Below, piece by piece: positions 1 through 64,000 of a DNA stretch of 64,000 bases. Positions within the stretch are counted from its first letter, which is position 1, and the number at the start of each line of letters is the position of its first letter. Below the pieces are notes generated by a model that worked only from the letters and a program-made list of their open reading frames with translations, was not told the origin of the DNA and searched no databases. Location of the stretch: NCBI RefSeq assembly GCF_029167375.1, contig NZ_JARFTP010000002.1:1-64000 (forward strand). The letters are read 5' to 3'. Position numbers and translations under genes: made by a program. This stretch comes from Tsukamurella sp. 8F. Its GTDB lineage: Bacteria; Actinomycetota; Actinomycetes; Mycobacteriales; Mycobacteriaceae.

Positions 1-1095
1 GGCGCCCCCCCCCCCCCCCGCTCCCGCAGGTGGGAGTGGCGGCCGCAGCTGGCCCCGGGATCGCGTGTCGACGACGCCGTCGATCCCGAGGACCCGGCGG
101 CGGCCCTCGTCCGGCTCCGCTCGCGAGAGCACCGAAACCCGATCGAATACGGTTGCGACGGAGGCTATCTCACGTTCAGCTACGATCACGGTCTCGGCGA
201 CGGCCGTCTGCCGATGAACCTGCTCGCGTTGATGTCGCGGGCCGGTGGTAGCGCCGCGCCCGACTTCGGCGTCGAGGTGCGCGGGCCCGTGGTCCGGCGG
301 CTGGCGGGAGTGGCGCGCACCGAGCCCGTCGAGCTCGGGCGCGCGGTCGCGGCGATCGTCCGGCGCGACCGCGACGTGGGCCACCACCCGGTGGCGCGCA
401 CCGCGGTCGAGGTCGCGCGAGGCGTCCACATCGGCTCGGTCACGTCCGCCCCCGGGCTGCTGGCGCGTCTCGACGAGACCCGCCGCGCCCGTCGCCTGAG
501 CCGGGTCGCCGTCGTGACGCACTACGTGCAGCGCGGGCTGAGCGAGGCCGGCGTGCCGATGGCGGGCGAGGCCGAAGTCCTGGTCGATCTGCGCCGCGAC
601 GCAGGATGGCAGGGGCCGGGGACGCTGGCCAACCTGTTCTCCGTTGTGGCCGTTCCTGTTTCGGGGTCTATTGCCGACCTGGCGGCTGCACTCGCCCACG
701 ACACCGAGCCCGTGCGCGCGGTGCCGAGGTCGGCACTGTCGCTCGCTCTGCGCTACCCGCAGGCCCGGCGCATGCGACGAGCCTCCGCCGGCCGTCCGCC
801 CGCCGTGTCGCTCGGTCCCGACGTGCCGGTGCGCCTGACCGTCACGGACCTGAGCGGCGCGATCGCGCCTCGCGACGTCCAGTGGGCCGAGCCCGAGGCG
901 GGCCCGCCTGTGTTCGCGATCTCGATCCCGCCCGCGACGGGCGATCACCTCGCTCTCGGCATCACGGCGACCCGAGGGCACCTCCACTTGACGCTCACCG
1001 GCGTCGGCGACCGCTTCGACCGGAGCGGCCTGTGTGACGGCCTGGATCGTGCCCTCGCCGGGATCGCGGAATGGCTGGAGGCGAAGGCCCCGTGA
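1..1095 (+). CDS. Condensation-fold acyltransferase, 5' end missing
   Basis: The reading frame is open from the first base, so the N-terminus lies outside the window. Near residue 62 of the visible part is DHGLGDG, a variant of the HHxxxDG catalytic motif of NRPS condensation domains and PapA/WES-type acyltransferases; the second His and the DG are kept and the first His is Asp. The C-terminal third (VTDLSG, then a beta-rich stretch ending in an amphipathic helix) fits the second half of that fold. In an intact family member the motif sits near residue 120-140, so roughly 60-80 residues are missing. The stop overlaps the next glycosyltransferase start (GTGA), so the two are translationally coupled. 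I infer that it acylates a sugar or lipid of the polysaccharide made by this cluster. The substrate is unknown. Confidence 0.6.
   Translation, partial: GAPPPPRSRRWEWRPQLAPGSRVDDAVDPEDPAAALVRLRSREHRNPIEYGCDGGYLTFSYDHGLGDGRLPMNLLALMSRAGGSAAPDFGVEVRGPVVRRLAGVARTEPVELGRAVAAIVRRDRDVGHHPVARTAVEVARGVHIGSVTSAPGLLARLDETRRARRLSRVAVVTHYVQRGLSEAGVPMAGEAEVLVDLRRDAGWQGPGTLANLFSVVAVPVSGSIADLAAALAHDTEPVRAVPRSALSLALRYPQARRMRRASAGRPPAVSLGPDVPVRLTVTDLSGAIAPRDVQWAEPEAGPPVFAISIPPATGDHLALGITATRGHLHLTLTGVGDRFDRSGLCDGLDRALAGIAEWLEAKAP
5..19. repeat. 15-base poly-C tract inside the acyltransferase gene
   Basis: Fifteen consecutive C lie at the very edge of the window, read in frame as a run of prolines. A tract this long is prone to slipped-strand length change and also to sequencing or assembly error. 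Confidence 0.6.
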
Positions 1096-2213
1096 CGTCA
1101 CGCCTGCGCATCCTCCACGTCGTCACGCTGGCGTCACCCGACGGGGCGTTCGGCGGGCCTCTGACGGTCGCGCTCGCACAGGCCAGGGCCTTGGCGGACG
1201 CCGGACACGACGTCACGGTGGCCGCCGGGGCCCGGGGTTACACCGAACTGCCCGGCGAGCTGGGTGGTGTGCCGGCGGCGCTCTTCCCGGTCCGCCGCGT
1301 CGCCCCGATACCCGGCTTCGCGCCCCTGTGGCCGATCGGGATGCGCCGATGGTTGCGCGCGCGCCTCGCCGACTTCGACATCGTCCACGTCCACCTGGCT
1401 CGCGACCTGGTGACCATGCCCGCCGCACTGCTCGCACGGCGGATGGGCGTGCCCTACTGCGTGCAGACGCACGGCATGGTGGTGCCGGGCCGCCGCGCTT
1501 ACGCGCTGATCGATGCCCCGGTGACGCGGAGCGTGCTGGAGAGCGCGCGGACCGTGCTGGCCCTGTCCGCCGACGAGCGCGAACAGGTCGACGAGATCGC
1601 GCGGTCGAATGCGCGCATATCGTTGCTACACAATGGTATACGCGTATCCGAAGTGGCTCGATCACGCAGCGGTCGTCCGATGGCGGCGTTCCTGGCCCGG
1701 CTGCACCCGCGCAAGCGACCCGAGGTGTTCGCCGAGATCGCCCGTCAGCTGCTGGGCCAGGGAGTCGACGCCGACTTCGTGCTGTACGGGCCGCCGGAGG
1801 GCGCCGAGGGGGCCGTCGACGCCGTGATCGGAGCCGCGGGCGACGACGGTCGTCTGCGCCGCACCGGGGCGGTCGCTCCCGACCGCGTCGCTGAGACCCT
1901 CGCGGGTGCCGACGTCCTGATCGTCACCGCGGAACGCGAGCCCTTCGGCATGACCGTGCTCGAGGCCCTCGCCGTGGGAACCCCGGTGATCATGCGGTCC
2001 GACGGCGGCCTCGCCGACTTCGTCGAGCGCAGCGGCGCCGGCCTGGTGGTCGACGGCGATGTGGCCTCGTTCGCGGCGGCGACCGCGGCGCTTCTCGCGG
2101 ACCGCGAGGCGGCCGCGGCCATGGGCGCACGGGGACGCGAGGCCGTCGCGCAGGCGTACGGCATGGACGGCGTCGTGCGGATCCTCTCCCGTGCCTATGG
2201 AGGCGCCGGATGA
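1092..2213 (+). CDS. GT4-family glycosyltransferase
   Basis: This is a retaining GT-B glycosyltransferase of about 373 residues that would transfer a nucleotide-activated sugar to the growing repeat unit on the cytoplasmic side. The N-terminal Rossmann half opens with RILHVVTLASPDGAFGGP, the glycine-rich acceptor loop. The C-terminal half carries the GT4 E-x7-E signature in EREPFGMTVLEALAVGTPV near residue 280, followed by SDGGLADFV. An upstream ATG exists at 1071, but the GTG at 1092 overlaps the preceding TGA and follows GGAGG at 1077, so I chose it. The gene overlaps the next one by ATGA. Sugar specificity cannot be read from sequence. Confidence 0.85.
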   Translation: MTSRLRILHVVTLASPDGAFGGPLTVALAQARALADAGHDVTVAAGARGYTELPGELGGVPAALFPVRRVAPIPGFAPLWPIGMRRWLRARLADFDIVHVHLARDLVTMPAALLARRMGVPYCVQTHGMVVPGRRAYALIDAPVTRSVLESARTVLALSADEREQVDEIARSNARISLLHNGIRVSEVARSRSGRPMAAFLARLHPRKRPEVFAEIARQLLGQGVDADFVLYGPPEGAEGAVDAVIGAAGDDGRLRRTGAVAPDRVAETLAGADVLIVTAEREPFGMTVLEALAVGTPVIMRSDGGLADFVERSGAGLVVDGDVASFAAATAALLADREAAAAMGARGREAVAQAYGMDGVVRILSRAYGGAG

Positions 2214-2968
2214 GCCGTCTGATGCGCATCGGAACGCTCGTCGTCGTCGCGGTGGTCGCGGCGGCGGCCTGTGTGTGGGGTTTCACGCGCGGGGAGCCGA
2301 CTCCGCCGCCGGCGCGGTCCGTCGACCTCGACCTGTCGAAGCTGCCGGACGGCCCCGCGCCTGATCGGTTCGGTCCGGACGAGCCCGCGGCGTACTCGTG
2401 GAAGGGCGAGGGCGACGGTCTGCGGCCGCGCGTTCGTGGCGGGCGGCTGGAGACCGCGCCGCAGACGACCGGCGCTGCCGCCACGTACATGACGTCGCGC
2501 AGGTTGGGCGCGGGTATCGCCGAGATCGGGGCGCGCTGGGTCTTCGAGGCGCCCGTCCGCCCGAAGGGCGCCGCGGGGCGCGGGGCGATCGCCCTCGTGG
2601 TCTCCGACGCGATCGCCGACGGGGCGGCGCAACCGGCACCGCCGTTCGGCCTGCACCTGGTGGTCACGGCCGTCAATTGGAACCTGGCGGTGAAGGGACG
2701 CGACGCCGCACAGCCGCTGACCGTGATCGCTGCCGGCTCGTTCGCGTCGCCGTTGGCCGAGGACGGGCGGACGGCGAACGAGATCCGCGTCGGGATCCGA
2801 GGTACCACCGCAACGATCGAGCCGCCGGATGGAACCCGACGCGTCGTGACCGACGCGCGCATCGGCGCGTGGCGGGGCGGCCACGCGACGTTCGAGACGT
2901 ATGCCAACCACGGCGCATCGGATTCGCGCGGGGCCTTCGAGAGGGTGTGGGCACATGGCGAGCGGTAA
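2210..2968 (+). CDS. Secreted or membrane-anchored protein of the polysaccharide cluster
   Basis: I do not recognise a family with certainty. The protein has 252 residues and begins MSRLMR, then a hydrophobic segment (about residues 7-24) and a Pro-rich linker, so it should face outside. There is a Cys at the end of the hydrophobic stretch, but the preceding residues do not make a good lipobox. The remainder is beta-rich (FEAPVRPKGAAGRGAIALVV, GLHLVVTAVNWNLAVKG, NEIRVGIRGTTATIEPP) and looks like a jelly-roll, concanavalin-like carbohydrate-binding or lyase fold. It overlaps its neighbours at both ends (ATGA with the glycosyltransferase; 14 bases with the fusion gene), which places it in the same operon. 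A role in handling the exported polymer is inferred from position only. Confidence 0.6.
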   Translation: MSRLMRIGTLVVVAVVAAAACVWGFTRGEPTPPPARSVDLDLSKLPDGPAPDRFGPDEPAAYSWKGEGDGLRPRVRGGRLETAPQTTGAAATYMTSRRLGAGIAEIGARWVFEAPVRPKGAAGRGAIALVVSDAIADGAAQPAPPFGLHLVVTAVNWNLAVKGRDAAQPLTVIAAGSFASPLAEDGRTANEIRVGIRGTTATIEPPDGTRRVVTDARIGAWRGGHATFETYANHGASDSRGAFERVWAHGER

Positions 2969-5696
2969 GGTCCGGGTGCTGGCAGGCACGGTCGACCAGA
3001 TATTCTCCAGCGCCGGCAACGGTTTCATCCTGTATGCCCTGGCCGTCGTGTCCACGCTGGTCGAGTTCGGCGTCCTGGCGATGCTCTTCACCCTCGTCGC
3101 CGGCGCGGTGGGCGTGCTCCGCGGCGCACTGGGCACGCCCACCCTGCTGGCGTCGGACACCGAGCCGGAGCAGTTGCGCAGCGAGGGCCGGCACGCCGTC
3201 GCGGCAGCGATGTCCGTGGGGCTGTGCTGCGCCGCGGTCATCGCCGCGGTCTCCTGGTGTCTGGCCACTCCGAGCGGCTACATCCTTGCCGCTGCAACGC
3301 CTATCGTCCTCGCGCAGGACATCTTGCGATACGTGGCCATCGCGGTCGACCGCACGCCGGTCGCCACGGTATGGGACGGTATCTGGTGCGCCGGGGCCGT
3401 GGCAGTCTTCCTGGGCGGCGGCCTTATGCGCCACGTGTTCACCCCCGCCGTAGTGCTGACGGTATGGGCCGGGTTCGCGGCTGCCGCATTCCTCGGGCTC
3501 GCCGTCACGTTGGGAATCAGACCCCGGTTCGAGGGGATCATGCGTTGGGGCCGTACCGGTCTCGGCGACCGGCTGCGGTTCGGTGCTGACGCGGGCCTGG
3601 AGCAACTCGGGGTCCTGTTGCTGCTCGTGGCCGTCGCCGGCTTCATCGGCGCCGAGGCGTCAGGTGCGCTGCGCGGCGCGACGGCGGTTCTTGCGCCTGT
3701 GGCGATCCTGTCTGCCGCAGTGCCACTCGTGGTCATCCCGCAGGCTCGCCGCGGCGGCATGTCGGGACCGCGGACGTGGTCGCTGCTGGTCAAGACCGGG
3801 GCGCTCACATCGTTGCTCGGCTTGGCGGTGGGTGTCGCGGTGTGGGCCGTGCCGGAGCGTGTCGGAGCCCTGGTGCTCGGCGACACCTATCACACCGCCC
3901 GGCCGGTGATCCTGGTCATGGCCATCGAATACGCCGCATCGACATGGCTTTTCACGCTCTCCACCTACCTGCGCGCACGAGGGCGGAGCAGCGCGGTGCT
4001 GACGCTGAAGTCTGTGCACCTGGGGATCGCGCTGGTCGTGTGCACCGCCATCGCCGCGGCGGCGCGCAGCGCCGTGCCCGTGGCAGTCGGACTCGCGGTT
4101 GTGACGGCGGTACTGGCCCTCGCCGCTGCCGCGGTGATCCGCCCGTGGCGCGCGCCGCGCGGATCGAGCGTGGTGTCGGGCGGCCTCGCTGCGCGCAGGC
4201 CTCTGCCCGAAGCCGGCCCTGGGTGGCCTCATGTGTGGGCCGCGTGGACCGTCGTCGCACTCGGCGTGGTGGTGCCCGGGCTGTTGATCACCACGACGGC
4301 CCGGCCCGACGATCTGGTATGGCTGGGTCCGGCCGCCGTCGCGGCCGTCGCTGCGATCCGGTTCGGTCAGCTGGTCGGGAGAGGCGAGCGGCGGCTGTAC
4401 GAGATGACCTTCTGGGTGTTCACCTACGCGTTCATGGGGCTCGCGGCCCTGGCGCAGGTGCGCGAGCACTCCTGGCCGCTGACGGTGGCGCGGGCGGACT
4501 GGGGAACGGTCGGCCCGGCCACTGCCGTCGTCGGGCTCGGCGTGGCCGCGTTCCTCGCCGGGGCGGCGCTGGACCGGTGGCGCGAACGCAGCGGCCGGCC
4601 GAGCCGCACACGTGCGGCCGAGACCGGACCGCACGGCGGTATCGCCGACGATCTGTCGCACCGGCGCGTCATCGCCCTCGCCGTGGTCGCGATCCTGTTC
4701 AATCTCCTGTACCTCTCCCGCCTGGGATTCGGCCAGTTCCTGCTGACGCGCGAGCAGGCGTATGCGGGGTTCGTGGCAGTGTGGGGTCCGGGGCCGGTGG
4801 GCATCTTCGCGCGGTCGTTCGCCGGCATGGCGCTGCTCGTCTCGGTGGTGGCGCTCATCCGGCTGCGTCGTATCGCACGAGTCGCGCCCACGCCGCCGGG
4901 CCGTGGCGCGTCGGCGCTGACGATGACGCTGCTGATCGTGGCGCTCGTGCTGCTCGCGGACACCATGAACCCCGTGTCCAACGCGCGCTATCTTTCGGGG
5001 ACCGCGATCCTGGGTGTCCTCACCGCGCTCGGGTTCTTCTCCACGCGGCTGCGCTTCCGAGTGCTGGCGCTCAGCTTCGTGGGCGGGCTGGTGGTGTTGT
5101 TCCCGCTGGCCGACGCGTTCCGGTACACCCCGGGAGGCTCGGTGAAGGCATCGAATCCGTTGCAGTCGCTGCTGTCGCCCGACTACGACTCGTTCGCCCA
5201 GATCGGCAATGCACTGGTCGTCGCGGACCGCGACGGGATCGTCCCCGGTCGGCAGTTCCTGGGTGTCCTCCTCTGGTGGTTCCCCCGCTCGGTCTGGCCG
5301 GACAAGCCACTCGACACCGGCATCTACCTCGCACAGGCTCGCGGCTACCCGTTCACCAACCTGTCCGCCCCGTTGTGGTGCGAGGCGTTCCTCAACGGCG
5401 GCTGGATCTGCGTGCTGGTGGTCTTCCTCGTCCTCGGGTGGCTCTTCCGCCGGTGGGACCGCCGCATCGAGATGCAGATGCGTCTGGTGGGAATGCCCGG
5501 CGTGCTGGGCTGCATCCTGCCGTTCTACACGCTGATCCTCCTGAGAGGTTCTCTGCTGCAGGCGATGTCGTATCTCACGGTGATCATCGGCTGCCACCTG
5601 GCAGTCAAGCGGTATCACGGTCCGCCGGCGCGCCTGGTCCGCGGGTTGCCGGAGACTCTGGCGCCCGAGAGCGTGCCGATCGGGGTCCGGTCGTGA
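2955..5696 (+). CDS. Wzx-like flippase fused to Wzy-like polysaccharide polymerase
   Basis: This is a single 913-residue multi-pass membrane protein. Residues 1 to about 400 look like a polysaccharide flippase of the MOP/Wzx type, with about twelve hydrophobic segments starting AGTVDQIFSSAGNGFILYAL. After a short Arg-rich cytoplasmic linker (PWRAPRGSSVV), a second multi-pass half from about residue 420 to the end resembles oligosaccharide repeat-unit polymerases. The key match is LLWWFPRSVWPDKPLDTG near residue 773, the conserved periplasmic loop (FIPRSxWPxKP) of that family. An ATG at 2901 exists, but the ATG at 2955 gives a normal flippase N-terminus. The gene lies between the secreted protein and an SGNH hydrolase with overlapping ends. 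Wzx and Wzy are normally separate proteins; no internal stop or frame change separates the halves here. Confidence 0.75.
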   Translation: MASGKVRVLAGTVDQIFSSAGNGFILYALAVVSTLVEFGVLAMLFTLVAGAVGVLRGALGTPTLLASDTEPEQLRSEGRHAVAAAMSVGLCCAAVIAAVSWCLATPSGYILAAATPIVLAQDILRYVAIAVDRTPVATVWDGIWCAGAVAVFLGGGLMRHVFTPAVVLTVWAGFAAAAFLGLAVTLGIRPRFEGIMRWGRTGLGDRLRFGADAGLEQLGVLLLLVAVAGFIGAEASGALRGATAVLAPVAILSAAVPLVVIPQARRGGMSGPRTWSLLVKTGALTSLLGLAVGVAVWAVPERVGALVLGDTYHTARPVILVMAIEYAASTWLFTLSTYLRARGRSSAVLTLKSVHLGIALVVCTAIAAAARSAVPVAVGLAVVTAVLALAAAAVIRPWRAPRGSSVVSGGLAARRPLPEAGPGWPHVWAAWTVVALGVVVPGLLITTTARPDDLVWLGPAAVAAVAAIRFGQLVGRGERRLYEMTFWVFTYAFMGLAALAQVREHSWPLTVARADWGTVGPATAVVGLGVAAFLAGAALDRWRERSGRPSRTRAAETGPHGGIADDLSHRRVIALAVVAILFNLLYLSRLGFGQFLLTREQAYAGFVAVWGPGPVGIFARSFAGMALLVSVVALIRLRRIARVAPTPPGRGASALTMTLLIVALVLLADTMNPVSNARYLSGTAILGVLTALGFFSTRLRFRVLALSFVGGLVVLFPLADAFRYTPGGSVKASNPLQSLLSPDYDSFAQIGNALVVADRDGIVPGRQFLGVLLWWFPRSVWPDKPLDTGIYLAQARGYPFTNLSAPLWCEAFLNGGWICVLVVFLVLGWLFRRWDRRIEMQMRLVGMPGVLGCILPFYTLILLRGSLLQAMSYLTVIIGCHLAVKRYHGPPARLVRGLPETLAPESVPIGVRS

Positions 5697-6517
5697 GGCG
5701 CATGTGGCCGGTGGCGGCCGTCGCGCTACTGCTGGTCGTCGCCGGGATCTCGGCGGCGGTCGGCTGGCACCGGGCGACCGGGACCCCCGGTCGCGTCGCC
5801 GCAACCGCCTCCGACCAGGTGCAGCGCGCGAGCTCGGTCCTGATAGTGGGCGACAGCTTCGTCGGCGGCACGGGCGACCCCTCCTTCCCGGTCTACCCCG
5901 AGCTGCTCGGAGAGTTGATGGGCTGGAACGTGCGTGTGGACGGTGTCGGTGGCAGCGGATTCATGCCGCAACTCGACGCCGGAGGACGTCGGCCGCCGGG
6001 CGGCCGCCGGGCGCCGCTGATCGAGCGCCTGCCCGCAGACCAGCGGCACTACCGCCCCGACGTCGTGTTGGTGGATGCTGGCCGCAACGACCTGGGAAGG
6101 GTTCCATCGCAGGTGATTCCGTACATCGACGACTATTTCGAGCGCCTGCGGGCGGCCTTTCCGCAAGCGCGGATCGTCGCCCTGATCCCTACATACGCCA
6201 CCGACCGGGAGGCTACCAACCTGCCCGCGCTCCGCGCGGCGATCACTGGCGCCGTCCGTGGCTACCAGGGTCTCGTGATCGACCCGGCTGCGCAGCACTG
6301 GTACGACCGTGCCGATCTGCGATCGCTGCTGGGGCCGGACGACGTGCACTTCAACGGGGCCGGCAATCGCTACTACGCGCGCCGGATCGCAGATGCGCTG
6401 CGCAGCGCCGGATTCGGTGTCGGGACGCAGGGTGGTGCCGCGGCACATGGTGGACCGATAACGACGGGAGACGGAGTGGGAGCGAGTACCGCGGCCGGGA
6501 CGGGGGCCGGCGGATGA
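5693..6517 (+). CDS. Membrane-anchored SGNH/GDSL hydrolase
   Basis: The protein has 274 residues with an N-terminal signal anchor (MWPVAAVALLLVVAGI), so the catalytic domain faces outside. The SGNH blocks are all visible: GDSFVGG with the nucleophile Ser near residue 54, GVGGSG with the oxyanion Gly, GRNDLG with the block III Asn near residue 131, and DDVHFNG with the catalytic Asp-His pair near residue 216. Such enzymes remove or transfer O-acyl groups on exopolysaccharides. With an acyltransferase at each end of the locus, a role in trimming polymer O-acylation is a reasonable inference. The GTG at 5693 overlaps the preceding TGA; ATG 5702 is the alternative start. The C-terminal tail is Gly/Ala/Thr-rich and probably disordered. 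Confidence 0.8.
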   Translation: MRRMWPVAAVALLLVVAGISAAVGWHRATGTPGRVAATASDQVQRASSVLIVGDSFVGGTGDPSFPVYPELLGELMGWNVRVDGVGGSGFMPQLDAGGRRPPGGRRAPLIERLPADQRHYRPDVVLVDAGRNDLGRVPSQVIPYIDDYFERLRAAFPQARIVALIPTYATDREATNLPALRAAITGAVRGYQGLVIDPAAQHWYDRADLRSLLGPDDVHFNGAGNRYYARRIADALRSAGFGVGTQGGAAAHGGPITTGDGVGASTAAGTGAGG

Positions 6518-7857
6518 GGCGGGGCCTGGTGACGATCCGGGGACGCGTGGCGAGCGCGGCGGCGGTGGTCGCGGTGTGCGCCGCCGCGGGTGCCGCGGTC
6601 GGCGGCGTGGCGACCGCGCTGTGGCCCCCGAGGTACGACGCCACGACGCGTGTGATGCTGGCGACACCGGAGTGGAACGACTCCAGCGCGGTGCCGAGCG
6701 CGCAGGCGGCTTCGAGCGCATCCTCGTACGGCGACGAGTTCACGCAGCAACGCATGGCCACATACCTCGAGCTCGCGACCTCGACCACGGTTCTGGGCCC
6801 CGCCGCATCCACCGTCGGTCTGTCCGGCGCCCCGGCCCTGTCCGGTGCCGTGACGGTGCGCCTGGTGCCCGATACGGTCATGCTCGACGTGCGCGCGGAG
6901 GACGGCGACCCGCAGCGTGCGGCGGACATCGCCAACGCGGTCGCGCGCCGCTTCGCCGCGGTCGTCCGCGACGTCGAGCGGCCCACCGCCGATGCGATCG
7001 CCCCGGTTCAGCCGGTCGTGGTCACCCCGGCGACGGCGGCCGCCCGCGCCGTGTCTCCGGATCCGGCGGTGTTGCTCACCACGGGGGCGGCGATCGGCGC
7101 GGCCGCCGGCCTAACGATCGCGGTCTCGCGGCGGAGGGGGCTTGCGGCCAGATGGGCAGGCGGCACCCAGGTGGTCGAGACATCCGGCGCCGAGCTGCCC
7201 GTGCTCGGGTCGGTGCCCGGCGACACCCCGGTCGTGTTCGACGCCTGTCCGGTGGTACTCGGGGACGCGGCGCAGGCTGTACGTGCCACTCGTGCAAAGG
7301 TTCTCACGGCCGCTCGAGAACACGGCGCGCACGTTCTCGCCGTCACGGCACCCACCGCCGACGTGTCCGCATCCGGAGCCGCGGCGCTCCTAGCGGCTGC
7401 CGTGTCCGAGACGGCGAGGTCGGCTGCGGTGATCGATGCGTCCGGCCTCGTAGCATCCTGGGGCGGGGAGGAGCTCTCGGCCGCGGGCGGCGCCCACGCC
7501 GACCTAGAGCTGGGGTGCTGCGGCCGCGTCGGCGCCTACCGCGTGCCCCCGGCAGACGCGGGTCGGATCGCCGTCGGCGGCGCCGAAGTAGGCGCTGTGA
7601 TCGAGAGGGCCGCGCGCCGTTTCGATCTGGTGCTCGTCGTGACCGAGCCTTGGGACTCGGGCCCGGGCGCCGTCGACGTCCTGGCGCACGCACAGGCACA
7701 TGTGCTCGTGGCGGTGGCCGACACCGACCCCCGCGACCTCGACGCTGCCGCAACCGGACTCGCAGCCGATCACGCCACGCTTCTGGGGGTCGTGATCGCG
7801 GACCGCCCAGCCGATTCGCCCCATACATCCTTCGTGAGGACGGAGACACCTCGATGA
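6514..7857 (+). CDS. Wzz-like polysaccharide co-polymerase with a dead kinase-like domain (1)
   Basis: The protein has 447 residues and the Wzz/CapA architecture: a first transmembrane helix at about residues 12-35, an extracellular domain with PPRYDATTRVML and FTQQRMATYLELATS, and a second helix near residues 190-207 (PAVLLTTGAAIGAAAGL). A cytoplasmic domain that aligns by eye with BY-kinases follows. In active kinases this part begins VTSxxPGEGKT (Walker A); here it reads VTAPTADVSASG, with no GKT/S, and the Walker A' Asp motif is reduced to VIDASG. No Tyr-rich tail is visible. It should therefore set chain length without phosphotransfer, or serve as a structural partner. It overlaps both neighbours by ATGA and is followed by a paralogue of the same design. 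Confidence 0.75.
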   Translation: MRRGLVTIRGRVASAAAVVAVCAAAGAAVGGVATALWPPRYDATTRVMLATPEWNDSSAVPSAQAASSASSYGDEFTQQRMATYLELATSTTVLGPAASTVGLSGAPALSGAVTVRLVPDTVMLDVRAEDGDPQRAADIANAVARRFAAVVRDVERPTADAIAPVQPVVVTPATAAARAVSPDPAVLLTTGAAIGAAAGLTIAVSRRRGLAARWAGGTQVVETSGAELPVLGSVPGDTPVVFDACPVVLGDAAQAVRATRAKVLTAAREHGAHVLAVTAPTADVSASGAAALLAAAVSETARSAAVIDASGLVASWGGEELSAAGGAHADLELGCCGRVGAYRVPPADAGRIAVGGAEVGAVIERAARRFDLVLVVTEPWDSGPGAVDVLAHAQAHVLVAVADTDPRDLDAAATGLAADHATLLGVVIADRPADSPHTSFVRTETPR

Positions 7858-8927
7858 ACACGCTCAAGCTCTTCGGCCTGGTATTGCGCCGCCGTGCGTT
7901 CCCGGCGTTGCTGGTGGTGCTGCTCGTGGCCGCGGTCGTAGGACTGCTGGCCGGCACCACGCGCCGCGACTACGTCGCGACCGCGACCCTGTTCATGCGG
8001 GCCCCGGACGTCAAGAGTTCTGCGAGTGCCTACCAGGGCGACCTGTTCTCGCGGCAACGTGTCGTGACGTATCAGGACCTGGTTACCAGCCCCGACCTCG
8101 CCCGGCGCGTCGTGGACAAGCTGTCGCTGCGCGACCAGCCGCAGGACCTCGTCACGAAGGTATCCGCCGACAACCCGAAGAACACGGTGCTGCTGGACAT
8201 CTCGGTCACCGACCCGGATCGGCGGCACGCGGTGGACCTCGCCAACGGGTACGCGCAGGTTTTCGGCGACTACATCGGCGAGGTCGAGCACGTCGACAAG
8301 AATTCGGACCTGCCGCCGCTCGCCACCGTTGTCGCGCCTGCCGATACGGCGCATACGACACGGGCCGGGATGCCGCCGGTACTGGTCGCCGTCGTTGCGG
8401 CGGTGGTCGCCGCGCTCGCGGTCGTCGCGGTGGTGGTCGCCCTGGAGTTCGCCGACCGCCGGATCAGGTCGCGGCGCCGGATAGAGGCCATTGCGGGCGT
8501 ACCGGTACTCGGGGTGCTCGGATCCACCGAGGCCCACTCCGACGGCGACCGCGGTCCGAGCCCCGAGGCCGAGCGCCTAGCGGTCACCGTCGCCCATCGC
8601 CTGCGTGGCACGGGTAGCGAGGCGACCGTGCTCGTTGCGGGCGCATCGTCCGCCGACGGCGCGGACGGCGTCGCCGAGCAGTTGCGCGCGACGCTGGCGG
8701 ACCGGGGCGTTAACGTGGTCGAGGGTGACGGTGATCCGGAGTCCCTCGCCTTCGCGCAGGCCGCGGCCGACGCCGACCGCGCGCTGGCCGTGGTGCGTCC
8801 TGGGGTCACGAGCCGCGTCGCGTTCGCGAATCTCATGCACGCCCTGCGGGTCTCGGAGACCGAGGTCGTCGGCGTCGTCGTGGTCGGCGCGCGGACGACT
8901 GCGACCGTGGCCGGAATCTACGCCTGA
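7854..8927 (+). CDS. Wzz-like polysaccharide co-polymerase with a dead kinase-like domain (2)
   Basis: This 357-residue paralogue of the preceding gene begins MNTLKLFGLVLRRRAF, followed by a first membrane helix. An extracellular domain with DYVATATLFMRAPD and FSRQRVVTYQDLVTSPDLA is typical of Wzz. A long second helix (PVLVAVVAAVVAALAVV) ends in the basic stop ADRRIRSRRRIE. The cytoplasmic end keeps the core strands (ATVLVAGASSADGADGVAEQ, DRALAVVRPG, EVVGVVVVG) but has no Walker A or A' motif and no Tyr cluster. It is the last gene of the plus-strand polysaccharide operon and ends 14 bases before the convergent GH71 gene. It could form mixed oligomers with the preceding protein; that is inference. 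Confidence 0.75.
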   Translation: MNTLKLFGLVLRRRAFPALLVVLLVAAVVGLLAGTTRRDYVATATLFMRAPDVKSSASAYQGDLFSRQRVVTYQDLVTSPDLARRVVDKLSLRDQPQDLVTKVSADNPKNTVLLDISVTDPDRRHAVDLANGYAQVFGDYIGEVEHVDKNSDLPPLATVVAPADTAHTTRAGMPPVLVAVVAAVVAALAVVAVVVALEFADRRIRSRRRIEAIAGVPVLGVLGSTEAHSDGDRGPSPEAERLAVTVAHRLRGTGSEATVLVAGASSADGADGVAEQLRATLADRGVNVVEGDGDPESLAFAQAAADADRALAVVRPGVTSRVAFANLMHALRVSETEVVGVVVVGARTTATVAGIYA

Positions 8928-8941
8928 GTTCCGAGTCCGGG

Positions 8942-10351
8942 TCACTCCGCCACGACGTACGTGAGGTCCTGGTAGCGCGGGGTGGAGATCACCTGCTCGG
9001 GTGAACGGGTTCGCACGCCGACGCGCCCGTCACGTTCCAACTCGGCCGAGACCGCGCCGGCGGCGAGCGGGGCGATGCAGTGCCCAGGGCCCGCCGGCAC
9101 CGAGCAGCGCGTCCGTCGGCCGCCGACCGTGATGACCACGGTGGCCGGCGCGGTCGTCAGTGTGACCGCCTCCGCGACGTCGACGGGGGCCGTGGTGCCT
9201 GCTGGTGTGTGGGCCAGCGCCGTCTGGACGATCGAGGGGGCCGGGGTGGCGAACTGCGTGCGGTGTACCAGGAACAGGCGGTCTCGGGTGATCTCCGGCG
9301 GACCGGAACGGAAGCCGGCGCGCCTGTATGCGTCGAGGTCCAGCAGGGCGTGCCCGCTCCGCTGCGTCGGCGCGAATGCGGTGCTCTCCGCGTAGTCGTT
9401 CCACGTGATCAGCTGCGCCCATTCGGCGTTCGAATCCTCGGCGGCCGCCCACATGTTGTCCAGTGTCTCGGTGCCGCCCGCCTCGTAGTACAGGTCAGCG
9501 TCCGGCCGGTAGTCCTGGAACGCTATGGGGGACATCCATATCCGCCCCAGGCGGTGCGCGCGTCGAGCCAGATCGACGGTGGACCCCCGGACCCGCCGAT
9601 CCGGATCCGTCGTCTGCGGGTCACGGGAGCCGCCCCAGGAACCGAGACCGTACGAGATCGGTGCGAACGCCTCGAGATTGCGGTCGGCGTCGAGTAGGAC
9701 GGGGACGAATGCGACCGGTCGCGTGAGCCGCGCGGCGAACTCGTCGAGCGTGCTGCGCCACCATGCCGGTGACTGTCGCTCTGCTCGGTAGGCCGACAGC
9801 ACCGGGCGGCCGTCGGGTAGGTGGTACGCGGACGCTGAGCGCAGCGATCCGGCGAGACGATCCGCGATCGTCGCCGGGCTCTCCCTGCCGAGCGCCCCGT
9901 CCATGTCGATCGTGGGCACGATGACGAAGCGCCCCACTCTCGAGGCCGCGGTCTCGAGGTCCGTGAGTACGGCGAGGTCGAGATCCGGGGCGATGACGTC
10001 GACGGTGAACCCGTCGATACCGGCGTTCCTCGCAGTCCGTACCTCCGACTCCAGATCCGTCAGGCGCCAGTCTCGGTCGAGTGGTGGCCTGATGCGCGGC
10101 CGGTCGCGCAGATAGCCGCCGTGCGCGAGATGCCGGCCCTCCTCGCCTGCCGGGGCGAGGTACTGCGTGGTGTAGTAATCCGTCGCTGCGGGCTGGTCGT
10201 CGATCGAGACGGGGAAGTGGGGGAGGTAGTGTGCGAACACCATCCGTTGCGGGTGCGGTGTGGGCCGGCTCGTCGGAGCGGACGCCTCGGTCCCGGAACA
10301 GGCTGCGGCGACGACGGCCACGAGGGCGAGGGCCACGGTACGGATCCTCAT
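8942..10351 (-). CDS. GH71-like (alpha-1,3-glucanase family) lipoprotein
   Basis: The protein has 469 residues with a lipoprotein signal peptide whose lipobox is VVAAAC (Cys at residue 18), followed by a Ser/Thr/Pro linker. The mature part opens QRMVFAHYLPHFPVS, the usual start of the GH71/GH99-like barrel. It continues with ARNAGIDGFTVDVIAPD, a strand carrying acidic residues, VGRFVIVPTIDMDG, and late WNDYAES, where barrel enzymes of this type place a catalytic-site acid. The last 100 residues look like a beta-sandwich accessory domain. GH71 enzymes cleave alpha-1,3-glucan, so an alpha-1,3-linked polymer made by the adjacent operon is an attractive but untested idea. The gene is divergent from the beta-helix acyltransferase (59-base gap) and convergent with the second Wzz gene. 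Confidence 0.7.
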   Translation of the reverse strand: MRIRTVALALVAVVAAACSGTEASAPTSRPTPHPQRMVFAHYLPHFPVSIDDQPAATDYYTTQYLAPAGEEGRHLAHGGYLRDRPRIRPPLDRDWRLTDLESEVRTARNAGIDGFTVDVIAPDLDLAVLTDLETAASRVGRFVIVPTIDMDGALGRESPATIADRLAGSLRSASAYHLPDGRPVLSAYRAERQSPAWWRSTLDEFAARLTRPVAFVPVLLDADRNLEAFAPISYGLGSWGGSRDPQTTDPDRRVRGSTVDLARRAHRLGRIWMSPIAFQDYRPDADLYYEAGGTETLDNMWAAAEDSNAEWAQLITWNDYAESTAFAPTQRSGHALLDLDAYRRAGFRSGPPEITRDRLFLVHRTQFATPAPSIVQTALAHTPAGTTAPVDVAEAVTLTTAPATVVITVGGRRTRCSVPAGPGHCIAPLAAGAVSAELERDGRVGVRTRSPEQVISTPRYQDLTYVVAE

Positions 10352-10398
10352 CGCCGAATCAACGCTCCTCGCCTGTGGTTTCCGGACATTTTACCCGC

Positions 10399-10404
10399 TA
10401 CGGT
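10399..10404 (+). promoter_or_regulatory. -10 box TACGGT, probable leaderless start
   Basis: TACGGT fits TANNNT and lies 6 bases before the GTG at 10411. No Shine-Dalgarno sequence is present there, so transcription and translation probably begin at the same base. Confidence 0.4.
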
Positions 10405-10410
10405 GGTGCG

Positions 10411-11190
10411 GTGCGCTATGTGGAGTTGCTGTGCTGGCTGTTGCCGGCGTCGCGGGTGAAGAACCTGGTCTTGCGACGGGTGTTCCGCCGCTCGGTCGCG
10501 CCCAGCGCCCGGATCGGTCCGACACTGCTGCTCGGTGTCCGCGAGGTGGAGATCGGCGAGGGCGTCACCGTGGAGGCGGGTAACGCGTTCCGCGGCCTGT
10601 CCCGGTTGCATCTCGGTGCCGAGGCGAAGGTGGGCTCGTGGAACTGGGTGTCGGCGCACCCGGTCTACCAGGAGATCGATCCAGCGGCCGGCACCCTGTT
10701 CGTCGACTATCGGGCGAAGATCGGCAGCAGGTGCTACGTGGACGCCTCGGGCACGGTGACGCTGGGGCGATACGCCGTGCTCGGGGGCAACCGGTGCACC
10801 GTACAGACGCACGAGCCGGACTTCGAGGCGGCGGTGCAGACCGTCGGCCGCATCGATCTCGAGGACTACGCGTTCGCGTCGACCGCCTCCGTGCTCCTCA
10901 AGGGCGCCCGGCTACCGGAGCGGTCGCTGCTCGCCGCGCACGCGACGCTCGTTGCGCCCCGGAGCGATGACGATCGCCGGCCCGGCGGGCTCTACGTGGG
11001 TACGCCCGCTCGGTATCGCAGGCCCGTCGACGGCGAGTACTTCCGCCGCACCGAGAACGTCATGACCGAGCATCGCATCGACTCACCTCAGGGCGCGATC
11101 GACTCCCTGCGCGCCGTGGCCGACTCCCCGCGCGCCGTGGCCGACTCCCCGCACGGCGTGGTCGGGTCGCCACGGGAGGGCACGCACTGA
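10411..11190 (+). CDS. Left-handed beta-helix (hexapeptide) acyltransferase
   Basis: The protein has 259 residues. After a basic N-terminus (VRYVELLCWLLPASRVKNLV) come repeated hexapeptide turns of the left-handed beta-helix fold: ARIGPTLLLG, VEIGEGVTVEAGN, AKIGSRCYVDASGTVTLGRY, and a late LLKGARLPERSLLAAHATLV. The end VGTPARYRRP is the typical close of WbbJ/WcaF-type O-acetyltransferases. The longer open frame from 10231 overlaps the divergent gene, and the GTG at 10411 is the first sensible start. Its position beside the polysaccharide operon suggests O-acylation of a sugar. The C-terminus is unusual: about 32 residues of heptapeptide repeats (see the repeat at 11080). Confidence 0.75.
   Translation: MRYVELLCWLLPASRVKNLVLRRVFRRSVAPSARIGPTLLLGVREVEIGEGVTVEAGNAFRGLSRLHLGAEAKVGSWNWVSAHPVYQEIDPAAGTLFVDYRAKIGSRCYVDASGTVTLGRYAVLGGNRCTVQTHEPDFEAAVQTVGRIDLEDYAFASTASVLLKGARLPERSLLAAHATLVAPRSDDDRRPGGLYVGTPARYRRPVDGEYFRRTENVMTEHRIDSPQGAIDSLRAVADSPRAVADSPHGVVGSPREGTH
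11080..11175 (+). repeat. 21-bp tandem repeat encoding a DSPxxVA heptapeptide tail
   Basis: Four in-frame 21-base units (11080, 11101, 11122, 11143) and a 12-base partial unit encode DSPQGAI, DSLRAVA, DSPRAVA and DSPHGVV, then GSPR, at the C-terminus of the acyltransferase. The middle units are nearly identical in DNA, which indicates recent slippage. Confidence 0.9.
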
Positions 11191-11201
11191 CGGCGCGGCG
11201 T

Positions 11202-11207
11202 TAACGT
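11202..11207 (+). promoter_or_regulatory. -10 box TAACGT, probable leaderless start of pepQ
   Basis: TAACGT fits TANNNT and ends 6 bases before the pepQ ATG at 11214. The intervening bases are GGGGGC. Confidence 0.4.
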
Positions 11208-11213
11208 GGGGGC

Positions 11214-12287
11214 ATGCCCGAGACCCACGCCCGCCGTCGCGCTGCCGCCCGCGCCGCGCTCGGCGACACCGCTGACGCCCTCCTCGTCACCGATCTGGTG
11301 AACATCCGCTACCTCACCGGTTTCACCGGTTCGAATGCGGCGCTGTTGATCGACTCGGAGGCGAGCGGCGACGTGGTGGCCACCGACGGTCGCTACACGA
11401 CCCAGATCTCCGAACAGGCCCCGGATCTCGAGGCGATCATCGAGCGGGATTGCGCTGCGGTTCTGCTGGGGCGCCTCGCGGCCGGCCGGCGCGTCGCATT
11501 CGAGGCCGCGAACGTTTCGGTCGCGGCGCACGGGCGCCTCGCCGGGATCGGGCCGGCGCTCGTGGCGACGCAGGGCCTCGTCGAGGGTCTGCGCGAGGTG
11601 AAGGACGCCGACGAGGTCGCGCTGATCGCCCGCGCGTGCGCCATCAGCGACGAGGGGCTCGCGGCTTTGATCCAGGCGGGCGGCATCGTGCCGGGCCGTA
11701 CCGAGAAGCAGGTGGCTCGTCAACTGGAGAACCTGATGTTGGACTTCGGTGCGGAGGACGTGGCGTTCGAGACCATCGTCGCCGCGGGTGCGCACTCGGC
11801 GATCCCACACCACCGCCCGACGCAGTCGGTGCTGCGAGCGGGCGACTTCGTCAAGATCGACTTCGGCGCGAAGTACTCGGGCTACCACGCGGACATCACC
11901 CGCACATTCGTCCTCGGCGAACCCGCGGCGTGGCAGCTCGAGGTCTACGACCTCGTGCGTGACTCGCAGCGGGCGGGGCGGCAGGCCCTGGCGCCGGGCG
12001 CGGACGCACGGGCGGTCGACGGGGCCGCGCGCGCCGTGATCGCCGACGCGGGCTACGGTGAGCACTTCGTGCACGGCCTCGGCCACGGCGTCGGACTCGA
12101 GATCCACGAAGCGCCGTCGGTGGGATCGCTCAGCACCGGTACACTGTCCGACGGTGCTGTGGTCACCGTCGAGCCGGGCGTGTACCTGCCGGGGCGCGGC
12201 GGCGTGCGAATCGAGGACACCCTGGTGGTCCGTTCGGGCGGGCCTGAGCTCCTCACCCACACAGCCAAAGACCTGATCACACTGTAG
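11214..12287 (+). CDS. pepQ: M24 metallopeptidase, Xaa-Pro dipeptidase/aminopeptidase type
   Basis: The protein has 357 residues with two parts: an N-terminal creatinase-like domain (VNIRYLTGFTGSNAALLI) and a pita-bread catalytic domain. All metal and catalytic elements are visible: HHRPTQ, VKIDFGAKYSGYHADITRT (two metal Asp), HGLGHGVGLEIHE, VEPGVYLPG and GVRIEDTLVV. The enzyme is cytoplasmic and releases N-terminal residues before proline. The order pepQ-efp-nusB is common in actinobacteria and links peptide recycling with translation and transcription factors. The gap to efp is 13 bases. Confidence 0.9.
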   Translation: MPETHARRRAAARAALGDTADALLVTDLVNIRYLTGFTGSNAALLIDSEASGDVVATDGRYTTQISEQAPDLEAIIERDCAAVLLGRLAAGRRVAFEAANVSVAAHGRLAGIGPALVATQGLVEGLREVKDADEVALIARACAISDEGLAALIQAGGIVPGRTEKQVARQLENLMLDFGAEDVAFETIVAAGAHSAIPHHRPTQSVLRAGDFVKIDFGAKYSGYHADITRTFVLGEPAAWQLEVYDLVRDSQRAGRQALAPGADARAVDGAARAVIADAGYGEHFVHGLGHGVGLEIHEAPSVGSLSTGTLSDGAVVTVEPGVYLPGRGGVRIEDTLVVRSGGPELLTHTAKDLITL

Positions 12288-12300
12288 GAGATAGTAATCC

Positions 12301-12864
12301 GTGGCGACTACCGCTGACTTCAAGAACGGCCTGGTGCTCAACCAGGAAGGCCAGCTCTGGCAGATCATCGAGTTCCAGCACGTGAAGCCGGGCAAGGGCC
12401 CCGCGTTCGTGCGCACCAAGCTGAAGAACGTGACGTCGGGCAAGACGGTCGACAAGACCTTCAACGCGGGTGTCAAGGTCGAGACGGCGACGGTCGATCG
12501 CCGCGATTTCTCGTACCTGTACCACGACGGCAGCGACTACGTGTTCATGGACGCCGAGACGTACGACCAGATCAACCTCCCGGCGGAGACCGTCGGATCC
12601 GGCGCAGACTACCTGCTGGAGAACATGACCGTGCAGATCTCCGTGCACGAGGGTGAGGCGCTCTTCGTCGAGTTGCCCGTCACCGTCGAGCTCGTGGTCC
12701 AGCACACCGACCCGGGTCTGCAGGGCGATCGCAGCACCGGTGGCACCAAGCCCGCGACTATGGAGACCGGCGCCGAGATCCAGGTGCCCCTGTTCATCAA
12801 TACCGGCGACAAGCTGAAGGTCGACTCGCGCGACGGCAGCTACCTCGGTCGCGTCAACTCGTAG
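12301..12864 (+). CDS. efp: Translation elongation factor P
   Basis: The protein has 187 residues with the normal three-domain EF-P length. The domain I loop is KPGKGPAF, with Lys32 at the tip that reaches the P-site tRNA; this is the actinobacterial form of the loop. The end GSYLGRVNS is typical of the last OB domain. EF-P relieves ribosome stalling at polyproline. The GTG start follows TAGGAG at 12286-12291 with a 9-base spacing. Confidence 0.96.
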
Positions 12865-13365
12865 GTGACGGGCAACCAGGGGGCCAGGACTCCCCGCAAG
12901 AAGCTCGGTGCGCGCCACAAGGCGCGACGCCGGGCCGTCGACCTGCTGTTCGAGGCGGAGGCCCGAGGTGTCACCGACCTGGCCGAGCTCCTGACCGAGC
13001 GCGCGGCGATGGCGGAGGACGATCAGGCGATGGCCCCGGTCAGTGATTACACCGCGACGCTCGTCGCGGGCGTCGGGACGGACCGCGGGCAACTGGACGC
13101 CGTCATCGAGTCACACCTGCAGCAGTGGACGCTGGCGCGGTTACCGGCGGTCGACCGCGCGATCCTGCGGGTCGCGGTGTGGGAGCTGCTGAACGCCACC
13201 GACGTGCCCCCGGCCGTCGCGGTCGACGAGGCCGTAGAGCTCGCCAAGGAGCTGTCTACCGACGATTCGCCGAACTTCGTCAACGGTGTATTGGGCCGCG
13301 TCGCGACTGTCGCGCCCCAGGTCCGCGCAGCCGCCGCCGCGGAGCCACAGGAGACTCGGGAGTAG
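12865..13365 (+). CDS. nusB: Transcription antitermination factor NusB
   Basis: The protein has 166 residues and is all-helical: [20 protein letters not shown] at the N-terminus (the RNA-binding Arg-rich helix), [14 protein letters not shown] in the centre and [27 protein letters not shown] near the end, all hallmark NusB stretches. It joins NusE on boxA RNA in rRNA antitermination. The GTG start follows the efp stop directly, with no gap, so it is coupled to efp. It is convergent with the GMC oxidase gene, with a hairpin between them. Confidence 0.95.
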
Positions 13366-13408
13366 TCCGGAACGGGCAGATCGGCGCCGTCCGAAGGCCA
13401 GCGGTCAT

Positions 13409-13442
13409 CCGATCGCACTCGTGGACCGCAGCATGCGATCGG
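13409..13442. terminator. Inverted repeat between convergent nusB and GMC oxidase genes
   Basis: CCGATCGCA (13409-13417) pairs perfectly with TGCGATCGG (13434-13442) across a 16-base loop. There is no T-tract. The position between convergent genes fits a bidirectional terminator. Confidence 0.5.
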
Positions 13443-15437
13443 TCACTGTAGCCGGCCGGCCAGCGCCTGCGCGTTGAGGATCGCGAGCGCCGCGATGGAC
13501 GCCATCGGGTGCACGCCCGCAGCGCTGGGCAGCATCGACGCGTCGGCGATCACGACGTTAGGCACGTCCCAGAGCGCCCCCTCCGGGTCGGCGGCGGAGT
13601 GCCGCTCGGCCGAACCCATGCGCGCGGTCCCCATGGCCTCCTGCGACATCAGGGCCAGTTCGCCCGGTCCGTAGCCGGCGTCGTGCTCGCCGCGCAGGAA
13701 GGCCTCCCGCGACCGCACGCCGGGGACGTAGTCGCCGCCGCGCTGGTGGCCGGTGAAGATGCGCCGCGCGCCCGCACCCTCCAGGATCCGCACCGCGGTG
13801 TCGATGCCGTGCCGCACGTGTCTCCGGTCGGCCTCGGACAGGTTGTACTTCACCGTCGGCTCGCCGGACCGGTCGACGGTGACCTCGCCCGAGCCCCGGT
13901 CGCGTGTCACGATGCGCACGTGTGACAGGTGCGGGAGCTGTCGCATGATGTTCAGATGCTCGTTCGCGCCGCGCCACGGGGCGAACGAGGCCGCGAGCGC
14001 CGGTGTGGCGGGCGCGGTGTCGTAGAGGACGCCGAAGCCCGCTCCGTCGAGGTCGGCGTGGTCGTCGCAGTAGCGAGCCGTCATCGTCCCGGACCACGGT
14101 GCGACCAGGCCGTCGAAGACCCCGAAAGCCGTTGCAGTCGGGTGCAGGTGCAGGTGGCGTCCCACGTGCGGGCCGCCGATGCCGGACCTGCGCAGTAGTG
14201 CGGGCGTCTGGATCGCGCCTGCCGCGACGACTACGGCACGGCACTCCACGGTGAGCCAGGATCCGCCCGACGTACGTGCGACGACCCGCCGGGCTCTGCC
14301 GTCCCCCACATCGATCGACCGCACGTCCACGCCCGTCACGATGCGCGCGCCGCGTCGTTCCGCGTCTCGCAGCCACGTGGCGGTCGTCGTCCGCTTCCCG
14401 CCCAGGCGGCAGTTCAGGCATCGTCCGGACCCGTCGACGTGGTCGCAGTCCTCGACGGCCCGTGGCACGGTACGCACCCCCAGCCCGAGCTCGCGACAGC
14501 CCTTCTCCAGCAACTCGTCGCGAGTCGACGGGCTGGATCCGCTCGAGGTCACGTCGAGCCGGCGCCACACCGCTTCGAGCGCGGCGTCGAAGTCCTCGTT
14601 CATCGGGAGGCCGCGGGACCCCCAGTCGGCGCGGACCTGTTCGGAGGGCCGGAAGCAGCCGGCGTACCCGACGACGCTGCTGCCGCCCAGGCACTCCCCG
14701 GCGAGCAGCGTGGTCTGCGCGTTGTCCGTGAGGAAGGGCGACCCCGCGTACAGGTCGGTGAGTGCGTGGAACTCGGTCGAGAGGTGATCGGGCGGCGCGT
14801 GGTAATCGCCCTTCTCCAGCACCATGACGTCGAGCCCCGCCTCGGTGAGCACCGATGCGGCGGCCGATCCGCCCGGGCCCGAACCGATCACGACGACATC
14901 GCACTCGGCACTCGCATCGATCTCGTACCGCGTGGGTGAGAGGGGCTTGAGGGCCCGCTGCGCCCGCCCGCGCAGGCGCTTGCGGTGCGGCGCAGGCGGG
15001 AACCCGATCGCCTGCCACACGGGGGAGTAGCCGGAGGAGCCGGGCGCGACGTAGTAGGACATCACCGAGAGGCTGCGAATCCGCTTGAACAGGACCCGCT
15101 TCTGCTCGAACCGCGACTGCGCGAGGTCGATCAGGATCCGCTCGCGCTCCGCCTGCGACAGGTCCCGGAACAGGCGGCCTCGCGTACCCAGCACCGCTGT
15201 CGCGAAGATGCGGTTGTCCCACGTCGAGAGGAACGACCGGAGGCCGCCGTCGTCGTCCCCGTAATGGGGGCTGCGGTCGACGAGGTCGAGCGCGACGCCG
15301 ACGGTGCCGATCGCGGTCGCCGCGGGGATGGCGACCCCGTCGCCGGGTGCGAAGGTGTCCACGATCGCAGCGAGCGTCGCGCGCTGGTCGGCGGAGAGAT
15401 CCATAGGCCGAACGTACTGGTAGGCTTCCGGCTGCAT
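13443..15437 (-). CDS. GMC-family long-chain alcohol oxidase-like flavoenzyme
   Basis: The protein has 664 residues. Residues about 15-130 form a helical N-terminal domain of the kind found in long-chain fatty alcohol oxidases and gluconate dehydrogenase subunit 3. A GMC core follows, with the FAD Rossmann motif VVVIGSGPGGSAAASVL, a Cys-rich patch (CDHVDGSGRCLNCRLGG) and the C-terminal active-site region GVHPMASIAALAILNAQ. The family oxidises alcohols with FAD and passes electrons to oxygen or a carrier. The ATG at 15437 is chosen because AAAGGA precedes it by 8 bases; ATG 15404 has no such site. This start is only 18 bases from the first pyrR leader hairpin, so the pyrR promoter probably overlaps this gene's 5' end. 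Confidence 0.8.
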   Translation of the reverse strand: MQPEAYQYVRPMDLSADQRATLAAIVDTFAPGDGVAIPAATAIGTVGVALDLVDRSPHYGDDDGGLRSFLSTWDNRIFATAVLGTRGRLFRDLSQAERERILIDLAQSRFEQKRVLFKRIRSLSVMSYYVAPGSSGYSPVWQAIGFPPAPHRKRLRGRAQRALKPLSPTRYEIDASAECDVVVIGSGPGGSAAASVLTEAGLDVMVLEKGDYHAPPDHLSTEFHALTDLYAGSPFLTDNAQTTLLAGECLGGSSVVGYAGCFRPSEQVRADWGSRGLPMNEDFDAALEAVWRRLDVTSSGSSPSTRDELLEKGCRELGLGVRTVPRAVEDCDHVDGSGRCLNCRLGGKRTTTATWLRDAERRGARIVTGVDVRSIDVGDGRARRVVARTSGGSWLTVECRAVVVAAGAIQTPALLRRSGIGGPHVGRHLHLHPTATAFGVFDGLVAPWSGTMTARYCDDHADLDGAGFGVLYDTAPATPALAASFAPWRGANEHLNIMRQLPHLSHVRIVTRDRGSGEVTVDRSGEPTVKYNLSEADRRHVRHGIDTAVRILEGAGARRIFTGHQRGGDYVPGVRSREAFLRGEHDAGYGPGELALMSQEAMGTARMGSAERHSAADPEGALWDVPNVVIADASMLPSAAGVHPMASIAALAILNAQALAGRLQ

Positions 15438-15454
15438 CAAGACATCCTTTGGAA

Positions 15455-15503
15455 CCGTCCGGTGAGGCGGAGAGTTGCCGTCCGGTGAGGCGGAGAAGGA
15501 GGT
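15455..15503 (+). promoter_or_regulatory. Two tandem PyrR-binding hairpins ending at the pyrR ribosome binding site
   Basis: The 16-base element CCGTCCGGTGAGGCGG occurs at 15455-15470 and again at 15478-15493, inside a 19-base direct repeat. Each copy folds as a five-pair stem CCGUC/GGCGG closing the hexaloop CGGUGA, which fits the CNGNGA loop and UCC/GG stem of the PyrR-binding loop known from Bacillus. The second copy is followed at once by AGAAGGAGGT, the Shine-Dalgarno of pyrR, so PyrR bound there would block ribosome entry. This agrees with the translational repression reported for mycobacterial pyr genes. A possible -10 is TAGGCT at 15421. No antiterminator/terminator pair was found. 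Confidence 0.7.
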
Positions 15504-15507
15504 CCAT

Positions 15508-16062
15508 ATGGCTCGAGAGCTGATGTCCGCGGCCGATGTGTCGCGGACGGTGGCGCGCATAGCGCATCAGGTCATCGAGAAGACGGCCCTGGACACGGCG
15601 GACGGCGCACGTGTCGTCGTATTCGGCATCCCCACGCGCGGTGCGGTGCTCGCGAACCGGCTGGCCGCCGACATCAAGGAGTTCACCGGCGTCGATGTGC
15701 CGGTCGGCACCCTCGACATCACGCTCTATCGCGACGACCTGCGGCATAAGCCGCACCGTCCGCTCGAACGGACCACCGTCCCGGAGGCGGGGGTCGACGA
15801 CGCGCTGGTCATCCTCGTCGACGACGTCCTCTACTCGGGACGCACGGTGCGCGCTGCGCTCGACTCGCTGCGCGACATCGGCCGTCCGGCGGTCGTGCAG
15901 CTGGCGGTCCTGGTCGACCGGGGCCATCGGCAGCTGCCGATCCGAGCCGACTACGTCGGCAAGAACATCCCCACCTCCCGGCATGAGGACGTTCGGGTGA
16001 AGCTGATCGAGAAGGACGGCGAGGACGCTGTGATCATCGAGCCCACCGGGGGTGACCAGTGA
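15508..16062 (+). CDS. pyrR: Bifunctional pyr operon regulator / uracil phosphoribosyltransferase PyrR
   Basis: The protein has 184 residues. The PRPP-binding signature [17 protein letters not shown] lies in the centre, and the N-terminal [18 protein letters not shown] loop and [14 protein letters not shown] near the end are typical. PyrR senses UMP/UTP and PRPP and binds RNA hairpins in pyr leaders; it may also convert uracil and PRPP to UMP. The ATG at 15508 has a near-perfect AGAAGGAGGT ribosome binding site 4 bases upstream, itself next to the second PyrR hairpin, which implies autoregulation. The TGA overlaps the pyrB GTG. Confidence 0.95.
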
Positions 16063-17000
16063 AGCACCTGCTTTCGACCGCGGGGCTCGGGGCCGACGAC
16101 GCCGTCGCCATCCTGGACGAGGCCGACCGGTTGCAGCAGGCGCTTCTCGGCCGTGAGGTCAAGAAGCTGCCGACGCTGCGCGGCCGTACCGTGATGACGG
16201 TCTTCTACGAGAACTCGACCCGCACGCGCGTGTCCTTCGAGGTGGCCGGAAAGTGGATGAGCGCCGACGTGATCAATGTTTCGGCGTCGTCCAGCTCGGT
16301 CGCCAAGGGGGAGTCTCTGCGGGACACCGCGCTCACCCTCCACGCGGCCGGCGCGGACGCGCTCATCGTGCGACATCCGGCTTCGGGTGCGGCCCAGCAG
16401 ATCGCGGAGTGGACCAACCCGGCGGGAGGCCCGCCGGGCCCCGCGGTGGTGAACGCCGGCGACGGTATGCACGAGCACCCCACCCAGGCGCTACTCGACG
16501 CGCTGACCCTTCGCCAGCGGCTAGGCGGGATCGCCGGTCGTCGCGTGGTACTGGTCGGCGACATCCTGCACAGCCGTGTCGCGCGGTCGAACGCGCATCT
16601 ACTCGCGACGCTCGGCGCCGAGGTCGTGTTGGTCGCGCCGCGCACACTGCTCCCGGTCGGCGTCGAGACGTGGCCTGTGACGGTGTCGGACTCGCTCGAC
16701 GCCGAGCTGCCCGGCGCCGACGCGGTGATGATGCTGCGCGTGCAGGCCGAGCGCATGAACGGCGGCTTCTTCCCGAGTGAGCGCGAGTACTCGGTGCGGT
16801 TCGGGCTGAACGACAGGCGCGCATCCCTGCTGCCCGAGCACGCGGTGGTGCTGCATCCCGGCCCGATGCTGCGGGGAATGGAGATCGGCTTCTCGGTGCC
16901 CGATTCGTCGCAGGCGGCGGTGCTGCAGCAGGTCAACAACGGTGTGCACGTGCGGATGGCCGTGCTGTTCCATCTTCTGGCCAAGGACGGGGAGGCGTAA
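16059..17000 (+). CDS. pyrB: Aspartate carbamoyltransferase catalytic subunit
   Basis: The protein has 313 residues. The carbamoyl-phosphate signature is [18 protein letters not shown], followed by the [10 protein letters not shown] loop, [14 protein letters not shown] and [16 protein letters not shown]. It condenses carbamoyl phosphate and aspartate to carbamoyl aspartate, the committed pyrimidine step. No pyrI regulatory subunit is present, as is usual in actinobacteria, so control falls on PyrR and on CarAB feedback. The GTG start overlaps the pyrR stop; the last base of the stop is the first base of pyrC. Confidence 0.97.
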
Positions 17001-18292
17001 TGCTGCTGCGAGACGTACTGCTGTACGGCGAGGGCGAACCCGTCGACGTGCGTATCGAGGGCGGGATCATCGCGGAGATCGGCGCGGGGCTCGCGGACGC
17101 CGGCCACGATGTGATCGACGGCGGCGGGCGGGTGCTGCTGCCCGGCTTCGTCGACCTGCATACGCATCTGCGCGAGCCCGGCCGCGAGGACACCGAGACC
17201 ATCGAGACCGGATCCGCCGCGGCCGCGGTCGGTGGATACACGGCGGTCTTCGCCATGGCCAACACCCAGCCCGTCGCCGACAGCGCGGTCGTCACCGACC
17301 ACGTGTACCGGCGGGGCCAGGAGATCGGTCTGGTCGACGTACACCCCGTCGGTGCGGTCACCGTCGGGCTGAAGGGTGAGAAGCTCGCCGAGATGGGGAT
17401 GATGTCGAGCGGCGAGGGCCGCGTGAAGATCTTCTCCGATGATGGTGTGTGCGTCTCGGATCCGTTGCTCATGCGCCGGGCGCTCGAGTATGCGGCGTCG
17501 CTCGGCGTGCTTGTTGCACAGCACGCTGAGGAGCCCAGGCTCACGAAGGGGGCGGTAGCCCACGAGGGCCCGACTGCGGCTCGCCTGGGGCTGAGCGGGT
17601 GGCCCCGCGCCGCCGAGGAGGCCATCGTCGCTCGTGACGCGTTGTTGGCCCGCGATGCCGGGGCGCGTGTGCACATCTGTCACGCGTCGACGGCCGGCAC
17701 CGTTGAGCTTCTGAAATGGGCGCGTGGGCAGGGGATCTCGATCACGGCCGAAGTGACCCCGCACCACCTGCTGCTGGACGACTCGCGCCTCGAGACGTAT
17801 GACGCGGTGAACAAGGTGAACCCGCCGCTTCGTGAGGCCTCCGATGTCGCGGCCCTGCGCACCGCGCTCGTCGAGGGGGTCATCGACTGTGTCGCAACCG
17901 ATCACGCGCCACACGCGGCGCAGGACAAATGCTGTGAGTTCGCGGCCGCCCGGCCCGGGATGCTCGGCCTGGAGACCGCGCTCGCGATCGTCGCGCGGAT
18001 CCTCGTCGAGCCGGGGGACCTGACGTGGCGTGACGTCGCGCGGGTGATGAGTGAGCGGCCCGCCGAGATCGCCGGTCTCGACGACCAGGGGCGGCCGCTG
18101 GCCTTGGGGGAGCCCGCCAACCTGGTGCTGGTCGATCCAGACCTGCCCTGGACGGTGCGGGCCGACGATCTGGCCAGCATCTCCCGCAACACCCCGTTCG
18201 CCGAGATGGACTTCGGGGCGAAGCCGGTACTGACCGTCCTGCGCGGCCGCGTGACCGCACGGGACGGTGCCGCCCGCAGGGATGAGCTGTGA
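17000..18292 (+). CDS. pyrC: Dihydroorotase
   Basis: The protein has 430 residues, a class I amidohydrolase. The metal ligands are visible: [10 protein letters not shown] (HxH), the HAEEP and CHAS histidine stretches, and the ATDHAPH Asp. It cyclises carbamoyl aspartate to dihydroorotate. The start ATG shares its A with the pyrB TAA. pyrD, the next enzyme, is not in the window, as in mycobacteria where it lies elsewhere. Confidence 0.96.
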
Positions 18293-18783
18293 GCGCCAGC
18301 GATATCGCGACTTTCGCGATCGTGTTGCTGGTGCTGTGCGGGCTCTTCGCTCTGATGTGGCGAGGCTGGCACGCGCGCGGGCGGCGGCAGGCCGACGCGA
18401 TCGGAGACGTCCCGACGGCGCCGGACCCGCTACCGGAGATCGAGGTCGGGCCATGCGGCGGCGTGTACGTGGGCTCCACGATCGCGCCGCACTGGCAGGA
18501 CCGGGTCGCGGTGGGGGACTGGGGATTCCGGGCGACGGTGAATCTCAGCCGATACACCGGGGGCTTTCTCATGGAGCGCGCCCGCGGTAATCCCATGTGG
18601 ATCGCGGACGCCGCCCTCGTCGAGATGCGCCGCGCGAGCAAGCTGGCCGGGAAGGTGATGCCCGGCGGAGGACTGCTGGTGTTGCGGTGGGAGCTGCCCA
18701 CCGGGACCGTCGTCGACACCGGGTTCCGGGCGGACGACAAGGCTGATTACGACAGATTGATGAACGTGAAGGGCAACCGATGA
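18289..18783 (+). CDS. PH-like membrane protein of the pyr operon (Rv1382-like)
   Basis: The protein has 164 residues: a short outer N-terminus, one membrane helix at about residues 8-25 ([16 protein letters not shown]), then a cytoplasmic beta-rich domain that looks like a bacterial PH fold ([48 protein letters not shown]). An equivalent gene sits between pyrC and carA in M. tuberculosis. It overlaps both neighbours by four bases (GTGA and ATGA), so it is made with the pathway enzymes. Its role is not known; anchoring or sensing at the membrane is speculation. Confidence 0.8.
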
Positions 18784-19958
18784 GCGCACCACTGATGAAC
18801 CCCGGGCAGGGGCCGGACGGCCCCGCCCTCCTGGTCCTGGAGGACGGCACCGTCCACCGGGGCGCCGCATTCGGCGCCGTCGGTCAGACGCTCGGCGAGG
18901 CGGTGTTCTGCACCGCTATGACCGGCTACCAGGAGACGCTGACCGACCCGTCGTACGACCGACAGATCGTGGTCGCCACCGCGCCGCAGATCGGCAACAC
19001 CGGCTGGAACGACGCGGACGACGAGTCCCGCGCCGGGGCGGGCGGCGGCGGACGGATCTGGGTGGCCGGTTACGCAGTCCGCAACCCCACGCGCCGCGTC
19101 AGCTCGTGGCGCGCGACGCGATCCCTACAGGACGAGCTGGACGCGCAGGACGTGGTCGGCATCGCCGGGATCGATACCCGCACCGTCGTGCGCCACCTAC
19201 GCAATCACGGCTCGATGCGTGCCGGGGTGTTCTCGGGCGATGCGCTCGCACCCGACGCCGAGCTGCTCGAACGGGTGCGCTCGCAGCCGGAGATGGCCGG
19301 CCGCAACTTGATCGGCGAGGTGTCGACGCCGGACGCCTACACGATCGAGCCCGTCACGCCGAGCGGGACCCAGCCCCGATTCACCGTCGTCGCCGTGGAC
19401 CTGGGGATCAAGACCAACACGCCGCGTATGTTCGCGCGCCGCGGGATGCGTGTGCACGTCGTGCCCTCGACGGTCGGCATCGACGAGGTGAAGTCGCTGA
19501 ACCCGGACGGTTTCTTCCTCTCCAACGGTCCGGGCGACCCCGCCACCGCCGACGCGGAGGTTGCGCTCACCCGCGAGGTGCTGGAAGCGGGCCTGCCCCT
19601 GTTCGGCATCTGTCTCGGAAACCAGTTGCTGGGCCGGGCACTCGGACTCGGCACCTACAAGATGAAGTTCGGCCACCGCGGCATCAACATCCCGGTCGTC
19701 GAGCACAGCACTGGGCGCATCTCGATCACCGCGCAGAACCACGGCTTCGCGCTCGAGGGTGAGCGCGGGCAGGAGTTCGACACGCCGTTCGGGCGCGGCC
19801 GCGTCAGCCACGTGTGCGCCAACGACGGCACCGTCGAGGGCGTGGAACTCCTAGACGGCCGTGCGTTCTCGGTGCAGTACCACCCGGAGGCCGCGGCCGG
19901 TCCGCACGACGCCGCCTACCTCTTCGACCGCTTCGCAGAAGTCATGGGAGACAAGTAA
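18780..19958 (+). CDS. carA: Carbamoyl-phosphate synthase small subunit
   Basis: The protein has 392 residues, a class I glutamine amidotransferase. The nucleophile Cys is in [16 protein letters not shown], and the His/Glu pair is in [13 protein letters not shown] near the C-terminus. The N-terminal CPSase domain has the usual [14 protein letters not shown]. It supplies ammonia to CarB for carbamoyl phosphate used by pyrimidine and arginine synthesis. A short Ala/Gly insert ([13 protein letters not shown]) near residue 85 is a local expansion outside the active site. The stop overlaps the carB start by one base. Confidence 0.97.
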
Positions 19959-22900
19959 TGCCACGCCGCACAGACATCGAGCACGTCCTGGTGATCGGCT
20001 CCGGCCCGATCGTCATCGGCCAGGCGTGCGAGTTCGACTACTCCGGTACCCAGGCGTGCCGCGTGCTGCGTGCCGAGGGATTGCGCGTCTCGCTGGTCAA
20101 CTCCAACCCGGCCACGATCATGACCGACCCCGAGTTCGCGGACGCGACGTACGTCGAGCCGATCACTCCCGAATTCATCGAGAAGGTGATCGTCGCGGAG
20201 CGGGACAAGGGGTTCCCGATCGACGCGGTCCTCGCGACGCTCGGCGGTCAGACGGCGCTCAACGCGGCGGTCGGACTGCACGAGCGGGGAATCCTCGAGA
20301 AGTACGGGATCCGCCTCATCGGCGCCGATTTCGATGCAATCCAGCGCGGCGAGGACCGGCAGAAGTTCAAGGACATCGTCGAGAAGATCGGCGGCGAGTC
20401 CGCACGATCCAAGGTGTGCTACACGCTCGACGAGTGCAGGGCGACGGTGGCCGAGCTCGGCTACCCGGTCGTGGTGCGGCCGTCGTTCACGATGGGCGGC
20501 CTGGGCTCCGGGATGGCGTATGACGAGGCCGATCTCGAGCGCATCGCGGGCGCGGGACTAGCGGCGTCGCCGACGGCGAACGTCCTCATCGAGGAGTCGA
20601 TCCTCGGGTGGAAGGAGTACGAGCTCGAGCTCATGCGCGACGGTAGCGACAACGTGGTCGTCGTCTGCTCGATCGAGAACGTCGACCCGGTCGGTGTGCA
20701 CACGGGCGACTCGATCACGGTGGCGCCCGCCATGACCCTCACGGACCGTGAGTACCAGGTGATGCGCGATCAGTCGATCGCGATCCTGCGCGAGGTGGGT
20801 GTCGACACGGGCGGCTGCAACATCCAGTTCGCCCTGAATCCCGCCGACGGCCGGCTGGTCACCATCGAGATGAACCCTCGGGTGTCCCGCAGCTCGGCGT
20901 TGGCTTCGAAGGCGACCGGTTTCCCGATCGCCAAGATCGCGGCGAAGCTCGCGGTCGGCTACACGCTCGACGAGATCCTCAACGACATCACGGGGGAGAC
21001 CCCGGCCTGCTTCGAGCCGACCCTCGACTACGTCGTCGTCAAGGCGCCCCGGTTCGCGTTCGAGAAGTTCCCGGGCGCCGACGACACGCTGACCACCACC
21101 ATGAAGTCGGTCGGTGAGGCGATGTCGCTCGGCCGCAGCTTCGCCGAGGCGCTGGGCAAGGTGTTGCGGTCGCTCGAGACCAAGCGGCACGGCTTCTGGA
21201 CCGGCCCGCCGGTCGAGGGGACGCTGGAGGAGCTGCTCGAGGCGATCAAGACGCCCAAGGACGGCCGGATCTACCAGATCGAGCGTGCCTTCCAGCTGGG
21301 CGCGTCGGTCGCCGACGTCTACGCCGCCACTGCGATCGACCCGTGGTTCCTCGAGGAGATCAAGGCGATCAGCGACCTGGGGCGCACGATCGCCGGGGCC
21401 GCGGATCTCGACGCGGACGCGGTCCGTGTGGCGAAGACGATGGGGGTGTCCGACCTGCAGATCGCCTCGCTCCGCGCCGGGAGCGGGACGAACGGCTGGG
21501 ACGGTGGAGCGCCGAGGCCCTTGTCTACTGAGAGCGCGGTACGAGACTTCCGGCACAGCAACGGGATCCGTCCCGTCTTCAAGACCGTCGACACCTGCGC
21601 TGCGGAGTTCGAGGCGAAGACGCCGTACCACTACTCGGCGTACGAGTTGGATCCCACGACGGAGTCCGAGGTGGCGTCACAGCCGGATCGCCCCAAGGTG
21701 CTCATCCTCGGCTCGGGACCCAACCGAATCGGCCAGGGCATCGAGTTCGACTACTCGTGCGTGCACGCGGCGCTGTCGCTGTCCGAGGCGGGATACGAGA
21801 CGGTCATGGTCAACTGCAACCCCGAGACGGTGTCAACGGACTACGACACCGCGGACCGGCTGTACTTCGAGCCGCTGACGTTCGAGGACGTCCTCGAGGT
21901 GTACCACTCGGAGGCGCAGTCGGGCACTGTGGCCGGCATCGTCGTGACGCTGGGCGGACAGACGCCGCTGGGTCTCGCGGCGCGGCTGAAGGACGCCGGG
22001 CTGCCTATCGTCGGCACCTCGCCCGAGGCGATCGACCTCGCCGAGGACCGCGGCGAGTTCGGTCGCGTGCTCACCGAGGCGGGACTGCCCGCACCGAAGT
22101 TCGGCACCGCGACCACCTTCGGCGGCGCGCGCGACGTCGCGGCGTCCATCGGCTATCCCGTGCTGGTGCGGCCGTCGTATGTGCTCGGCGGCCGCGGCAT
22201 GGAGATCGTGTACGACGAGGCTGCGTTGCGCGACTACATCTCCCGGGCCACCGAACTCACGCCGGAGCATCCCGTTCTGGTCGACAGGTTCCTCGAGGAC
22301 GCCGTCGAGATCGACGTGGACGCCCTGGTCGACGCCACCGGCGAGGTATACGTCGGCGGCGTCATGGAGCATATCGAGGAGGCCGGCATCCACTCCGGAG
22401 ACTCGGCATGCTCCCTGCCGCCGATCACGTTGGGGCGTGCGGACATCGACGCCGTACGCCGCTCCACCGCCGCGCTTGCGAAGGGCATCGGCGTGCACGG
22501 CCTGCTCAATGTGCAGTACGCGCTCAAGGACGACATCCTCTATGTGCTCGAGGCCAACCCGCGCGCATCGCGCACGGTTCCGTTCGTGTCCAAGGCCACC
22601 TCGGTGTCGCTGGCCAAGGCGTGCGCACGGGTCATGCTCGGCGCCACCATCGCCGAGCTCCGCGAGGAGGGCATCCTGCCCGAGGAGGGCGACGGCTCCG
22701 ACCTGCCGCTGACGGCGCCGGTGTCCGTGAAGGAGGCGGTGCTGCCCTTCAATCGGTTCCGCCGCGTGGACGGCACCGGGGTCGACACCGTACTGTCGCC
22801 CGAGATGAAGTCCACCGGCGAGGTGATGGGCGTGGACGCCGACTTCGGCACTGCGTACGCCAAATCGCAGACGGCGGTGAGCGGTTCGTTGCCCTCATCG

Positions 22901-23320
22901 GGGAACGTGTTCGTGTCCGTGGCGAACAAGGACAAGCGCTCCCTCATATTCCCGGTGAAGCGTCTGGCGGACCTGGGATTCAAGATACTTGCGACCGAGG
23001 GGACGGCGGATGTGTTGCGCCGCAACGGGATCGATGCAGAACGGGTGCATAAACACTCAGACGTCATACCGGAGGGCGAGGTCTCCATCGTGCAGCGGAT
23101 CAAGGACGGCGACGTGGGCCTGATCATCAACACGCCCTACGGCAACGCCGGACCACGCGTGGACGGCTACGAGATCCGCACCGCGGCCGTTCAGGCATCG
23201 GTGCCGTGTGTGACGACAGTGCAGGGCGCTTCCGCCGCCGTACAGGGCATCGAGGCGGCTCTGCGCGGCGACGTCGGGGTGCGCAGCCTGCAGGACATGC
23301 ACGCTGCGCTGCGCGCATGA
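19958..23320 (+). CDS. carB: Carbamoyl-phosphate synthase large subunit
   Basis: The protein has 1120 residues, full length. It contains two homologous ATP-grasp halves, opening [20 protein letters not shown] and, near residue 580, [20 protein letters not shown]. Each half carries its ATP-binding loops ([12 protein letters not shown] and [12 protein letters not shown]). The C-terminal MGS-like domain (about residues 970-1120, [20 protein letters not shown]) is the usual allosteric site for UMP and IMP. An open frame extends to 19814, but the ATG at 19958 overlaps the carA TAA and gives the conserved N-terminus [11 protein letters not shown]. It overlaps pyrF by ATGA. Confidence 0.97.
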
Positions 23321-24138
23321 ACGCGGCGGCGGGGGTGGCACCGGACGGCTTCGGGGTGCGGCTGCGCGCAGCGATCGCCGAGCGCGGGCGGCTGTGCATC
23401 GGCATCGATCCGCACCCGCCGCTACTCGAGGCGTGGGGTCTGACCGACGATGCCGTGGGCGCGGCGCGGTTCGGTCTGTTGTGTGCCGAGGCGTTCGCTT
23501 CGGAGGTCTCGGTGGTCAAGCCCCAGGTCGCCTTCTACGAGCAGTACGGCGCGGCCGGAATCGATGCGCTGGAGGAGGTGATCGCCGCGTGCCGGAGCCG
23601 GGGTGCGCTCGTGATCGCGGATGCGAAGCGCGGTGACATCGGCTCGACGATGACCGGCTACGCGCGGGCCTGGTTGGGTGACGGCCCCCTGGGTGCCGAC
23701 GCCGTGACGCTGTCGCCGTACCTCGGTTACGGGGCGCTCGCCCCGGCGATCGACGCCGCGCGCGCCGCCGGGCGCGGCGTGTTCGTGCTTGCACGCACTT
23801 CCAATCCGGAGGGCAAGCAGGTGCAGGAGGGCGGTGTGGCCCAGGCGATCGTCGACGATGCCCGCGCCGACAACGCGGACGGCACCGCGACCGTGGGTCT
23901 GGTGGTGGGCGCGACCCGCGGCCACGGACTCGACCTCGGGAGCCTGGGCGGGCCGGTGCTCGCGCCGGGCCTAGGCGCCCAGGGAGCGACGGCGGAGGAT
24001 CTACCGCGCATCTTCGGCGGAGTGGAGTTGCTTCTGCCCAGTACGTCCCGCGACGTCCTGCGCGAGGGTCCGGCTCTCCCGGCTCTCCGTGCCGCCGCCC
24101 GCCGCGAGCGTGACGCGGTCGAGCGCGCGCTGGCCTGA
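23317..24138 (+). CDS. pyrF: Orotidine 5'-phosphate decarboxylase, type 2
   Basis: The protein has 273 residues. The catalytic Asp/Lys/Asp motif [10 protein letters not shown] is present near residue 105, with LCIGIDPHP at the first barrel strand and LPSTSRDVL at the phosphate-binding end. It converts OMP to UMP. This is the longer type found in mycobacteria. It is the last gene of the pyr operon; a hairpin lies 70 bases downstream. Confidence 0.96.
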
Positions 24139-24208
24139 CGCCCCGCCCGCCGCTCCGTGGGCGTCCGCGCTGCTGCGGGGGTGCAGGTGGCCGCGCGGCC
24201 GCGTGCTG

Positions 24209-24237
24209 CAGACCCTCACGCGTGGGTCGAGGGTCTG
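24209..24237 (+). terminator. Hairpin downstream of pyrF
   Basis: CAGACCCTC (24209-24217) pairs perfectly with GAGGGTCTG (24229-24237) over an 11-base loop. No U-tract follows, which is common for actinobacterial terminators. Confidence 0.45.
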
Positions 24238-24552
24238 TGACCTGCGGGTATCGACCGCGCGACACGCGGGTGTGCCCGATTTTCTTGCCGATCACTCCCG
24301 TTTCTCCCGTCACACCGGAGTGGAAGTCGATCGACTCGCGAAGTACCTTCGAAATACGTTGTCACACTGCGATTTACGCTTTCATGTTGCAGCGTCGGCC
24401 GGTACGGGACGCCGACGCCCGGCGAGCGCTACCGCATGTTCCTTCGCAGGTCGCAGCGGGGGTGGGGTTTCGTCCCGGCCGTGGTCGTGGGTACCGTTCT
24501 GATTCGCCGCCCAACGCGGCGAACATCTGATGATGATCGATACGGAGGAATC
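24238..24552 (+). promoter_or_regulatory. AT-richer promoter region and leader of mihF
   Basis: No gene is visible between pyrF and mihF. The stretch 24280-24395 is clearly more AT-rich than its surroundings and contains TTGTCA (24359-24364), with CATGTT 18 bases further and TACGCT at 24375, so it is the likely promoter of the mihF-gmk-rpoZ-coaBC block. The exact boxes cannot be fixed by eye. A leader of roughly 150 bases follows, ending in the GGAGGA site 3 bases before the GTG. Confidence 0.4.
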
Positions 24553-24867
24553 GTGGCCCTTCCCCAGTTGACCGATGAGCAGCGTGCTGCTGCTCTGGAG
24601 AAGGCGGCTGCCGCTCGCCGTGCGCGTGCCGAGCTGAAGAACAAGCTCAAGACGGGTGCCACCCACCTGCAGCAGGTGCTCAAGGATGCCGAGACCGATG
24701 AGGTCCTCGGCAAGATGAAGGTCTCGGCGCTGCTCGAGGCTCTGCCGAAGGTGGGCAAGGTCAAGGCCCAGGAGATCATGAACGAGCTCGAGATCGCCCC
24801 GACCCGTCGGGTCCGCGGTCTCGGCGAGCGCCAGCGTAAGGCGCTGCTCGAGAAGTTCTCCGCCTGA
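24553..24867 (+). CDS. mihF: Mycobacterial-type integration host factor (mIHF)
   Basis: The protein has 104 residues and is small and basic ([19 protein letters not shown], then [29 protein letters not shown]). The helix-two-turn-helix near residues 60-95 matches the DNA-binding part of actinobacterial IHF, an essential nucleoid protein in mycobacteria that bends DNA. The GTG at 24553 follows GGAGGA and gives the conserved N-terminus; the longer open frame upstream is not conserved in character. gmk follows after 7 bases. Confidence 0.95.
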
Positions 24868-24874
24868 CGTACGC

Positions 24875-25477
24875 GTGGCGCAGCCTATTACCGCCGACGC
24901 GGTTACGAGGGGTCGACTGGTAGTCCTGGTCGGCCCCTCGGCCGTCGGTAAGTCCTCCGTCGTCGCGCGCCTGCGCGACGAGGTGCCCGACCTGTTCTTC
25001 TCCGTGTCCGCGACTACGCGGGACCCGCGTCCCGGCGAGGTCGACGGACGGGACTACCACTTCGTCGGCGACGCCGGCTTCGACCGCCTGATCGCCGACG
25101 GTGACCTGCTCGAGTGGGCTGAGATCCACGGCGGCCTCCAGCGCTCGGGCACGCCCGCAAGGCCTGTCTACGACGCGCTGGCGAACGGGAGGCCGGTCCT
25201 CGTCGAGGTCGACCTGGCCGGAGCCGCGAGCGTCAAGAAGGCGCTGCCGGAGGCCGTCACGGTGTTCCTCAGCCCGCCCACCTGGGAGGAGTTGGAACGT
25301 AGGCTCCGCGCCCGGGGCACCGAGAGCGAGGATGTGATCGCTCGCCGGCTCGGAACCGCCCGGGCCGAGATGGCCACCAAGGACGAGTACGACGTGGTCG
25401 TCGTCAACGACGATTTGGACGCCGCAGTCGCGCGCTTGGTATCCTTGCTGGTCGGCGTAGAATCGCCCAAGATATAA
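24875..25477 (+). CDS. gmk: Guanylate kinase
   Basis: The protein has 200 residues. The P-loop is [11 protein letters not shown], and the GMP-binding stretch [21 protein letters not shown] follows. It phosphorylates GMP to GDP and thereby also feeds (p)ppGpp synthesis. The GTG start lies 7 bases after mihF. The order mihF-gmk-rpoZ is conserved in Mycobacteriales. Confidence 0.97.
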
Positions 25478-25533
25478 GACCGAAGTACCGGTCCCTGCGT
25501 GGGCCCGGGACGATCGACGAACGATGGAGACGC

Positions 25534-25836
25534 GTGAGCACCCCCACCCCAGCACCGATCGATGCCACCGAGACCGCGGCTCCGCAGTACGACCAGCCGC
25601 TGGGCATCACCAACCCGCCGATCGATGAGCTGCTTGCGCGCACGTCGTCGAAGTACGCGCTGGTGATCTACGCGGCCAAGCGTGCGCGGCAGATCAACGA
25701 CTACTACAACAGCCTCTCCGAGGGCGTGCTCGAGTACGTCGGGCCCTTGGTCGAGCCCGGCCTGCACGAGAAGCCGCTGTCGATCGCGATGCGCGAGATC
25801 CACTCCGACCTCTTGGAGCACACCGAGGGCGAGTGA
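25534..25836 (+). CDS. rpoZ: RNA polymerase omega subunit
   Basis: The protein has 100 residues. The omega core is [20 protein letters not shown] followed by [13 protein letters not shown]. An N-terminal 20-residue Pro/Thr/Ala tail is the usual actinobacterial extension. Omega stabilises the beta' subunit and carries part of a ppGpp site in other bacteria. The GTG start follows ATGGAG at 25524-25529. Confidence 0.96.
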
Positions 25837-25846
25837 CGTCTGCCGT

Positions 25847-27112
25847 ATGAGCGATCCGGACCACAAGAGCGCCTCGAAGAGGGTCGTCGTCGGCGTGGGT
25901 GGCGGCATCGCCGCCTACAAGGCCCCCGCCGTCGTCCGCCACTTCACGGAACGCGGGCACTCGGTCCGTGTGATCCCTACGGCCGCGGCCCTCGAGTTCG
26001 TCGGCGCGGCCACGTTCGAGGCGCTCTCCGGCAACCCTGTCTCGACGTCCGTCTTCGACGCGATCCCGGAGGTTCCGCACGTCAAGCTGGGGCAGGAGGC
26101 GGACCTCGTCGTCGTCGCCCCGGCCACCGCGGACCTCATGGCGCGGGCAGCGCAGGGGAGGGCCGACGACCTGCTGACGGGGACACTCCTCACCGCGCGC
26201 TGCCCGGTGCTGTTCGTACCGGCCATGCACACGGAGATGTGGGAGCATCCGGCGACTCGTGCCAACGTCGACACCCTGCGTGCCTATGGAGCGACAGTGC
26301 TCGAGCCGGCGCGTGGGCGGCTCACGGGCAAGGACACAGGCGCCGGCCGCCTGGCCGAGCCCGACGAGATCGGCGCGTTCGGTGACCTGCTCCTGGACCG
26401 TGCCGAGTCGCTGCCACGAGATCTCGAGGGCCGTCGTGTAGTCGTCTCCGCGGGCGGGACCCGTGAGGCCCTTGACCCGGTGCGCTACCTGACCAATCGC
26501 AGCTCCGGTAAGCAGGGCTACGCACTCGCCAGGGTCGCCGCGCAGCGCGGCGCGAACGTAACCCTGGTAGCCGGCAACACCGTCGGGCTGCCGGACCCGG
26601 CCGCCGTCGACGTCGTGCGTATCTCGTCGGCCCTCGATCTCCAGGCCGCCATGGCCGAGCACAGCCGCGACGCCGACCTCGTGATCATGGCCGCTGCCGT
26701 AGCCGACTACCGTCCCGCGGAGGCTGCCGCCACCAAGCTCAAGAAGGGCGGTGCGAGTGAGGCGCTGGAAACGATCACGATGATCGAGAACCCCGACGTG
26801 CTCGCAGGCCTCGTGGCCACGCGCGCCGAGGGCGCCCTGCCCGGGCGCTCCGTCATCGTCGGGTTCGCCGCGGAGACCGGCGACGCGAACGGTACGGTAC
26901 TCGAGTACGGTCGGGTCAAGTTGAAGCGGAAGGGCTGCGACCTGCTTGTTCTCAACGCCGTCGGGGATGGGCGAGCGTTCGAGGTGGACGACAACGCGGG
27001 TTGGCTGCTCGGCACGGACGGCTCGGAGCGCACACTCGCGCTCGGCTCGAAGAACGTGATGGCGAGTCACATACTGGATGCTGCCGTCGCGCAGATGTCC
27101 GATCTTAACTAG
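25847..27112 (+). CDS. coaBC: Bifunctional phosphopantothenoylcysteine decarboxylase/synthase
   Basis: The protein has 421 residues. The N-terminal CoaC flavoprotein half starts [20 protein letters not shown] and has the active His in [10 protein letters not shown] and the substrate clamp PAMHTEMW. The C-terminal CoaB half starts near residue 190 ([20 protein letters not shown]) and ends with the Lys/Asn-rich [13 protein letters not shown] region. The enzyme makes 4'-phosphopantetheine for coenzyme A. The ATG at 25847 lies 10 bases after rpoZ; the open frame further upstream is a shadow of rpoZ. Confidence 0.95.
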
Positions 27113-27165
27113 GGTGGGTGGCGCCCGATCGAGGCGCCGCCGAACGAATGCGAAAGGTTCTACCT

Positions 27166-28386
27166 GTGGTCGATTCTGCAAAGTCGGGACACCGCCTGTT
27201 CACCAGTGAGTCGGTGACGGAGGGGCACCCCGACAAGATCTGTGACGCGATCTCCGATTCGGTTCTCGACGCTCTGCTGTCCCAGGATCCCGGTTCGCGT
27301 GTGGCGGTCGAGACGCTGGTGACGACCGGGCAGGTGCACGTCGTCGGTGAGGTGACTACCGAGGCGTACGCCGATATCCCGAAGATCGTGCGGGACAAGG
27401 TGCTCGAGATCGGTTACGACAGCTCCGCGAAGGGCTTCGACGGTAACTCGTGCGGTGTGAACGTCGCTATCGGTGCGCAGAGCCCGGAGATCGCGCAGGG
27501 CGTCGACCGCGCGTACGAGCACCGTGTCGACGGCGCGGACGACGAGATCGATGCGCAGGGTGCGGGCGATCAGGGCCTGATGTTCGGATATGCGTGCAGT
27601 GACACCCCGGAGCTGATGCCGCTGCCGATCTCGCTGGCGCATCGTCTGTCGCGACGTCTGACGGAGGTCCGCAAGAACGGCACGCTGCCGTACCTGCGTC
27701 CGGACGGTAAGACGCAGGTGACGATCGAGTACGCGGGTGAGCAGCCGGTCCGGCTGGACACCGTGGTGATCTCGAGCCAGCACGCCGCGGATATCGATAT
27801 CGACGGCATGTTGGCGCCGGATCTGCGGCGGCACGTGCTGGAGTCGGTGCTCGGCGACCTCGGTGTCGAGTCGCTGGACACCTCCGACGTGCGGCTGCTG
27901 GTGAATCCGACGGGCAAGTTCGTGCTGGGCGGTCCGATGGGCGATGCGGGCCTGACGGGTCGCAAGATCATCGTCGACACCTACGGCGGTATGGCCCGTC
28001 ACGGTGGTGGTGCGTTCTCGGGTAAGGATCCGTCGAAGGTGGACCGCAGCGCGGCGTACGCGATGCGTTGGGTAGCGAAGAACGCTGTCGCCGCGGGCCT
28101 TGCGGAGCGGATCGAGGTGCAGGTCGCCTACGCGATCGGCAAGGCGGCGCCGGTGGGCTTGTTCGTGGAGACGTTCGGGACGGAGAACATCGACCCGGCC
28201 AAGATCCAGGCGGCTATCGCGTCGACGTTCGACCTGCGGCCCCGCGCGATCATCCGCGACCTGAACCTGCTGCGCCCGATCTATGCGGCCACCGCCGCGT
28301 ACGGCCACTTCGGCCGCACCGACATCGAGCTGCCCTGGGAGCAGACCGACCGCGTCGACGCCCTGCGCGCGGCCGCGGGTATCTAG
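27166..28386 (+). CDS. metK: S-adenosylmethionine synthetase
   Basis: The protein has 406 residues. The signature sequences [32 protein letters not shown] and [16 protein letters not shown] are present. It joins methionine and ATP to make SAM. The GTG at 27166 is preceded by GAAAGG with an 8-base gap and fits family length; GTG 27118 and ATG 27148 are longer alternatives. The gap to coaBC is 53 bases; no SAM riboswitch was recognised there. Confidence 0.95.
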
Positions 28387-28394
28387 TCCCGCCC

Positions 28395-30440
28395 GTGTCG
28401 GAGGCCGAGGGGCCTCCCGAGGTCACCTCCGCGGCACCCGCGCTACCCGTAGCGCGGGTGTTGCCGCTGCTGCAGGTGAGCCATCTGGACCGGGAGTTCG
28501 ACTACCTGGTCCCGCCCGAGCTCGATGGGGATGCGCAGCCCGGCGTCCGCGTCCGTATCAGGTTCTCGGGGCGGTTGGTGGACGGCTTCGTCCTGGAACG
28601 CCTCGCGCGGTCCGAGCACGACGGCAAGCTCGCGCGTCTGGACCGCGTCGTGTCCCCGTTGCGGGTGCTGACCCACGAGACCCTGGAGCTCGTGACCGAG
28701 GTGGCGACTCGGTACGCGGGGACCCGGGCCGACGTGCTGCGCCTCGCGATCCCACCCAGGCATGCGCGCGTCGAGAAGGACGCCCTCGCGAAGCTCGCCG
28801 GCGGGGTGCCCGCCCTCGCGCCGGTCGAGCAGCCGCCTGGTGTGCTGGAGGACTACGTGTACGGCCCCCAGTTCGCGGCCGCCGTCGCCGACGGGCGTGC
28901 GCCCCGCGCTGCATGGCAGGCACTGCCCGGCGAGGACTGGGCGGCCAGGCTCGCGGAGCTCGCTGCCGTCGCGCTCTCGACCGGGCGCCGCGCGCTGCTG
29001 GTCGTGCCCGACCAGGCCGACGTGGACCGTCTCGCCGAGGCGTGCCGCGACCTGCCGGAGGTCGTAGTGCTCGCCGCGGGCCTGGGCCCATCGGCGCGGT
29101 ACCGCCGCTGGGTCGCGGCTCTGACGGGCACGGCGCGCGTCGTCGTCGGAACCCGCAGTGCGGCCTTCGCGCCCCTGCCGGACCTCGGTCTCGTGGCCGT
29201 GTGGGACGACGGTGACGATTCCCTCGCCGAGCCTCGTGCGCCCTACCCGCATACGCGGGAGGTGCTGGCGCTGAGGGCATTCCAGTGCAAGTGCGCGTTC
29301 GTGATCGGGGGATTCGCGCGTACCCCGGAGTCGCAGGCACTGGTCGCCTCCGGTTGGGCCGGCGACATCGTCGCCGCCCGCGACCGAGTGCGCGCGGTGT
29401 CGCCGCGCATCGTCGGGGTGGCCGACTCGGACATCGAGCTCGCCCGGGACCCGCTCGCGCGGAGCGCGCGCCTGCCCGGATCGGCGTTCGCCGCCGCACG
29501 GTCCGCCCTCGACGGCGACCGTCCCGTGCTGGTGCAGGTGCCCCGCCGAGGGTATGCGCCGGCCCTGTCCTGCACTCGATGCCGGACGCCTGCGCGCTGC
29601 AGGCACTGCAACGGGCCCCTGCAGGCCACATCGGGCACAGCTGCAGCATCGGTCGGGCCCGCTCGCTCCGCTCCCGGCGCCCTGACGTGCAAGTGGTGCG
29701 CCCGGGTCGACAACGGGTATCGATGTCCAGCGTGCGGTGGCACCACGGTGCGCGCGGTGATCGTGGGTGCCGCGCGGACTGCGGAGGAGTTGGGGCGTGC
29801 GTTTCCCGGCGTGCCCGTGTCGATGTCGGGCGGAGAACACGTCCTGAGCGAGGTCGGTCCGGGGCGCCGGCTGGTCGTGGCGACCCCGGGCGCGGAACCC
29901 GTGGCCGAGGGCGCGTACGGGGCGGCGTTGCTGCTCGACGGATGGCTGCTGCTGGGCCGGGCGGACCTGCGCGCTGGTGAGGAGACGGTGCGGCGCTGGC
30001 TCGCCGCGGCTGCGCTCGTCGGGCCGGACGGCACCGTGGTCATAGGTGCGGACGCCGGTATACGGGAGGTGCAGGCCGTGATCCGTTGGGACCCGGTCGG
30101 TTATGCGGTGGGTGAGCTGGAGGAGCGTGCGGCCGTGGGCTTTCCACCCGCCACGCATCTGGCCGCGCTCGACGGCGACGCGGCGGATATCGCCGCGGTC
30201 GCCGAGCTCGCGGATCTCCCCGACGGCGCCGAGGTGCTCGGCCCCGTCGACCTCCCGCCGGGCGTGCGACTCCCGGGAGGCGCTGACGAGGCGTCCCCGC
30301 CGCAACGATTGCTCGTACGCGTCGCGCGGCGGGACGGCCGCTCGCTCGCACGTGCCCTGTTCGTCGCGCAGGTGAGCCGCAGCGTTCGGCGAGTGGGGGA
30401 GCCCGTGCGGATTCAGATCGATCCGTTGCGGATCGGGTGA
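28395..30440 (+). CDS. priA: Primosomal protein N' (PriA), probably without helicase activity
   Basis: The protein has 681 residues. The N-terminal 3'-DNA-binding domain is clear (VARVLPLLQVSHLDREFDYL, GVRVRIRFSGRLVDGFVLER). The zinc-binding Cys pairs are kept (CTRCRTPARCRHC and CKWCARVDNGYRCPACG). The helicase core has no GxGKT Walker A motif, and the DEEH box is replaced by WDDGDDSLAEP. This is the known actinobacterial form in which PriA is thought to act as a loading scaffold. The GTG at 28395 lies 8 bases after metK. The last codons and the stop are the first copy of a 25-bp repeat array. Confidence 0.92.
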   Translation: MSEAEGPPEVTSAAPALPVARVLPLLQVSHLDREFDYLVPPELDGDAQPGVRVRIRFSGRLVDGFVLERLARSEHDGKLARLDRVVSPLRVLTHETLELVTEVATRYAGTRADVLRLAIPPRHARVEKDALAKLAGGVPALAPVEQPPGVLEDYVYGPQFAAAVADGRAPRAAWQALPGEDWAARLAELAAVALSTGRRALLVVPDQADVDRLAEACRDLPEVVVLAAGLGPSARYRRWVAALTGTARVVVGTRSAAFAPLPDLGLVAVWDDGDDSLAEPRAPYPHTREVLALRAFQCKCAFVIGGFARTPESQALVASGWAGDIVAARDRVRAVSPRIVGVADSDIELARDPLARSARLPGSAFAAARSALDGDRPVLVQVPRRGYAPALSCTRCRTPARCRHCNGPLQATSGTAAASVGPARSAPGALTCKWCARVDNGYRCPACGGTTVRAVIVGAARTAEELGRAFPGVPVSMSGGEHVLSEVGPGRRLVVATPGAEPVAEGAYGAALLLDGWLLLGRADLRAGEETVRRWLAAAALVGPDGTVVIGADAGIREVQAVIRWDPVGYAVGELEERAAVGFPPATHLAALDGDAADIAAVAELADLPDGAEVLGPVDLPPGVRLPGGADEASPPQRLLVRVARRDGRSLARALFVAQVSRSVRRVGEPVRIQIDPLRIG

Positions 30441-30538
30441 TGTTGTTCCGTTGCGGATCGGGTGATGTTGTTCCGTTGCGGATCGGGTGATGTTGTTCCG
30501 TTGCGGATCGGGTGATGTTGTTCCGTTGCGGATCGGGT
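30423..30538. repeat. 25-bp tandem repeat array at the priA 3' end
   Basis: The 16-base core CCGTTGCGGATCGGGT occurs five times with exact 25-base periodicity (30423, 30448, 30473, 30498, 30523), separated by identical GATGTTGTT spacers. The first copy encodes the last PriA residues and its TGA; the last copy abuts the stop of the convergent gene at 30542. Each unit holds a short hairpin, GATCCG-TTG-CGGATC in the first copy and TCCG-TTG-CGGA in the others. The copies are identical, so the array is recent. It may end transcription from both sides. Confidence 0.93.
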
Positions 30539-30541
30539 AGC

Positions 30542-31087
30542 TCAGCGCGGCCGCTGTGTGACGCGGCGTTCGTTGCTGGAGTCCAGCAACCGCAGGCCGT
30601 CTTCGACCTCCTTCGTGACATCGGTCGGGGCGTCGGACCACCACGTCGCCGAGTGCACCGGGAGCCCGCGCGGCCGATACCGATCCATGATCACGACGTG
30701 GTAGGGGAGTGAGACGAAGGCCCCGAGGGCCGCCTCGTCGGTCCAGACCGAGAGTGAGCCGACCTCGATACTGCGACGACCAGGTCGGATGTAGGTTGCG
30801 ACACCTACCGCGCCATCGAGACGGATCAGCTGATCCGCGAGGCGGATACCCGCGAGCCAGATACCGGGTAGGTCCCGGGTGTGCTTCGGGGTGAAGCGGG
30901 TGAGGCTCGTCAGGAACGGCCCCGCATGATCCGATGCGGGACCGGCCCGCCACTGGGAGACGAGAACGAGGTCGTCCGACGGTCGCGTCCCGCGGTGTCT
31001 GAGACTTCGGCGGAGGGCTCCCGGCAGGGCGCGGGCCTCGTCGAGGACGAGGGTCGGTGTAGCAGTGGGGGTCTGATGGGTCGTCAC
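30542..31087 (-). CDS. Uncharacterised protein, possible alpha/beta-barrel monooxygenase-like fold
   Basis: The protein has 181 residues and its family is not recognised with certainty. It is soluble, with no signal peptide or membrane helix. Its pattern (DDLVLVSQWRAGP, FTPKHTRDLPGIWLAGIRLA, IEVGSLSVWTDEAALGAF, HVVIMDRYRPRGLPVHSATW) resembles DUF3291/monooxygenase-like dimeric barrels, and the aromatic-rich end SATWW is typical of those. The open frame extends to 31144, but the GTG at 31087 has AAGGAGG 6 bases upstream. It is divergent from a TetR regulator with an 81-base shared region, which suggests that TetR controls it. Confidence 0.6.
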   Translation of the reverse strand: MTTHQTPTATPTLVLDEARALPGALRRSLRHRGTRPSDDLVLVSQWRAGPASDHAGPFLTSLTRFTPKHTRDLPGIWLAGIRLADQLIRLDGAVGVATYIRPGRRSIEVGSLSVWTDEAALGAFVSLPYHVVIMDRYRPRGLPVHSATWWSDAPTDVTKEVEDGLRLLDSSNERRVTQRPR

Positions 31088-31168
31088 GGAGGTCCTCCTT
31101 CGGCTGTGCTGCCCACTCTCCGCGTTCGCCCCCGCAAGCCGCAACGAGGAATGTAACCTACCTGGGGT

Positions 31169-31777
31169 ATGTCAGAGATTTCGCGAAGGGACGAGAACGC
31201 GGCGGCGACGCGCGCCGCGATCGTGGCCGGTGCTATCAGGCTGTTCTCGGAGGACGGCTATGCGCGGGCGTCTATGGACCGGATTGCAGCATCCGCCCGC
31301 GTCACGAAAGGTGCTGCATATCATTACTTCCCGGCCAAGCGGGAGCTGTTCCTCGCGGCGCTCGAGGCGGTTGACGAGCGCACGATGACTGCGATAGCGG
31401 AGGCGACCGCTTCCGCACGGAGCCCATGGGATGCAGTGGAGCGGGGGCTCGACGCGTTCCTCGACCGCTGCCTCGACGTCGATTATCAACGAATCTGCTT
31501 TCGCGACGGGCCGGGCGCCCTCGGTTTCGTCCCGTGGTGGGAGCATGCCGAGTCCCATGTCCACGGTGTGTTGACGGATGTCATCGGGGCGCTGCGGACC
31601 GATGAGTCGATCGCGGTAGCGGACACCACCGCGACCGCCACCGCGTTGTACGGCTCGCTGACCGCGGCCGCCCTGGCTATCACCCGCTCGGCGGACCCGC
31701 GACAGACGCGGGATGCGATGGGCCGGACCATCCTGGCGTTGCTGCACGGCCTGCGACCGGCCCATGCGGGCGCGTAG
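31169..31777 (+). CDS. TetR-family transcriptional regulator
   Basis: The protein has 202 residues. The N-terminal TetR HTH is clear: AAIVAGAIRLFSEDGYARAS, MDRIAASARVTKGAAYHYFP, KRELFLAALEAV. The rest is an all-helical ligand domain with WWEHAESHVHG in the centre. It is divergent from the uncharacterised gene at 30542 and directly upstream of the ceramidase gene, so either or both are likely targets. The ATG lies 9 bases after TAACCT (31154-31159), so the mRNA would have almost no leader. The ligand is unknown. Confidence 0.85.
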   Translation: MSEISRRDENAAATRAAIVAGAIRLFSEDGYARASMDRIAASARVTKGAAYHYFPAKRELFLAALEAVDERTMTAIAEATASARSPWDAVERGLDAFLDRCLDVDYQRICFRDGPGALGFVPWWEHAESHVHGVLTDVIGALRTDESIAVADTTATATALYGSLTAAALAITRSADPRQTRDAMGRTILALLHGLRPAHAGA

Positions 31778-31778
31778 C

Positions 31779-33608
31779 GTGCGGGTCGTGGCAGAGCAGC
31801 GATTCCGGGCCGGCTGGGCGAAGGTCGACATCACGGGCGAGCCGTGGGGCGTCGGCATGATGGGCTACGGTATGCCCGGGCAGCGCAGTACGGGGCTCCT
31901 CTCGCGGCAGTATGCCCGCGCCTTCGTGTTCGAGGCCGGCGGCAGGCGCCTCGCTTACGTCGTCGCGGATATCGGCATGTTCTTCCAAGCCACGGTCGAC
32001 GATGTACGCACCCGCCTCGAGCGTCGCTGCAACGGCCGTTATACGGCCGCGAACACGGTGCTGACGGCGACGCACACCCACTGCGGCCCGGGCGGTTTCG
32101 GGGACCACGCGCTCTACAACGTGACCACCGGAGGAAGGCACCCCCGCACACGGTCGCGGCTAGTGAGCGGTGTGGTGCGTGCGATCGTCGAGGCGGACGC
32201 CGGGCTGCGGCCCGTCGACTTGTCTCTGGCGCGCGGCGAGCTGCTCGATGCGTCCGTGAACCGGAGTCCGGATGCGTTCGCCGCCAACCCTATCGGCGAT
32301 CGTGATGCGCTTCCGGACGGCATCGATCCGGCGATGACACTGCTGCGCGTACATGCCGAAGGGGAGCTCGCGGCAGCCCTCGACTGGTTCGCCGTGCACT
32401 GTACGTCGATGACCAATACGAACCGGTTGATCAGCTCCGACAACAAGGGCTGGGCGGCGTCGGCGTGGGAACGTGAGCGCGGATCCGGCTTCGTTGCGGC
32501 GTTCGCGCAGAGTAATTCGGGTGACATGTCGCCCAATCTGAACGGCAGCGCCGGGCACGGACCATACGACGACGAGCGGGAGAACACCGCCGAGATCGGC
32601 AGAAGGCAGCTGGATCTCGCTCTGCGGTTGGCCGCAGAGCCGGGTGAGCCGCTGGCGCCGGCGCTGGATTGGCGTGCCACCGTCGTCGACCTCGCCCGGT
32701 CGCGCACGCCCGACGGGCCCACCGGGCGCGCAGTGCTCGGCGCCGCCTTCGCGGCCGGGACATCGGACGGTCTGGGCGCCAGGGTGTTTCGACAGGGCCT
32801 GGGAAACCGGATCGGTGCGGCGAGCCGGTGGATGTATCGACGCCGCCCGGAACTTGCTCGGGTGCAGGCCCCGAAGGAGATGTTGCTGCCGGTCGGGCCG
32901 ATGGGCTGGGTCGCCGAACAGGTCCCGGTGCAGCTGGTGCGGCTGGGAGAGCCGGACGCCGCGCTGCACCTTGTCTGTCTGCCGGTCGAGGTCACCGTCA
33001 CCGCGGGCCGGCGGCTGCGGGCCGCGGTCGCCGAGACCTTGAGTGTCGACCCGGATTCCGTTCTGGTGCAGGGATATGCGAACGGGTATGCGCACTATCT
33101 GACGACGCCGGAGGAGTACGACGTGCAGCGCTACGAGGGAGGTAGCACTCTGTTCGGCCGCAACGAGCTCGCGGCGTTCGTGGATGCGTCGACGGCGCTG
33201 GCGCGGGCGATGGCGGACGGTACCCCGGGGCCGGCCCCGGTTCCCGCGCGCCACCCGCGGCCACGGCTGCCGGTATCGCCGCTCGGCTCGCCTCTGCTCG
33301 CGGCGCGGGCGACGTCGCGCATCCTGAGGGTCCGCGACCTCGGCGAGAGGGTGGTGGTGGACGTGACGACGGCGCACCCCAATGCATACATTCCGTCCTC
33401 GTACGTGCGGATCGAGCGACCGGACGGGCGGGAACTGGGCGACGACGACCCCGGCGTGTCCATCGAATGGCGCAGGCGTGGCACCGGTTTCGTCGCCCGC
33501 ATCACCTATTCGCCGTCCGACGACGGCCCGTTCCGCATCGGTTTCCGCGGGCGTCGGGCGACGGTCTGGACCCACGAGTTGCGTGGGGCCGTCACTGGGC
33601 GGGCTTGA
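31779..33608 (+). CDS. Neutral/alkaline ceramidase
   Basis: The protein has about 609 residues. Family hallmarks are FRAGWAKVDITGEPWGVGMM at the N-terminus, the zinc-site TATHTHCGPGGFGDH, and the nucleophile loop AQSNSGDMSPNLNG with the catalytic Ser near residue 250. A C-terminal immunoglobulin-like domain (VRDLGERVVVDVTTAHPNAY) completes the usual layout. Ceramidases hydrolyse the N-acyl bond of ceramides and related lipids. I see no signal peptide, although several family members are secreted. Start choice is uncertain: ATG 31764 overlaps the TetR gene, while GTG 31779 and GTG 31788 follow it. The 3' end overlaps the convergent padR gene by 17 bases. Confidence 0.85.
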   Translation: MRVVAEQRFRAGWAKVDITGEPWGVGMMGYGMPGQRSTGLLSRQYARAFVFEAGGRRLAYVVADIGMFFQATVDDVRTRLERRCNGRYTAANTVLTATHTHCGPGGFGDHALYNVTTGGRHPRTRSRLVSGVVRAIVEADAGLRPVDLSLARGELLDASVNRSPDAFAANPIGDRDALPDGIDPAMTLLRVHAEGELAAALDWFAVHCTSMTNTNRLISSDNKGWAASAWERERGSGFVAAFAQSNSGDMSPNLNGSAGHGPYDDERENTAEIGRRQLDLALRLAAEPGEPLAPALDWRATVVDLARSRTPDGPTGRAVLGAAFAAGTSDGLGARVFRQGLGNRIGAASRWMYRRRPELARVQAPKEMLLPVGPMGWVAEQVPVQLVRLGEPDAALHLVCLPVEVTVTAGRRLRAAVAETLSVDPDSVLVQGYANGYAHYLTTPEEYDVQRYEGGSTLFGRNELAAFVDASTALARAMADGTPGPAPVPARHPRPRLPVSPLGSPLLAARATSRILRVRDLGERVVVDVTTAHPNAYIPSSYVRIERPDGRELGDDDPGVSIEWRRRGTGFVARITYSPSDDGPFRIGFRGRRATVWTHELRGAVTGRA

Positions 33609-34101
33609 CCAGGTCGCTCCAGTAGCGGATCGAGGTCCGCTCGTGCGCTATCGCCGCATCGAGTGCCCTGCGGGGTCCCTCGTGTGCGATTCCGCCCGCC
33701 TCGCGCAGGTACTCGTACTCCTTGAGTCGCGCCTGGTGCGCCAGGAGCTGGACGCGGGCTATGTCCTCGGGGGTGGCGCCGAAGAAGATCTTCAGAATGG
33801 AGAGGTCGCGTAGCTGGGGCATGTCGCCCGAGGCCTGCGACAGCCAGCTGTCCATCGCCGCGCTGCCTGCATCGGTGATGGAGAAGCGTGTCTTCGCGCG
33901 GACCGCGTCGTCGCTCTCGGCCGTGAGCAGTCCGGCTTCCGCCAGACGCAGGGGCTCCCGATAGATCTGTGAGCGCTGGATGGTCCACATGTGCGACACC
34001 GTCGCGCCGATCCTGCGCTCCAGTTCGTAAGCGGTCGATCCCGGCTCCCACCGGACGAGTCCGAGAACGATGTAGGAGGTCGGTGTCAGCCGGAGGTCCA
34101 T
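33592..34101 (-). CDS. PadR-family transcriptional regulator
   Basis: The protein has 169 residues. The N-terminal winged helix starts LTPTSYIVLGLVRWEPGSTAYELERRI with the recognition region WTIQRSQIYREPLRLAEAGL, and the C-terminal part is the vinculin-like dimerisation helix pair (PEDIARVQLLAHQARLKEYEYL). It is divergent from the SDR/amidohydrolase pair; a 25-bp perfect palindrome in the 80-base gap is its likely operator, so it should repress that pair and itself until a ligand binds. Confidence 0.88.
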   Translation of the reverse strand: MDLRLTPTSYIVLGLVRWEPGSTAYELERRIGATVSHMWTIQRSQIYREPLRLAEAGLLTAESDDAVRAKTRFSITDAGSAAMDSWLSQASGDMPQLRDLSILKIFFGATPEDIARVQLLAHQARLKEYEYLREAGGIAHEGPRRALDAAIAHERTSIRYWSDLVKPAQ

Positions 34102-34133
34102 TCGTCAGAGTCTATTGCCTCGCGCGGACGTCT

Positions 34134-34160
34134 ATGTAATAGTCCTACATGGACTATTAC
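34134..34160. promoter_or_regulatory. Palindromic PadR operator
   Basis: GTAATAGTCC (34136-34145) and GGACTATTAC (34151-34160) are perfect inverted repeats around TACAT. ATGT (34134) and ACAT (34147) within it reproduce the ATGT-N9-ACAT spacing of PadR sites. It lies between the divergent padR and SDR starts. Confidence 0.65.
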
Positions 34161-34181
34161 GGTCGACGGTGGGGAGCGGAG

Positions 34182-35009
34182 ATGAAGCTCACGGGAGCTA
34201 CGGCGCTGGTGACGGGGGCGTCCCATGGGATCGGCGCCGGCACCGCACGGAGGCTGGCGGCTCGCGGCGCGCGAGTCGTGCTGGTAGCGCGAGGCGAGAG
34301 CGCACTCGAAGGGGTCGCGGAGCAGGTACGTGAGCGGGGCGCGCAGGCCTACGTGGCGCCGTGCGATCTCGGTGACGTCGAGCAGGTCCGGTCGATGGAG
34401 CGACGCGTGAGCGAGCGGTGGGGGACACCGGACGTGATAGTCAATTGCGCGGGGGCGGGGCGGTTCCTCTTCGTCGATGAGACTTCTATGGAGGAATTCG
34501 CGAGCCAGATCGAGGCGCCGTATCTCGCAGCGTGCTTCACCACCCGCGCGTTCGTCGGACGGATGATCTCGCGGGGTACCGGATGGATCGTCAATGTCAA
34601 CTCGCCGGCGTCCAGGGTCGTCTGGCCTGGAGCCGTCGGATACGCGGGAGCGCGCTGGGCACTGCGGGGCTTCAGCGATGCCCTGCGGGCCGATCTGGCA
34701 GGCACCGGTGTCGGCGTCACCGAGGCGGTTATCGGCAAGGTGGCGAGCAACTACTGGAACGCGAACCCCGGTGCGCAGGAGCGTGTCCCGAGCATCGGTG
34801 ACGTGGCGTCCGCGCTGTCGCCGGACCAGGCGGGGGCCGTCGTGATCCGCGGGGTCGAGCGCGAGACGCCGGTGGTCGCGGCACCGTGGAGCGCGCGGCT
34901 GTTGCAGTTGCAGGCGCGTTTCGCGCCGCGGGCCGCGGCGGCCGTGATGGCCCGTACGGGGGCGAAGCGAGCCGCGGCCGCGGAGGAGGGCGGCGCATGT
35001 TCGATCTGA
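34182..35009 (+). CDS. Short-chain dehydrogenase/reductase with an altered active-site Lys
   Basis: The protein has 275 residues. The NAD(P) motif is GATALVTGASHGIGAG, NCAGAG follows the fourth strand, and the catalytic Ser is in VNVNSPASR. The usual YxxxK reads YAGAR (GYAGARWALRGFSDALRADL), with Arg in place of the catalytic Lys, so activity may be changed or lost. The ATG at 34149 lies inside the operator palindrome; the ATG at 34182 follows GGAGCGGAG and gives a normal SDR N-terminus. It overlaps the next gene by 13 bases, so the two form an operon under PadR. Confidence 0.83.
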   Translation: MKLTGATALVTGASHGIGAGTARRLAARGARVVLVARGESALEGVAEQVRERGAQAYVAPCDLGDVEQVRSMERRVSERWGTPDVIVNCAGAGRFLFVDETSMEEFASQIEAPYLAACFTTRAFVGRMISRGTGWIVNVNSPASRVVWPGAVGYAGARWALRGFSDALRADLAGTGVGVTEAVIGKVASNYWNANPGAQERVPSIGDVASALSPDQAGAVVIRGVERETPVVAAPWSARLLQLQARFAPRAAAAVMARTGAKRAAAAEEGGACSI

Positions 35010-36763
35010 TCGTCCGCGGCGGACTGTGGTTCGACGGCACCGGTGGTGACCCGCGGATCGCGAACCTGGGAATCGCGGGTGGCCGTGTCGTCGCCGCTTC
35101 GGCCGACCCGCTGGATGAGACCGGCTGTCCGGATGTCGTGGACGCGTGCGGTAAGTGGGTGATGCCGGGGTTCATCGACATCCATACGCACTACGACGCC
35201 GAGGTCCTGCTGAACCCGGGCCTGGGGGAGTCGGTGCGGCATGGGATCACCACGGTGCTCTTCGGGTGCTGCTCGATGTCCACCGTGTACGTCGAGAACG
35301 ACGACGCCGCGGACCTTTTCAGTCGGGTCGAGGCCGTGCCCAGGCGGCATGTGATCGGCGCGCTCGACAGATTCCGTGACTGGGACGGCCCCGAGGGGTA
35401 TATCGAGTGCATCGACGGGCTGCCGCTGGGTCCCAATGTGGCCTCGTTCGTGGGACATTCGGATCTGCGCACCGCCGTCCTGGGGCTCGGGCGGGCGACC
35501 GACGGTTCCGTCCGGCCCACCCGGGCCGAGATCGACACGATGGCGCGCATGCTCGATAGGGCGCTGCGCGCCGGGATGCTGGGGATGTCGGGGATGGACA
35601 CCCAGCTGGACAAGCTCGACGGCGACCGTTACCGATCGCGCGCGCTGCCGTCGACCTATGCGCGGTGGCCCGAGCGATGGCGGCTCGTCGACGTGTTGCG
35701 CGAGCGGTGCGGTGTGCTGCAGAGCGCGCCCGACATCGATCGGCCCCTCACCGCCCTGATGTTCTTCCTGGCGTCGGGCACTCGGCTCTTCCGCCGCGAA
35801 CGTGCCGTCCCCGTAAGTCTTCTCGTCTCCTTCGACACGAAGACCGCGCGCGGTGCCCACATCGCGCTGCGTCGGCTCACGCAATGGGGTAACACGGTGC
35901 TGCGGTCCGACGTGCGATTCCAGCATCTGCCTGTTCCGTTCACCCTCTACTCCGACGGCATCGACCTTCCGGTGTTCGAGGAGTTCGGTGCCGGGACCGC
36001 AGCGCTGCACTTGCGGGATCAGATCGAGCGCAACGCGCTACTGGCAGACGAGGACTACCGCCGCCGGTTCCGGCGGGAGCTACGGGGCAAGCTGTTCAAG
36101 CCCAGCGCCTGGAACAAGGACTTCTATGAAGCGACCGTTGTCGAATGCCCCGACGTTGCGAACGTGGGCAAGAGCTTCGGCCGGATCGCCGACGAGCGCG
36201 GTGTCGACCCGGTGGACGCGTTCCTCGATGTGCTGGTCGAGCACGGCGAGCGCAACGTCCGATGGACGACAACCCTGCATAACGACCGCGAGGCGGTGCT
36301 GGATCGGATGGCGACCTATCCGACGGTGCACCTGGGCTTCTCGGACGCGGGAGCCCACCTCAGGAACATGGCGTTCTACAACATGCCGCTGCGTTTCCTG
36401 CGGCGCATGCGGGATGCGCGTGAGGCCGGCAGCCCGATCATGTCGATCGGGCATGCGGTGCACCGGCTGACCGGCGAGCTCGGTTCGTGGTTCGGTCTGG
36501 ACGCCGGCTATCTCCGCCTGGGCGATCGCGCCGATCTCGTGGTCATCGATCCCCACGCCCTAGACGCTCGTGTCGACGAGTATCACGAGTCTCCGGTCCC
36601 GTTCTACGACGGGCTGTCGCGCATGGTGAACCGTGACGATGCGACGGTGGTGGCCACCGCCGTGGGCGGCACCGTCGTCTACCGGCTGGGTCGCTTCGCG
36701 GACGGCTACGGCGAGACCGTGCGAACGGGGAGGTACCTGAGGCACGGTCGATATCCGTACTGA
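34997..36763 (+). CDS. Amidohydrolase, N-acyl-D-amino-acid deacylase family
   Basis: The protein has 588 residues. It begins FDLIVRGGLWFDGTGGDPR and carries the metal site GFIDIHTHYDAEVLLNPGL (HxH), then GITTVLFGCCSMSTVY with the family Cys. Late come HLGFSDAGAHLRNMAF with the catalytic Asp and LGDRADLVVIDPHALD, the beta-domain close. Family members hydrolyse N-acyl-D-amino acids or related amides. GGAGGAGGG lies 5 bases upstream of the ATG. Coupling to an SDR under PadR control, and a ceramidase gene nearby, suggests use of an N-acylated compound; the substrate is unknown. Confidence 0.82.
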   Translation: MFDLIVRGGLWFDGTGGDPRIANLGIAGGRVVAASADPLDETGCPDVVDACGKWVMPGFIDIHTHYDAEVLLNPGLGESVRHGITTVLFGCCSMSTVYVENDDAADLFSRVEAVPRRHVIGALDRFRDWDGPEGYIECIDGLPLGPNVASFVGHSDLRTAVLGLGRATDGSVRPTRAEIDTMARMLDRALRAGMLGMSGMDTQLDKLDGDRYRSRALPSTYARWPERWRLVDVLRERCGVLQSAPDIDRPLTALMFFLASGTRLFRRERAVPVSLLVSFDTKTARGAHIALRRLTQWGNTVLRSDVRFQHLPVPFTLYSDGIDLPVFEEFGAGTAALHLRDQIERNALLADEDYRRRFRRELRGKLFKPSAWNKDFYEATVVECPDVANVGKSFGRIADERGVDPVDAFLDVLVEHGERNVRWTTTLHNDREAVLDRMATYPTVHLGFSDAGAHLRNMAFYNMPLRFLRRMRDAREAGSPIMSIGHAVHRLTGELGSWFGLDAGYLRLGDRADLVVIDPHALDARVDEYHESPVPFYDGLSRMVNRDDATVVATAVGGTVVYRLGRFADGYGETVRTGRYLRHGRYPY

Positions 36764-36822
36764 CGCCGTGCATGTACTCGCGGGGTAATCGTCATTCGTC
36801 GGCCGGTGGCGCACAGTGGGGC

Positions 36823-37146
36823 ATGGCGACGACACGATACGAGCGGGCGGTGCAACTCGCTATGCGCGCAGACAAGGTGGGCTCCGACTGGTTCATCGGC
36901 GGCGGATTCTTCGTGGCGCCGGCGCTGATCGCTATCGGGAAGTGGTGGCCTGCCGCGATGCCGGTGGCGATCGGTGTCCTGGTCACCGCGGCGATCCTCC
37001 TCGCGGTGCTCGGCGTGGTGATGGCCTGTGGGCTGACGGTACTGGCGCGGCGCGGGGCCTCGTTCGACAAGGACTTCTGGCAGCAGGTGTTCCCGCAGGC
37101 CCGGCGCATCGACTGGCCCGAGCGCCGGCCTTCGCAACGCGACTAG
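36823..37146 (+). CDS. Small membrane protein, unknown function
   Basis: The protein has 107 residues and no family is recognised. There are two hydrophobic segments (about residues 27-43 and 48-73: FVAPALIAIGKWW and VAIGVLVTAAILLAVLGVV), with a charged N-terminus (TRYERAVQLAMRADKVGSDW) and an aromatic/basic C-terminus (FWQQVFPQARRIDWPERRP), both probably cytoplasmic. ATG 36823 is chosen; an upstream ATG at 36772 would add a polar stretch of 17 residues. Its stop overlaps the stop of the convergent gene (CTAG). Confidence 0.6.
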   Translation: MATTRYERAVQLAMRADKVGSDWFIGGGFFVAPALIAIGKWWPAAMPVAIGVLVTAAILLAVLGVVMACGLTVLARRGASFDKDFWQQVFPQARRIDWPERRPSQRD

Positions 37147-37442
37147 CTGTGGGGTCGAAGTGCTGCCCAGGCGCCGAAGAACAATGCCACCAGCACCAGG
37201 ACCCCGCCGACCCACAGGTTGGACGAGCTGCCGACCGACATGTCGATGGGGTCTGCGGAGTGCTGGTGGTCGCCCGCGCCCGCTCCGGCCAGCCCGGGCG
37301 CGAAGCCTGCGATCAGGAGCAGCACGCCGTATAGGCCCAGCAGTGCGGCGATGATCGTCCGGATGTCGAAGAGTCGCGTGAACAGGTTGCCCCTCCTGGT
37401 CTCGTCGGTTGCCGAGCCGTTCGGAATATCTTTGTCGCTCAT
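37143..37442 (-). CDS. Small membrane protein next to the SLC5 symporter
   Basis: The protein has 99 residues and no family is recognised. A polar N-terminus (MSDKDIPNGSATDETRRGN) is followed by two membrane helices (IIAALLGLYGVLLLIAGFAP and LWVGGVLVLVALFFGAWAAL) joined by a His/Asp loop (GDHQHSADPIDM). It lies 23 bases after the symporter gene on the same strand, so it may be an accessory subunit, as small partner proteins often follow sodium/solute symporters. That role is inferred only from position. ATG 37442 is the natural start. Confidence 0.6.
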   Translation of the reverse strand: MSDKDIPNGSATDETRRGNLFTRLFDIRTIIAALLGLYGVLLLIAGFAPGLAGAGAGDHQHSADPIDMSVGSSSNLWVGGVLVLVALFFGAWAALRPHS

Positions 37443-37465
37443 GGTTTCTCGCTTCTTCTCGAATG

Positions 37466-39172
37466 TCAGTGGAAGACCACGTTGAGGATGACGACCAGGA
37501 TGATAACGACGCTGCCGAGCGGCACGGGCCGTGCGATCCACGGGGTCTTGGTGTCCTCCTCGCCCGCGAGGGTCTTCTTGTCGGTGAGGGAGTAGACGAA
37601 GCCGCGCAAGTCCTCGTCGGGCTTGGGACGTGTCACGAGGGAGATCAGGACCGACAGCGCGATGTCCACGACGAACGCGGCGGATGCGGCGATGAACGGC
37701 ATGCCCTGGCCGGGGAGATCGATGACGCCGGTCTCTTGAAGCACGAAGACCAGGACGGCCGATGCGGTGCCGGCGACCAGGCCCACCCAGCCCGCGGTCG
37801 GCGTCATGCGCTTCCAGAACATGCCGAGGATGAACGTCGCGAACAGAGGCGCGTTGAAGAAGCCGAACAGCGTCTGCAGGTAGTCCATCAGGTTGGAGTA
37901 GCCCGCTGCGATGGTCGCGGTGCCGATGGCAAGGAGGACGGCCGCGACCGTCGCGATGCGGCCGACCGTGATGTAGTAGCGGTCCTCGCGGTCCTTCACG
38001 ACATACTGCTGCCAGATGTCGTACGAGAACACCGTGTTGAATGCCGATACATTGGCGGCCATGCCGGCCATGAACGAGGCGATCAACCCCGCGACGGCGA
38101 CGCCGAGCAGGCCGTTGGGGAGGATGTCACGCATCATCAGAAGGATCGCGTCGTTGTACGTGAATCCCTGTGCGGTGCCGGTGTTCTTGAGATGGATCAT
38201 GTCGCCGATCGAGGCCGCGCAGATCATGCCTGGGACGATCACGACGAACGGGATGAACATCTTGGGGATCGCGCCGATGATGGGGGCGCGGCGCGCGGCA
38301 GACGTGGAGTCGGAAGCCATGGCGCGCTGGACCTCGACGAAGTTGGTTGTCCAGTAGCCGAACGAGAGCACGAATCCGAGGCCGAACACGATGCCGACCA
38401 CCGACCACACGGGCGATGAGAATCCGCTCAGCGCCTGGCCCGGCCATGAGTTCAGTTGCTCGTGCACCGTTGCGGTCACGGCGCCCTTGTCAGAATGCGT
38501 GTCGATCACGCGCTCCTCGAGGCCACTCCAGCCGCCGACCTTGATGAGGCCGATCACGGTCAGCGGTACCAGCGCCGCGAGGATCACGAAGAACTGAAGA
38601 ACCTCGTTGTAGATGGCTGCGGAGAGACCGCCGAGGGCCGTGTACGTCAGGACCACGGCGGCCGCGACGATCAGCGAGACCCATTCTGGCCAACCGAGAA
38701 CCGCTTTGATCACGGTGGCCAGCAGGTACAGGTTGACGCCGGCGATCAGCACCTGCGCGAGCGCGAAGCTGATCGCGTTGACCAGGTGCGCGCCGGTGCC
38801 GAAGCGGCGACGCATGAACTCGGGGACGCTGCGCACCTTCGAGCCGTAGTAGAACGGCATCATCACCAGGCCGAGGAACACCATGGCCGGGATGGCACCG
38901 ATCCAGTAGTAGTGCATGGTCGAGATGCCGATCTGCGCGCCGTTGGCGGACATGCCCATGATCTCGACCGCGCCGAGGTTGGCGGACACGAACGCGATGC
39001 CCGTCACCCAGGCCGGCAGGCGACGTCCCGACAGGAAGAAGTCGAGGCTCGAGGATATCTGGTGCCGGGCGAGGTAGCCGATGCCTAGCACGAACACGAA
39101 GTAGATGGCGATGAGCACGTAGTCCAGGGCCCCGGTGTTGAGCCTCAGGACCGCGTCGGAAGCCACGTTCAC
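37466..39172 (-). CDS. SLC5-family sodium/solute symporter, probably for galactose
   Basis: The protein has 568 residues and about 14 membrane helices. SLC5 features are visible: FFLSGRRLPAWVTGIAFVSANLGAVEIMGM near the N-terminus (the sodium-site region), VVLTYTALGGLSAAIYNE, and SFGYWTTNFVEVQRAMAS. The neighbours deoR-galT-galK, divergent across a shared control region, suggest galactose or a related sugar as substrate. A TTG at 39178 is possible, but the GTG at 39172 has AAGGGAG 6 bases upstream. Confidence 0.85.
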   Translation of the reverse strand: MNVASDAVLRLNTGALDYVLIAIYFVFVLGIGYLARHQISSSLDFFLSGRRLPAWVTGIAFVSANLGAVEIMGMSANGAQIGISTMHYYWIGAIPAMVFLGLVMMPFYYGSKVRSVPEFMRRRFGTGAHLVNAISFALAQVLIAGVNLYLLATVIKAVLGWPEWVSLIVAAAVVLTYTALGGLSAAIYNEVLQFFVILAALVPLTVIGLIKVGGWSGLEERVIDTHSDKGAVTATVHEQLNSWPGQALSGFSSPVWSVVGIVFGLGFVLSFGYWTTNFVEVQRAMASDSTSAARRAPIIGAIPKMFIPFVVIVPGMICAASIGDMIHLKNTGTAQGFTYNDAILLMMRDILPNGLLGVAVAGLIASFMAGMAANVSAFNTVFSYDIWQQYVVKDREDRYYITVGRIATVAAVLLAIGTATIAAGYSNLMDYLQTLFGFFNAPLFATFILGMFWKRMTPTAGWVGLVAGTASAVLVFVLQETGVIDLPGQGMPFIAASAAFVVDIALSVLISLVTRPKPDEDLRGFVYSLTDKKTLAGEEDTKTPWIARPVPLGSVVIILVVILNVVFH

Positions 39173-39294
39173 GGGCAACTCCCTTGTTGCTTCGGATGAC
39201 AGGTGTAACGGAATCTAACATTGTCGAACAGAAATGCACCAGCAAATCGCATGATTGTCCGTCCAACGTGTTCGAGTTTGGTAGATTTCGTGGC
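39173..39294. promoter_or_regulatory. Divergent control region of the galactose locus
   Basis: This AT-rich gap separates the symporter (minus) and the DeoR regulator (plus). TAGATT at 39282-39287 ends 7 bases before the GTG at 39295, giving a leaderless start for the regulator. A second TAGATT reads on the minus strand at 39211-39216 and could be the -10 of the symporter. DeoR sites probably lie between them, but I could not define the operator. Confidence 0.4.
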
Positions 39295-40107
39295 GTGCTT
39301 GCAGCCGAGCGACGTGGACGCGTGCTAGCGGCGGTGGTGACCCGGGGTGCTGTGCGGGTGACCGATCTCGCCGCCGAGCTCGATGTCTCCGAGATGACGA
39401 TCCGCCGCGACCTGGACCAGCTCGAGGCCGACGGCGAGGTGACCAAGGTGCATGGCGGCGCGGTGCGCGCCGGCGGTGAGCCGGGGGTCCGCGGGGCGGA
39501 GCCCTACTCCGCACATAAGGCCGGGAGGGAGACACATGAGAAGCGGGCCATCGCCGACGCTGCCCTCGGACTGGTATCCGACGGCATGACGCTGGCCATC
39601 GGCGCGGGTACGACGACGCTCGAGCTCGCTCGCCGCCTGCGCGGGCGCGATGTCTCCGTCGTCACGAACTCGGTGTCGATCTTCCATGCGCTCACCGACC
39701 GCGACGATGGGCTGCCAGACCTCCGCGGAGGCGCGGGCGCGGTGCAGCTGACCGGCGGTCAGCGGACACCGTCGGATGCACTCGTCGGGCCGGTCGCCAA
39801 CGCGGCCCTCGAGCGCTTCCGCACGGACCTGGCGTTCCTCGGCACCCACGGCATAGACCCCTATGCGGGCTTCACGACGCCGAATATCGGTGAGGCCGAG
39901 ACGAATCGGCGGATCATCGGCACATCCCGTGCCACGGTGCTGCTGGCCGATCACACCAAGTACGGGGAGATCGGCGCGCACCTGTTCGCCGAGTTCGGGC
40001 GCGTCGACAAGCTGGTCACGGACGCCGGTCTCACCCCCGCGCGGCGCACGGAGCTCGCGCGCCGTATCGAACTGACGGTCGCCGACACCGGCCGCGAGGA
40101 GGAATGA
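39295..40107 (+). CDS. DeoR-family regulator of galactose metabolism
   Basis: The protein has 270 residues. It begins VLAAERRGRVLAAVVTRGAV; the HTH is VTDLAAELDVSEMTIRRDLDQLE, followed by KVHGGAV, the classic DeoR N-terminal domain. The C-terminal sensor is the sugar-phosphate-isomerase-like fold (LAIGAGTTTLELARRLRGRD, LLADHTKYGE). It is directly upstream of galT and divergent from the symporter, so it probably represses uptake and the Leloir pathway until a sugar phosphate builds up. The open frame extends to 39184, but the GTG at 39295 gives the conserved start. Confidence 0.85.
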   Translation: MLAAERRGRVLAAVVTRGAVRVTDLAAELDVSEMTIRRDLDQLEADGEVTKVHGGAVRAGGEPGVRGAEPYSAHKAGRETHEKRAIADAALGLVSDGMTLAIGAGTTTLELARRLRGRDVSVVTNSVSIFHALTDRDDGLPDLRGGAGAVQLTGGQRTPSDALVGPVANAALERFRTDLAFLGTHGIDPYAGFTTPNIGEAETNRRIIGTSRATVLLADHTKYGEIGAHLFAEFGRVDKLVTDAGLTPARRTELARRIELTVADTGREEE

Positions 40108-40108
40108 C

Positions 40109-41230
40109 GTGAGCAGGGCTCTGCCACAGCCGATTCGAGCCACCCTCGCAGACGGCCGCGAGATGATGTTCTTCGACGGTCCGGGGGACGCGCCGACCCG
40201 GCCCGGGGTCGACCATCGCGATCTGCCGCACCGGCCCTCCGAGAGTCCTACCGGCGTCCGCTACGACATGCAGACCGACGACTGGGTGATGACGGCGCCT
40301 GCGCGCCAGCAGCGGACGTACAAGCCCCCACGCCGGATGTGCCCCCTGTGCCCGGACCCGGCCGGTCTCTCCAGTGAGGTACCTGCCGAGGACTACCACG
40401 TCGCGGTGTTCGAGAATCGCTTTCCGTCACTGTCCACCGCGCGTGCCGGATCGGGTTTCACGCTTCCGGGCGACCGCGCATCCGGCAGCGAGGCCCCGGG
40501 GTACGGCCGCTGCGAGGTCGTGTGCTTCACCAGTGACCACGATGGCGCCTTCTCGTCCCTCTCGCCCGAACGTGCCCGACTCGTGGTCGATGTGTGGGCT
40601 CAGCGCACGGCCGATCTGCTCGCCCGGGACGGCGTCGAGGAGGTGTACTGCTTCGAGAATCGCGGCGAGGAGATCGGTGTCACCCTCACACATCCGCACG
40701 GGCAGATCTATGCGTATCCGTACCGAACGCATCGCACTCAGACGATGCTGCGTGCGGCGGCCCAGCATCGCGCCGCGACCGGCACCGACCTGTGGGAGTC
40801 GATCCTGCAGTACGAGACCGATCCGGGCACAAGGGTCCTCGTGCGAACCGAACACACCACGGCGTTCGTGCCGTTCGCCGCCCGATGGCCGGCTGAGGTG
40901 CACGTCTACCCGAATCGTCACTGCCGCAACCTGACCGAACTCAGCGACGCCGAGGCGGATGATCTGGCGCGTGTGTACCTGACCGTGCTCCGCGGATACG
41001 ACGGCCTGTACGGCGACCCGCTGCCGTACATCGCGTCGTGGCACCAGTACCGAGCGAGCGCGGACGAGGGCTACCTGCACGCCGAGCTGTTCTCGGTGCG
41101 TCGCAGCGCCGACAAGCTCAAGTACCTCGCCGGGTCCGAGTCCGGGCGGGACGCATTCGTCACCGACAAGACCCCGGAGCAGGTCGCGGCCGAGCTGCGG
41201 GTGGCTATCGAGGCCGTGGTGACGGTATGA
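40109..41230 (+). CDS. galT: Galactose-1-phosphate uridylyltransferase
   Basis: The protein has 373 residues. The catalytic motif is LTHPHGQIYAYP with the nucleophile His, the zinc Cys pair is in RRMCPLCPDP, and VHVYPNRHCRNLTEL follows. It exchanges UMP between UDP-glucose and galactose-1-phosphate. The GTG lies one base after the deoR stop and the TGA overlaps galK. galE is not in the window. Confidence 0.95.
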   Translation: MSRALPQPIRATLADGREMMFFDGPGDAPTRPGVDHRDLPHRPSESPTGVRYDMQTDDWVMTAPARQQRTYKPPRRMCPLCPDPAGLSSEVPAEDYHVAVFENRFPSLSTARAGSGFTLPGDRASGSEAPGYGRCEVVCFTSDHDGAFSSLSPERARLVVDVWAQRTADLLARDGVEEVYCFENRGEEIGVTLTHPHGQIYAYPYRTHRTQTMLRAAAQHRAATGTDLWESILQYETDPGTRVLVRTEHTTAFVPFAARWPAEVHVYPNRHCRNLTELSDAEADDLARVYLTVLRGYDGLYGDPLPYIASWHQYRASADEGYLHAELFSVRRSADKLKYLAGSESGRDAFVTDKTPEQVAAELRVAIEAVVTV

Positions 41231-42306
41231 CCCGTCGCGCCTACGCGCCGGGTCGCGTCAACCTGATCGGCGAGCACACCGACTACAACCTCGGTTACGC
41301 CCTGCCTATAGCGCTGCAGGTCGGTACGACCGTCGAATACGACCCGGGGCCGGGCGATCTCGTCGCTTCCTCCGCCGACGAGCCGGACGTTGCAATGATC
41401 CCGACGGATACCGTGCCGGGCGGCGTGACAGGCTGGGGCGCATATGTCGCAGGTTGCCTCTGGGTGCTGCGTGACGCCGGGCATCCGGTGGGCGGCGGAC
41501 GGGTGAGGGTTGCCTCCGATGTACCTGTGGGAGCAGGTCTCTCGTCGTCCGCTGCCCTCGAATGTGCAGCGTTGCTGGCGCTCGTCCCGGATGTGGACGA
41601 CCGACACGCGGTGGCGAGGCTCGCCCAGCGCGCCGAGAACGAGTACGTCGGCGCGCCCACCGGTCTGCTCGACCAACTCGCCAGCCTCTACGGTGCACCG
41701 GACACCGCTCTGCTCATCGACTTCCTGACGCTCGACGTGCGGCCCGTTCCGGTTCCGTCGGGCGACGGTGTGCACGTTCTGATCATCGATTCCCGTGCGC
41801 CGCATAGGCATGCGGCGGGGGAGTACAGGCAGCGCCGTGAGGCGTGCGAGGCCGCGGCGGCGGAGCTCGGGGCGGACTCGCTGCGCGCCGTGGGTGACGT
41901 CCTGGGCGTGGACTCGTGGCGGCGTCTCAGCGACGACGTCGTGCGGCGGCGAGCCCGGCATATCCTCACGGAGAACGTGCGGGTGCTCGAGGCGGCTGAC
42001 GCTCTGCGTGGTAGCGACTTCGAGAAGCTGGGCGCGCTGATGAGCGACTCGCACGCGTCGATGCGGGACGACTTCGAGATCACGATTCCGTCGATCGACA
42101 GGATCGCCTCCGCGGCAGTGGATCTGGGAGCCTACGGCGCCCGCATGACAGGCGGCGGCTTCGGTGGTTCGGTGGTCGCCTTCGCCCCTGCCGGGGCGAC
42201 CGAGCGGATCGAGGCGGAGCTGCCCGGCATCATCGAGAGCCTGGGACACCCGCGGCCCACGGTGCGGAGAGTCAGCGCGGGGCGTGGCGCGCAGCGGCTG
42301 ATCTAG
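41227..42306 (+). CDS. galK: Galactokinase
   Basis: The protein has 359 residues of the GHMP family. The galactokinase signature APGRVNLIGEHTDYNLGYAL, the ATP loop VPVGAGLSSSAALE and the motif GARMTGGGFGGSVVAF are present. It phosphorylates galactose at C1. With the symporter and galT it completes uptake and entry into the Leloir pathway. It is convergent with an esterase gene 9 bases away. Confidence 0.95.
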   Translation: MTRRAYAPGRVNLIGEHTDYNLGYALPIALQVGTTVEYDPGPGDLVASSADEPDVAMIPTDTVPGGVTGWGAYVAGCLWVLRDAGHPVGGGRVRVASDVPVGAGLSSSAALECAALLALVPDVDDRHAVARLAQRAENEYVGAPTGLLDQLASLYGAPDTALLIDFLTLDVRPVPVPSGDGVHVLIIDSRAPHRHAAGEYRQRREACEAAAAELGADSLRAVGDVLGVDSWRRLSDDVVRRRARHILTENVRVLEAADALRGSDFEKLGALMSDSHASMRDDFEITIPSIDRIASAAVDLGAYGARMTGGGFGGSVVAFAPAGATERIEAELPGIIESLGHPRPTVRRVSAGRGAQRLI

Positions 42307-42315
42307 CCGCCCGTG

Positions 42316-43446
42316 TCAGCCGACCGGCGCGGTGATCGTTCCGCGCGGTCCCGGGGCGGCGAGTACCGGGTTCGCCTCGCGCGTCGGCACCGAGTTCTGC
42401 GTGAGGTGCTCACGGGGCTTCGTCGCGGTGGTGCTGCCCGGTGTGCTCGTGCTGGGCGCGGAACGGAAGTCGTCGACGTAGTCGAGGATCGCGTTCTGTA
42501 CCTGCGGCCAGTACGGGTTGCTCGGCGAGTACACGTTGTGACCGGCGCCGGGAAGCAGGACCGCGCGGCCGACGCCGCCGTCGGACTTCAGGGCGGAGAT
42601 GAAACGCGTGCACTCGTGCGCGCGTACCACGCTGTCCCGGGTCCCGTTGAAGCATGTCACGGGCACCGCGGGGTTGATGTTCTGAATCGGGTTCGCGACG
42701 GCGTAGTTCTGCGGATTCTTCTCGGGGTCGCCGAGGAACTCGCGAGTGTGCCTGTTGCCGTCGGCCACGGCGACCCGCATGTCGAGGACGCCTGCGGTCG
42801 CAACGATCGCCGCGGGACGTACGGCGGGGACCGAGCCCATAGCGCCGGGTGTGAGCATCTCGCGGGCCGCGGCCCACACGGCGAGCTGGCCACCCGCGGA
42901 GTGCCCGGAGATCACGACGTCGTCGAGGTCGATCGCGGGGGCGATCTGTGCCTTGATGGTCTGTAGATAGTCGATCGCCGCGGCGGTGTCGGTGAGCGTG
43001 GTGGGGTAGCCGCCGCCCGCGCCGATGCGCCGGTATTCGACGTTCCACACAGCGACGCCGTGCGACACCAGGGACCGGGCCATGCTGGACATGGCCTTGT
43101 AGCTCGCGGGGACGCGCCAGCCGCCGCCGTGCAGCAGCACCACCACGGGGACCGGGCCGCCGACACCCGAGGGTAGGTAGAGATCGCCGATGTTCTGGTT
43201 CGGATCGCCGACGCCGCCGGGAACGGGGTACTGCAGACGAATGGGCTGTGGGATCGGGACCGAGCCGGTCACCGTGGGTGGCACCGACGGGTTGCCCTCG
43301 ACCTCGTCGTCCTCGGTCGCGCGCGGAGCCGCCGTGTGCGTCGTCGAACTCGTGCGGTGATCATCGGTGACCGGGCCGCATGCGGTGAGCGTGATCGCTG
43401 TCGCCAGGCCTAGCGTCATCAGCACGCGGAGTCGCGCTCGCTGCAC
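42316..43446 (-). CDS. Alpha/beta-hydrolase lipoprotein (esterase, HSL-like)
   Basis: The protein has 376 residues with a lipoprotein signal peptide ending ITLTAC (Cys near residue 24). After a Thr/Pro-rich linker comes the hydrolase core: the oxyanion motif LLHGGGWRVP, the nucleophile elbow ISGHSAGGQLA, and a final catalytic His in LPGAGHNVY. The pattern fits carboxylesterase/lipase family IV (HSL). The C-terminal 40 residues are Pro/Thr-rich and probably unstructured. The open frame extends to 43512, but the GTG at 43446 gives a normal signal peptide. Confidence 0.82.
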   Translation of the reverse strand: MQRARLRVLMTLGLATAITLTACGPVTDDHRTSSTTHTAAPRATEDDEVEGNPSVPPTVTGSVPIPQPIRLQYPVPGGVGDPNQNIGDLYLPSGVGGPVPVVVLLHGGGWRVPASYKAMSSMARSLVSHGVAVWNVEYRRIGAGGGYPTTLTDTAAAIDYLQTIKAQIAPAIDLDDVVISGHSAGGQLAVWAAAREMLTPGAMGSVPAVRPAAIVATAGVLDMRVAVADGNRHTREFLGDPEKNPQNYAVANPIQNINPAVPVTCFNGTRDSVVRAHECTRFISALKSDGGVGRAVLLPGAGHNVYSPSNPYWPQVQNAILDYVDDFRSAPSTSTPGSTTATKPREHLTQNSVPTREANPVLAAPGPRGTITAPVG

Positions 43447-43561
43447 CGGGCCTCGCTCTCGGGTCGTGTGGGAATCGCGCCACCCGGCGCGAGAACGCCC
43501 CACAACATACACGCCGGAACGGTCGCCTGAGCTCAGGCGCGTGCGCAGTGTGACGAGCCTC

Positions 43562-43570
43562 TAGGATAAT
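43562..43570 (+). promoter_or_regulatory. -10 region of the def operon
   Basis: TAGGATAAT contains overlapping boxes TAGGAT and GATAAT, the latter 6 bases before the def ATG at 43577. There is no Shine-Dalgarno, so def is probably leaderless or has a very short leader. Confidence 0.45.
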
Positions 43571-43576
43571 GGCCTG

Positions 43577-44092
43577 ATGACCGTTCTACCCATCCGCATG
43601 TACCCGGATCCCGTCCTGCGCACCCCTGCGGACGAGGTGACCAGCTTCGACGGTGACCTCGCCCGTCTGGTCGACGACATGATGGAGACGATGCGCGCGA
43701 ACCACGGTGCCGGTCTCGCCGCGCCGCAGGTCGGCGTGTCGCGTCGTGTGTTCGTCTACGAGTGCGGCGGGCGCTCGGGCCACATCGTCAACCCGGTGTG
43801 GCGCGCGGTCGGGGACGAGATGCAGACAGGGCCGGAGGGTTGCCTGTCGATTCCGGATATCCGGGAGGACTGCACGCGGCACATGGATGTGGTCGCCGAC
43901 GGGTTCGACGTGACGGGCGAGCCCATCACCGTCGAAGGGACCGAGATCCTCGCCAGGTGCATCCAGCACGAGACGGATCACCTGGACGGTGTGCTGTTCC
44001 TGTCCCGCCTGGATCCGGAGGTGCGGAAGGCCGCGATGCGAACTATCCGCAGTTCGCCGTGGTTCACGGGCGGCCAGGCGGTCGGGGCCTGA
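43577..44092 (+). CDS. def: Peptide deformylase
   Basis: The protein has 171 residues. All three PDF motifs are visible: [17 protein letters not shown] (metal Cys) and QHETDHLDG (HExxH). It removes the formyl group from nascent proteins. The next gene, fmt, makes the formyl group, and its ATG overlaps this stop by one base, so addition and removal are made together. The Arg-containing C-terminal tail is short. Confidence 0.96.
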
Positions 44093-45030
44093 TGCGGCTG
44101 CTCTTCGCAGGGACTCCGGAACCCGCCGTCCCGGCGCTGCGCGCGCTGCTCGAATCGGACCACGATGTCGTCGCCGTGCTCACCCGGCCGGACGCGCGTT
44201 CGGGCCGTGGACGCGGCACGAGCCGGTCTGCCGTCGCGGCGGTCGCCGACGAGCACGGCATCGAGGTACTCACTCCACGCTCGCTGCGCGATGAGGAGGC
44301 GATCTCGCGCATATCGGAACTCGCCCCGGACTGTGCGCCGGTCGTCGCGTACGGCGCCATTGTTCCTAAGGCTCTACTAGACGTTCCTCCCCATGGCTGG
44401 GTCAACCTGCACTTCTCGCTCCTGCCCGCGTGGCGCGGCGCCGCGCCCGTCCAGGCCGCGATCGAGGCGGGTGACGAGATCACCGGTGCGTCCACGTTCC
44501 GGATCGAGGAGGGACTCGACACCGGTCCGGTACTCGGCGTCATGACCGAGACGGTGCGTCCTGACGACACCGCGACGGTTCTGCTCGCCCGCCTGGCGGA
44601 CGCGGGGGCGGAGTTGCTCGTGCGCACCGTCGACGGCCTCGAGGCCGGCGCGCTCGCGGCGGTCCGGCAGCCCGAGGACGGCGTGTCCTACGCACCCAAG
44701 ATCACGGTCGACGGTGCGCGTGCGGACTTCACCCGGCCGGCTGCAGCCGTCGACCGCCACATCAGGGCGATGACGGACGCGCCCGGTGCATGGGCGGTGG
44801 TCGGCGGGGTCCGGGTCAAGCTCGGCCCGGTCGCGCGGGTGCCGAGGTCCGGTGAGCCGCTGGCCCCGGGCGAGTTACGCGTGACGAAGCGAGAGGTGCT
44901 CGTCGGGACGGCGAGCGACCCCGTACGTCTAGGCACTGTCCAGCCACCGGGGAAGAAGGCGATGGCCGCGGCCGACTGGGCTCGCGGAGCGCGCCTGGAG
45001 TCCGGAATCCGAGTGGAGGTGGGGGAGTGA
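44092..45030 (+). CDS. fmt: Methionyl-tRNA formyltransferase
   Basis: The protein has 312 residues. The N-terminal formyltransferase fold starts [20 protein letters not shown] and has [15 protein letters not shown], which contains the catalytic stretch. The C-terminal OB-like domain ([17 protein letters not shown]) binds initiator tRNA. The usual Asn of the N-x-H-x-S-x-LP motif is present in VNLHFSLLP. It overlaps def and rsmB at its ends. Confidence 0.95.
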
Positions 45031-46382
45031 TCGACGCTCCGCGGGCCGCCGCGCTCGAGACCCTCGGCGCTGTGCGGGAGAAGGGTGCCTACGCGAACCT
45101 GGTGCTGCCGGGCCTGCTGCGTGAGCGCCGGATCAGCGGCCGCGACGCCGCTTTCGCCACTGAGCTGGCCTACGGCACCTGCCGGGCGCAGGGCCTACTG
45201 GACGAAGTCATCGCCTCTGCCTCTGGACGCGCCGTCGACGCGATCGACCCGCCCGTGCTGGACGCCCTGCGACTGGGCACCTATCAGCTGTTGCGCACGC
45301 GGGTCGGCGATCATGCCGCCGTCTCCACCACTGTCGACGCCGTCAAGAGCGGACCCTCCAAGGGGGCAGCGGGTTTCGCGAACGCCGTGCTGCGGCGGAT
45401 CGCTCGTGACGACGCCGATACCTGGGTCGCGCGCGTCGCCCCTGCGGCGTCGGACGACCTCATCGGCCATCTGGCGATGCAGTATGCGCATCCCCGATGG
45501 ATCGCCGAGGCGTTCTGGGATTCTTTGCAACGCAACGGTATACGATCGATGGGCCAGCTTCAGCGCCTGCTCGCCGAGGACGATGCCCGGCCCGACGTGC
45601 ACCTCGTAGCCCGCCCCGGTGCCATCACAGCAGAGGAACTCGCGCTCGTGACGGGCGGCGAGGAGGGCCGGTTCTCGCCGTATGCCGTCTACCTGCCCGG
45701 CGGAGATCCGGGTGCGCTCGATGTCGTGCGCGACGGGCTCGCGGGGGTGCAGGACGAGGGCTCGCAGCTCGTCGCCCGCGCGCTGGCGGTCGCGCCGCTC
45801 GAATCCGACGGTGGTCGATGGCTCGACCTGTGCGCCGGACCGGGAGGCAAGGCCGCTCTACTGGGCGCGCTTGCCGCCGTCGACGGTGCCGCCGTCGACG
45901 CCGTCGAGCCCTCCGTGCACCGTGCAGAACTCGTCCGGAAGGCTGTATCCGGGCAGCCTGTGACAGTGCATGCCGTCGACGGCAGGGCGTCCGGTCTGGA
46001 GCCCGGGTATGACCGCGTACTCGTCGACGCGCCGTGTTCCGGCATCGGCGCCCTACGCAGGCGGCCTGAGGCGCGCTGGCGCAAGAAGCCTGCCGATATC
46101 GCCGATCTGGTGCTGTTACAGCACGAACTGATCTCGGCCGCAGCCGATCTCGCGCGCCCCGGTGGGGTGGTGCTGTACTCGACCTGCTCGCCACACGTCG
46201 CCGAGACCGTGGACGTCGTCGATGCCGTTGCGGCCGACGGGCGGCTCGAGCCCGTCGACACCCGGCCGCTCGTCCCATCCACGGTGCTCAGCCCGTTGCC
46301 CGAGAACGGGACTCACGTGCAGCTATGGCCCCACCTGCACGGCACGGACGCGATGTTCCTGCAGGCGTTCCGGCGCGTGTGA
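45027..46382 (+). CDS. rsmB: 16S rRNA (cytosine-967-C5) methyltransferase RsmB-like
   Basis: The protein has 451 residues. A NusB-like N-terminal domain ([35 protein letters not shown]) is followed by the Rossmann methyltransferase domain: SAM motif [15 protein letters not shown], catalytic [19 protein letters not shown] and [15 protein letters not shown] with the second Cys. It methylates cytosine in rRNA. The GTG start overlaps the fmt TGA. Confidence 0.93.
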
Positions 46383-46412
46383 ACCAGGCCGCATCTGTGC
46401 CACACTCGGGGT

Positions 46413-46784
46413 GTGGTGCACGATGCGATAGACGTGGCCGGGAAGCTGGCGGCGTTCACGGAGCGATGGTCACCCAAGGTTGTGGCCAGGCTGAACGACT
46501 ACGAGATCAAGGTCGTGAAGCTCGAAGGCGAGTTCGTATGGCACAAGCACGACGACACCGACGAGCTCTTCCTCGTCGTGGCGGGTGACCTGACCATCCG
46601 GATGCGCGACGGTGACGTCCGCCTGGGGCCCGGCCAATTGTTCGTGGTGCCCAAAGGGGTCGAGCACTGCCCGGTGGCGGGGAGCGGCGAGGTGCACGCG
46701 CTGCTCGTCGAGCCCGTGGGTGTGGTCAACACCGGCGACGCCGGCGGCCCCATGACGGCAGGCTACGACGACTCCCTGTCCTGA
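46413..46784 (+). CDS. Cupin-domain protein
   Basis: The protein has 123 residues with a single cupin barrel. The metal-ligand motif 1 is FVWHKHDDTDELFLVVAGDL (HxH...E) and motif 2 is LFVVPKGVEHCPVAGSG. Its substrate is unknown; single cupins of this length include sugar isomerases and small dioxygenases. The GTG lies 30 bases after rsmB. The last 22 bases overlap the convergent gene. Confidence 0.8.
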   Translation: MVHDAIDVAGKLAAFTERWSPKVVARLNDYEIKVVKLEGEFVWHKHDDTDELFLVVAGDLTIRMRDGDVRLGPGQLFVVPKGVEHCPVAGSGEVHALLVEPVGVVNTGDAGGPMTAGYDDSLS

Positions 46785-47278
46785 GGCATCGCCTTCGTAT
46801 GGGGCTCAGTCGTCCTGCGCCGCATCAGGATCGGGGCGAGGCCGAGGGCGACGAGAACGATCATGAGTACGGCCGTCGCGACGTTGTTGGGCATGCCGAG
46901 CGTCTCCGGACGCTGTAATGGATGGCTGTATACGGGGTCGTCGACGAAGAAGTACGACGTCCCCGGCCAACATCCTGCCGCGAGCACCGAGATCCAGAAC
47001 GCCCCCGCGAGATAGCCGCCGACCGTCATGGCGAAACGGTCGGTCACCGGGCGTGCCACGAGGCATATGAGCGCGCCGATTCCTAGCGCGGCGCCCGCGA
47101 AGAAGGCCATCGCGGTGTGCAGCTTGGCGTGCGGCAGCCACGCGGGGTTGTCCATATGCGCGCCGCGCAGGATCACTCCGTCGAGCAGGACCGGCAGCAC
47201 GACGGTCGCGATCGCGACGACGACGAGCAGTGCTCGCCCCGCTCGCGCCGGCGCAGGGGTGGCGATGGATTCGCGCAT
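46763..47278 (-). CDS. Four-helix membrane protein, unknown function
   Basis: The protein has 171 residues and no family is firmly recognised. Four hydrophobic segments (AGRALLVVVAIATVVLPVLL; AMAFFAGAALGIGALICLVA; MTVGGYLAGAFWISVLAA; VATAVLMIVLVALGLAPIL), with HMDNPAWLPHAKLHTAM in the first loop, resemble small DoxX-like or DUF membrane proteins. ATG 47278 has ACGGAG 6 bases upstream. It is divergent from a MarR regulator across a gap with two palindromes, so MarR probably controls it. Confidence 0.65.
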   Translation of the reverse strand: MRESIATPAPARAGRALLVVVAIATVVLPVLLDGVILRGAHMDNPAWLPHAKLHTAMAFFAGAALGIGALICLVARPVTDRFAMTVGGYLAGAFWISVLAAGCWPGTSYFFVDDPVYSHPLQRPETLGMPNNVATAVLMIVLVALGLAPILMRRRTTEPHTKAMPQDRESS

Positions 47279-47291
47279 GGTCATCTCCGTA

Positions 47292-47319
47292 TCAATATGT
47301 ATTGAGTGAGAATATCTCA
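47292..47319. promoter_or_regulatory. Two adjacent palindromes, probable MarR operator
   Basis: TCAATA-TG-TATTGA (47292-47305) and TGAGA-ATA-TCTCA (47307-47319) lie side by side in the AT-rich 75-base gap between the divergent membrane protein and MarR genes. Confidence 0.5.
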
Positions 47320-47353
47320 AACGAGACTATATCGAAAGAGGTAATCTCCCGCC

Positions 47354-47800
47354 ATGGCTACCAGCGACGACGCCCCGAACTACATCATCGGGCCGCTCCT
47401 GCAGCGGGCACACCGTCATGCGGCCGACGCCTTCAACAGGGCGTTGGTGTCACTCGAGATCCAGGGGCGGCATTTCGCCGTACTGATGGCGCTGGACCGA
47501 CTGGGGTCGACCAGTCAGGCTCGGCTGGTCGAGCACCTGGGCGCGGAGAAATCGGCGATGGTCCGCATGATCGACGACCTGGAGTCCCGCGGGCTGGTCG
47601 AGCGGGGTGCCGATCCCGCCGACCGCCGGGCGCTTCCGGTCACGCTCACGGCGTCGGGGGCGGAGACCTTCGCGGCCGCCTCGGCGATCGCCGCCCGCGT
47701 CGCCGATGACCTGCTCGACGGGTTCGACGCGGGCGAGCGCGTGCAACTCAGGGCGCTGCTGACGAGGTTCGTCGGGGCATCGCCGGGGGTGTCGCCGTGA
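47354..47800 (+). CDS. MarR-family transcriptional regulator
   Basis: The protein has 148 residues. The winged helix is visible in STSQARLVEHLGAEKSAMVRMIDDLESRGLVERGADPADRRALPV, with the wing DPADRRA highly typical. The flanking helices form the dimer interface. It probably represses itself and the divergent membrane-protein gene through the palindromes upstream. The ligand is unknown. Confidence 0.9.
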   Translation: MATSDDAPNYIIGPLLQRAHRHAADAFNRALVSLEIQGRHFAVLMALDRLGSTSQARLVEHLGAEKSAMVRMIDDLESRGLVERGADPADRRALPVTLTASGAETFAAASAIAARVADDLLDGFDAGERVQLRALLTRFVGASPGVSP

Positions 47801-47876
47801 ATGGTTGTTGCGGGCGTCCCCGACGCCGTGTTCGGGTCCGCCTCGCCCTCGGCGTCCGGTTCGGGGCGGTGGCCGG

Positions 47877-48440
47877 TCAGGCCGGCACGTGCGGCGGTGC
47901 CGTCTCGGCGACCCAGATCTGCATCACGTCGGATTCGCTCGGTGCCGAGGGTTGCCGCGACTCCAGGCGGTCCAGGCGGTAGCCGAGTCGCCGCGCGACG
48001 GCAGCGCTCGCCATGTTGCTTGCATCGCAATGGATCTCGACTCTACCGATGGCCGGAAGCCGCAGGCACTCGGCGGTCACCGCACCGGCTGCGCGGGTCA
48101 CGATGCCACGGCCTCCCGCGCCTGTACGACGCCAGTATCCGATCTCCAGGGCGCCCGGACCGACACGGTCCTCGATGCCGACCACGCCCGACACCTTTCC
48201 GGCTGAGAAGATCCCGTATGCGAACGAGCCTCCGGGAGAGGGCCATTGCGACATTCGATCGATGAACTCGCGCTGGTCCTCGAGATTCGGGGGTGCGGAA
48301 GCCCACGGCATCCAGGGGTGTAATTCGTCATACGATGCGGCGACCGCATCGCGGAGCTCTTCGGCGTCTTCGGTGCGGAATCGGCGCAGGATCACATCGC
48401 CGAGATCGAGGCGGGGCGGTAGCGGGTGCGGTGCTGCCAT
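47877..48440 (-). CDS. GNAT acetyltransferase, RimJ/RimL type
   Basis: The protein has 187 residues. The pattern DVILRRFRTEDAEELRDAVA, HPWMPWA, then ALEIGYWRRTGAGGRGIVTRA (acetyl-CoA loop) and RVEIHCDASNMASAAVARRLGY (the usual final motif of ribosomal-protein N-acetyltransferases) is clear. It could acetylate a ribosomal protein N-terminus or a small amine. ATG 48440 matches the family start; the longer open frame overlaps the region of the LGFP terminator hairpin. Confidence 0.85.
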   Translation of the reverse strand: MAAPHPLPPRLDLGDVILRRFRTEDAEELRDAVAASYDELHPWMPWASAPPNLEDQREFIDRMSQWPSPGGSFAYGIFSAGKVSGVVGIEDRVGPGALEIGYWRRTGAGGRGIVTRAAGAVTAECLRLPAIGRVEIHCDASNMASAAVARRLGYRLDRLESRQPSAPSESDVMQIWVAETAPPHVPA

Positions 48441-48466
48441 CGTCGGACGGTAGCCGAGACGCGAAG

Positions 48467-48498
48467 CGGCCCGCACGCGGATTTCCCGGTGCGGGCCG
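48467..48498 (-). terminator. Hairpin downstream of the LGFP gene
   Basis: CGGCCCGCAC (48467-48476) and GTGCGGGCCG (48489-48498) form a perfect 10-bp stem with a 12-base loop, 16 bases after the LGFP stop on the minus strand. There is no T-tract. Confidence 0.55.
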
Positions 48499-48513
48499 TT
48501 CATCGGGTCGTTC

Positions 48514-49464
48514 TCAGCCCTTGATGGTGACGGTGCCCTTGTCGAACTGCTGCTCGAGGCCTCCGGCGATCTTCTTCTGGTCGGACACCGGGTAGCCCAG
48601 GCCGTTGGCACCGCCCTTGGCGACGAACTGGTCGCGTACCTTCCCGGTGACGACGTGCGCGCCGTGCTGCGGCGACCAGTAGATCGAGCCGTGCTGGAAG
48701 TCGTTGTATGCGCCGACGACCGGGTTGCCGATCTGCATCTCGCTCATGACCGGGTAGCCCAGAGGGCCCTTGGCGCCGCCCGCCTTCTGCCAGGCCTTGG
48801 CGATATCGCCGCCAACGCCGGCCGCCTTGCCTCCGTTCACCTTCGCGTTCCAGAAGATCGTGCCGTCCGTGAACTCCTGCTGCTTCCAACCGCCTGCGAG
48901 CGACTTCTCGGTGCCGGTCGGCTGGCCGTACCGTGCCAGGCCGCCGTCGGCCTTGAACGCGTCGCCGATCTTTCCGGTGACCGGGAACGCGAGCGGCTCG
49001 TCGGAGGTGGCCGCGGGCTGCGACGTCTGCGCCGACGAGCTGAACATCTTGATGAGCGTCGCGACGTCGGTGGTCGGCAGCTTGCCGGACGCGACGATCT
49101 TCTGGAACTCGGGGTTCTGGCTCAGCTGGGTCAGCAGGGCGCTCGGGTCCTGGCCTCCGGCGACCTGCGCGATCGCCGGGTTCTGCGACGCCTGCGCTAC
49201 CGCCTGTGCGACGGCGGGATTCTGGGCGACCTGGGCGAGCGCCGGGTTCTGGGACGCCTGTGACACGGCGGCCGAGACTGCGGGACTCTGGGCAGCCACC
49301 GCCTGGGTGGCCGCAGGCGCCGCCTGCGCTGCTGCGGCAGGAGCGGGTGCCGCCGGTGCGGCCGGGGCGACCGGAACGACAGGGTCCGCGTGCGCCGGAG
49401 CGACCGCGATGGCCGCCGCCGCGGCGACGGCGGCGAAGGTGGCGATGGGGCGTGCGATCCGCAT
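48514..49464 (-). CDS. Secreted LGFP-repeat protein
   Basis: The protein has 316 residues with a signal peptide ([20 protein letters not shown]) ending AHA. An Ala/Pro/Gln-rich region with repeated SQNPA-like units (residues about 60-105) follows. The C-terminal 150 residues contain three LGFP repeats, seen by their cores [16 protein letters not shown] and NGLGYPVS, each followed by a W/F-containing strand ([34 protein letters not shown]). LGFP modules occur in cell-envelope proteins of mycolic-acid bacteria and are thought to help anchor or shape the arabinogalactan-mycolate layer. The gene is divergent from rpe with a 132-base gap. Confidence 0.88.
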
Positions 49465-49583
49465 GACGACCTCTCAGGTCTAGCTCAGGTTGGCGTTACT
49501 GATGGTGCTGATGTTACAAAAGTCTACTACTGGGATCAACACCATCGCCGCACGCGGGTGAATGAGCTCACGTCGCGTTCGCC

Positions 49584-49589
49584 TAAACT
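49584..49589 (+). promoter_or_regulatory. -10 box TAAACT, leaderless start of rpe
   Basis: TAAACT fits TANNNT and ends 7 bases before the rpe ATG at 49597, with no Shine-Dalgarno. Confidence 0.5.
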
Positions 49590-49596
49590 GCTGCCC

Positions 49597-50268
49597 ATGT
49601 CTGCGCCGATGATCGCCCCGTCCATCCTGTCCGCGGATTTCGCGTGTCTCGGCGACGAGGTCGCAGTGGTCGGGGGCGAGGAGGGTGCCGACTGGGTGCA
49701 CGTCGACGTCATGGACAACCACTTCGTGCCCAATCTGACGCTCGGTCTGCCCGTGGTGCAGAGCCTGCTCGGCCACACCGACATCCCGCTCGACTGTCAT
49801 CTCATGATCGACGACCCGGCCCGCTGGGCCCCGCCCTACGCGGAGGCCGGCGCCTACAACGTGACCTTCCACGCGGAGGCCACCGACGACCCGCTCGCCG
49901 TCGCCAAGGACATCCACGCCGCAGGCGGCAAGGCCGGGCTGGCGATCAAGCCTGGCACGGCGTTCGATCCGTACATCGAGATCCTCAAGTCCTTCGATAC
50001 GTTGCTGATCATGAGCGTCGAGCCCGGATTCGGCGGGCAGAGCTTCATCGCCGACGTCCTGGAAAAGGCACGTGCCGCGCGCAGGCTGGTCGATTCCGGC
50101 GAGCTGCGTCTCGTCATCGAGATCGACGGAGGTATCAACGCCGACACCATCGAGCAGGCCGCGGAGGCGGGGGTGGACTGCTTCGTCGCCGGCTCCGCCG
50201 TCTACAACGCCGACGACCCCGCCGACGCGGTGCGCCGCCTGCGCGCACTCGCAGCCGCCCGGCAGTGA
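49597..50268 (+). CDS. rpe: Ribulose-phosphate 3-epimerase
   Basis: The protein has 223 residues. The family barrel is clear: [57 protein letters not shown] and [15 protein letters not shown], with metal and catalytic His/Asp residues in these strands. It interconverts ribulose- and xylulose-5-phosphate in the pentose phosphate pathway. Ribulose-5-phosphate is also the substrate of RibBA, encoded further along, which explains the conserved link to the rib genes. Confidence 0.96.
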
Positions 50269-51299
50269 CCTCCTGGGTCGACGCGCCGGAGGTCACCGCG
50301 GCGCTCGAGGAGGCCGTGGCCGCCTCGGTGGCGGCGCGCGGCGTGAGCACGCCCAATCCGCCGGTCGGCGCGGTGATCCTCGCCGCCGACGGCACCGTCG
50401 CCGGCGTGGGCTGTACTGCTCCGGCGGGCGGTCCGCATGCCGAGATCGAGGCATTGCGTGCAGCCGGCGACGACGCCCAGGGCGGCACCGCCGTCGTCAC
50501 GCTCGAACCGTGCAATCACACGGGCCGGACAGGACCGTGCGCCGTCGCGCTGCTCGAGGCCGGAATCGAGAGGGTCGCGTTCGCCGCCGCCGATCCGAAC
50601 CCCGTCGCGGCGGGCGGGGCGGAGTACCTGCGTACGCACGGGGTGGAGGTCGCGCACCTGGGCTTCGAACCATGGCCGCTTCGCGAGTGGCTGTTCCGTC
50701 AGCGCAACGGCCGGCCGATGGTCACGTTGAAGCTTGCTGCCACCGTCGACGGCCGGATCGGGGCCCCGGACGGGACCTCGCAGTGGATCACCGGTGCGGA
50801 GGCACGTGAGCGAGCTCACGTCGAACGGGCGCAGCTCGACGCGATCGTCGTAGGGACGGGCACCGTCGCCGCCGACGATCCGGCGCTCACGGCGCGCCGG
50901 CCGGACGGGGCCCTGCATCCGCATCAGCCGACGCGGGTGGTGCTGGGCATGCGCGATCTTCCCGCCGGAGCCCGGATCGGCGATGCCGTGCACGTCCGCA
51001 GCCACGATCCCCGAGCCGTGCTCGATGCTCTGCCCGACGTACTGAACGTGCAGGTCGAGGGCGGCGCGACGGTGGCCGGGGCGTTCGTGGACGCGGGCCT
51101 CGTCGATCGTGTCCAGGCCTATATCGCGCCTGTGCTGCTGGGCGCAGGTCAGTCGGCCGTCGTGTCGGCCACCGTCGGCACGCTCGCCGACGCACTACGG
51201 TTGCGGACCGACTCCGTCGAGCGGCTCGGCGACGACGTTCTGCTCACGTTGAGCCGTGGGGAAGACGCTGGTCGCCGAGGGGGCGCCCGGACGCCCTGA
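50265..51299 (+). CDS. ribD: Riboflavin biosynthesis deaminase/reductase RibD
   Basis: The protein has 344 residues. The deaminase half has the zinc site PHAEIEAL and [13 protein letters not shown]; the reductase half starts near residue 150 with [17 protein letters not shown] and has [14 protein letters not shown]. It performs the second and third steps from GTP to riboflavin. The GTG start overlaps the rpe TGA. The C-terminus is slightly long ([14 protein letters not shown]). Confidence 0.94.
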
Positions 51300-51331
51300 A
51301 CACCCGGGTGGGCCGCGGTCCGTATCGGTGC

Positions 51332-51337
51332 TAACCT
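51332..51337 (+). promoter_or_regulatory. -10 box TAACCT upstream of the FMN riboswitch
   Basis: TAACCT fits TANNNT and would start RNA near 51345, a few bases before the aptamer. No convincing -35 is present. Confidence 0.35.
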
Positions 51338-51349
51338 CGGAAGCGGAAG

Positions 51350-51490
51350 TTCTCAGGGCGGGGTGCAATTCCCCACCGGCGGTGATGGTCCTATGAGGCC
51401 GAGCCCGCGAGCGCCCCGGTCAATCGGGGGACAGCAGATTCCGGTGCGATCCCGGAGCCGACGGTCACAGTCCGGATGAAAGAGAACAGC
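51350..51490 (+). ncRNA. FMN riboswitch (RFN element)
   Basis: The conserved RFN elements occur in order: TTCTCAGGGCGGGGTGCAAT near 51350, CCCCACCGGCGGTGAT, AGCCCGCGAGCGC, then CAGATTCCGGTGCGATCCGG, GCCGACGGTCACAGTCCGGA and GAAAGAGAACA. These are the near-invariant bases of the FMN aptamer. It lies between ribD and ribE on the plus strand and should turn off ribE-ribBA-ribH when FMN is plentiful. No oligo-U terminator follows, so translational control is more likely. Confidence 0.95.
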
Positions 51491-51549
51491 GCGGGCCCAT
51501 CCCGCGCCGTCGTGCCGCCCTGGGAAGTGGACGGCAGGAGCAGGATTCG

Positions 51550-52163
51550 ATGTTCACCGGGATCGTCGAGGAGCTCGGCGTGATCACCGCCCGGGAGGAT
51601 CTCCCCGACGCAGCACGATTCACAGTGCGCGGTCCCACGGTCACCGCCGATGCCCGGCACGGAGACTCGATAGCAGTCAACGGCGTATGCCTCACGGTCG
51701 TGAGGGTCGACGACGGCGCCTTCACCGCGGACGTCATGGAGGAGTCGCTACGACGCAGCTCGCTCGAGAAGCTCGGCGCGGGCGATCGAGTGAACCTCGA
51801 GCGCGCCGCGTCGGTGAACTCCCGCCTCGGTGGGCATATCGTGCAGGGGCACGTCGACGGCACCGGCAGCATCCGGTCCGTGACGCCGTCCGAGCACTGG
51901 ACCGTCGTCCGCATCGCCCTCCCGGACGCGCTCGCACGCTACGTCGTCGAGAAGGGTTCGATCACCGTAGACGGCGTGTCCCTTACCGTGTCGTCCCTCG
52001 GGCGCGACTCCGAGGGGCACTGGTTCGAGATCTCGCTGATCCCGACGACCTTGTCCCTGACGAATCTCGGAGCCGCGGCGGCCGGCACCGTCGTGAATCT
52101 CGAGGTCGACATCATTGCGAAATATGTGGAGCGTCTGACCACACTGAAGGAGGGCGGCAACGC

Positions 52164-52167
<4 letters not shown>
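51550..52167 (+). CDS. ribE: Riboflavin synthase, alpha subunit
   Basis: The protein has 205 residues with two lumazine-binding repeats, opening [12 protein letters not shown] with NGVCLTVV, and [12 protein letters not shown] with [11 protein letters not shown] in the second. It dismutates two lumazines to riboflavin. The ATG follows AGGAG with 9 bases and lies downstream of the FMN riboswitch. It overlaps ribBA by ATGA. Confidence 0.96.
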
Positions 52168-53884
<1,717 letters not shown>

Positions 53885-54001
53885 TCGAACCGGGTCGTCC
53901 TCATCCCTACGGGGCACATGGCGGGTACCCGGAGAACGACGGGTGATCACGCGGGGCCCTCTATGACCAGGTCCATGGCGTCGGGGCGAAGCCGGGATCC
54001 G

Positions 54002-54007
54002 TAGAAT
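54002..54007 (+). promoter_or_regulatory. -10 box TAGAAT, probable leaderless start
   Basis: TAGAAT fits TANNNT and lies 8 bases before the GTG at 54016 of the PH-domain protein, so that gene may have its own leaderless transcript. The 131-base gap after ribH holds nothing else I can name. Confidence 0.4.
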
Positions 54008-54015
54008 CGGCGGAC

Positions 54016-54474
54016 GTGATGACCGACGAGGCGCAGACGCACGTGTTCGAGGCCAGGCCGCGCAAGTCGCGGATCGTGGCGTGCATCATCGCCGCCGTGG
54101 TGCTGGTCGCGCACGTCGTCGTGGCGCTGCTGCTGCGGGTCGGTGGCAACACGGGCGTGTACTTCCGATGGGAGGACCAGGCCGCGCTCGCCGGGATCGG
54201 CGTGGTTCTCGCAGGTCTCGTGCTCCTGTTCACGCGTCCGCGCCTGCGGATAGCCCCCGAGGGCGTGACGGTCCGCAACGTGGCCGGCGACAGATTCTTC
54301 CCGTGGGACGTCGTCCGCGGATTCAGCTTTCCTCCCGGCGCCTCGTTCGCGCACCTCGAGCTACCCGACTACGAGTACGCCGCCGTCATGGCAATCCAGG
54401 CGAACGACGGCGAGCGCGCGGTCGAGGCCATCGACCGCGCGCGCGAACTCACCGCCGAATACAAGGGCTACTAG
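54016..54474 (+). CDS. PH-domain membrane protein (Rv1417-like)
   Basis: The protein has 152 residues with two membrane helices (IVACIIAAVVLVAHVVVALLL and LAGIGVVLAGLVLLFT), then a cytoplasmic bacterial PH-like domain (RLRIAPEGVTVRNVAGDRFF, WDVVRGFSFPPGASFAHLEL). M. tuberculosis has the same kind of gene directly after ribH. Its role is unknown. Either GTG 54016 or ATG 54019 could be the start. Confidence 0.83.
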   Translation: MMTDEAQTHVFEARPRKSRIVACIIAAVVLVAHVVVALLLRVGGNTGVYFRWEDQAALAGIGVVLAGLVLLFTRPRLRIAPEGVTVRNVAGDRFFPWDVVRGFSFPPGASFAHLELPDYEYAAVMAIQANDGERAVEAIDRARELTAEYKGY

Positions 54475-54493
54475 GGCCCTATGCGGGCCCCTA
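54472..54493. terminator. GC-rich hairpin between convergent genes
   Basis: GGGCCC (54474-54479) and GGGCCC (54485-54490) pair over TATGC, with TAG/CTA extending the stem around one bulged C. It overlaps the stop of the PH protein and sits 4 bases from the aldehyde dehydrogenase stop. Confidence 0.45.
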
Positions 54494-54496
54494 GGC

Positions 54497-55993
54497 CTAT
54501 TCGGGGTCGATCGTGCCCCCACGGCCGTGCAGCACGGTCATGATCTGCGTCAACTGTGTCTCGGCCGCCTTGGTGCGCGCGAAGGTGGTGAGCGCCAGGA
54601 GTGGCTTGATCCGCTGGCGCGTGATGCTCTTCGCATAGCTGAACTCACGGAGGCCGTCCGGGCCGTGGATGCGACCGAAGCCCGAGTCGCCGACGCCGCC
54701 GAAGGGCAGTCCCGGCACTCCCGCGAACGTGATGATCCCGTTCACCGACGCCATGCCGCCACGGATGCGGTCGGCGATCTCTACGCCGCGCTTCTTGGAG
54801 AAGACGGCGGCCGCGAGGCCGTATCGGGTCGCATTGGCCAGCTCCACCGCCTCGTCCATCGAGTCCACCTTGGCGACCGTCACGGTCGGCCCGAAGGTCT
54901 CGTCGGTGACGGCCACGGAGTCCTCGGGGACGTCGACGAGAACAGTCGGCTGCACCCAGCGGTCGCCGACCGCGTCCGCGCCTCCGACCACTGCGCGACC
55001 ACCACGGGCAAGCGCATCGTCGATGTGGCGCTTGATGATTCCCAGCTGACTGGGCATCGTGATCGGGCCTATCTGGGCGTCGTCGGCGTCGTATGCCGTG
55101 AGCTCGCGCGCCTTCGCGGACAGCTTCTGCAGGAACGGTTCGTAGACGTCGCGGTGCACGTAGACGCGCTCGACGCCGACGCAGGTCTGCCCGGCGTTGG
55201 CGAAGGCGCCCCAGGCAGCCGCGTCGGCGGCGGCGTCGAGATCGGCATCGGCGTCGACTACGAACGCATCCTTACCGCCGGCTTCGATGACGACGGGAGT
55301 GAGCGTCTCGGCACATGCCGCCATGACCTTCTTGCCGGTCGCAGTCGAGCCCGTGAACGCGACCTTGTCCACTCCGGACGTGCACAGCGCTGCCCCCGTC
55401 GGGCCCAGCCCGGTGACGACCTGCAGGACGGGCCGGCCGACCGCCTCCTCGAATGTCGAGGCGAGCCACTTGCCGACGCCGGGTGTGTACTCGCTCGGCT
55501 TGAAGACCACGGCGTTGCCGGCCGCCAGTGCGTAGGCGATGGAGCCCATGGGCGTGAACACCGGGTAGTTCCACGGGCCTATCACACCCACCACGCCGAG
55601 CGGGTGGTAGCGCACCGTCGCCGCCTGGTTCGCCATGACCAGTCCCGGATTGACCCGCTTCGGCCCCAGCACCTTCTTCGCGTGCCCGGCCGCGTAGGCC
55701 AGGTGGTCGATGCCGAGCGCGGCCTCGATGAGCGCGTCGCCGTGGGGCTTGCCGGTCTCGTCGTGCACGATCTGCGCGAGTTGGTTGATGCGTCGGGTGA
55801 TGACGCCCTTCCACCTCGTGAGCTGGCGTCTGCGGCCCTCGAAGCCGATCTCGACCCACCAGTCGGCCGCCTCGCGGGCCCGGGCGACTGCGAAGTGCAC
55901 GTCGTCCGCGGTGTGCACGGGGTAGGTGGCGACGATGTCCCCGGTGCGGGGGTTCAGGGAGTCGAAGGTCGTCCTGGGCTGGGCTGTGGTCAT
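54497..55993 (-). CDS. NAD(P)-dependent aldehyde dehydrogenase
   Basis: The protein has 498 residues. The active Cys is in [16 protein letters not shown] and the general base Glu in [34 protein letters not shown] and [11 protein letters not shown] bind the cofactor. The long C-terminal tail ([20 protein letters not shown]) is typical of membrane-associated fatty-aldehyde-type dehydrogenases. It overlaps the upstream GMC gene by ATGA, so the two enzymes probably act in sequence, alcohol to aldehyde to acid. Confidence 0.9.
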
Positions 55994-57567
55994 GCTGCGC
56001 TCCTGATCTCGTCGGCCGCCTTCTCGGCGATCATGATGGTGGGGGCATTGGTGTTACCGCGGACGATGGTGGGCATCACGGACGCGTCGACCACGCGTAG
56101 GCCCTCCAGCCCGTGCACCCGCAGCCGGGGGTCGACGACGGCGCCGTCGCCCGTCCCCATCGCGCAGGTACCGACGGGGTGGAACAGGGTCTGGGTGTAC
56201 GCACGGATGTGCGCGAGCAGATCGTCGTCCGACGGTGACTGGGGTAGCCGCCAGAGCGCCCCCATCCGCTTCGAGAGCGGCCCCTGCCGGCAGATCTCGA
56301 TGGCGTACCGGACGCCGGCGAGTAGGGCCTCGACGTCCTCGGGTCGATCCAGATAATCGGGTTCGATCAGTGGATGCCAGCGCGGGTCTGCGGACCGCAG
56401 CGAGATGCGACCGCGGCTCTGCGGCGCGACGAGAGTGGGGCCGCAGACGAAGCCGCGGCTGGTCGGTTCGTGCAGCATGTTGTCGTAGAAGCTCGATGCC
56501 ATGACGTGAAATTGCAGATCGGGCAGGTCCAGGTCGTCACGGGAGCGCAGGAACCCGCCGCCTTCGCCGGCGTTGGACGCCAGCGGGCCCTTCCCGGTGA
56601 GCCGCCACTTGATCAGGTTTCCGACGGTCTGCGCCTCCATCAGGTCCGTGGTGCCGCGTGTATGGAAGATGACCGGGACGATGGGGTGGTCCTGGAGGCC
56701 ACGTCCGACCCCGTCGAGTGCGGTGTGGACGTCGATGCCCAGCTCGCGCAGGTGCTCCGCCGGGCCGATACCGGACAGCATGAGCAGTTGCGGGCTCCCG
56801 ACGGCGCCGCCCGAAAGGATGATCTCGCCACGCGCACGTGCCGTGCGCGTCGTTCCCGCCTGCCGGTAGGTGACACCGGTGGCTCTGATGCCGTCGAGTT
56901 CGATCCTCATCGCCAGGGCGCCCGTCGCGATGGTGAGGTTGGTGCGCTCGCGGACGGGCGTGAGGTATGCGCTCTCCGTAGACCAACGCCGTCCACCCCT
57001 GCACGTGACCTGGTAGAGGCCTGCACCCTCTTGGTGGTCGCCGTTGAAGTCGTCGTTGGGTTTCAGACCCCAGGCGACGGCGCTCTGCACCCAGTCGGCG
57101 CACAGTTCGTGGGTGAAGACGCGGTCCTCGACGTGCAGCGGTCCGTCCTGCCCGTGGTACGGCCCGCCGAAGCGGGTGTTGGCCTCGGCCTTGCGGAAGT
57201 AGGGCAGCACGTCGTCATGGGACCAGCCGGTCGCGCCCTGTGCAGCCCAGTCGTCGTAGTCGGCGTGGTTGCCGCGGATGTAGATCATCGCATTCATCGA
57301 GGAGCAGCCGCCGAGTGCTTTCATCCGCGGCCAGTAGGCGGTGCGGTCGTCGAGGTGCTTCTGCGGTGTCGTGGTGTAGTTCCAGTCCCATTTCGTCTTG
57401 AACAGCGAGGCGAAGGCGAGCGGGATCTCGATCTCCTCCGCGTCGGTCTCGCCTCCCGCCTCCAGGAGCAGCACCGATGTTCCGGGATCCTCGGACAGGC
57501 GTGCGGCCATCACCGCTCCCGCGCTCCCGGCACCCACCACGATGTAGTCGAACTCCTCGGCTGGCAT
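55990..57567 (-). CDS. GMC-family alcohol/choline dehydrogenase-like flavoenzyme
   Basis: The protein has 525 residues. The FAD motif is [19 protein letters not shown], the GMC signatures are [21 protein letters not shown] and [16 protein letters not shown], and the active-site end is [11 protein letters not shown] with [16 protein letters not shown]. This is the BetA/AlkJ type. With the adjacent aldehyde dehydrogenase it could be a choline-to-betaine or a fatty-alcohol oxidation pair; the aldehyde dehydrogenase tail favours the second. The 93 bases upstream probably hold the promoter. Confidence 0.9.
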
Positions 57568-57660
57568 CCCTCTCCCTACTCACATGAGACGTACACGGTG
57601 CACGTATCTCTGTGATGAAAGTTACCCGCGGCTCCGGGCAGGGGGAAGAGGTCTGGCGCG

Positions 57661-58671
57661 CTACAGGAGGTAGCGGCTGCGGTGGACCTGCTCGCGGAGG
57701 TAGTGGAACTGCGCGTCGAGGTTCGCCGAGAGATCGCGGAGTTGTGTGGCGTGGTCGCGAACGCGCACGGCGTCGGCGCGTCCGCCGGTGGCGTCGACGT
57801 GGAGTTGGCGCAGCAGATCGTCGTTGCCGTGGCCCGATGCGCGGTTGAGCAGTTCCAGATCGTGAAGCATGCGCTCGAGCGGCCGGAGCTCGCCGAGGTA
57901 CTCGGCCAGGGCGGTGACGTGGTCGCGGAGAGCGTGTTCCGCCGCCCGGGCGGCCTCGGAGTACTCCTCGAACTGCTGGTGCAGCGCCGCCGAGTATATC
58001 GAATCTCCCTGCGGCACACCGGCTTCCGTGCGGATCCGCCACACACGGTATGCGCGCTGTGAGATGTCGGTGAGCGTCGCATCGAGATCGATGCGTACGG
58101 CGTGTCGATCGAGTACCGGGTCGTTCCACGCCGGGGAACGACGGATCTCCTCCGTGATGAGGACGGCGAGACCCAGTAGCCGGGTCTCGACCCGGGTGGA
58201 ACCGTGCTCGGCGTGCGGGTTGTGTGCGGGGACGTGCTCGGCGCCCCACGGCCAGGGATTCGCTTCCAGGAGGGCCTCCTCCTGGCGTCGGTAGCGTTCT
58301 TTCTTCGACGTCCGCTGCTTGTACTTGAGTGCGCCGAGCCCCGCGGCGATCAGGACCCAGAAGGCCAGCGCCGCAACGGCGCTGCTCACCACCGCCCCTG
58401 CTATCAGGGCGACGAAGCCGCCGCCCAGAAGGACCCAAGCGAGATAGCTCCACGTCGGCCGGTCGAGCTGACGCGCCCGCAACGCCTGCGCAGCCGGATT
58501 GTTACTGGCGGTGAAGCGCAGGTATGCGTCCTGCACCGCGAGATCGGCGACGTTCCCGAGGTAGTTCCGCGCGTCGCGGGCGGCCACGAGCGCGCGATCC
58601 CGTGCGAACGGGTCCGACTCGGCCTTCGTGGTCACGCGCGTTGCGATGTCCTCCGGCACCGATGCGCTCAT
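57661..58671 (-). CDS. Membrane protein with cytoplasmic helical domain, unknown
   Basis: The protein has 336 residues and no family is recognised. Two adjacent hydrophobic segments near residues 75-115 (SYLAWVLLGGGFVALIAGAV and AVAALAFWVLIAAGLGAL) are followed by a strongly basic stretch (KYKQRTSKKERYRRQEE) and a long helical C-terminal half rich in Glu/Arg/Leu with coiled-coil character (YSEAARAAEHALRDHVTALAEYLGELRPLERMLHDLELL). ATG 58671 has GGGAGGG 6 bases upstream. Many actinobacteria carry lone proteins of this kind; nothing in the context reveals the function. Confidence 0.65.
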   Translation of the reverse strand: MSASVPEDIATRVTTKAESDPFARDRALVAARDARNYLGNVADLAVQDAYLRFTASNNPAAQALRARQLDRPTWSYLAWVLLGGGFVALIAGAVVSSAVAALAFWVLIAAGLGALKYKQRTSKKERYRRQEEALLEANPWPWGAEHVPAHNPHAEHGSTRVETRLLGLAVLITEEIRRSPAWNDPVLDRHAVRIDLDATLTDISQRAYRVWRIRTEAGVPQGDSIYSAALHQQFEEYSEAARAAEHALRDHVTALAEYLGELRPLERMLHDLELLNRASGHGNDDLLRQLHVDATGGRADAVRVRDHATQLRDLSANLDAQFHYLREQVHRSRYLL

Positions 58672-58837
58672 CGCATACCCTCCCAGTGTCTTGCGCGCTC
58701 CGCCGCGCATGCATTCGAAGGTACCTGCATGCGGCAAGTGCCCCGCTTGTGTCCGGGTTGGACGAGTGGTTCGGCCGTCGCAGCCTCGTCCGCGCTGCGC
58801 TGGTTTGGGGCCCGCAGCCCGCGTAAGGAGTCCGTCG

Positions 58838-59570
58838 ATGCAGTCCGCGTCCCGCACCGTCCGGCCCGCCGCGCCGGCCACGGCGCTGTCGCTGCCGTTC
58901 GCGACAGGCTGGGCAGCCAACCACTTCACCGCGTTGCTGCCGGCACTACGCGCCACTCAGCACCTGTCGACCGCGGTGCTGGACGGGGCCTTCGGCGTAT
59001 ATGCATTGGGCCTGCTGCCCGGCCTGCTCGGAGGCGGTGGGCTGTCGGACCGGATCGGCCGCCGCCCGGTCGTGCTGACGGGAACCGTGACTGCGGCTAC
59101 GGGCAACCTCGTGATGCTGTTCGCGCACGGGCGGCGGGCGTCTTCGCGGGTCGCACCGTCGTCGGCGCAGGCGTGGGGCTCGCGGTGAGTGCGGGCACGG
59201 CGTGGGCGGCGGACCTCGGAGGCAAGCGGGGCACGACGCTGTCCGGCGCGATCCTCACCGGCGGGTTCGCCGTGGGCCCCGTCGCCTCGGGCCTGCTCGC
59301 GCAGTTCCTCCCCGCGGCGGCCGGCCTGACGGTTCCGTTCGCGGTCACCGTCGCCGCGTCACTCGCGGTCGCCGCGTCAGCAGCACGCGGGGGAGAGATC
59401 GTGCCGGTCATAGAACCGCAGCCGGAGCCCGGTCACGACGTCGAGGGCCGCCCGGGCCTCGTGATCGGCCGGACCGGCGAGGCGCGCAGGGGATTCGGCG
59501 TCGCGCTCGCCGCATCCGTACCGATGGCCCTGTGGGTCTTCGCGAGCGTGACGGTCCACGGTGGCCGGTG
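58838..59570 (+). pseudogene. Broken MFS transporter
   Basis: ATG 58838 (after AAGGAG) starts a clear major facilitator: LSLPFATGWAANHFTALLPA, helices, then GGLSDRIGRRPVV, the loop 2-3 signature. At about 59125-59133 the homology shifts from frame 2 to frame 1: FAHG is followed in the new frame by AAGVFAGRTVVGAGVGLAVS and GTAWAADLGGKRGTTLSGAI. The similarity ends near 59570, after ALWVFASVTV, only about 245 residues into a family of about 400. The gene therefore has both a frameshift and a lost 3' half; the sequence beyond 59570 is unrelated. A sequencing error could explain the first but not the second. Confidence 0.75.
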
Positions 59571-59719
59571 CATGCGTGGCGACACGCGCGTGGCATCTCG
59601 CCGCGACGGACCATTTGGACCGCTGAGGCTCGCGCGAAGTGCGGAAACCCGTTGGGTTCGAGATGGTTTCGTCTCAGACGAGCGACGGCCCCTGCTCCGA
59701 AACGAACAAAAACGTCATT

Positions 59720-59863
59720 TTGCTAATTCTTTACTAACTCTTGTGCTAAAGAACACGCTGCTTGTAGCATCAGCAATCGACTTCGGGTCTGCCGCCGCTG
59801 AGGCGTCACGCCGAGAGGGGCGACCAGCGACTGGTCGGCACTCGGGTGATCCGGTGTCACCGG
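59720..59863 (+). promoter_or_regulatory. AT-rich promoter with 11-bp repeats and two palindromes
   Basis: TGCTAATTCTT (59721) and TACTAACTCTT (59732) are tandem 11-base repeats matching at 9 of 11 positions, followed by a weaker third (TGCTAAAGAA at 59744). TTGTGC (59741) and TAGCAT (59765) make a -35/-10 pair with an 18-base spacer. Two palindromes follow in the leader: CGACCAG-CGA-CTGGTCG (59821-59837) and CCGGTG-T-CACCGG (59851-59863). All precede the regulator at 59908. Beyond this, 59571-59907 holds no gene. Confidence 0.5.
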
Positions 59864-59907
59864 TATCGAAGTAGGGCTCGCCGAGCCGATATGCAGCAGG
59901 AGGTCAC

Positions 59908-61038
59908 GTGTCGGCTTCCTTGTCGTCGACGGTGCTCGAAACGTCTCGTCCGCTCGGGGAGCGGGTCAGATTGGCGCGCGCCCGGTGTGGGCTCACCCGT
60001 GCGGAACTCGGTGCTCGCGTCGGTGTCTCTGCGCGCACCGTGGCCGCCTACGAGACCGGGGACGTCCCATGGGGCGCGGGCCCGGTCCTGGCGGACGCTC
60101 TGGACGTTCCCGAGCAGTACCTGGCCCGTCCCTCCGTACCCCACGTGGATCCCGACCGTCTGTGTTTCCGGGCCGGTCACCGCGTCACCCGCCGACAGCG
60201 CGGTATCGCCGCATCGTGTGCGGCCACTGCGATCGAGATCGACCGCTGGATCGACGCGCGCTTCGACGGGCCCGACCTGGACCTGCCTTCGTACTCGGGC
60301 GAAGGGCCGGAGCTCGCCGCATTGCTGCTGCGTGATCACTGGCAGCTCGGCGCCGCACCGCTGCCGAATCTGGTTCAGCTCGCTGAGGCACGCGGTGTCC
60401 GCGTCTTCAGCCTCCCGACGTCGGCGGAAGCCGCTCGCGCCTTCTCGCTGTGGACCGACGAGATCCCGCTGGTGTTCGTGTCGCGGCGCCAGACGCCCGA
60501 GGAGACCCGGTTCGACCTCGCACACGAGCTGGGGCATCTCGTCTTGCACGACGCCTGCGTCGACGGGCACGCGATGCTCGAGCGCGAGGCGGATCGTTTC
60601 GCCCGCGAGTTCTTGGTGCCGCGGGACGCGGTCGAGTACGAATTCGATCCTCGGCCGTCGGTCGACTCTGTCGTTTCCACCGCTGCGCGATTAGGTGTGG
60701 CGCCGGAGCTGCTGGCATCCGTCGCATTCGAGGCGGGACGGATGGGCGAACGCGACTATCTGGACCTGCGGCGCGGGCTCACGGCCCGCGGGCGGGGTGG
60801 TGATGGCCGCGTGACACGCCATGAGACGTCGTGGACCTTCGCACACGTGCTCTCCGGTCGGCAGGGGTTCGGCACCGATGCCGCCGCCATCGCCGCCGAT
60901 CTCGCGGTGCCCGTGGCGGACGTCCATGCACTGACATTCGGTGTCGAGCTGCGCGCCGTGCGGAACGGCGAGCCCGTGGTCGGATGCGCGCCGTATCGCC
61001 GGGCGCCGCTCGCGTTGGTGCCGAACACGGTGCGCTGA
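59908..61038 (+). CDS. XRE-type regulator fused to an ImmA/IrrE (M78) metallopeptidase domain
   Basis: The protein has 376 residues. The N-terminal XRE helix-turn-helix covers about residues 13-65 (LGERVRLARARCGLTRAELG, RVGVSARTVAAYETGD). A zinc-peptidase domain follows with FDLAHELGHLVLHDAC (HExxH) near residue 195 and LEREADRFAREFLVP carrying the third ligand. The C-terminal 80 residues are unassigned. Such proteins often cleave a repressor or act as regulators that respond to a metabolite (compare IrrE and the ScfR/RamB group). AGGAGG lies 5 bases before the GTG. The palindromes and repeats upstream suggest autoregulation. It is 338 bases from the broken MFS gene. Confidence 0.85.
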   Translation: MSASLSSTVLETSRPLGERVRLARARCGLTRAELGARVGVSARTVAAYETGDVPWGAGPVLADALDVPEQYLARPSVPHVDPDRLCFRAGHRVTRRQRGIAASCAATAIEIDRWIDARFDGPDLDLPSYSGEGPELAALLLRDHWQLGAAPLPNLVQLAEARGVRVFSLPTSAEAARAFSLWTDEIPLVFVSRRQTPEETRFDLAHELGHLVLHDACVDGHAMLEREADRFAREFLVPRDAVEYEFDPRPSVDSVVSTAARLGVAPELLASVAFEAGRMGERDYLDLRRGLTARGRGGDGRVTRHETSWTFAHVLSGRQGFGTDAAAIAADLAVPVADVHALTFGVELRAVRNGEPVVGCAPYRRAPLALVPNTVR

Positions 61039-61048
61039 AGTCCATGCT

Positions 61049-61064
61049 TCCGCCTTTCGGCGGA
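61049..61064 (+). terminator. Short hairpin after the XRE/M78 gene
   Basis: TCCGCC-TTTC-GGCGGA is a perfect 6-bp stem with a tetraloop 11 bases after the stop. There is no T-tract. I see no gene in 61039-61240; TAGCCT at 61197-61202 may be a -10 for the next gene. Confidence 0.4.
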
Positions 61065-61240
61065 CCGGTCTCACCTTCTCGGGAGTTCGCCGCGTGCGAG
61101 GTCTCGGAAACGGTCTGCGCCGGGACTCGTTGCCGCCGCTGAAGATTCGCGTGGGCAACAGGTGAGGACGGGCTGTTCCCTCCTGTGTTGCGGCGGTAGC
61201 CTTGGACGATCGGCCGGGCAGCAGCGAGGGGGAGCGGACG

Positions 61241-61624
61241 ATGATGTCGTATTCGGGAGGGCGATACGCACCGGTCGTTCCGGGTTCGGGGAAGGCGTCT
61301 GCCGGTACTCGCGTGAAGCAGACCCTGTGGGTGCTGTGCGGCGTGTTCAGCTGCGGGTTCCTCGGCTTCGTGGGATACGTGATAGTCGCGCTGCAGACCA
61401 AGGTGGACCGGTGGTGGGCTGCCGCATCGTTCTTCGCGGTGGTCGCGGTCGCGACGCTCGTCGCCGTGCTCGTAACTCCGAGCAACGAGCGGGGCGAGAT
61501 CACCGACACCGCGCCCGGCACGGTCTCGCTCATCCTGATGCTCGTTCTGTGGTTCGGTGGCGGACTCGCGACCGTCGTCAGCGTTCCGCTGATCTGGAAG
61601 GACTACGACGCGGCGGGGGTGTGA
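61241..61624 (+). CDS. Small membrane protein, unknown function
   Basis: The protein has 127 residues and no family is recognised. Three hydrophobic segments (TLWVLCGVFSCGFLGFVGYVIVAL; WAAASFFAVVAVATLVAVLV; TVSLILMLVLWFGGGLATVV) follow a short Ser/Gly/Pro N-terminus. ATG 61241 is preceded by GAGGGGGAG with 8 bases. The stop overlaps a GTG that opens a 49-codon frame. Confidence 0.6.
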   Translation: MMSYSGGRYAPVVPGSGKASAGTRVKQTLWVLCGVFSCGFLGFVGYVIVALQTKVDRWWAAASFFAVVAVATLVAVLVTPSNERGEITDTAPGTVSLILMLVLWFGGGLATVVSVPLIWKDYDAAGV

Positions 61625-61770
61625 GTGGTGAGTGGCTGCCGAAGCGCGCGATGAGTGTGGATCGGGTAGCACTGCCGCCGCCCCAGGAGAGGTCGCGGCA
61701 AGTGCGCCAGGTCCGCAGCGTCTTCGGCGTCGATCGGCATCCGCACCCTGGCGCGTACGGAAACGAGTAG
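61621..61770 (+). CDS. Possible 49-residue basic peptide
   Basis: GTG 61621 overlaps the preceding stop in the GTGA manner common in this genome and opens 49 codons rich in Arg/Gln/Pro (ERSRQVRQVRSVFGVDRHP). No family is recognised and no ribosome binding site of its own is needed if coupled. It may be spurious. From 61771 to 61927 I see no gene. Confidence 0.25.
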   Translation: MSGEWLPKRAMSVDRVALPPPQERSRQVRQVRSVFGVDRHPHPGAYGNE

Positions 61771-61927
61771 TCGACTACGCGGGTGTAGGGGCGCTCACCC
61801 ACCTAGCGTCGATACCGGCGGTGCAGCCCGGGGAGCTACCTCGAAGGGGACGAGGAGCAAGCCGGACTGCCGCCGCTCTGACCTGCCGTGCAGACCACGC
61901 GGCCCCGACCCGAGAAGGATTCGAGCC

Positions 61928-62629
61928 ATGACCGGCGGACGCAGCGTGGTGGTCGCGGCAGACCCCGCAGATATCGCAGCGGCTGCTCTGGTCGAGGTGC
62001 TCCATCGACGGGGCCGGGTGCCGGTGCTGCGGCTCGGACCTGCGCAGCTCGCGGCGGCGACGGTGCTGCCGTCACCCGCGAGCGGGCGTGTAGGGGGACG
62101 TACGCGGACCCTGTCGGACGATGCCCTGGTGCTGCCCGACGGGGTCCGCGTCGACCGTGCGTCCTGTCTGGTCCTCTGGCGTCTCGAACCTCTGCCGCGC
62201 GGCCGCCACGACGAACTGCTGTTGTGGCTCAACGCCTTAGGGGAGTCGGCGGTCAACGCTCCTGACCCCGCTTTCCCGGCGGGCAGGCACGCGCGCCTGC
62301 TGCACCTCGCTCCCGCGGGCGAGGATGCGGCACCGTCGTACTGCGTCTACGGCACCGCCGTCGACGACTCGGTGACAGCCGAACCGGTCGAGCTCCGCCC
62401 GCCGGCGCTGGTGTTGGACGGGCACACCGTCGGGGGCCCGGCGTGGGCCGGGGTCCTCGCGTCCGCGCTCGGGCTGCACGTGGCCGAGGTGCGATATGGG
62501 ACGGTGCGCGGTGACACCGTCGTCGTAGGCGTGTCGGCTGTGCCGGGGCTGACGGGTGCAGGTCAACTCGGGGCGCTCGCCGGGTATCTCGAACGCCGGG
62601 CAGCCGAAGGGGTGGCGAGCGCTGCCTAG
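61928..62629 (+). CDS. Unknown protein, possibly a reduced ATP-grasp-like protein
   Basis: The protein has 233 residues. The first half (SVVVAADPADIAAAALVEVL, VDRASCLVLWRLEPLP, LLLWLNALGESAVNAPDPAF) resembles the substrate-binding domain that precedes ATP-grasp peptide ligases of the MvdD/RimK kind. The end (VAEVRYGTVRGDTVVVGVSAVPGL) resembles their final strand. The central ATP-binding and metal-binding segments are missing, so it cannot be an active ligase as such. The resemblance is by eye and weak. It stands alone between unknown genes. Confidence 0.55.
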   Translation: MTGGRSVVVAADPADIAAAALVEVLHRRGRVPVLRLGPAQLAAATVLPSPASGRVGGRTRTLSDDALVLPDGVRVDRASCLVLWRLEPLPRGRHDELLLWLNALGESAVNAPDPAFPAGRHARLLHLAPAGEDAAPSYCVYGTAVDDSVTAEPVELRPPALVLDGHTVGGPAWAGVLASALGLHVAEVRYGTVRGDTVVVGVSAVPGLTGAGQLGALAGYLERRAAEGVASAA

Positions 62630-62719
62630 CGAGTCCGGCTGTCGGCCGGCTGGTGGACCGCAGATGCGAAGGCAGGCCTCGGCGGCCGTGAAGGCGTGAT
62701 TACAACCAGGGTGAAGTCG

Positions 62720-62736
62720 TCTCAGGCTGGTCTCAG
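62720..62736 (+). promoter_or_regulatory. Direct repeat TCTCAG-N5-TCTCAG
   Basis: TCTCAG occurs at 62720 and 62731, one helical turn apart, 109 bases before a secreted-protein start. Tandem sites of this geometry bind OmpR-family response regulators such as MprA. The rest of 62630-62844 holds nothing else I can name. Confidence 0.35.
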
Positions 62737-62844
62737 AGAGTGTCGGGCAGATTCCCAGTCGTGCCCATGTCGTCCTAGACCCGTGTCGTCGAAGACTCGC
62801 AGGGCCGAACCGACCGAACACCCGACAGGAAAGCGAGTACGACC

Positions 62845-63300
62845 ATGACCTTCGCACCCCGCCGCCTCATCGCCGCCGCAGGAATCGCCGCTGCGCTCGC
62901 CGTGCCCGCCGCCGCGGTCGCGAACGCTGCGCCCGCCGCCCCGAGCAGCCCGGCCGCGTCCACCACCCAGGCGAAGCCTGCTGCCAAGCCCCAGGCGAAG
63001 CCTGCCGCCAAGCCCGCCCAGAAGCAGGCCAAGGTGACGCTCACGGACGTCAAGACAACGCTGAAGTCCATCGAGACCGCGAAGAAGCCTGCCGACCTGG
63101 CCAAGTCGCTCGCCGCCGACGTCACGACCCTGACCAAGGGCGAGAGCACCGTCTCCAAGAAGGCGAGCAAGCAGTACACCGCCTTCGTGAAGGAGCTGCA
63201 GACCGCGTCCACGAAGAAGTCACTGACCGGCAAGGACGCGGCGAAGACCCTGACGAAGATCCAGGCCGACGCCAAGAAGCTGGGCTCCGGGCTCGAGTGA
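62845..63300 (+). CDS. Secreted Lys/Ala-rich protein
   Basis: The protein has 151 residues with a signal peptide (RRLIAAAGIAAALAVPAAAV) and probable cleavage after ANA. A Lys/Ala/Pro repeat region (AKPAAKPQAKPAAKPAQKQ, about residues 43-61) leads into a helical C-terminal domain (LTDVKTTLKSIETAKKPADL, SKKASKQYTAFVKELQTAS). The Lys-rich repeat recalls adhesins such as HBHA in composition, not in homology. AGGAAAGCGAG precedes the ATG. It probably acts in the envelope, but no function can be assigned. Confidence 0.75.
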   Translation: MTFAPRRLIAAAGIAAALAVPAAAVANAAPAAPSSPAASTTQAKPAAKPQAKPAAKPAQKQAKVTLTDVKTTLKSIETAKKPADLAKSLAADVTTLTKGESTVSKKASKQYTAFVKELQTASTKKSLTGKDAAKTLTKIQADAKKLGSGLE

Positions 63301-63307
63301 CCCGTTG

Positions 63308-63353
63308 CGGGCGGGTTCTTCTCGGCTCGTGCGAGCCTGGCGGAACCCGCCCG
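63308..63353 (+). terminator. Nested terminator hairpin
   Basis: CGGGCGGGTTC (63308-63318) pairs perfectly with GAACCCGCCCG (63343-63353); inside lies a second stem, GGCTCG-TG-CGAGCC (63324-63337). It is 8 bases after the stop of the secreted protein. There is no T-tract. Confidence 0.65.
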
Positions 63354-63383
63354 TCACCGTCGGGCTTGCGGTAGCAAGGACGC

Positions 63384-64000
63384 ATGCCCGACCGCATCCT
63401 CCCCATGCACTCCACCATGCAGGACGAGCAGCTGTCGCTCGCCACCCTGCTCGAGTACGGCACCGGCTGGCACGGCGACGCCACCGTCTCCACGTGGACC
63501 GACGCCGGTACCCGCCGCATCACGTTCGCCGAACTGGGCCGCGAGGCCGCTCGGCTCGCGAACGGTCTGCGGTCCCTGGGTATCAAGCCCGGCGACCGCG
63601 TGGGCACCTTCTCGTGGAACAACATCGAACACATGACGGCGTACGCCGCCATTCCCGCTATGGGCGCGGTGCTACACACCGTCAACATCCGGCTCTTCGC
63701 GGAACAGGTCGCGTTCATCGCCGATCACGCGGCAGACCGGGTCATGCTCGTCGACGGCAGCCTGTTATCGCAGCTGAGCGCGGCGCTTCCGGGCATCCGC
63801 ACGCTCCGTCACGTCGTCGTCGTGAACGGCGACGCCTCGGCCCTCGAAGCGCCGATCGGCGTCGAGGTGCACGACTACCGCGAGTTGCTCGACGCGCAGT
63901 CGGACTCCTACCCGTGGCCCGACATCGACGAGCGCGCAGCGGCGGCGATCTGCTACACGTCGGGAACGACGGGCGACCCGAAGGGCGTCGTCTACTCTCA
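63384..64000 (+). CDS. Long-chain fatty-acid-CoA ligase (3' end missing)
   Basis: The first 205 residues of an ANL-superfamily adenylating enzyme are present; the gene runs off the window. FAELGREAARLANGLRSLGI, GDRVGTFSWNNIEHMTAYAA and GAVLHTVNIRLFAEQVAFIA are typical FadD stretches, and the AMP-binding P-loop ICYTSGTTGDPKGVVYSH is at the edge. It activates fatty acids as acyl-AMP and then acyl-CoA. ATG 63384 has AAGGA 3 bases upstream. An enzyme of this family with a full C-terminal domain would need about 340 more residues. Confidence 0.9.
   Translation, partial: MPDRILPMHSTMQDEQLSLATLLEYGTGWHGDATVSTWTDAGTRRITFAELGREAARLANGLRSLGIKPGDRVGTFSWNNIEHMTAYAAIPAMGAVLHTVNIRLFAEQVAFIADHAADRVMLVDGSLLSQLSAALPGIRTLRHVVVVNGDASALEAPIGVEVHDYRELLDAQSDSYPWPDIDERAAAAICYTSGTTGDPKGVVYS

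Follow-up and report, generated by a model that had tools for sequence, protein, structure and literature searches.

A predicted single-chain fusion of a Wzx-like flippase and a Wzy-like polymerase in Tsukamurella sp. 8F and related genomes

The analysed stretch of DNA (the window) comprises 64,000 nucleotides of Tsukamurella sp. 8F (positions 1 to 64,000 of NZ_JARFTP010000002.1) and opens contig C12 of this genome. Close to its beginning lies a group of genes that includes a frame of 913 residues (Table 1), in which a glycosyltransferase and a Wzz-like co-polymerase adjoin a flippase and a polymerase, as in a Wzx/Wzy-dependent locus. The initial annotation read this frame as one protein that joins a Wzx-like half to a Wzy-like half, and the frame indeed runs from the ATG at 2955 to the stop codon at 5694-5696 without internal stops. 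An alternative ATG upstream (2901) would give 931 residues; the start at 2955 is the better fit to the aligned relatives. The gene overlaps its neighbors at both ends (by 14 bases with the 252-aa frame at its start, and at its stop in the sequence GTGA, which holds the GTG of the GDSL gene), as in a tight operon.

Table 1. The fusion gene, its parts and the neighboring genes in the window
Feature	Residues	Position	Strand	Evidence
GT4-type glycosyltransferase		1071..2213	+	Glycos_transf_1, 1.9e-23; directly upstream in 9 of 11 other fusion loci
252-aa protein, no Pfam or NCBIfam match		2210..2968	+	homologue immediately upstream at all 11 other fusion loci
Fusion gene of 913 aa: Wzx-like (MOP) and Wzy-like domains joined by a linker		2955..5696	+	frame, alignment of relatives, predicted fold
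MOP-fold flippase domain, 12 long helices	1-398	2955..4148	+	predicted fold; profile comparison with controls
Linker, low-confidence, positively charged, presumably cytoplasmic	399-424	4149..4226	+	pLDDT, lengths, charge, identity
Wzy-like repeat-unit polymerase domain with 12 hydrophobic peaks	425-913	4227..5693	+	profile comparison, TIGR04370 relatives, hydropathy
Candidate catalytic loop, large and predicted to be extracellular	722-812	5118..5390	+	conserved columns, topology
FPRSVWPDKP motif	776-785	5280..5309	+	P777, R778, W781 and K784 invariant in 18-row C-half alignment
GDSL-type lipase/esterase, GTG start (alternative ATG 5702)		5693..6517	+	Lipase_GDSL_2, 7.3e-18; downstream at each of the 11 other fusion loci
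Probable co-polymerase-like protein, start estimated		6514..7857	+	frame read by eye only
Wzz-like polysaccharide co-polymerase		7854..8927	+	TIGR01006, 67.8 bits (cut-off 296), and Pfam Wzz, 0.006, both below curated cut-offs
GH71-family glycoside hydrolase		8942..10351	-	PF03659, 7.2e-24; homologue in the ~20 kb covered at 7 of the 11 other fusion loci

By itself, an open frame is no evidence for a fusion, because control long frames, several of which look like read-through of G+C-rich DNA, held no second domain (no flippase part in 20 frames, no second domain in another 12); the evidence is the homology of both halves. Neither the whole window protein nor its C half matches any Pfam or NCBIfam family at E up to 1, Pfam at 0.1 matched none of 12 fusions (the window protein and its relatives from other genomes, see below), and a PDB sequence search of the window protein as well as PDB profile searches of its halves returned nothing useful. 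As plain hmmsearch at 1e-3 with PF13440-type and TIGR04370-type profiles also missed the N- and C-halves in the frames tested, either family assignment depends on profile-profile comparison or fold. When the alignment was restricted to the 12 fusions (Neff 2.3), the hhalign values fell to 13.6 for MOP and 60.8 for the polymerase.

For the first half, profile comparison with PF13440-type flippases gave 96.2 over the full length (362 columns; control comparisons were run), and Foldseek assigned the predicted model, with its 12 core helices, to the MOP fold, at modest E-values (5 rows at or below 0.001). The fold-search match lists were filled by the N half, and the lack of polymerase rows in them carries no meaning. 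Pfam and NCBIfam yielded no MOP family for the N half (the best hit was a sub-threshold chance match to Jagunal, 0.15), and among the N-half relatives MatE was matched by one of 23 (0.0023). The N half is thus a member of the MOP superfamily by predicted fold and profile rather than by a curated cut-off, and would presumably flip a lipid-linked oligosaccharide. The initial annotation, which would have been refuted by a lack of MOP matches here, is thereby supported for this half. From WzxE and other Wzx flippases of this superfamily it differs in being too divergent for the Pfam and NCBIfam models and in being covalently joined to a polymerase.

The second half was compared with a profile of ten TIGR04370-type proteins (oligosaccharide repeat unit polymerase), six of which score above the family cut-off; the probability was 97.0, over only 90 columns, against 0.3 and 0.2 for the controls. 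Among 18 C-halves, TIGR04370 was matched by 12 (best 7.9e-11) and PF14296 (O-ag_pol_Wzy) by six (best 3.8e-4), both at E up to 0.1, and the TIGR04370 matches of some relatives span almost the whole profile (18-392 of 396). The window protein has no match to TIGR04370 at the curated cut-off. In individual searches of ten proteins (E up to 0.01), this family was matched by five, the best with 38.4 bits vs. a cut-off of 40; no match was obtained for L003 (a split relative), three of the full fusions and the frame of G171 (see below). The relative with the E-value of 7.9e-11 may exceed the cut-off of 40. Predicted alone, the C half gave a mean pLDDT of 82.8 and a pTM of 0.86, and both hydropathy and the predicted models indicate ~12 helices and a large extracellular loop. 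The candidate catalytic loop holds the conserved columns DYDSFAQI, PRxxWxxKxxDTG and RGYxxxNLSxP; the FPRSVWPDKP stretch, which the initial annotation had singled out as a polymerase loop, is indeed part of it. Like the TIGR04370 and PF14296 polymerases, the C half has a matching profile, 12 hydrophobic peaks and a large late loop; unlike them, the window protein is missed by the models and bears an N-terminal flippase. The profile comparison and the matches of relatives thus uphold the annotation of this half as Wzy-like, and it would presumably polymerize repeat units.

Averaged over the 12 fusions, hydropathy shows 12 + 12 peaks in addition to the ~90-residue loop at 722-812. The two modules are separated by a linker rich in arginine and lysine, with pLDDT below 50 at residues 398-423 of the predicted model. 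It is the least conserved of the three regions across the fusions (20.6% identity, vs. 38.4% for the N and 48.3% for the C domain), and two conserved positions that span it are separated by 32 residues in the window protein and by 54-104 in its 11 counterparts.

Both halves are present in one frame in 11 other genomes, the proteins being 41-42% identical to the window protein over the full length; the fusion is therefore conserved in relatives, which the initial annotation had named as support for its reading. Within the window's genus it was found in one of 16 genomes. In the window's family (401 genomes) at least 21 genomes gave a match and at least three possess both halves in one frame at full length, and in the genus of G389 (396 genomes) the corresponding numbers are at least 32 and, for the full fusion, at least 11. 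Among 394 genomes of the class, no further genome with both halves was found among the best two candidates per genome; the family and G389-genus surveys scored two candidates per genome as well, so that their counts are lower bounds and absence is a weak result. The sole sign of a fusion in the genus of G383 (59 genomes) is a decayed form in G383 itself. Each half also has homologues standing alone in other genomes. On plasmids there were no relatives of the N half and five partial matches to the C half, none covering more than 44% of the query; viral contigs held three relatives of the C half and none of the N half, and the C-half search of phage records found none.

The family and G389-genus surveys gave 22 genomes with a C-half match at E below 1e-90. 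In 12 of them the halves are fused. In five (G161, G170, G244, G108, G043) the N and C parts follow each other on one strand as two frames, the start codon of the second overlapping the stop of the first by 4 bases (ATGA or GTGA). In the remaining genomes, the halves are divergent with one gene between them (G310), ~12 kb apart (G041) or parts of a decayed fusion (G383), and no N-type match was found in G343 (all 13 candidates) and G697 (two of six candidates plus ~20 kb). The five split pairs represent the same two families in the same order as in the fusion, and GDSL, Wzz-like and GH71 genes are nearby in all five, as in the fusion loci; unlike the fusion, they would be two proteins, the use of the overlapping second start being presumed from the sequence. 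The fusion arose probably when such an overlapping wzx-wzy gene pair lost its stop/start overlap. In G383, the frame in front of the intact polymerase resembles positions 216-415 of the N-domain profile (21.7 bits, with 200 shuffles reaching at most 4.2; missed by default hmmsearch and seen in an unfiltered search), and an intact full N-type flippase gene is located within the same 20 kb. This arrangement would be expected if the flippase function were needed but not in cis. In G641 and G602, too, a second N-type flippase accompanies the fusion.

In the tree of C-halves (four rows of which have long branches), the 12 fusions and the decayed fusion of G383 cluster together (95/94), and the fusion label needs two changes. 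In the tree of N-halves it needs three, because N-type genes that stand alone in G383, G686 and G687 branch within the fused proteins. The trees would fit one early fusion followed by later splits or copies, but a single origin is unproven. Near-copies and fragments are omitted from the alignments A2 (23 rows) and A3 (18 rows), and the trees leave out L018 (same gene as L004), L023 (G171), L026-L028, L060 and L061 (weak or fragmentary) and the second N-type copies. The G171 frame (L023/L081; 930 codons) resembles the window fusion in joining an N-type flippase to a polymerase-like part, which is distant (15.0 bits vs. 4.9 for the best of 200 shuffles). As this polymerase differs and the other cluster genes of the window were not found nearby, G171 probably represents an independent fusion.

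We consider it likely (probability about 0.82) that the gene product is a bifunctional Wzx-Wzy protein. Its N-terminal MOP module would flip a lipid-linked repeat unit (presumably linked to undecaprenyl pyrophosphate) to the outer face of the membrane and present it there near the C module, whose outer loop would add it to the growing chain; the chain length would be set by the Wzz-like protein of the cluster. The polypeptide would return to the cytoplasm between the modules by virtue of the even helix number and the charged flexible linker. With 12 helices per module and the charged loops on one side, all module ends should face the cytoplasm, so that a flexible linker could join the modules without a change of topology in either. 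Proximity of Wzx and Wzy and their 1:1 supply follow from this anatomy, and a hand-over of the lipid-linked unit is plausible; that both modules are active, that hand-over between them is preferential and which lipid carrier is used we infer. Considerably more tentative is the idea of a channelling machine, in which the unit passes from the MOP cavity to the polymerase site of the same chain and bypasses the bulk lipid pool.

The main alternative is that the flippase half has become a scaffold or a decaying domain, so that the polymerase part of the fusion is active and flipping falls to a separate protein (e.g., a PF13440-type flippase on contig C8). The decayed N domain of G383 with its separate flippase would be an example of this, and the second N-type flippases of G641 and G602 point in the same direction. 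In the window's genome, contig C8 holds four PF13440 matches (best 1.2e-33) together with a Wzy_C protein and, ~10 kb from the contig end, the sole PGT match of the genome; with these other MOP genes and the only PGT on C8, flipping by another protein is possible. However, the strongest C8 flippase adjoins the PGT, glycosyltransferases and the Wzy_C protein, and may thus serve another polymer. A search at E up to 1 found no second gene of the N-half family in the window's genome. The N domain of the 12 full fusions has its full length and no stops, with a mean identity of 38.4% to that of the window and 12 peaks in averaged hydropathy. We therefore regard a non-functional flippase half as unlikely.

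Somewhat less probable still is that the C half is another outer-face transferase (a ligase or glycosyltransferase), which would make the protein a flippase-ligase fusion. Polymerases, ligases and other multi-pass transferases have a general topology in common, and the polymerase profile match of the C half is short. Against this stand the TIGR04370 and PF14296 matches of the relatives, some of them near the whole profile, as well as the genomic context: a Wzz-like homologue lies downstream of the fusion in all 11 other fusion loci, and a Pfam scan of the window neighbors detected no other Wzy-type protein. That a frameshift, or an error of sequencing or assembly, has merged two genes near 4165-4220 was rejected as extremely unlikely, because, even if a single-base error could fuse the separate overlapping genes of related species in one assembly, 11 other genomes carry the fusion with divergent linkers, two of them (G657, G613) in one-contig assemblies, and third-codon-position G+C is even (0.81-0.93 in each 300-base stretch of the frame, this region included).

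Flipping and polymerization are normally carried out by two separate proteins, and whether Wzx, Wzy and Wzz make up one machine is an open question on which the fusion bears. According to a 2015 paper, a Wzx-Wzy-Wzz complex was commonly proposed, with only the Wzy-Wzz interaction confirmed (PMC4863624). A 2023 paper locates WzyE within a ring of about eight WzzE and describes the Wzx-Wzy-Wzz complex as a proposal from complementation (PMC10030265). A paper on Rhizobium reports two-hybrid contacts of co-polymerases with the Wzy-like PssT and cites genetic interrelations of Wzx with Wzy/Wzz (PMC4182512), and in the wps-1 cluster of Actinoplanes the authors annotate Wzx, Wzy and Wzz as three distinct proteins (PMC13390465). 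No description of a Wzx-Wzy fusion was found among the matches listed in our literature search, with most subscription papers and all preprints being outside its scope.

A conserved natural fusion provides genetic evidence that close proximity of Wzx and Wzy can be tolerated and is probably of use to the cell. Geometry, stoichiometry and hand-over could be tested directly on this one chain, which also limits the ways in which a co-polymerase ring could enclose the polymerase. If channelling does take place, it would fix the Wzx:Wzy ratio at 1:1, the ring of the Wzz-like protein would have to accommodate both modules, and the family would represent a natural single-chain Wzx-Wzy complex.

A homologue of the 252-residue protein encoded in the window at 2210-2968, which has no match in Pfam or NCBIfam, lies immediately 5' of the fusion in all 11 other fusion loci. 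In genome G171, a distant polymerase-like half containing VPRSIWPEKP is joined to a flippase of the family of the window fusion's N half; this is a second fusion, probably of independent origin. Genome G383 has an intact polymerase fused to the remnant of a decayed flippase; ~4 kb beyond this frame lies another member of that flippase family, this one intact. Besides the fusion, G641 and G602 each possess a second, free-standing flippase of the N-half family, which in G641 is located together with the fusion within one fetched ~20 kb (L073).

The genome of Tsukamurella sp. 8F carries a second polysaccharide cluster on contig C8. Besides frames resembling glycosyltransferases, this cluster holds genes for a PF13440-type flippase and a Wzy_C protein, as well as the genome's sole match for an initiating phosphoglycosyl transferase. 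This cluster may adjoin the window start.

Coordinates of the features by locus or contig
Feature	Locus	Positions	Remark
G171 fusion frame	L023	1-2787	(-)
	L081	7972-10761	(-)
G383 fused frame and intact flippase, in that order	L063	9374-11896 and 16246-17676	
Free-standing flippase, G641	L073	17145-18350	
Free-standing flippase, G602	C82	2305-3540	
Second polysaccharide cluster	L090 (C8)	6495-17633	close to contig end
Polymerase-half relatives, viral-collection contigs	L069	5001-6290	
	L070	3919-5556	
	L071	4965-6353	

The relatives of the polymerase half in viral-collection contigs neighbour apparent phage tail or lysis genes (frames read by eye), and in L069 a GDSL-like frame lies immediately 5'. 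These may be phage-borne polymerases altering the surface sugar of the host.
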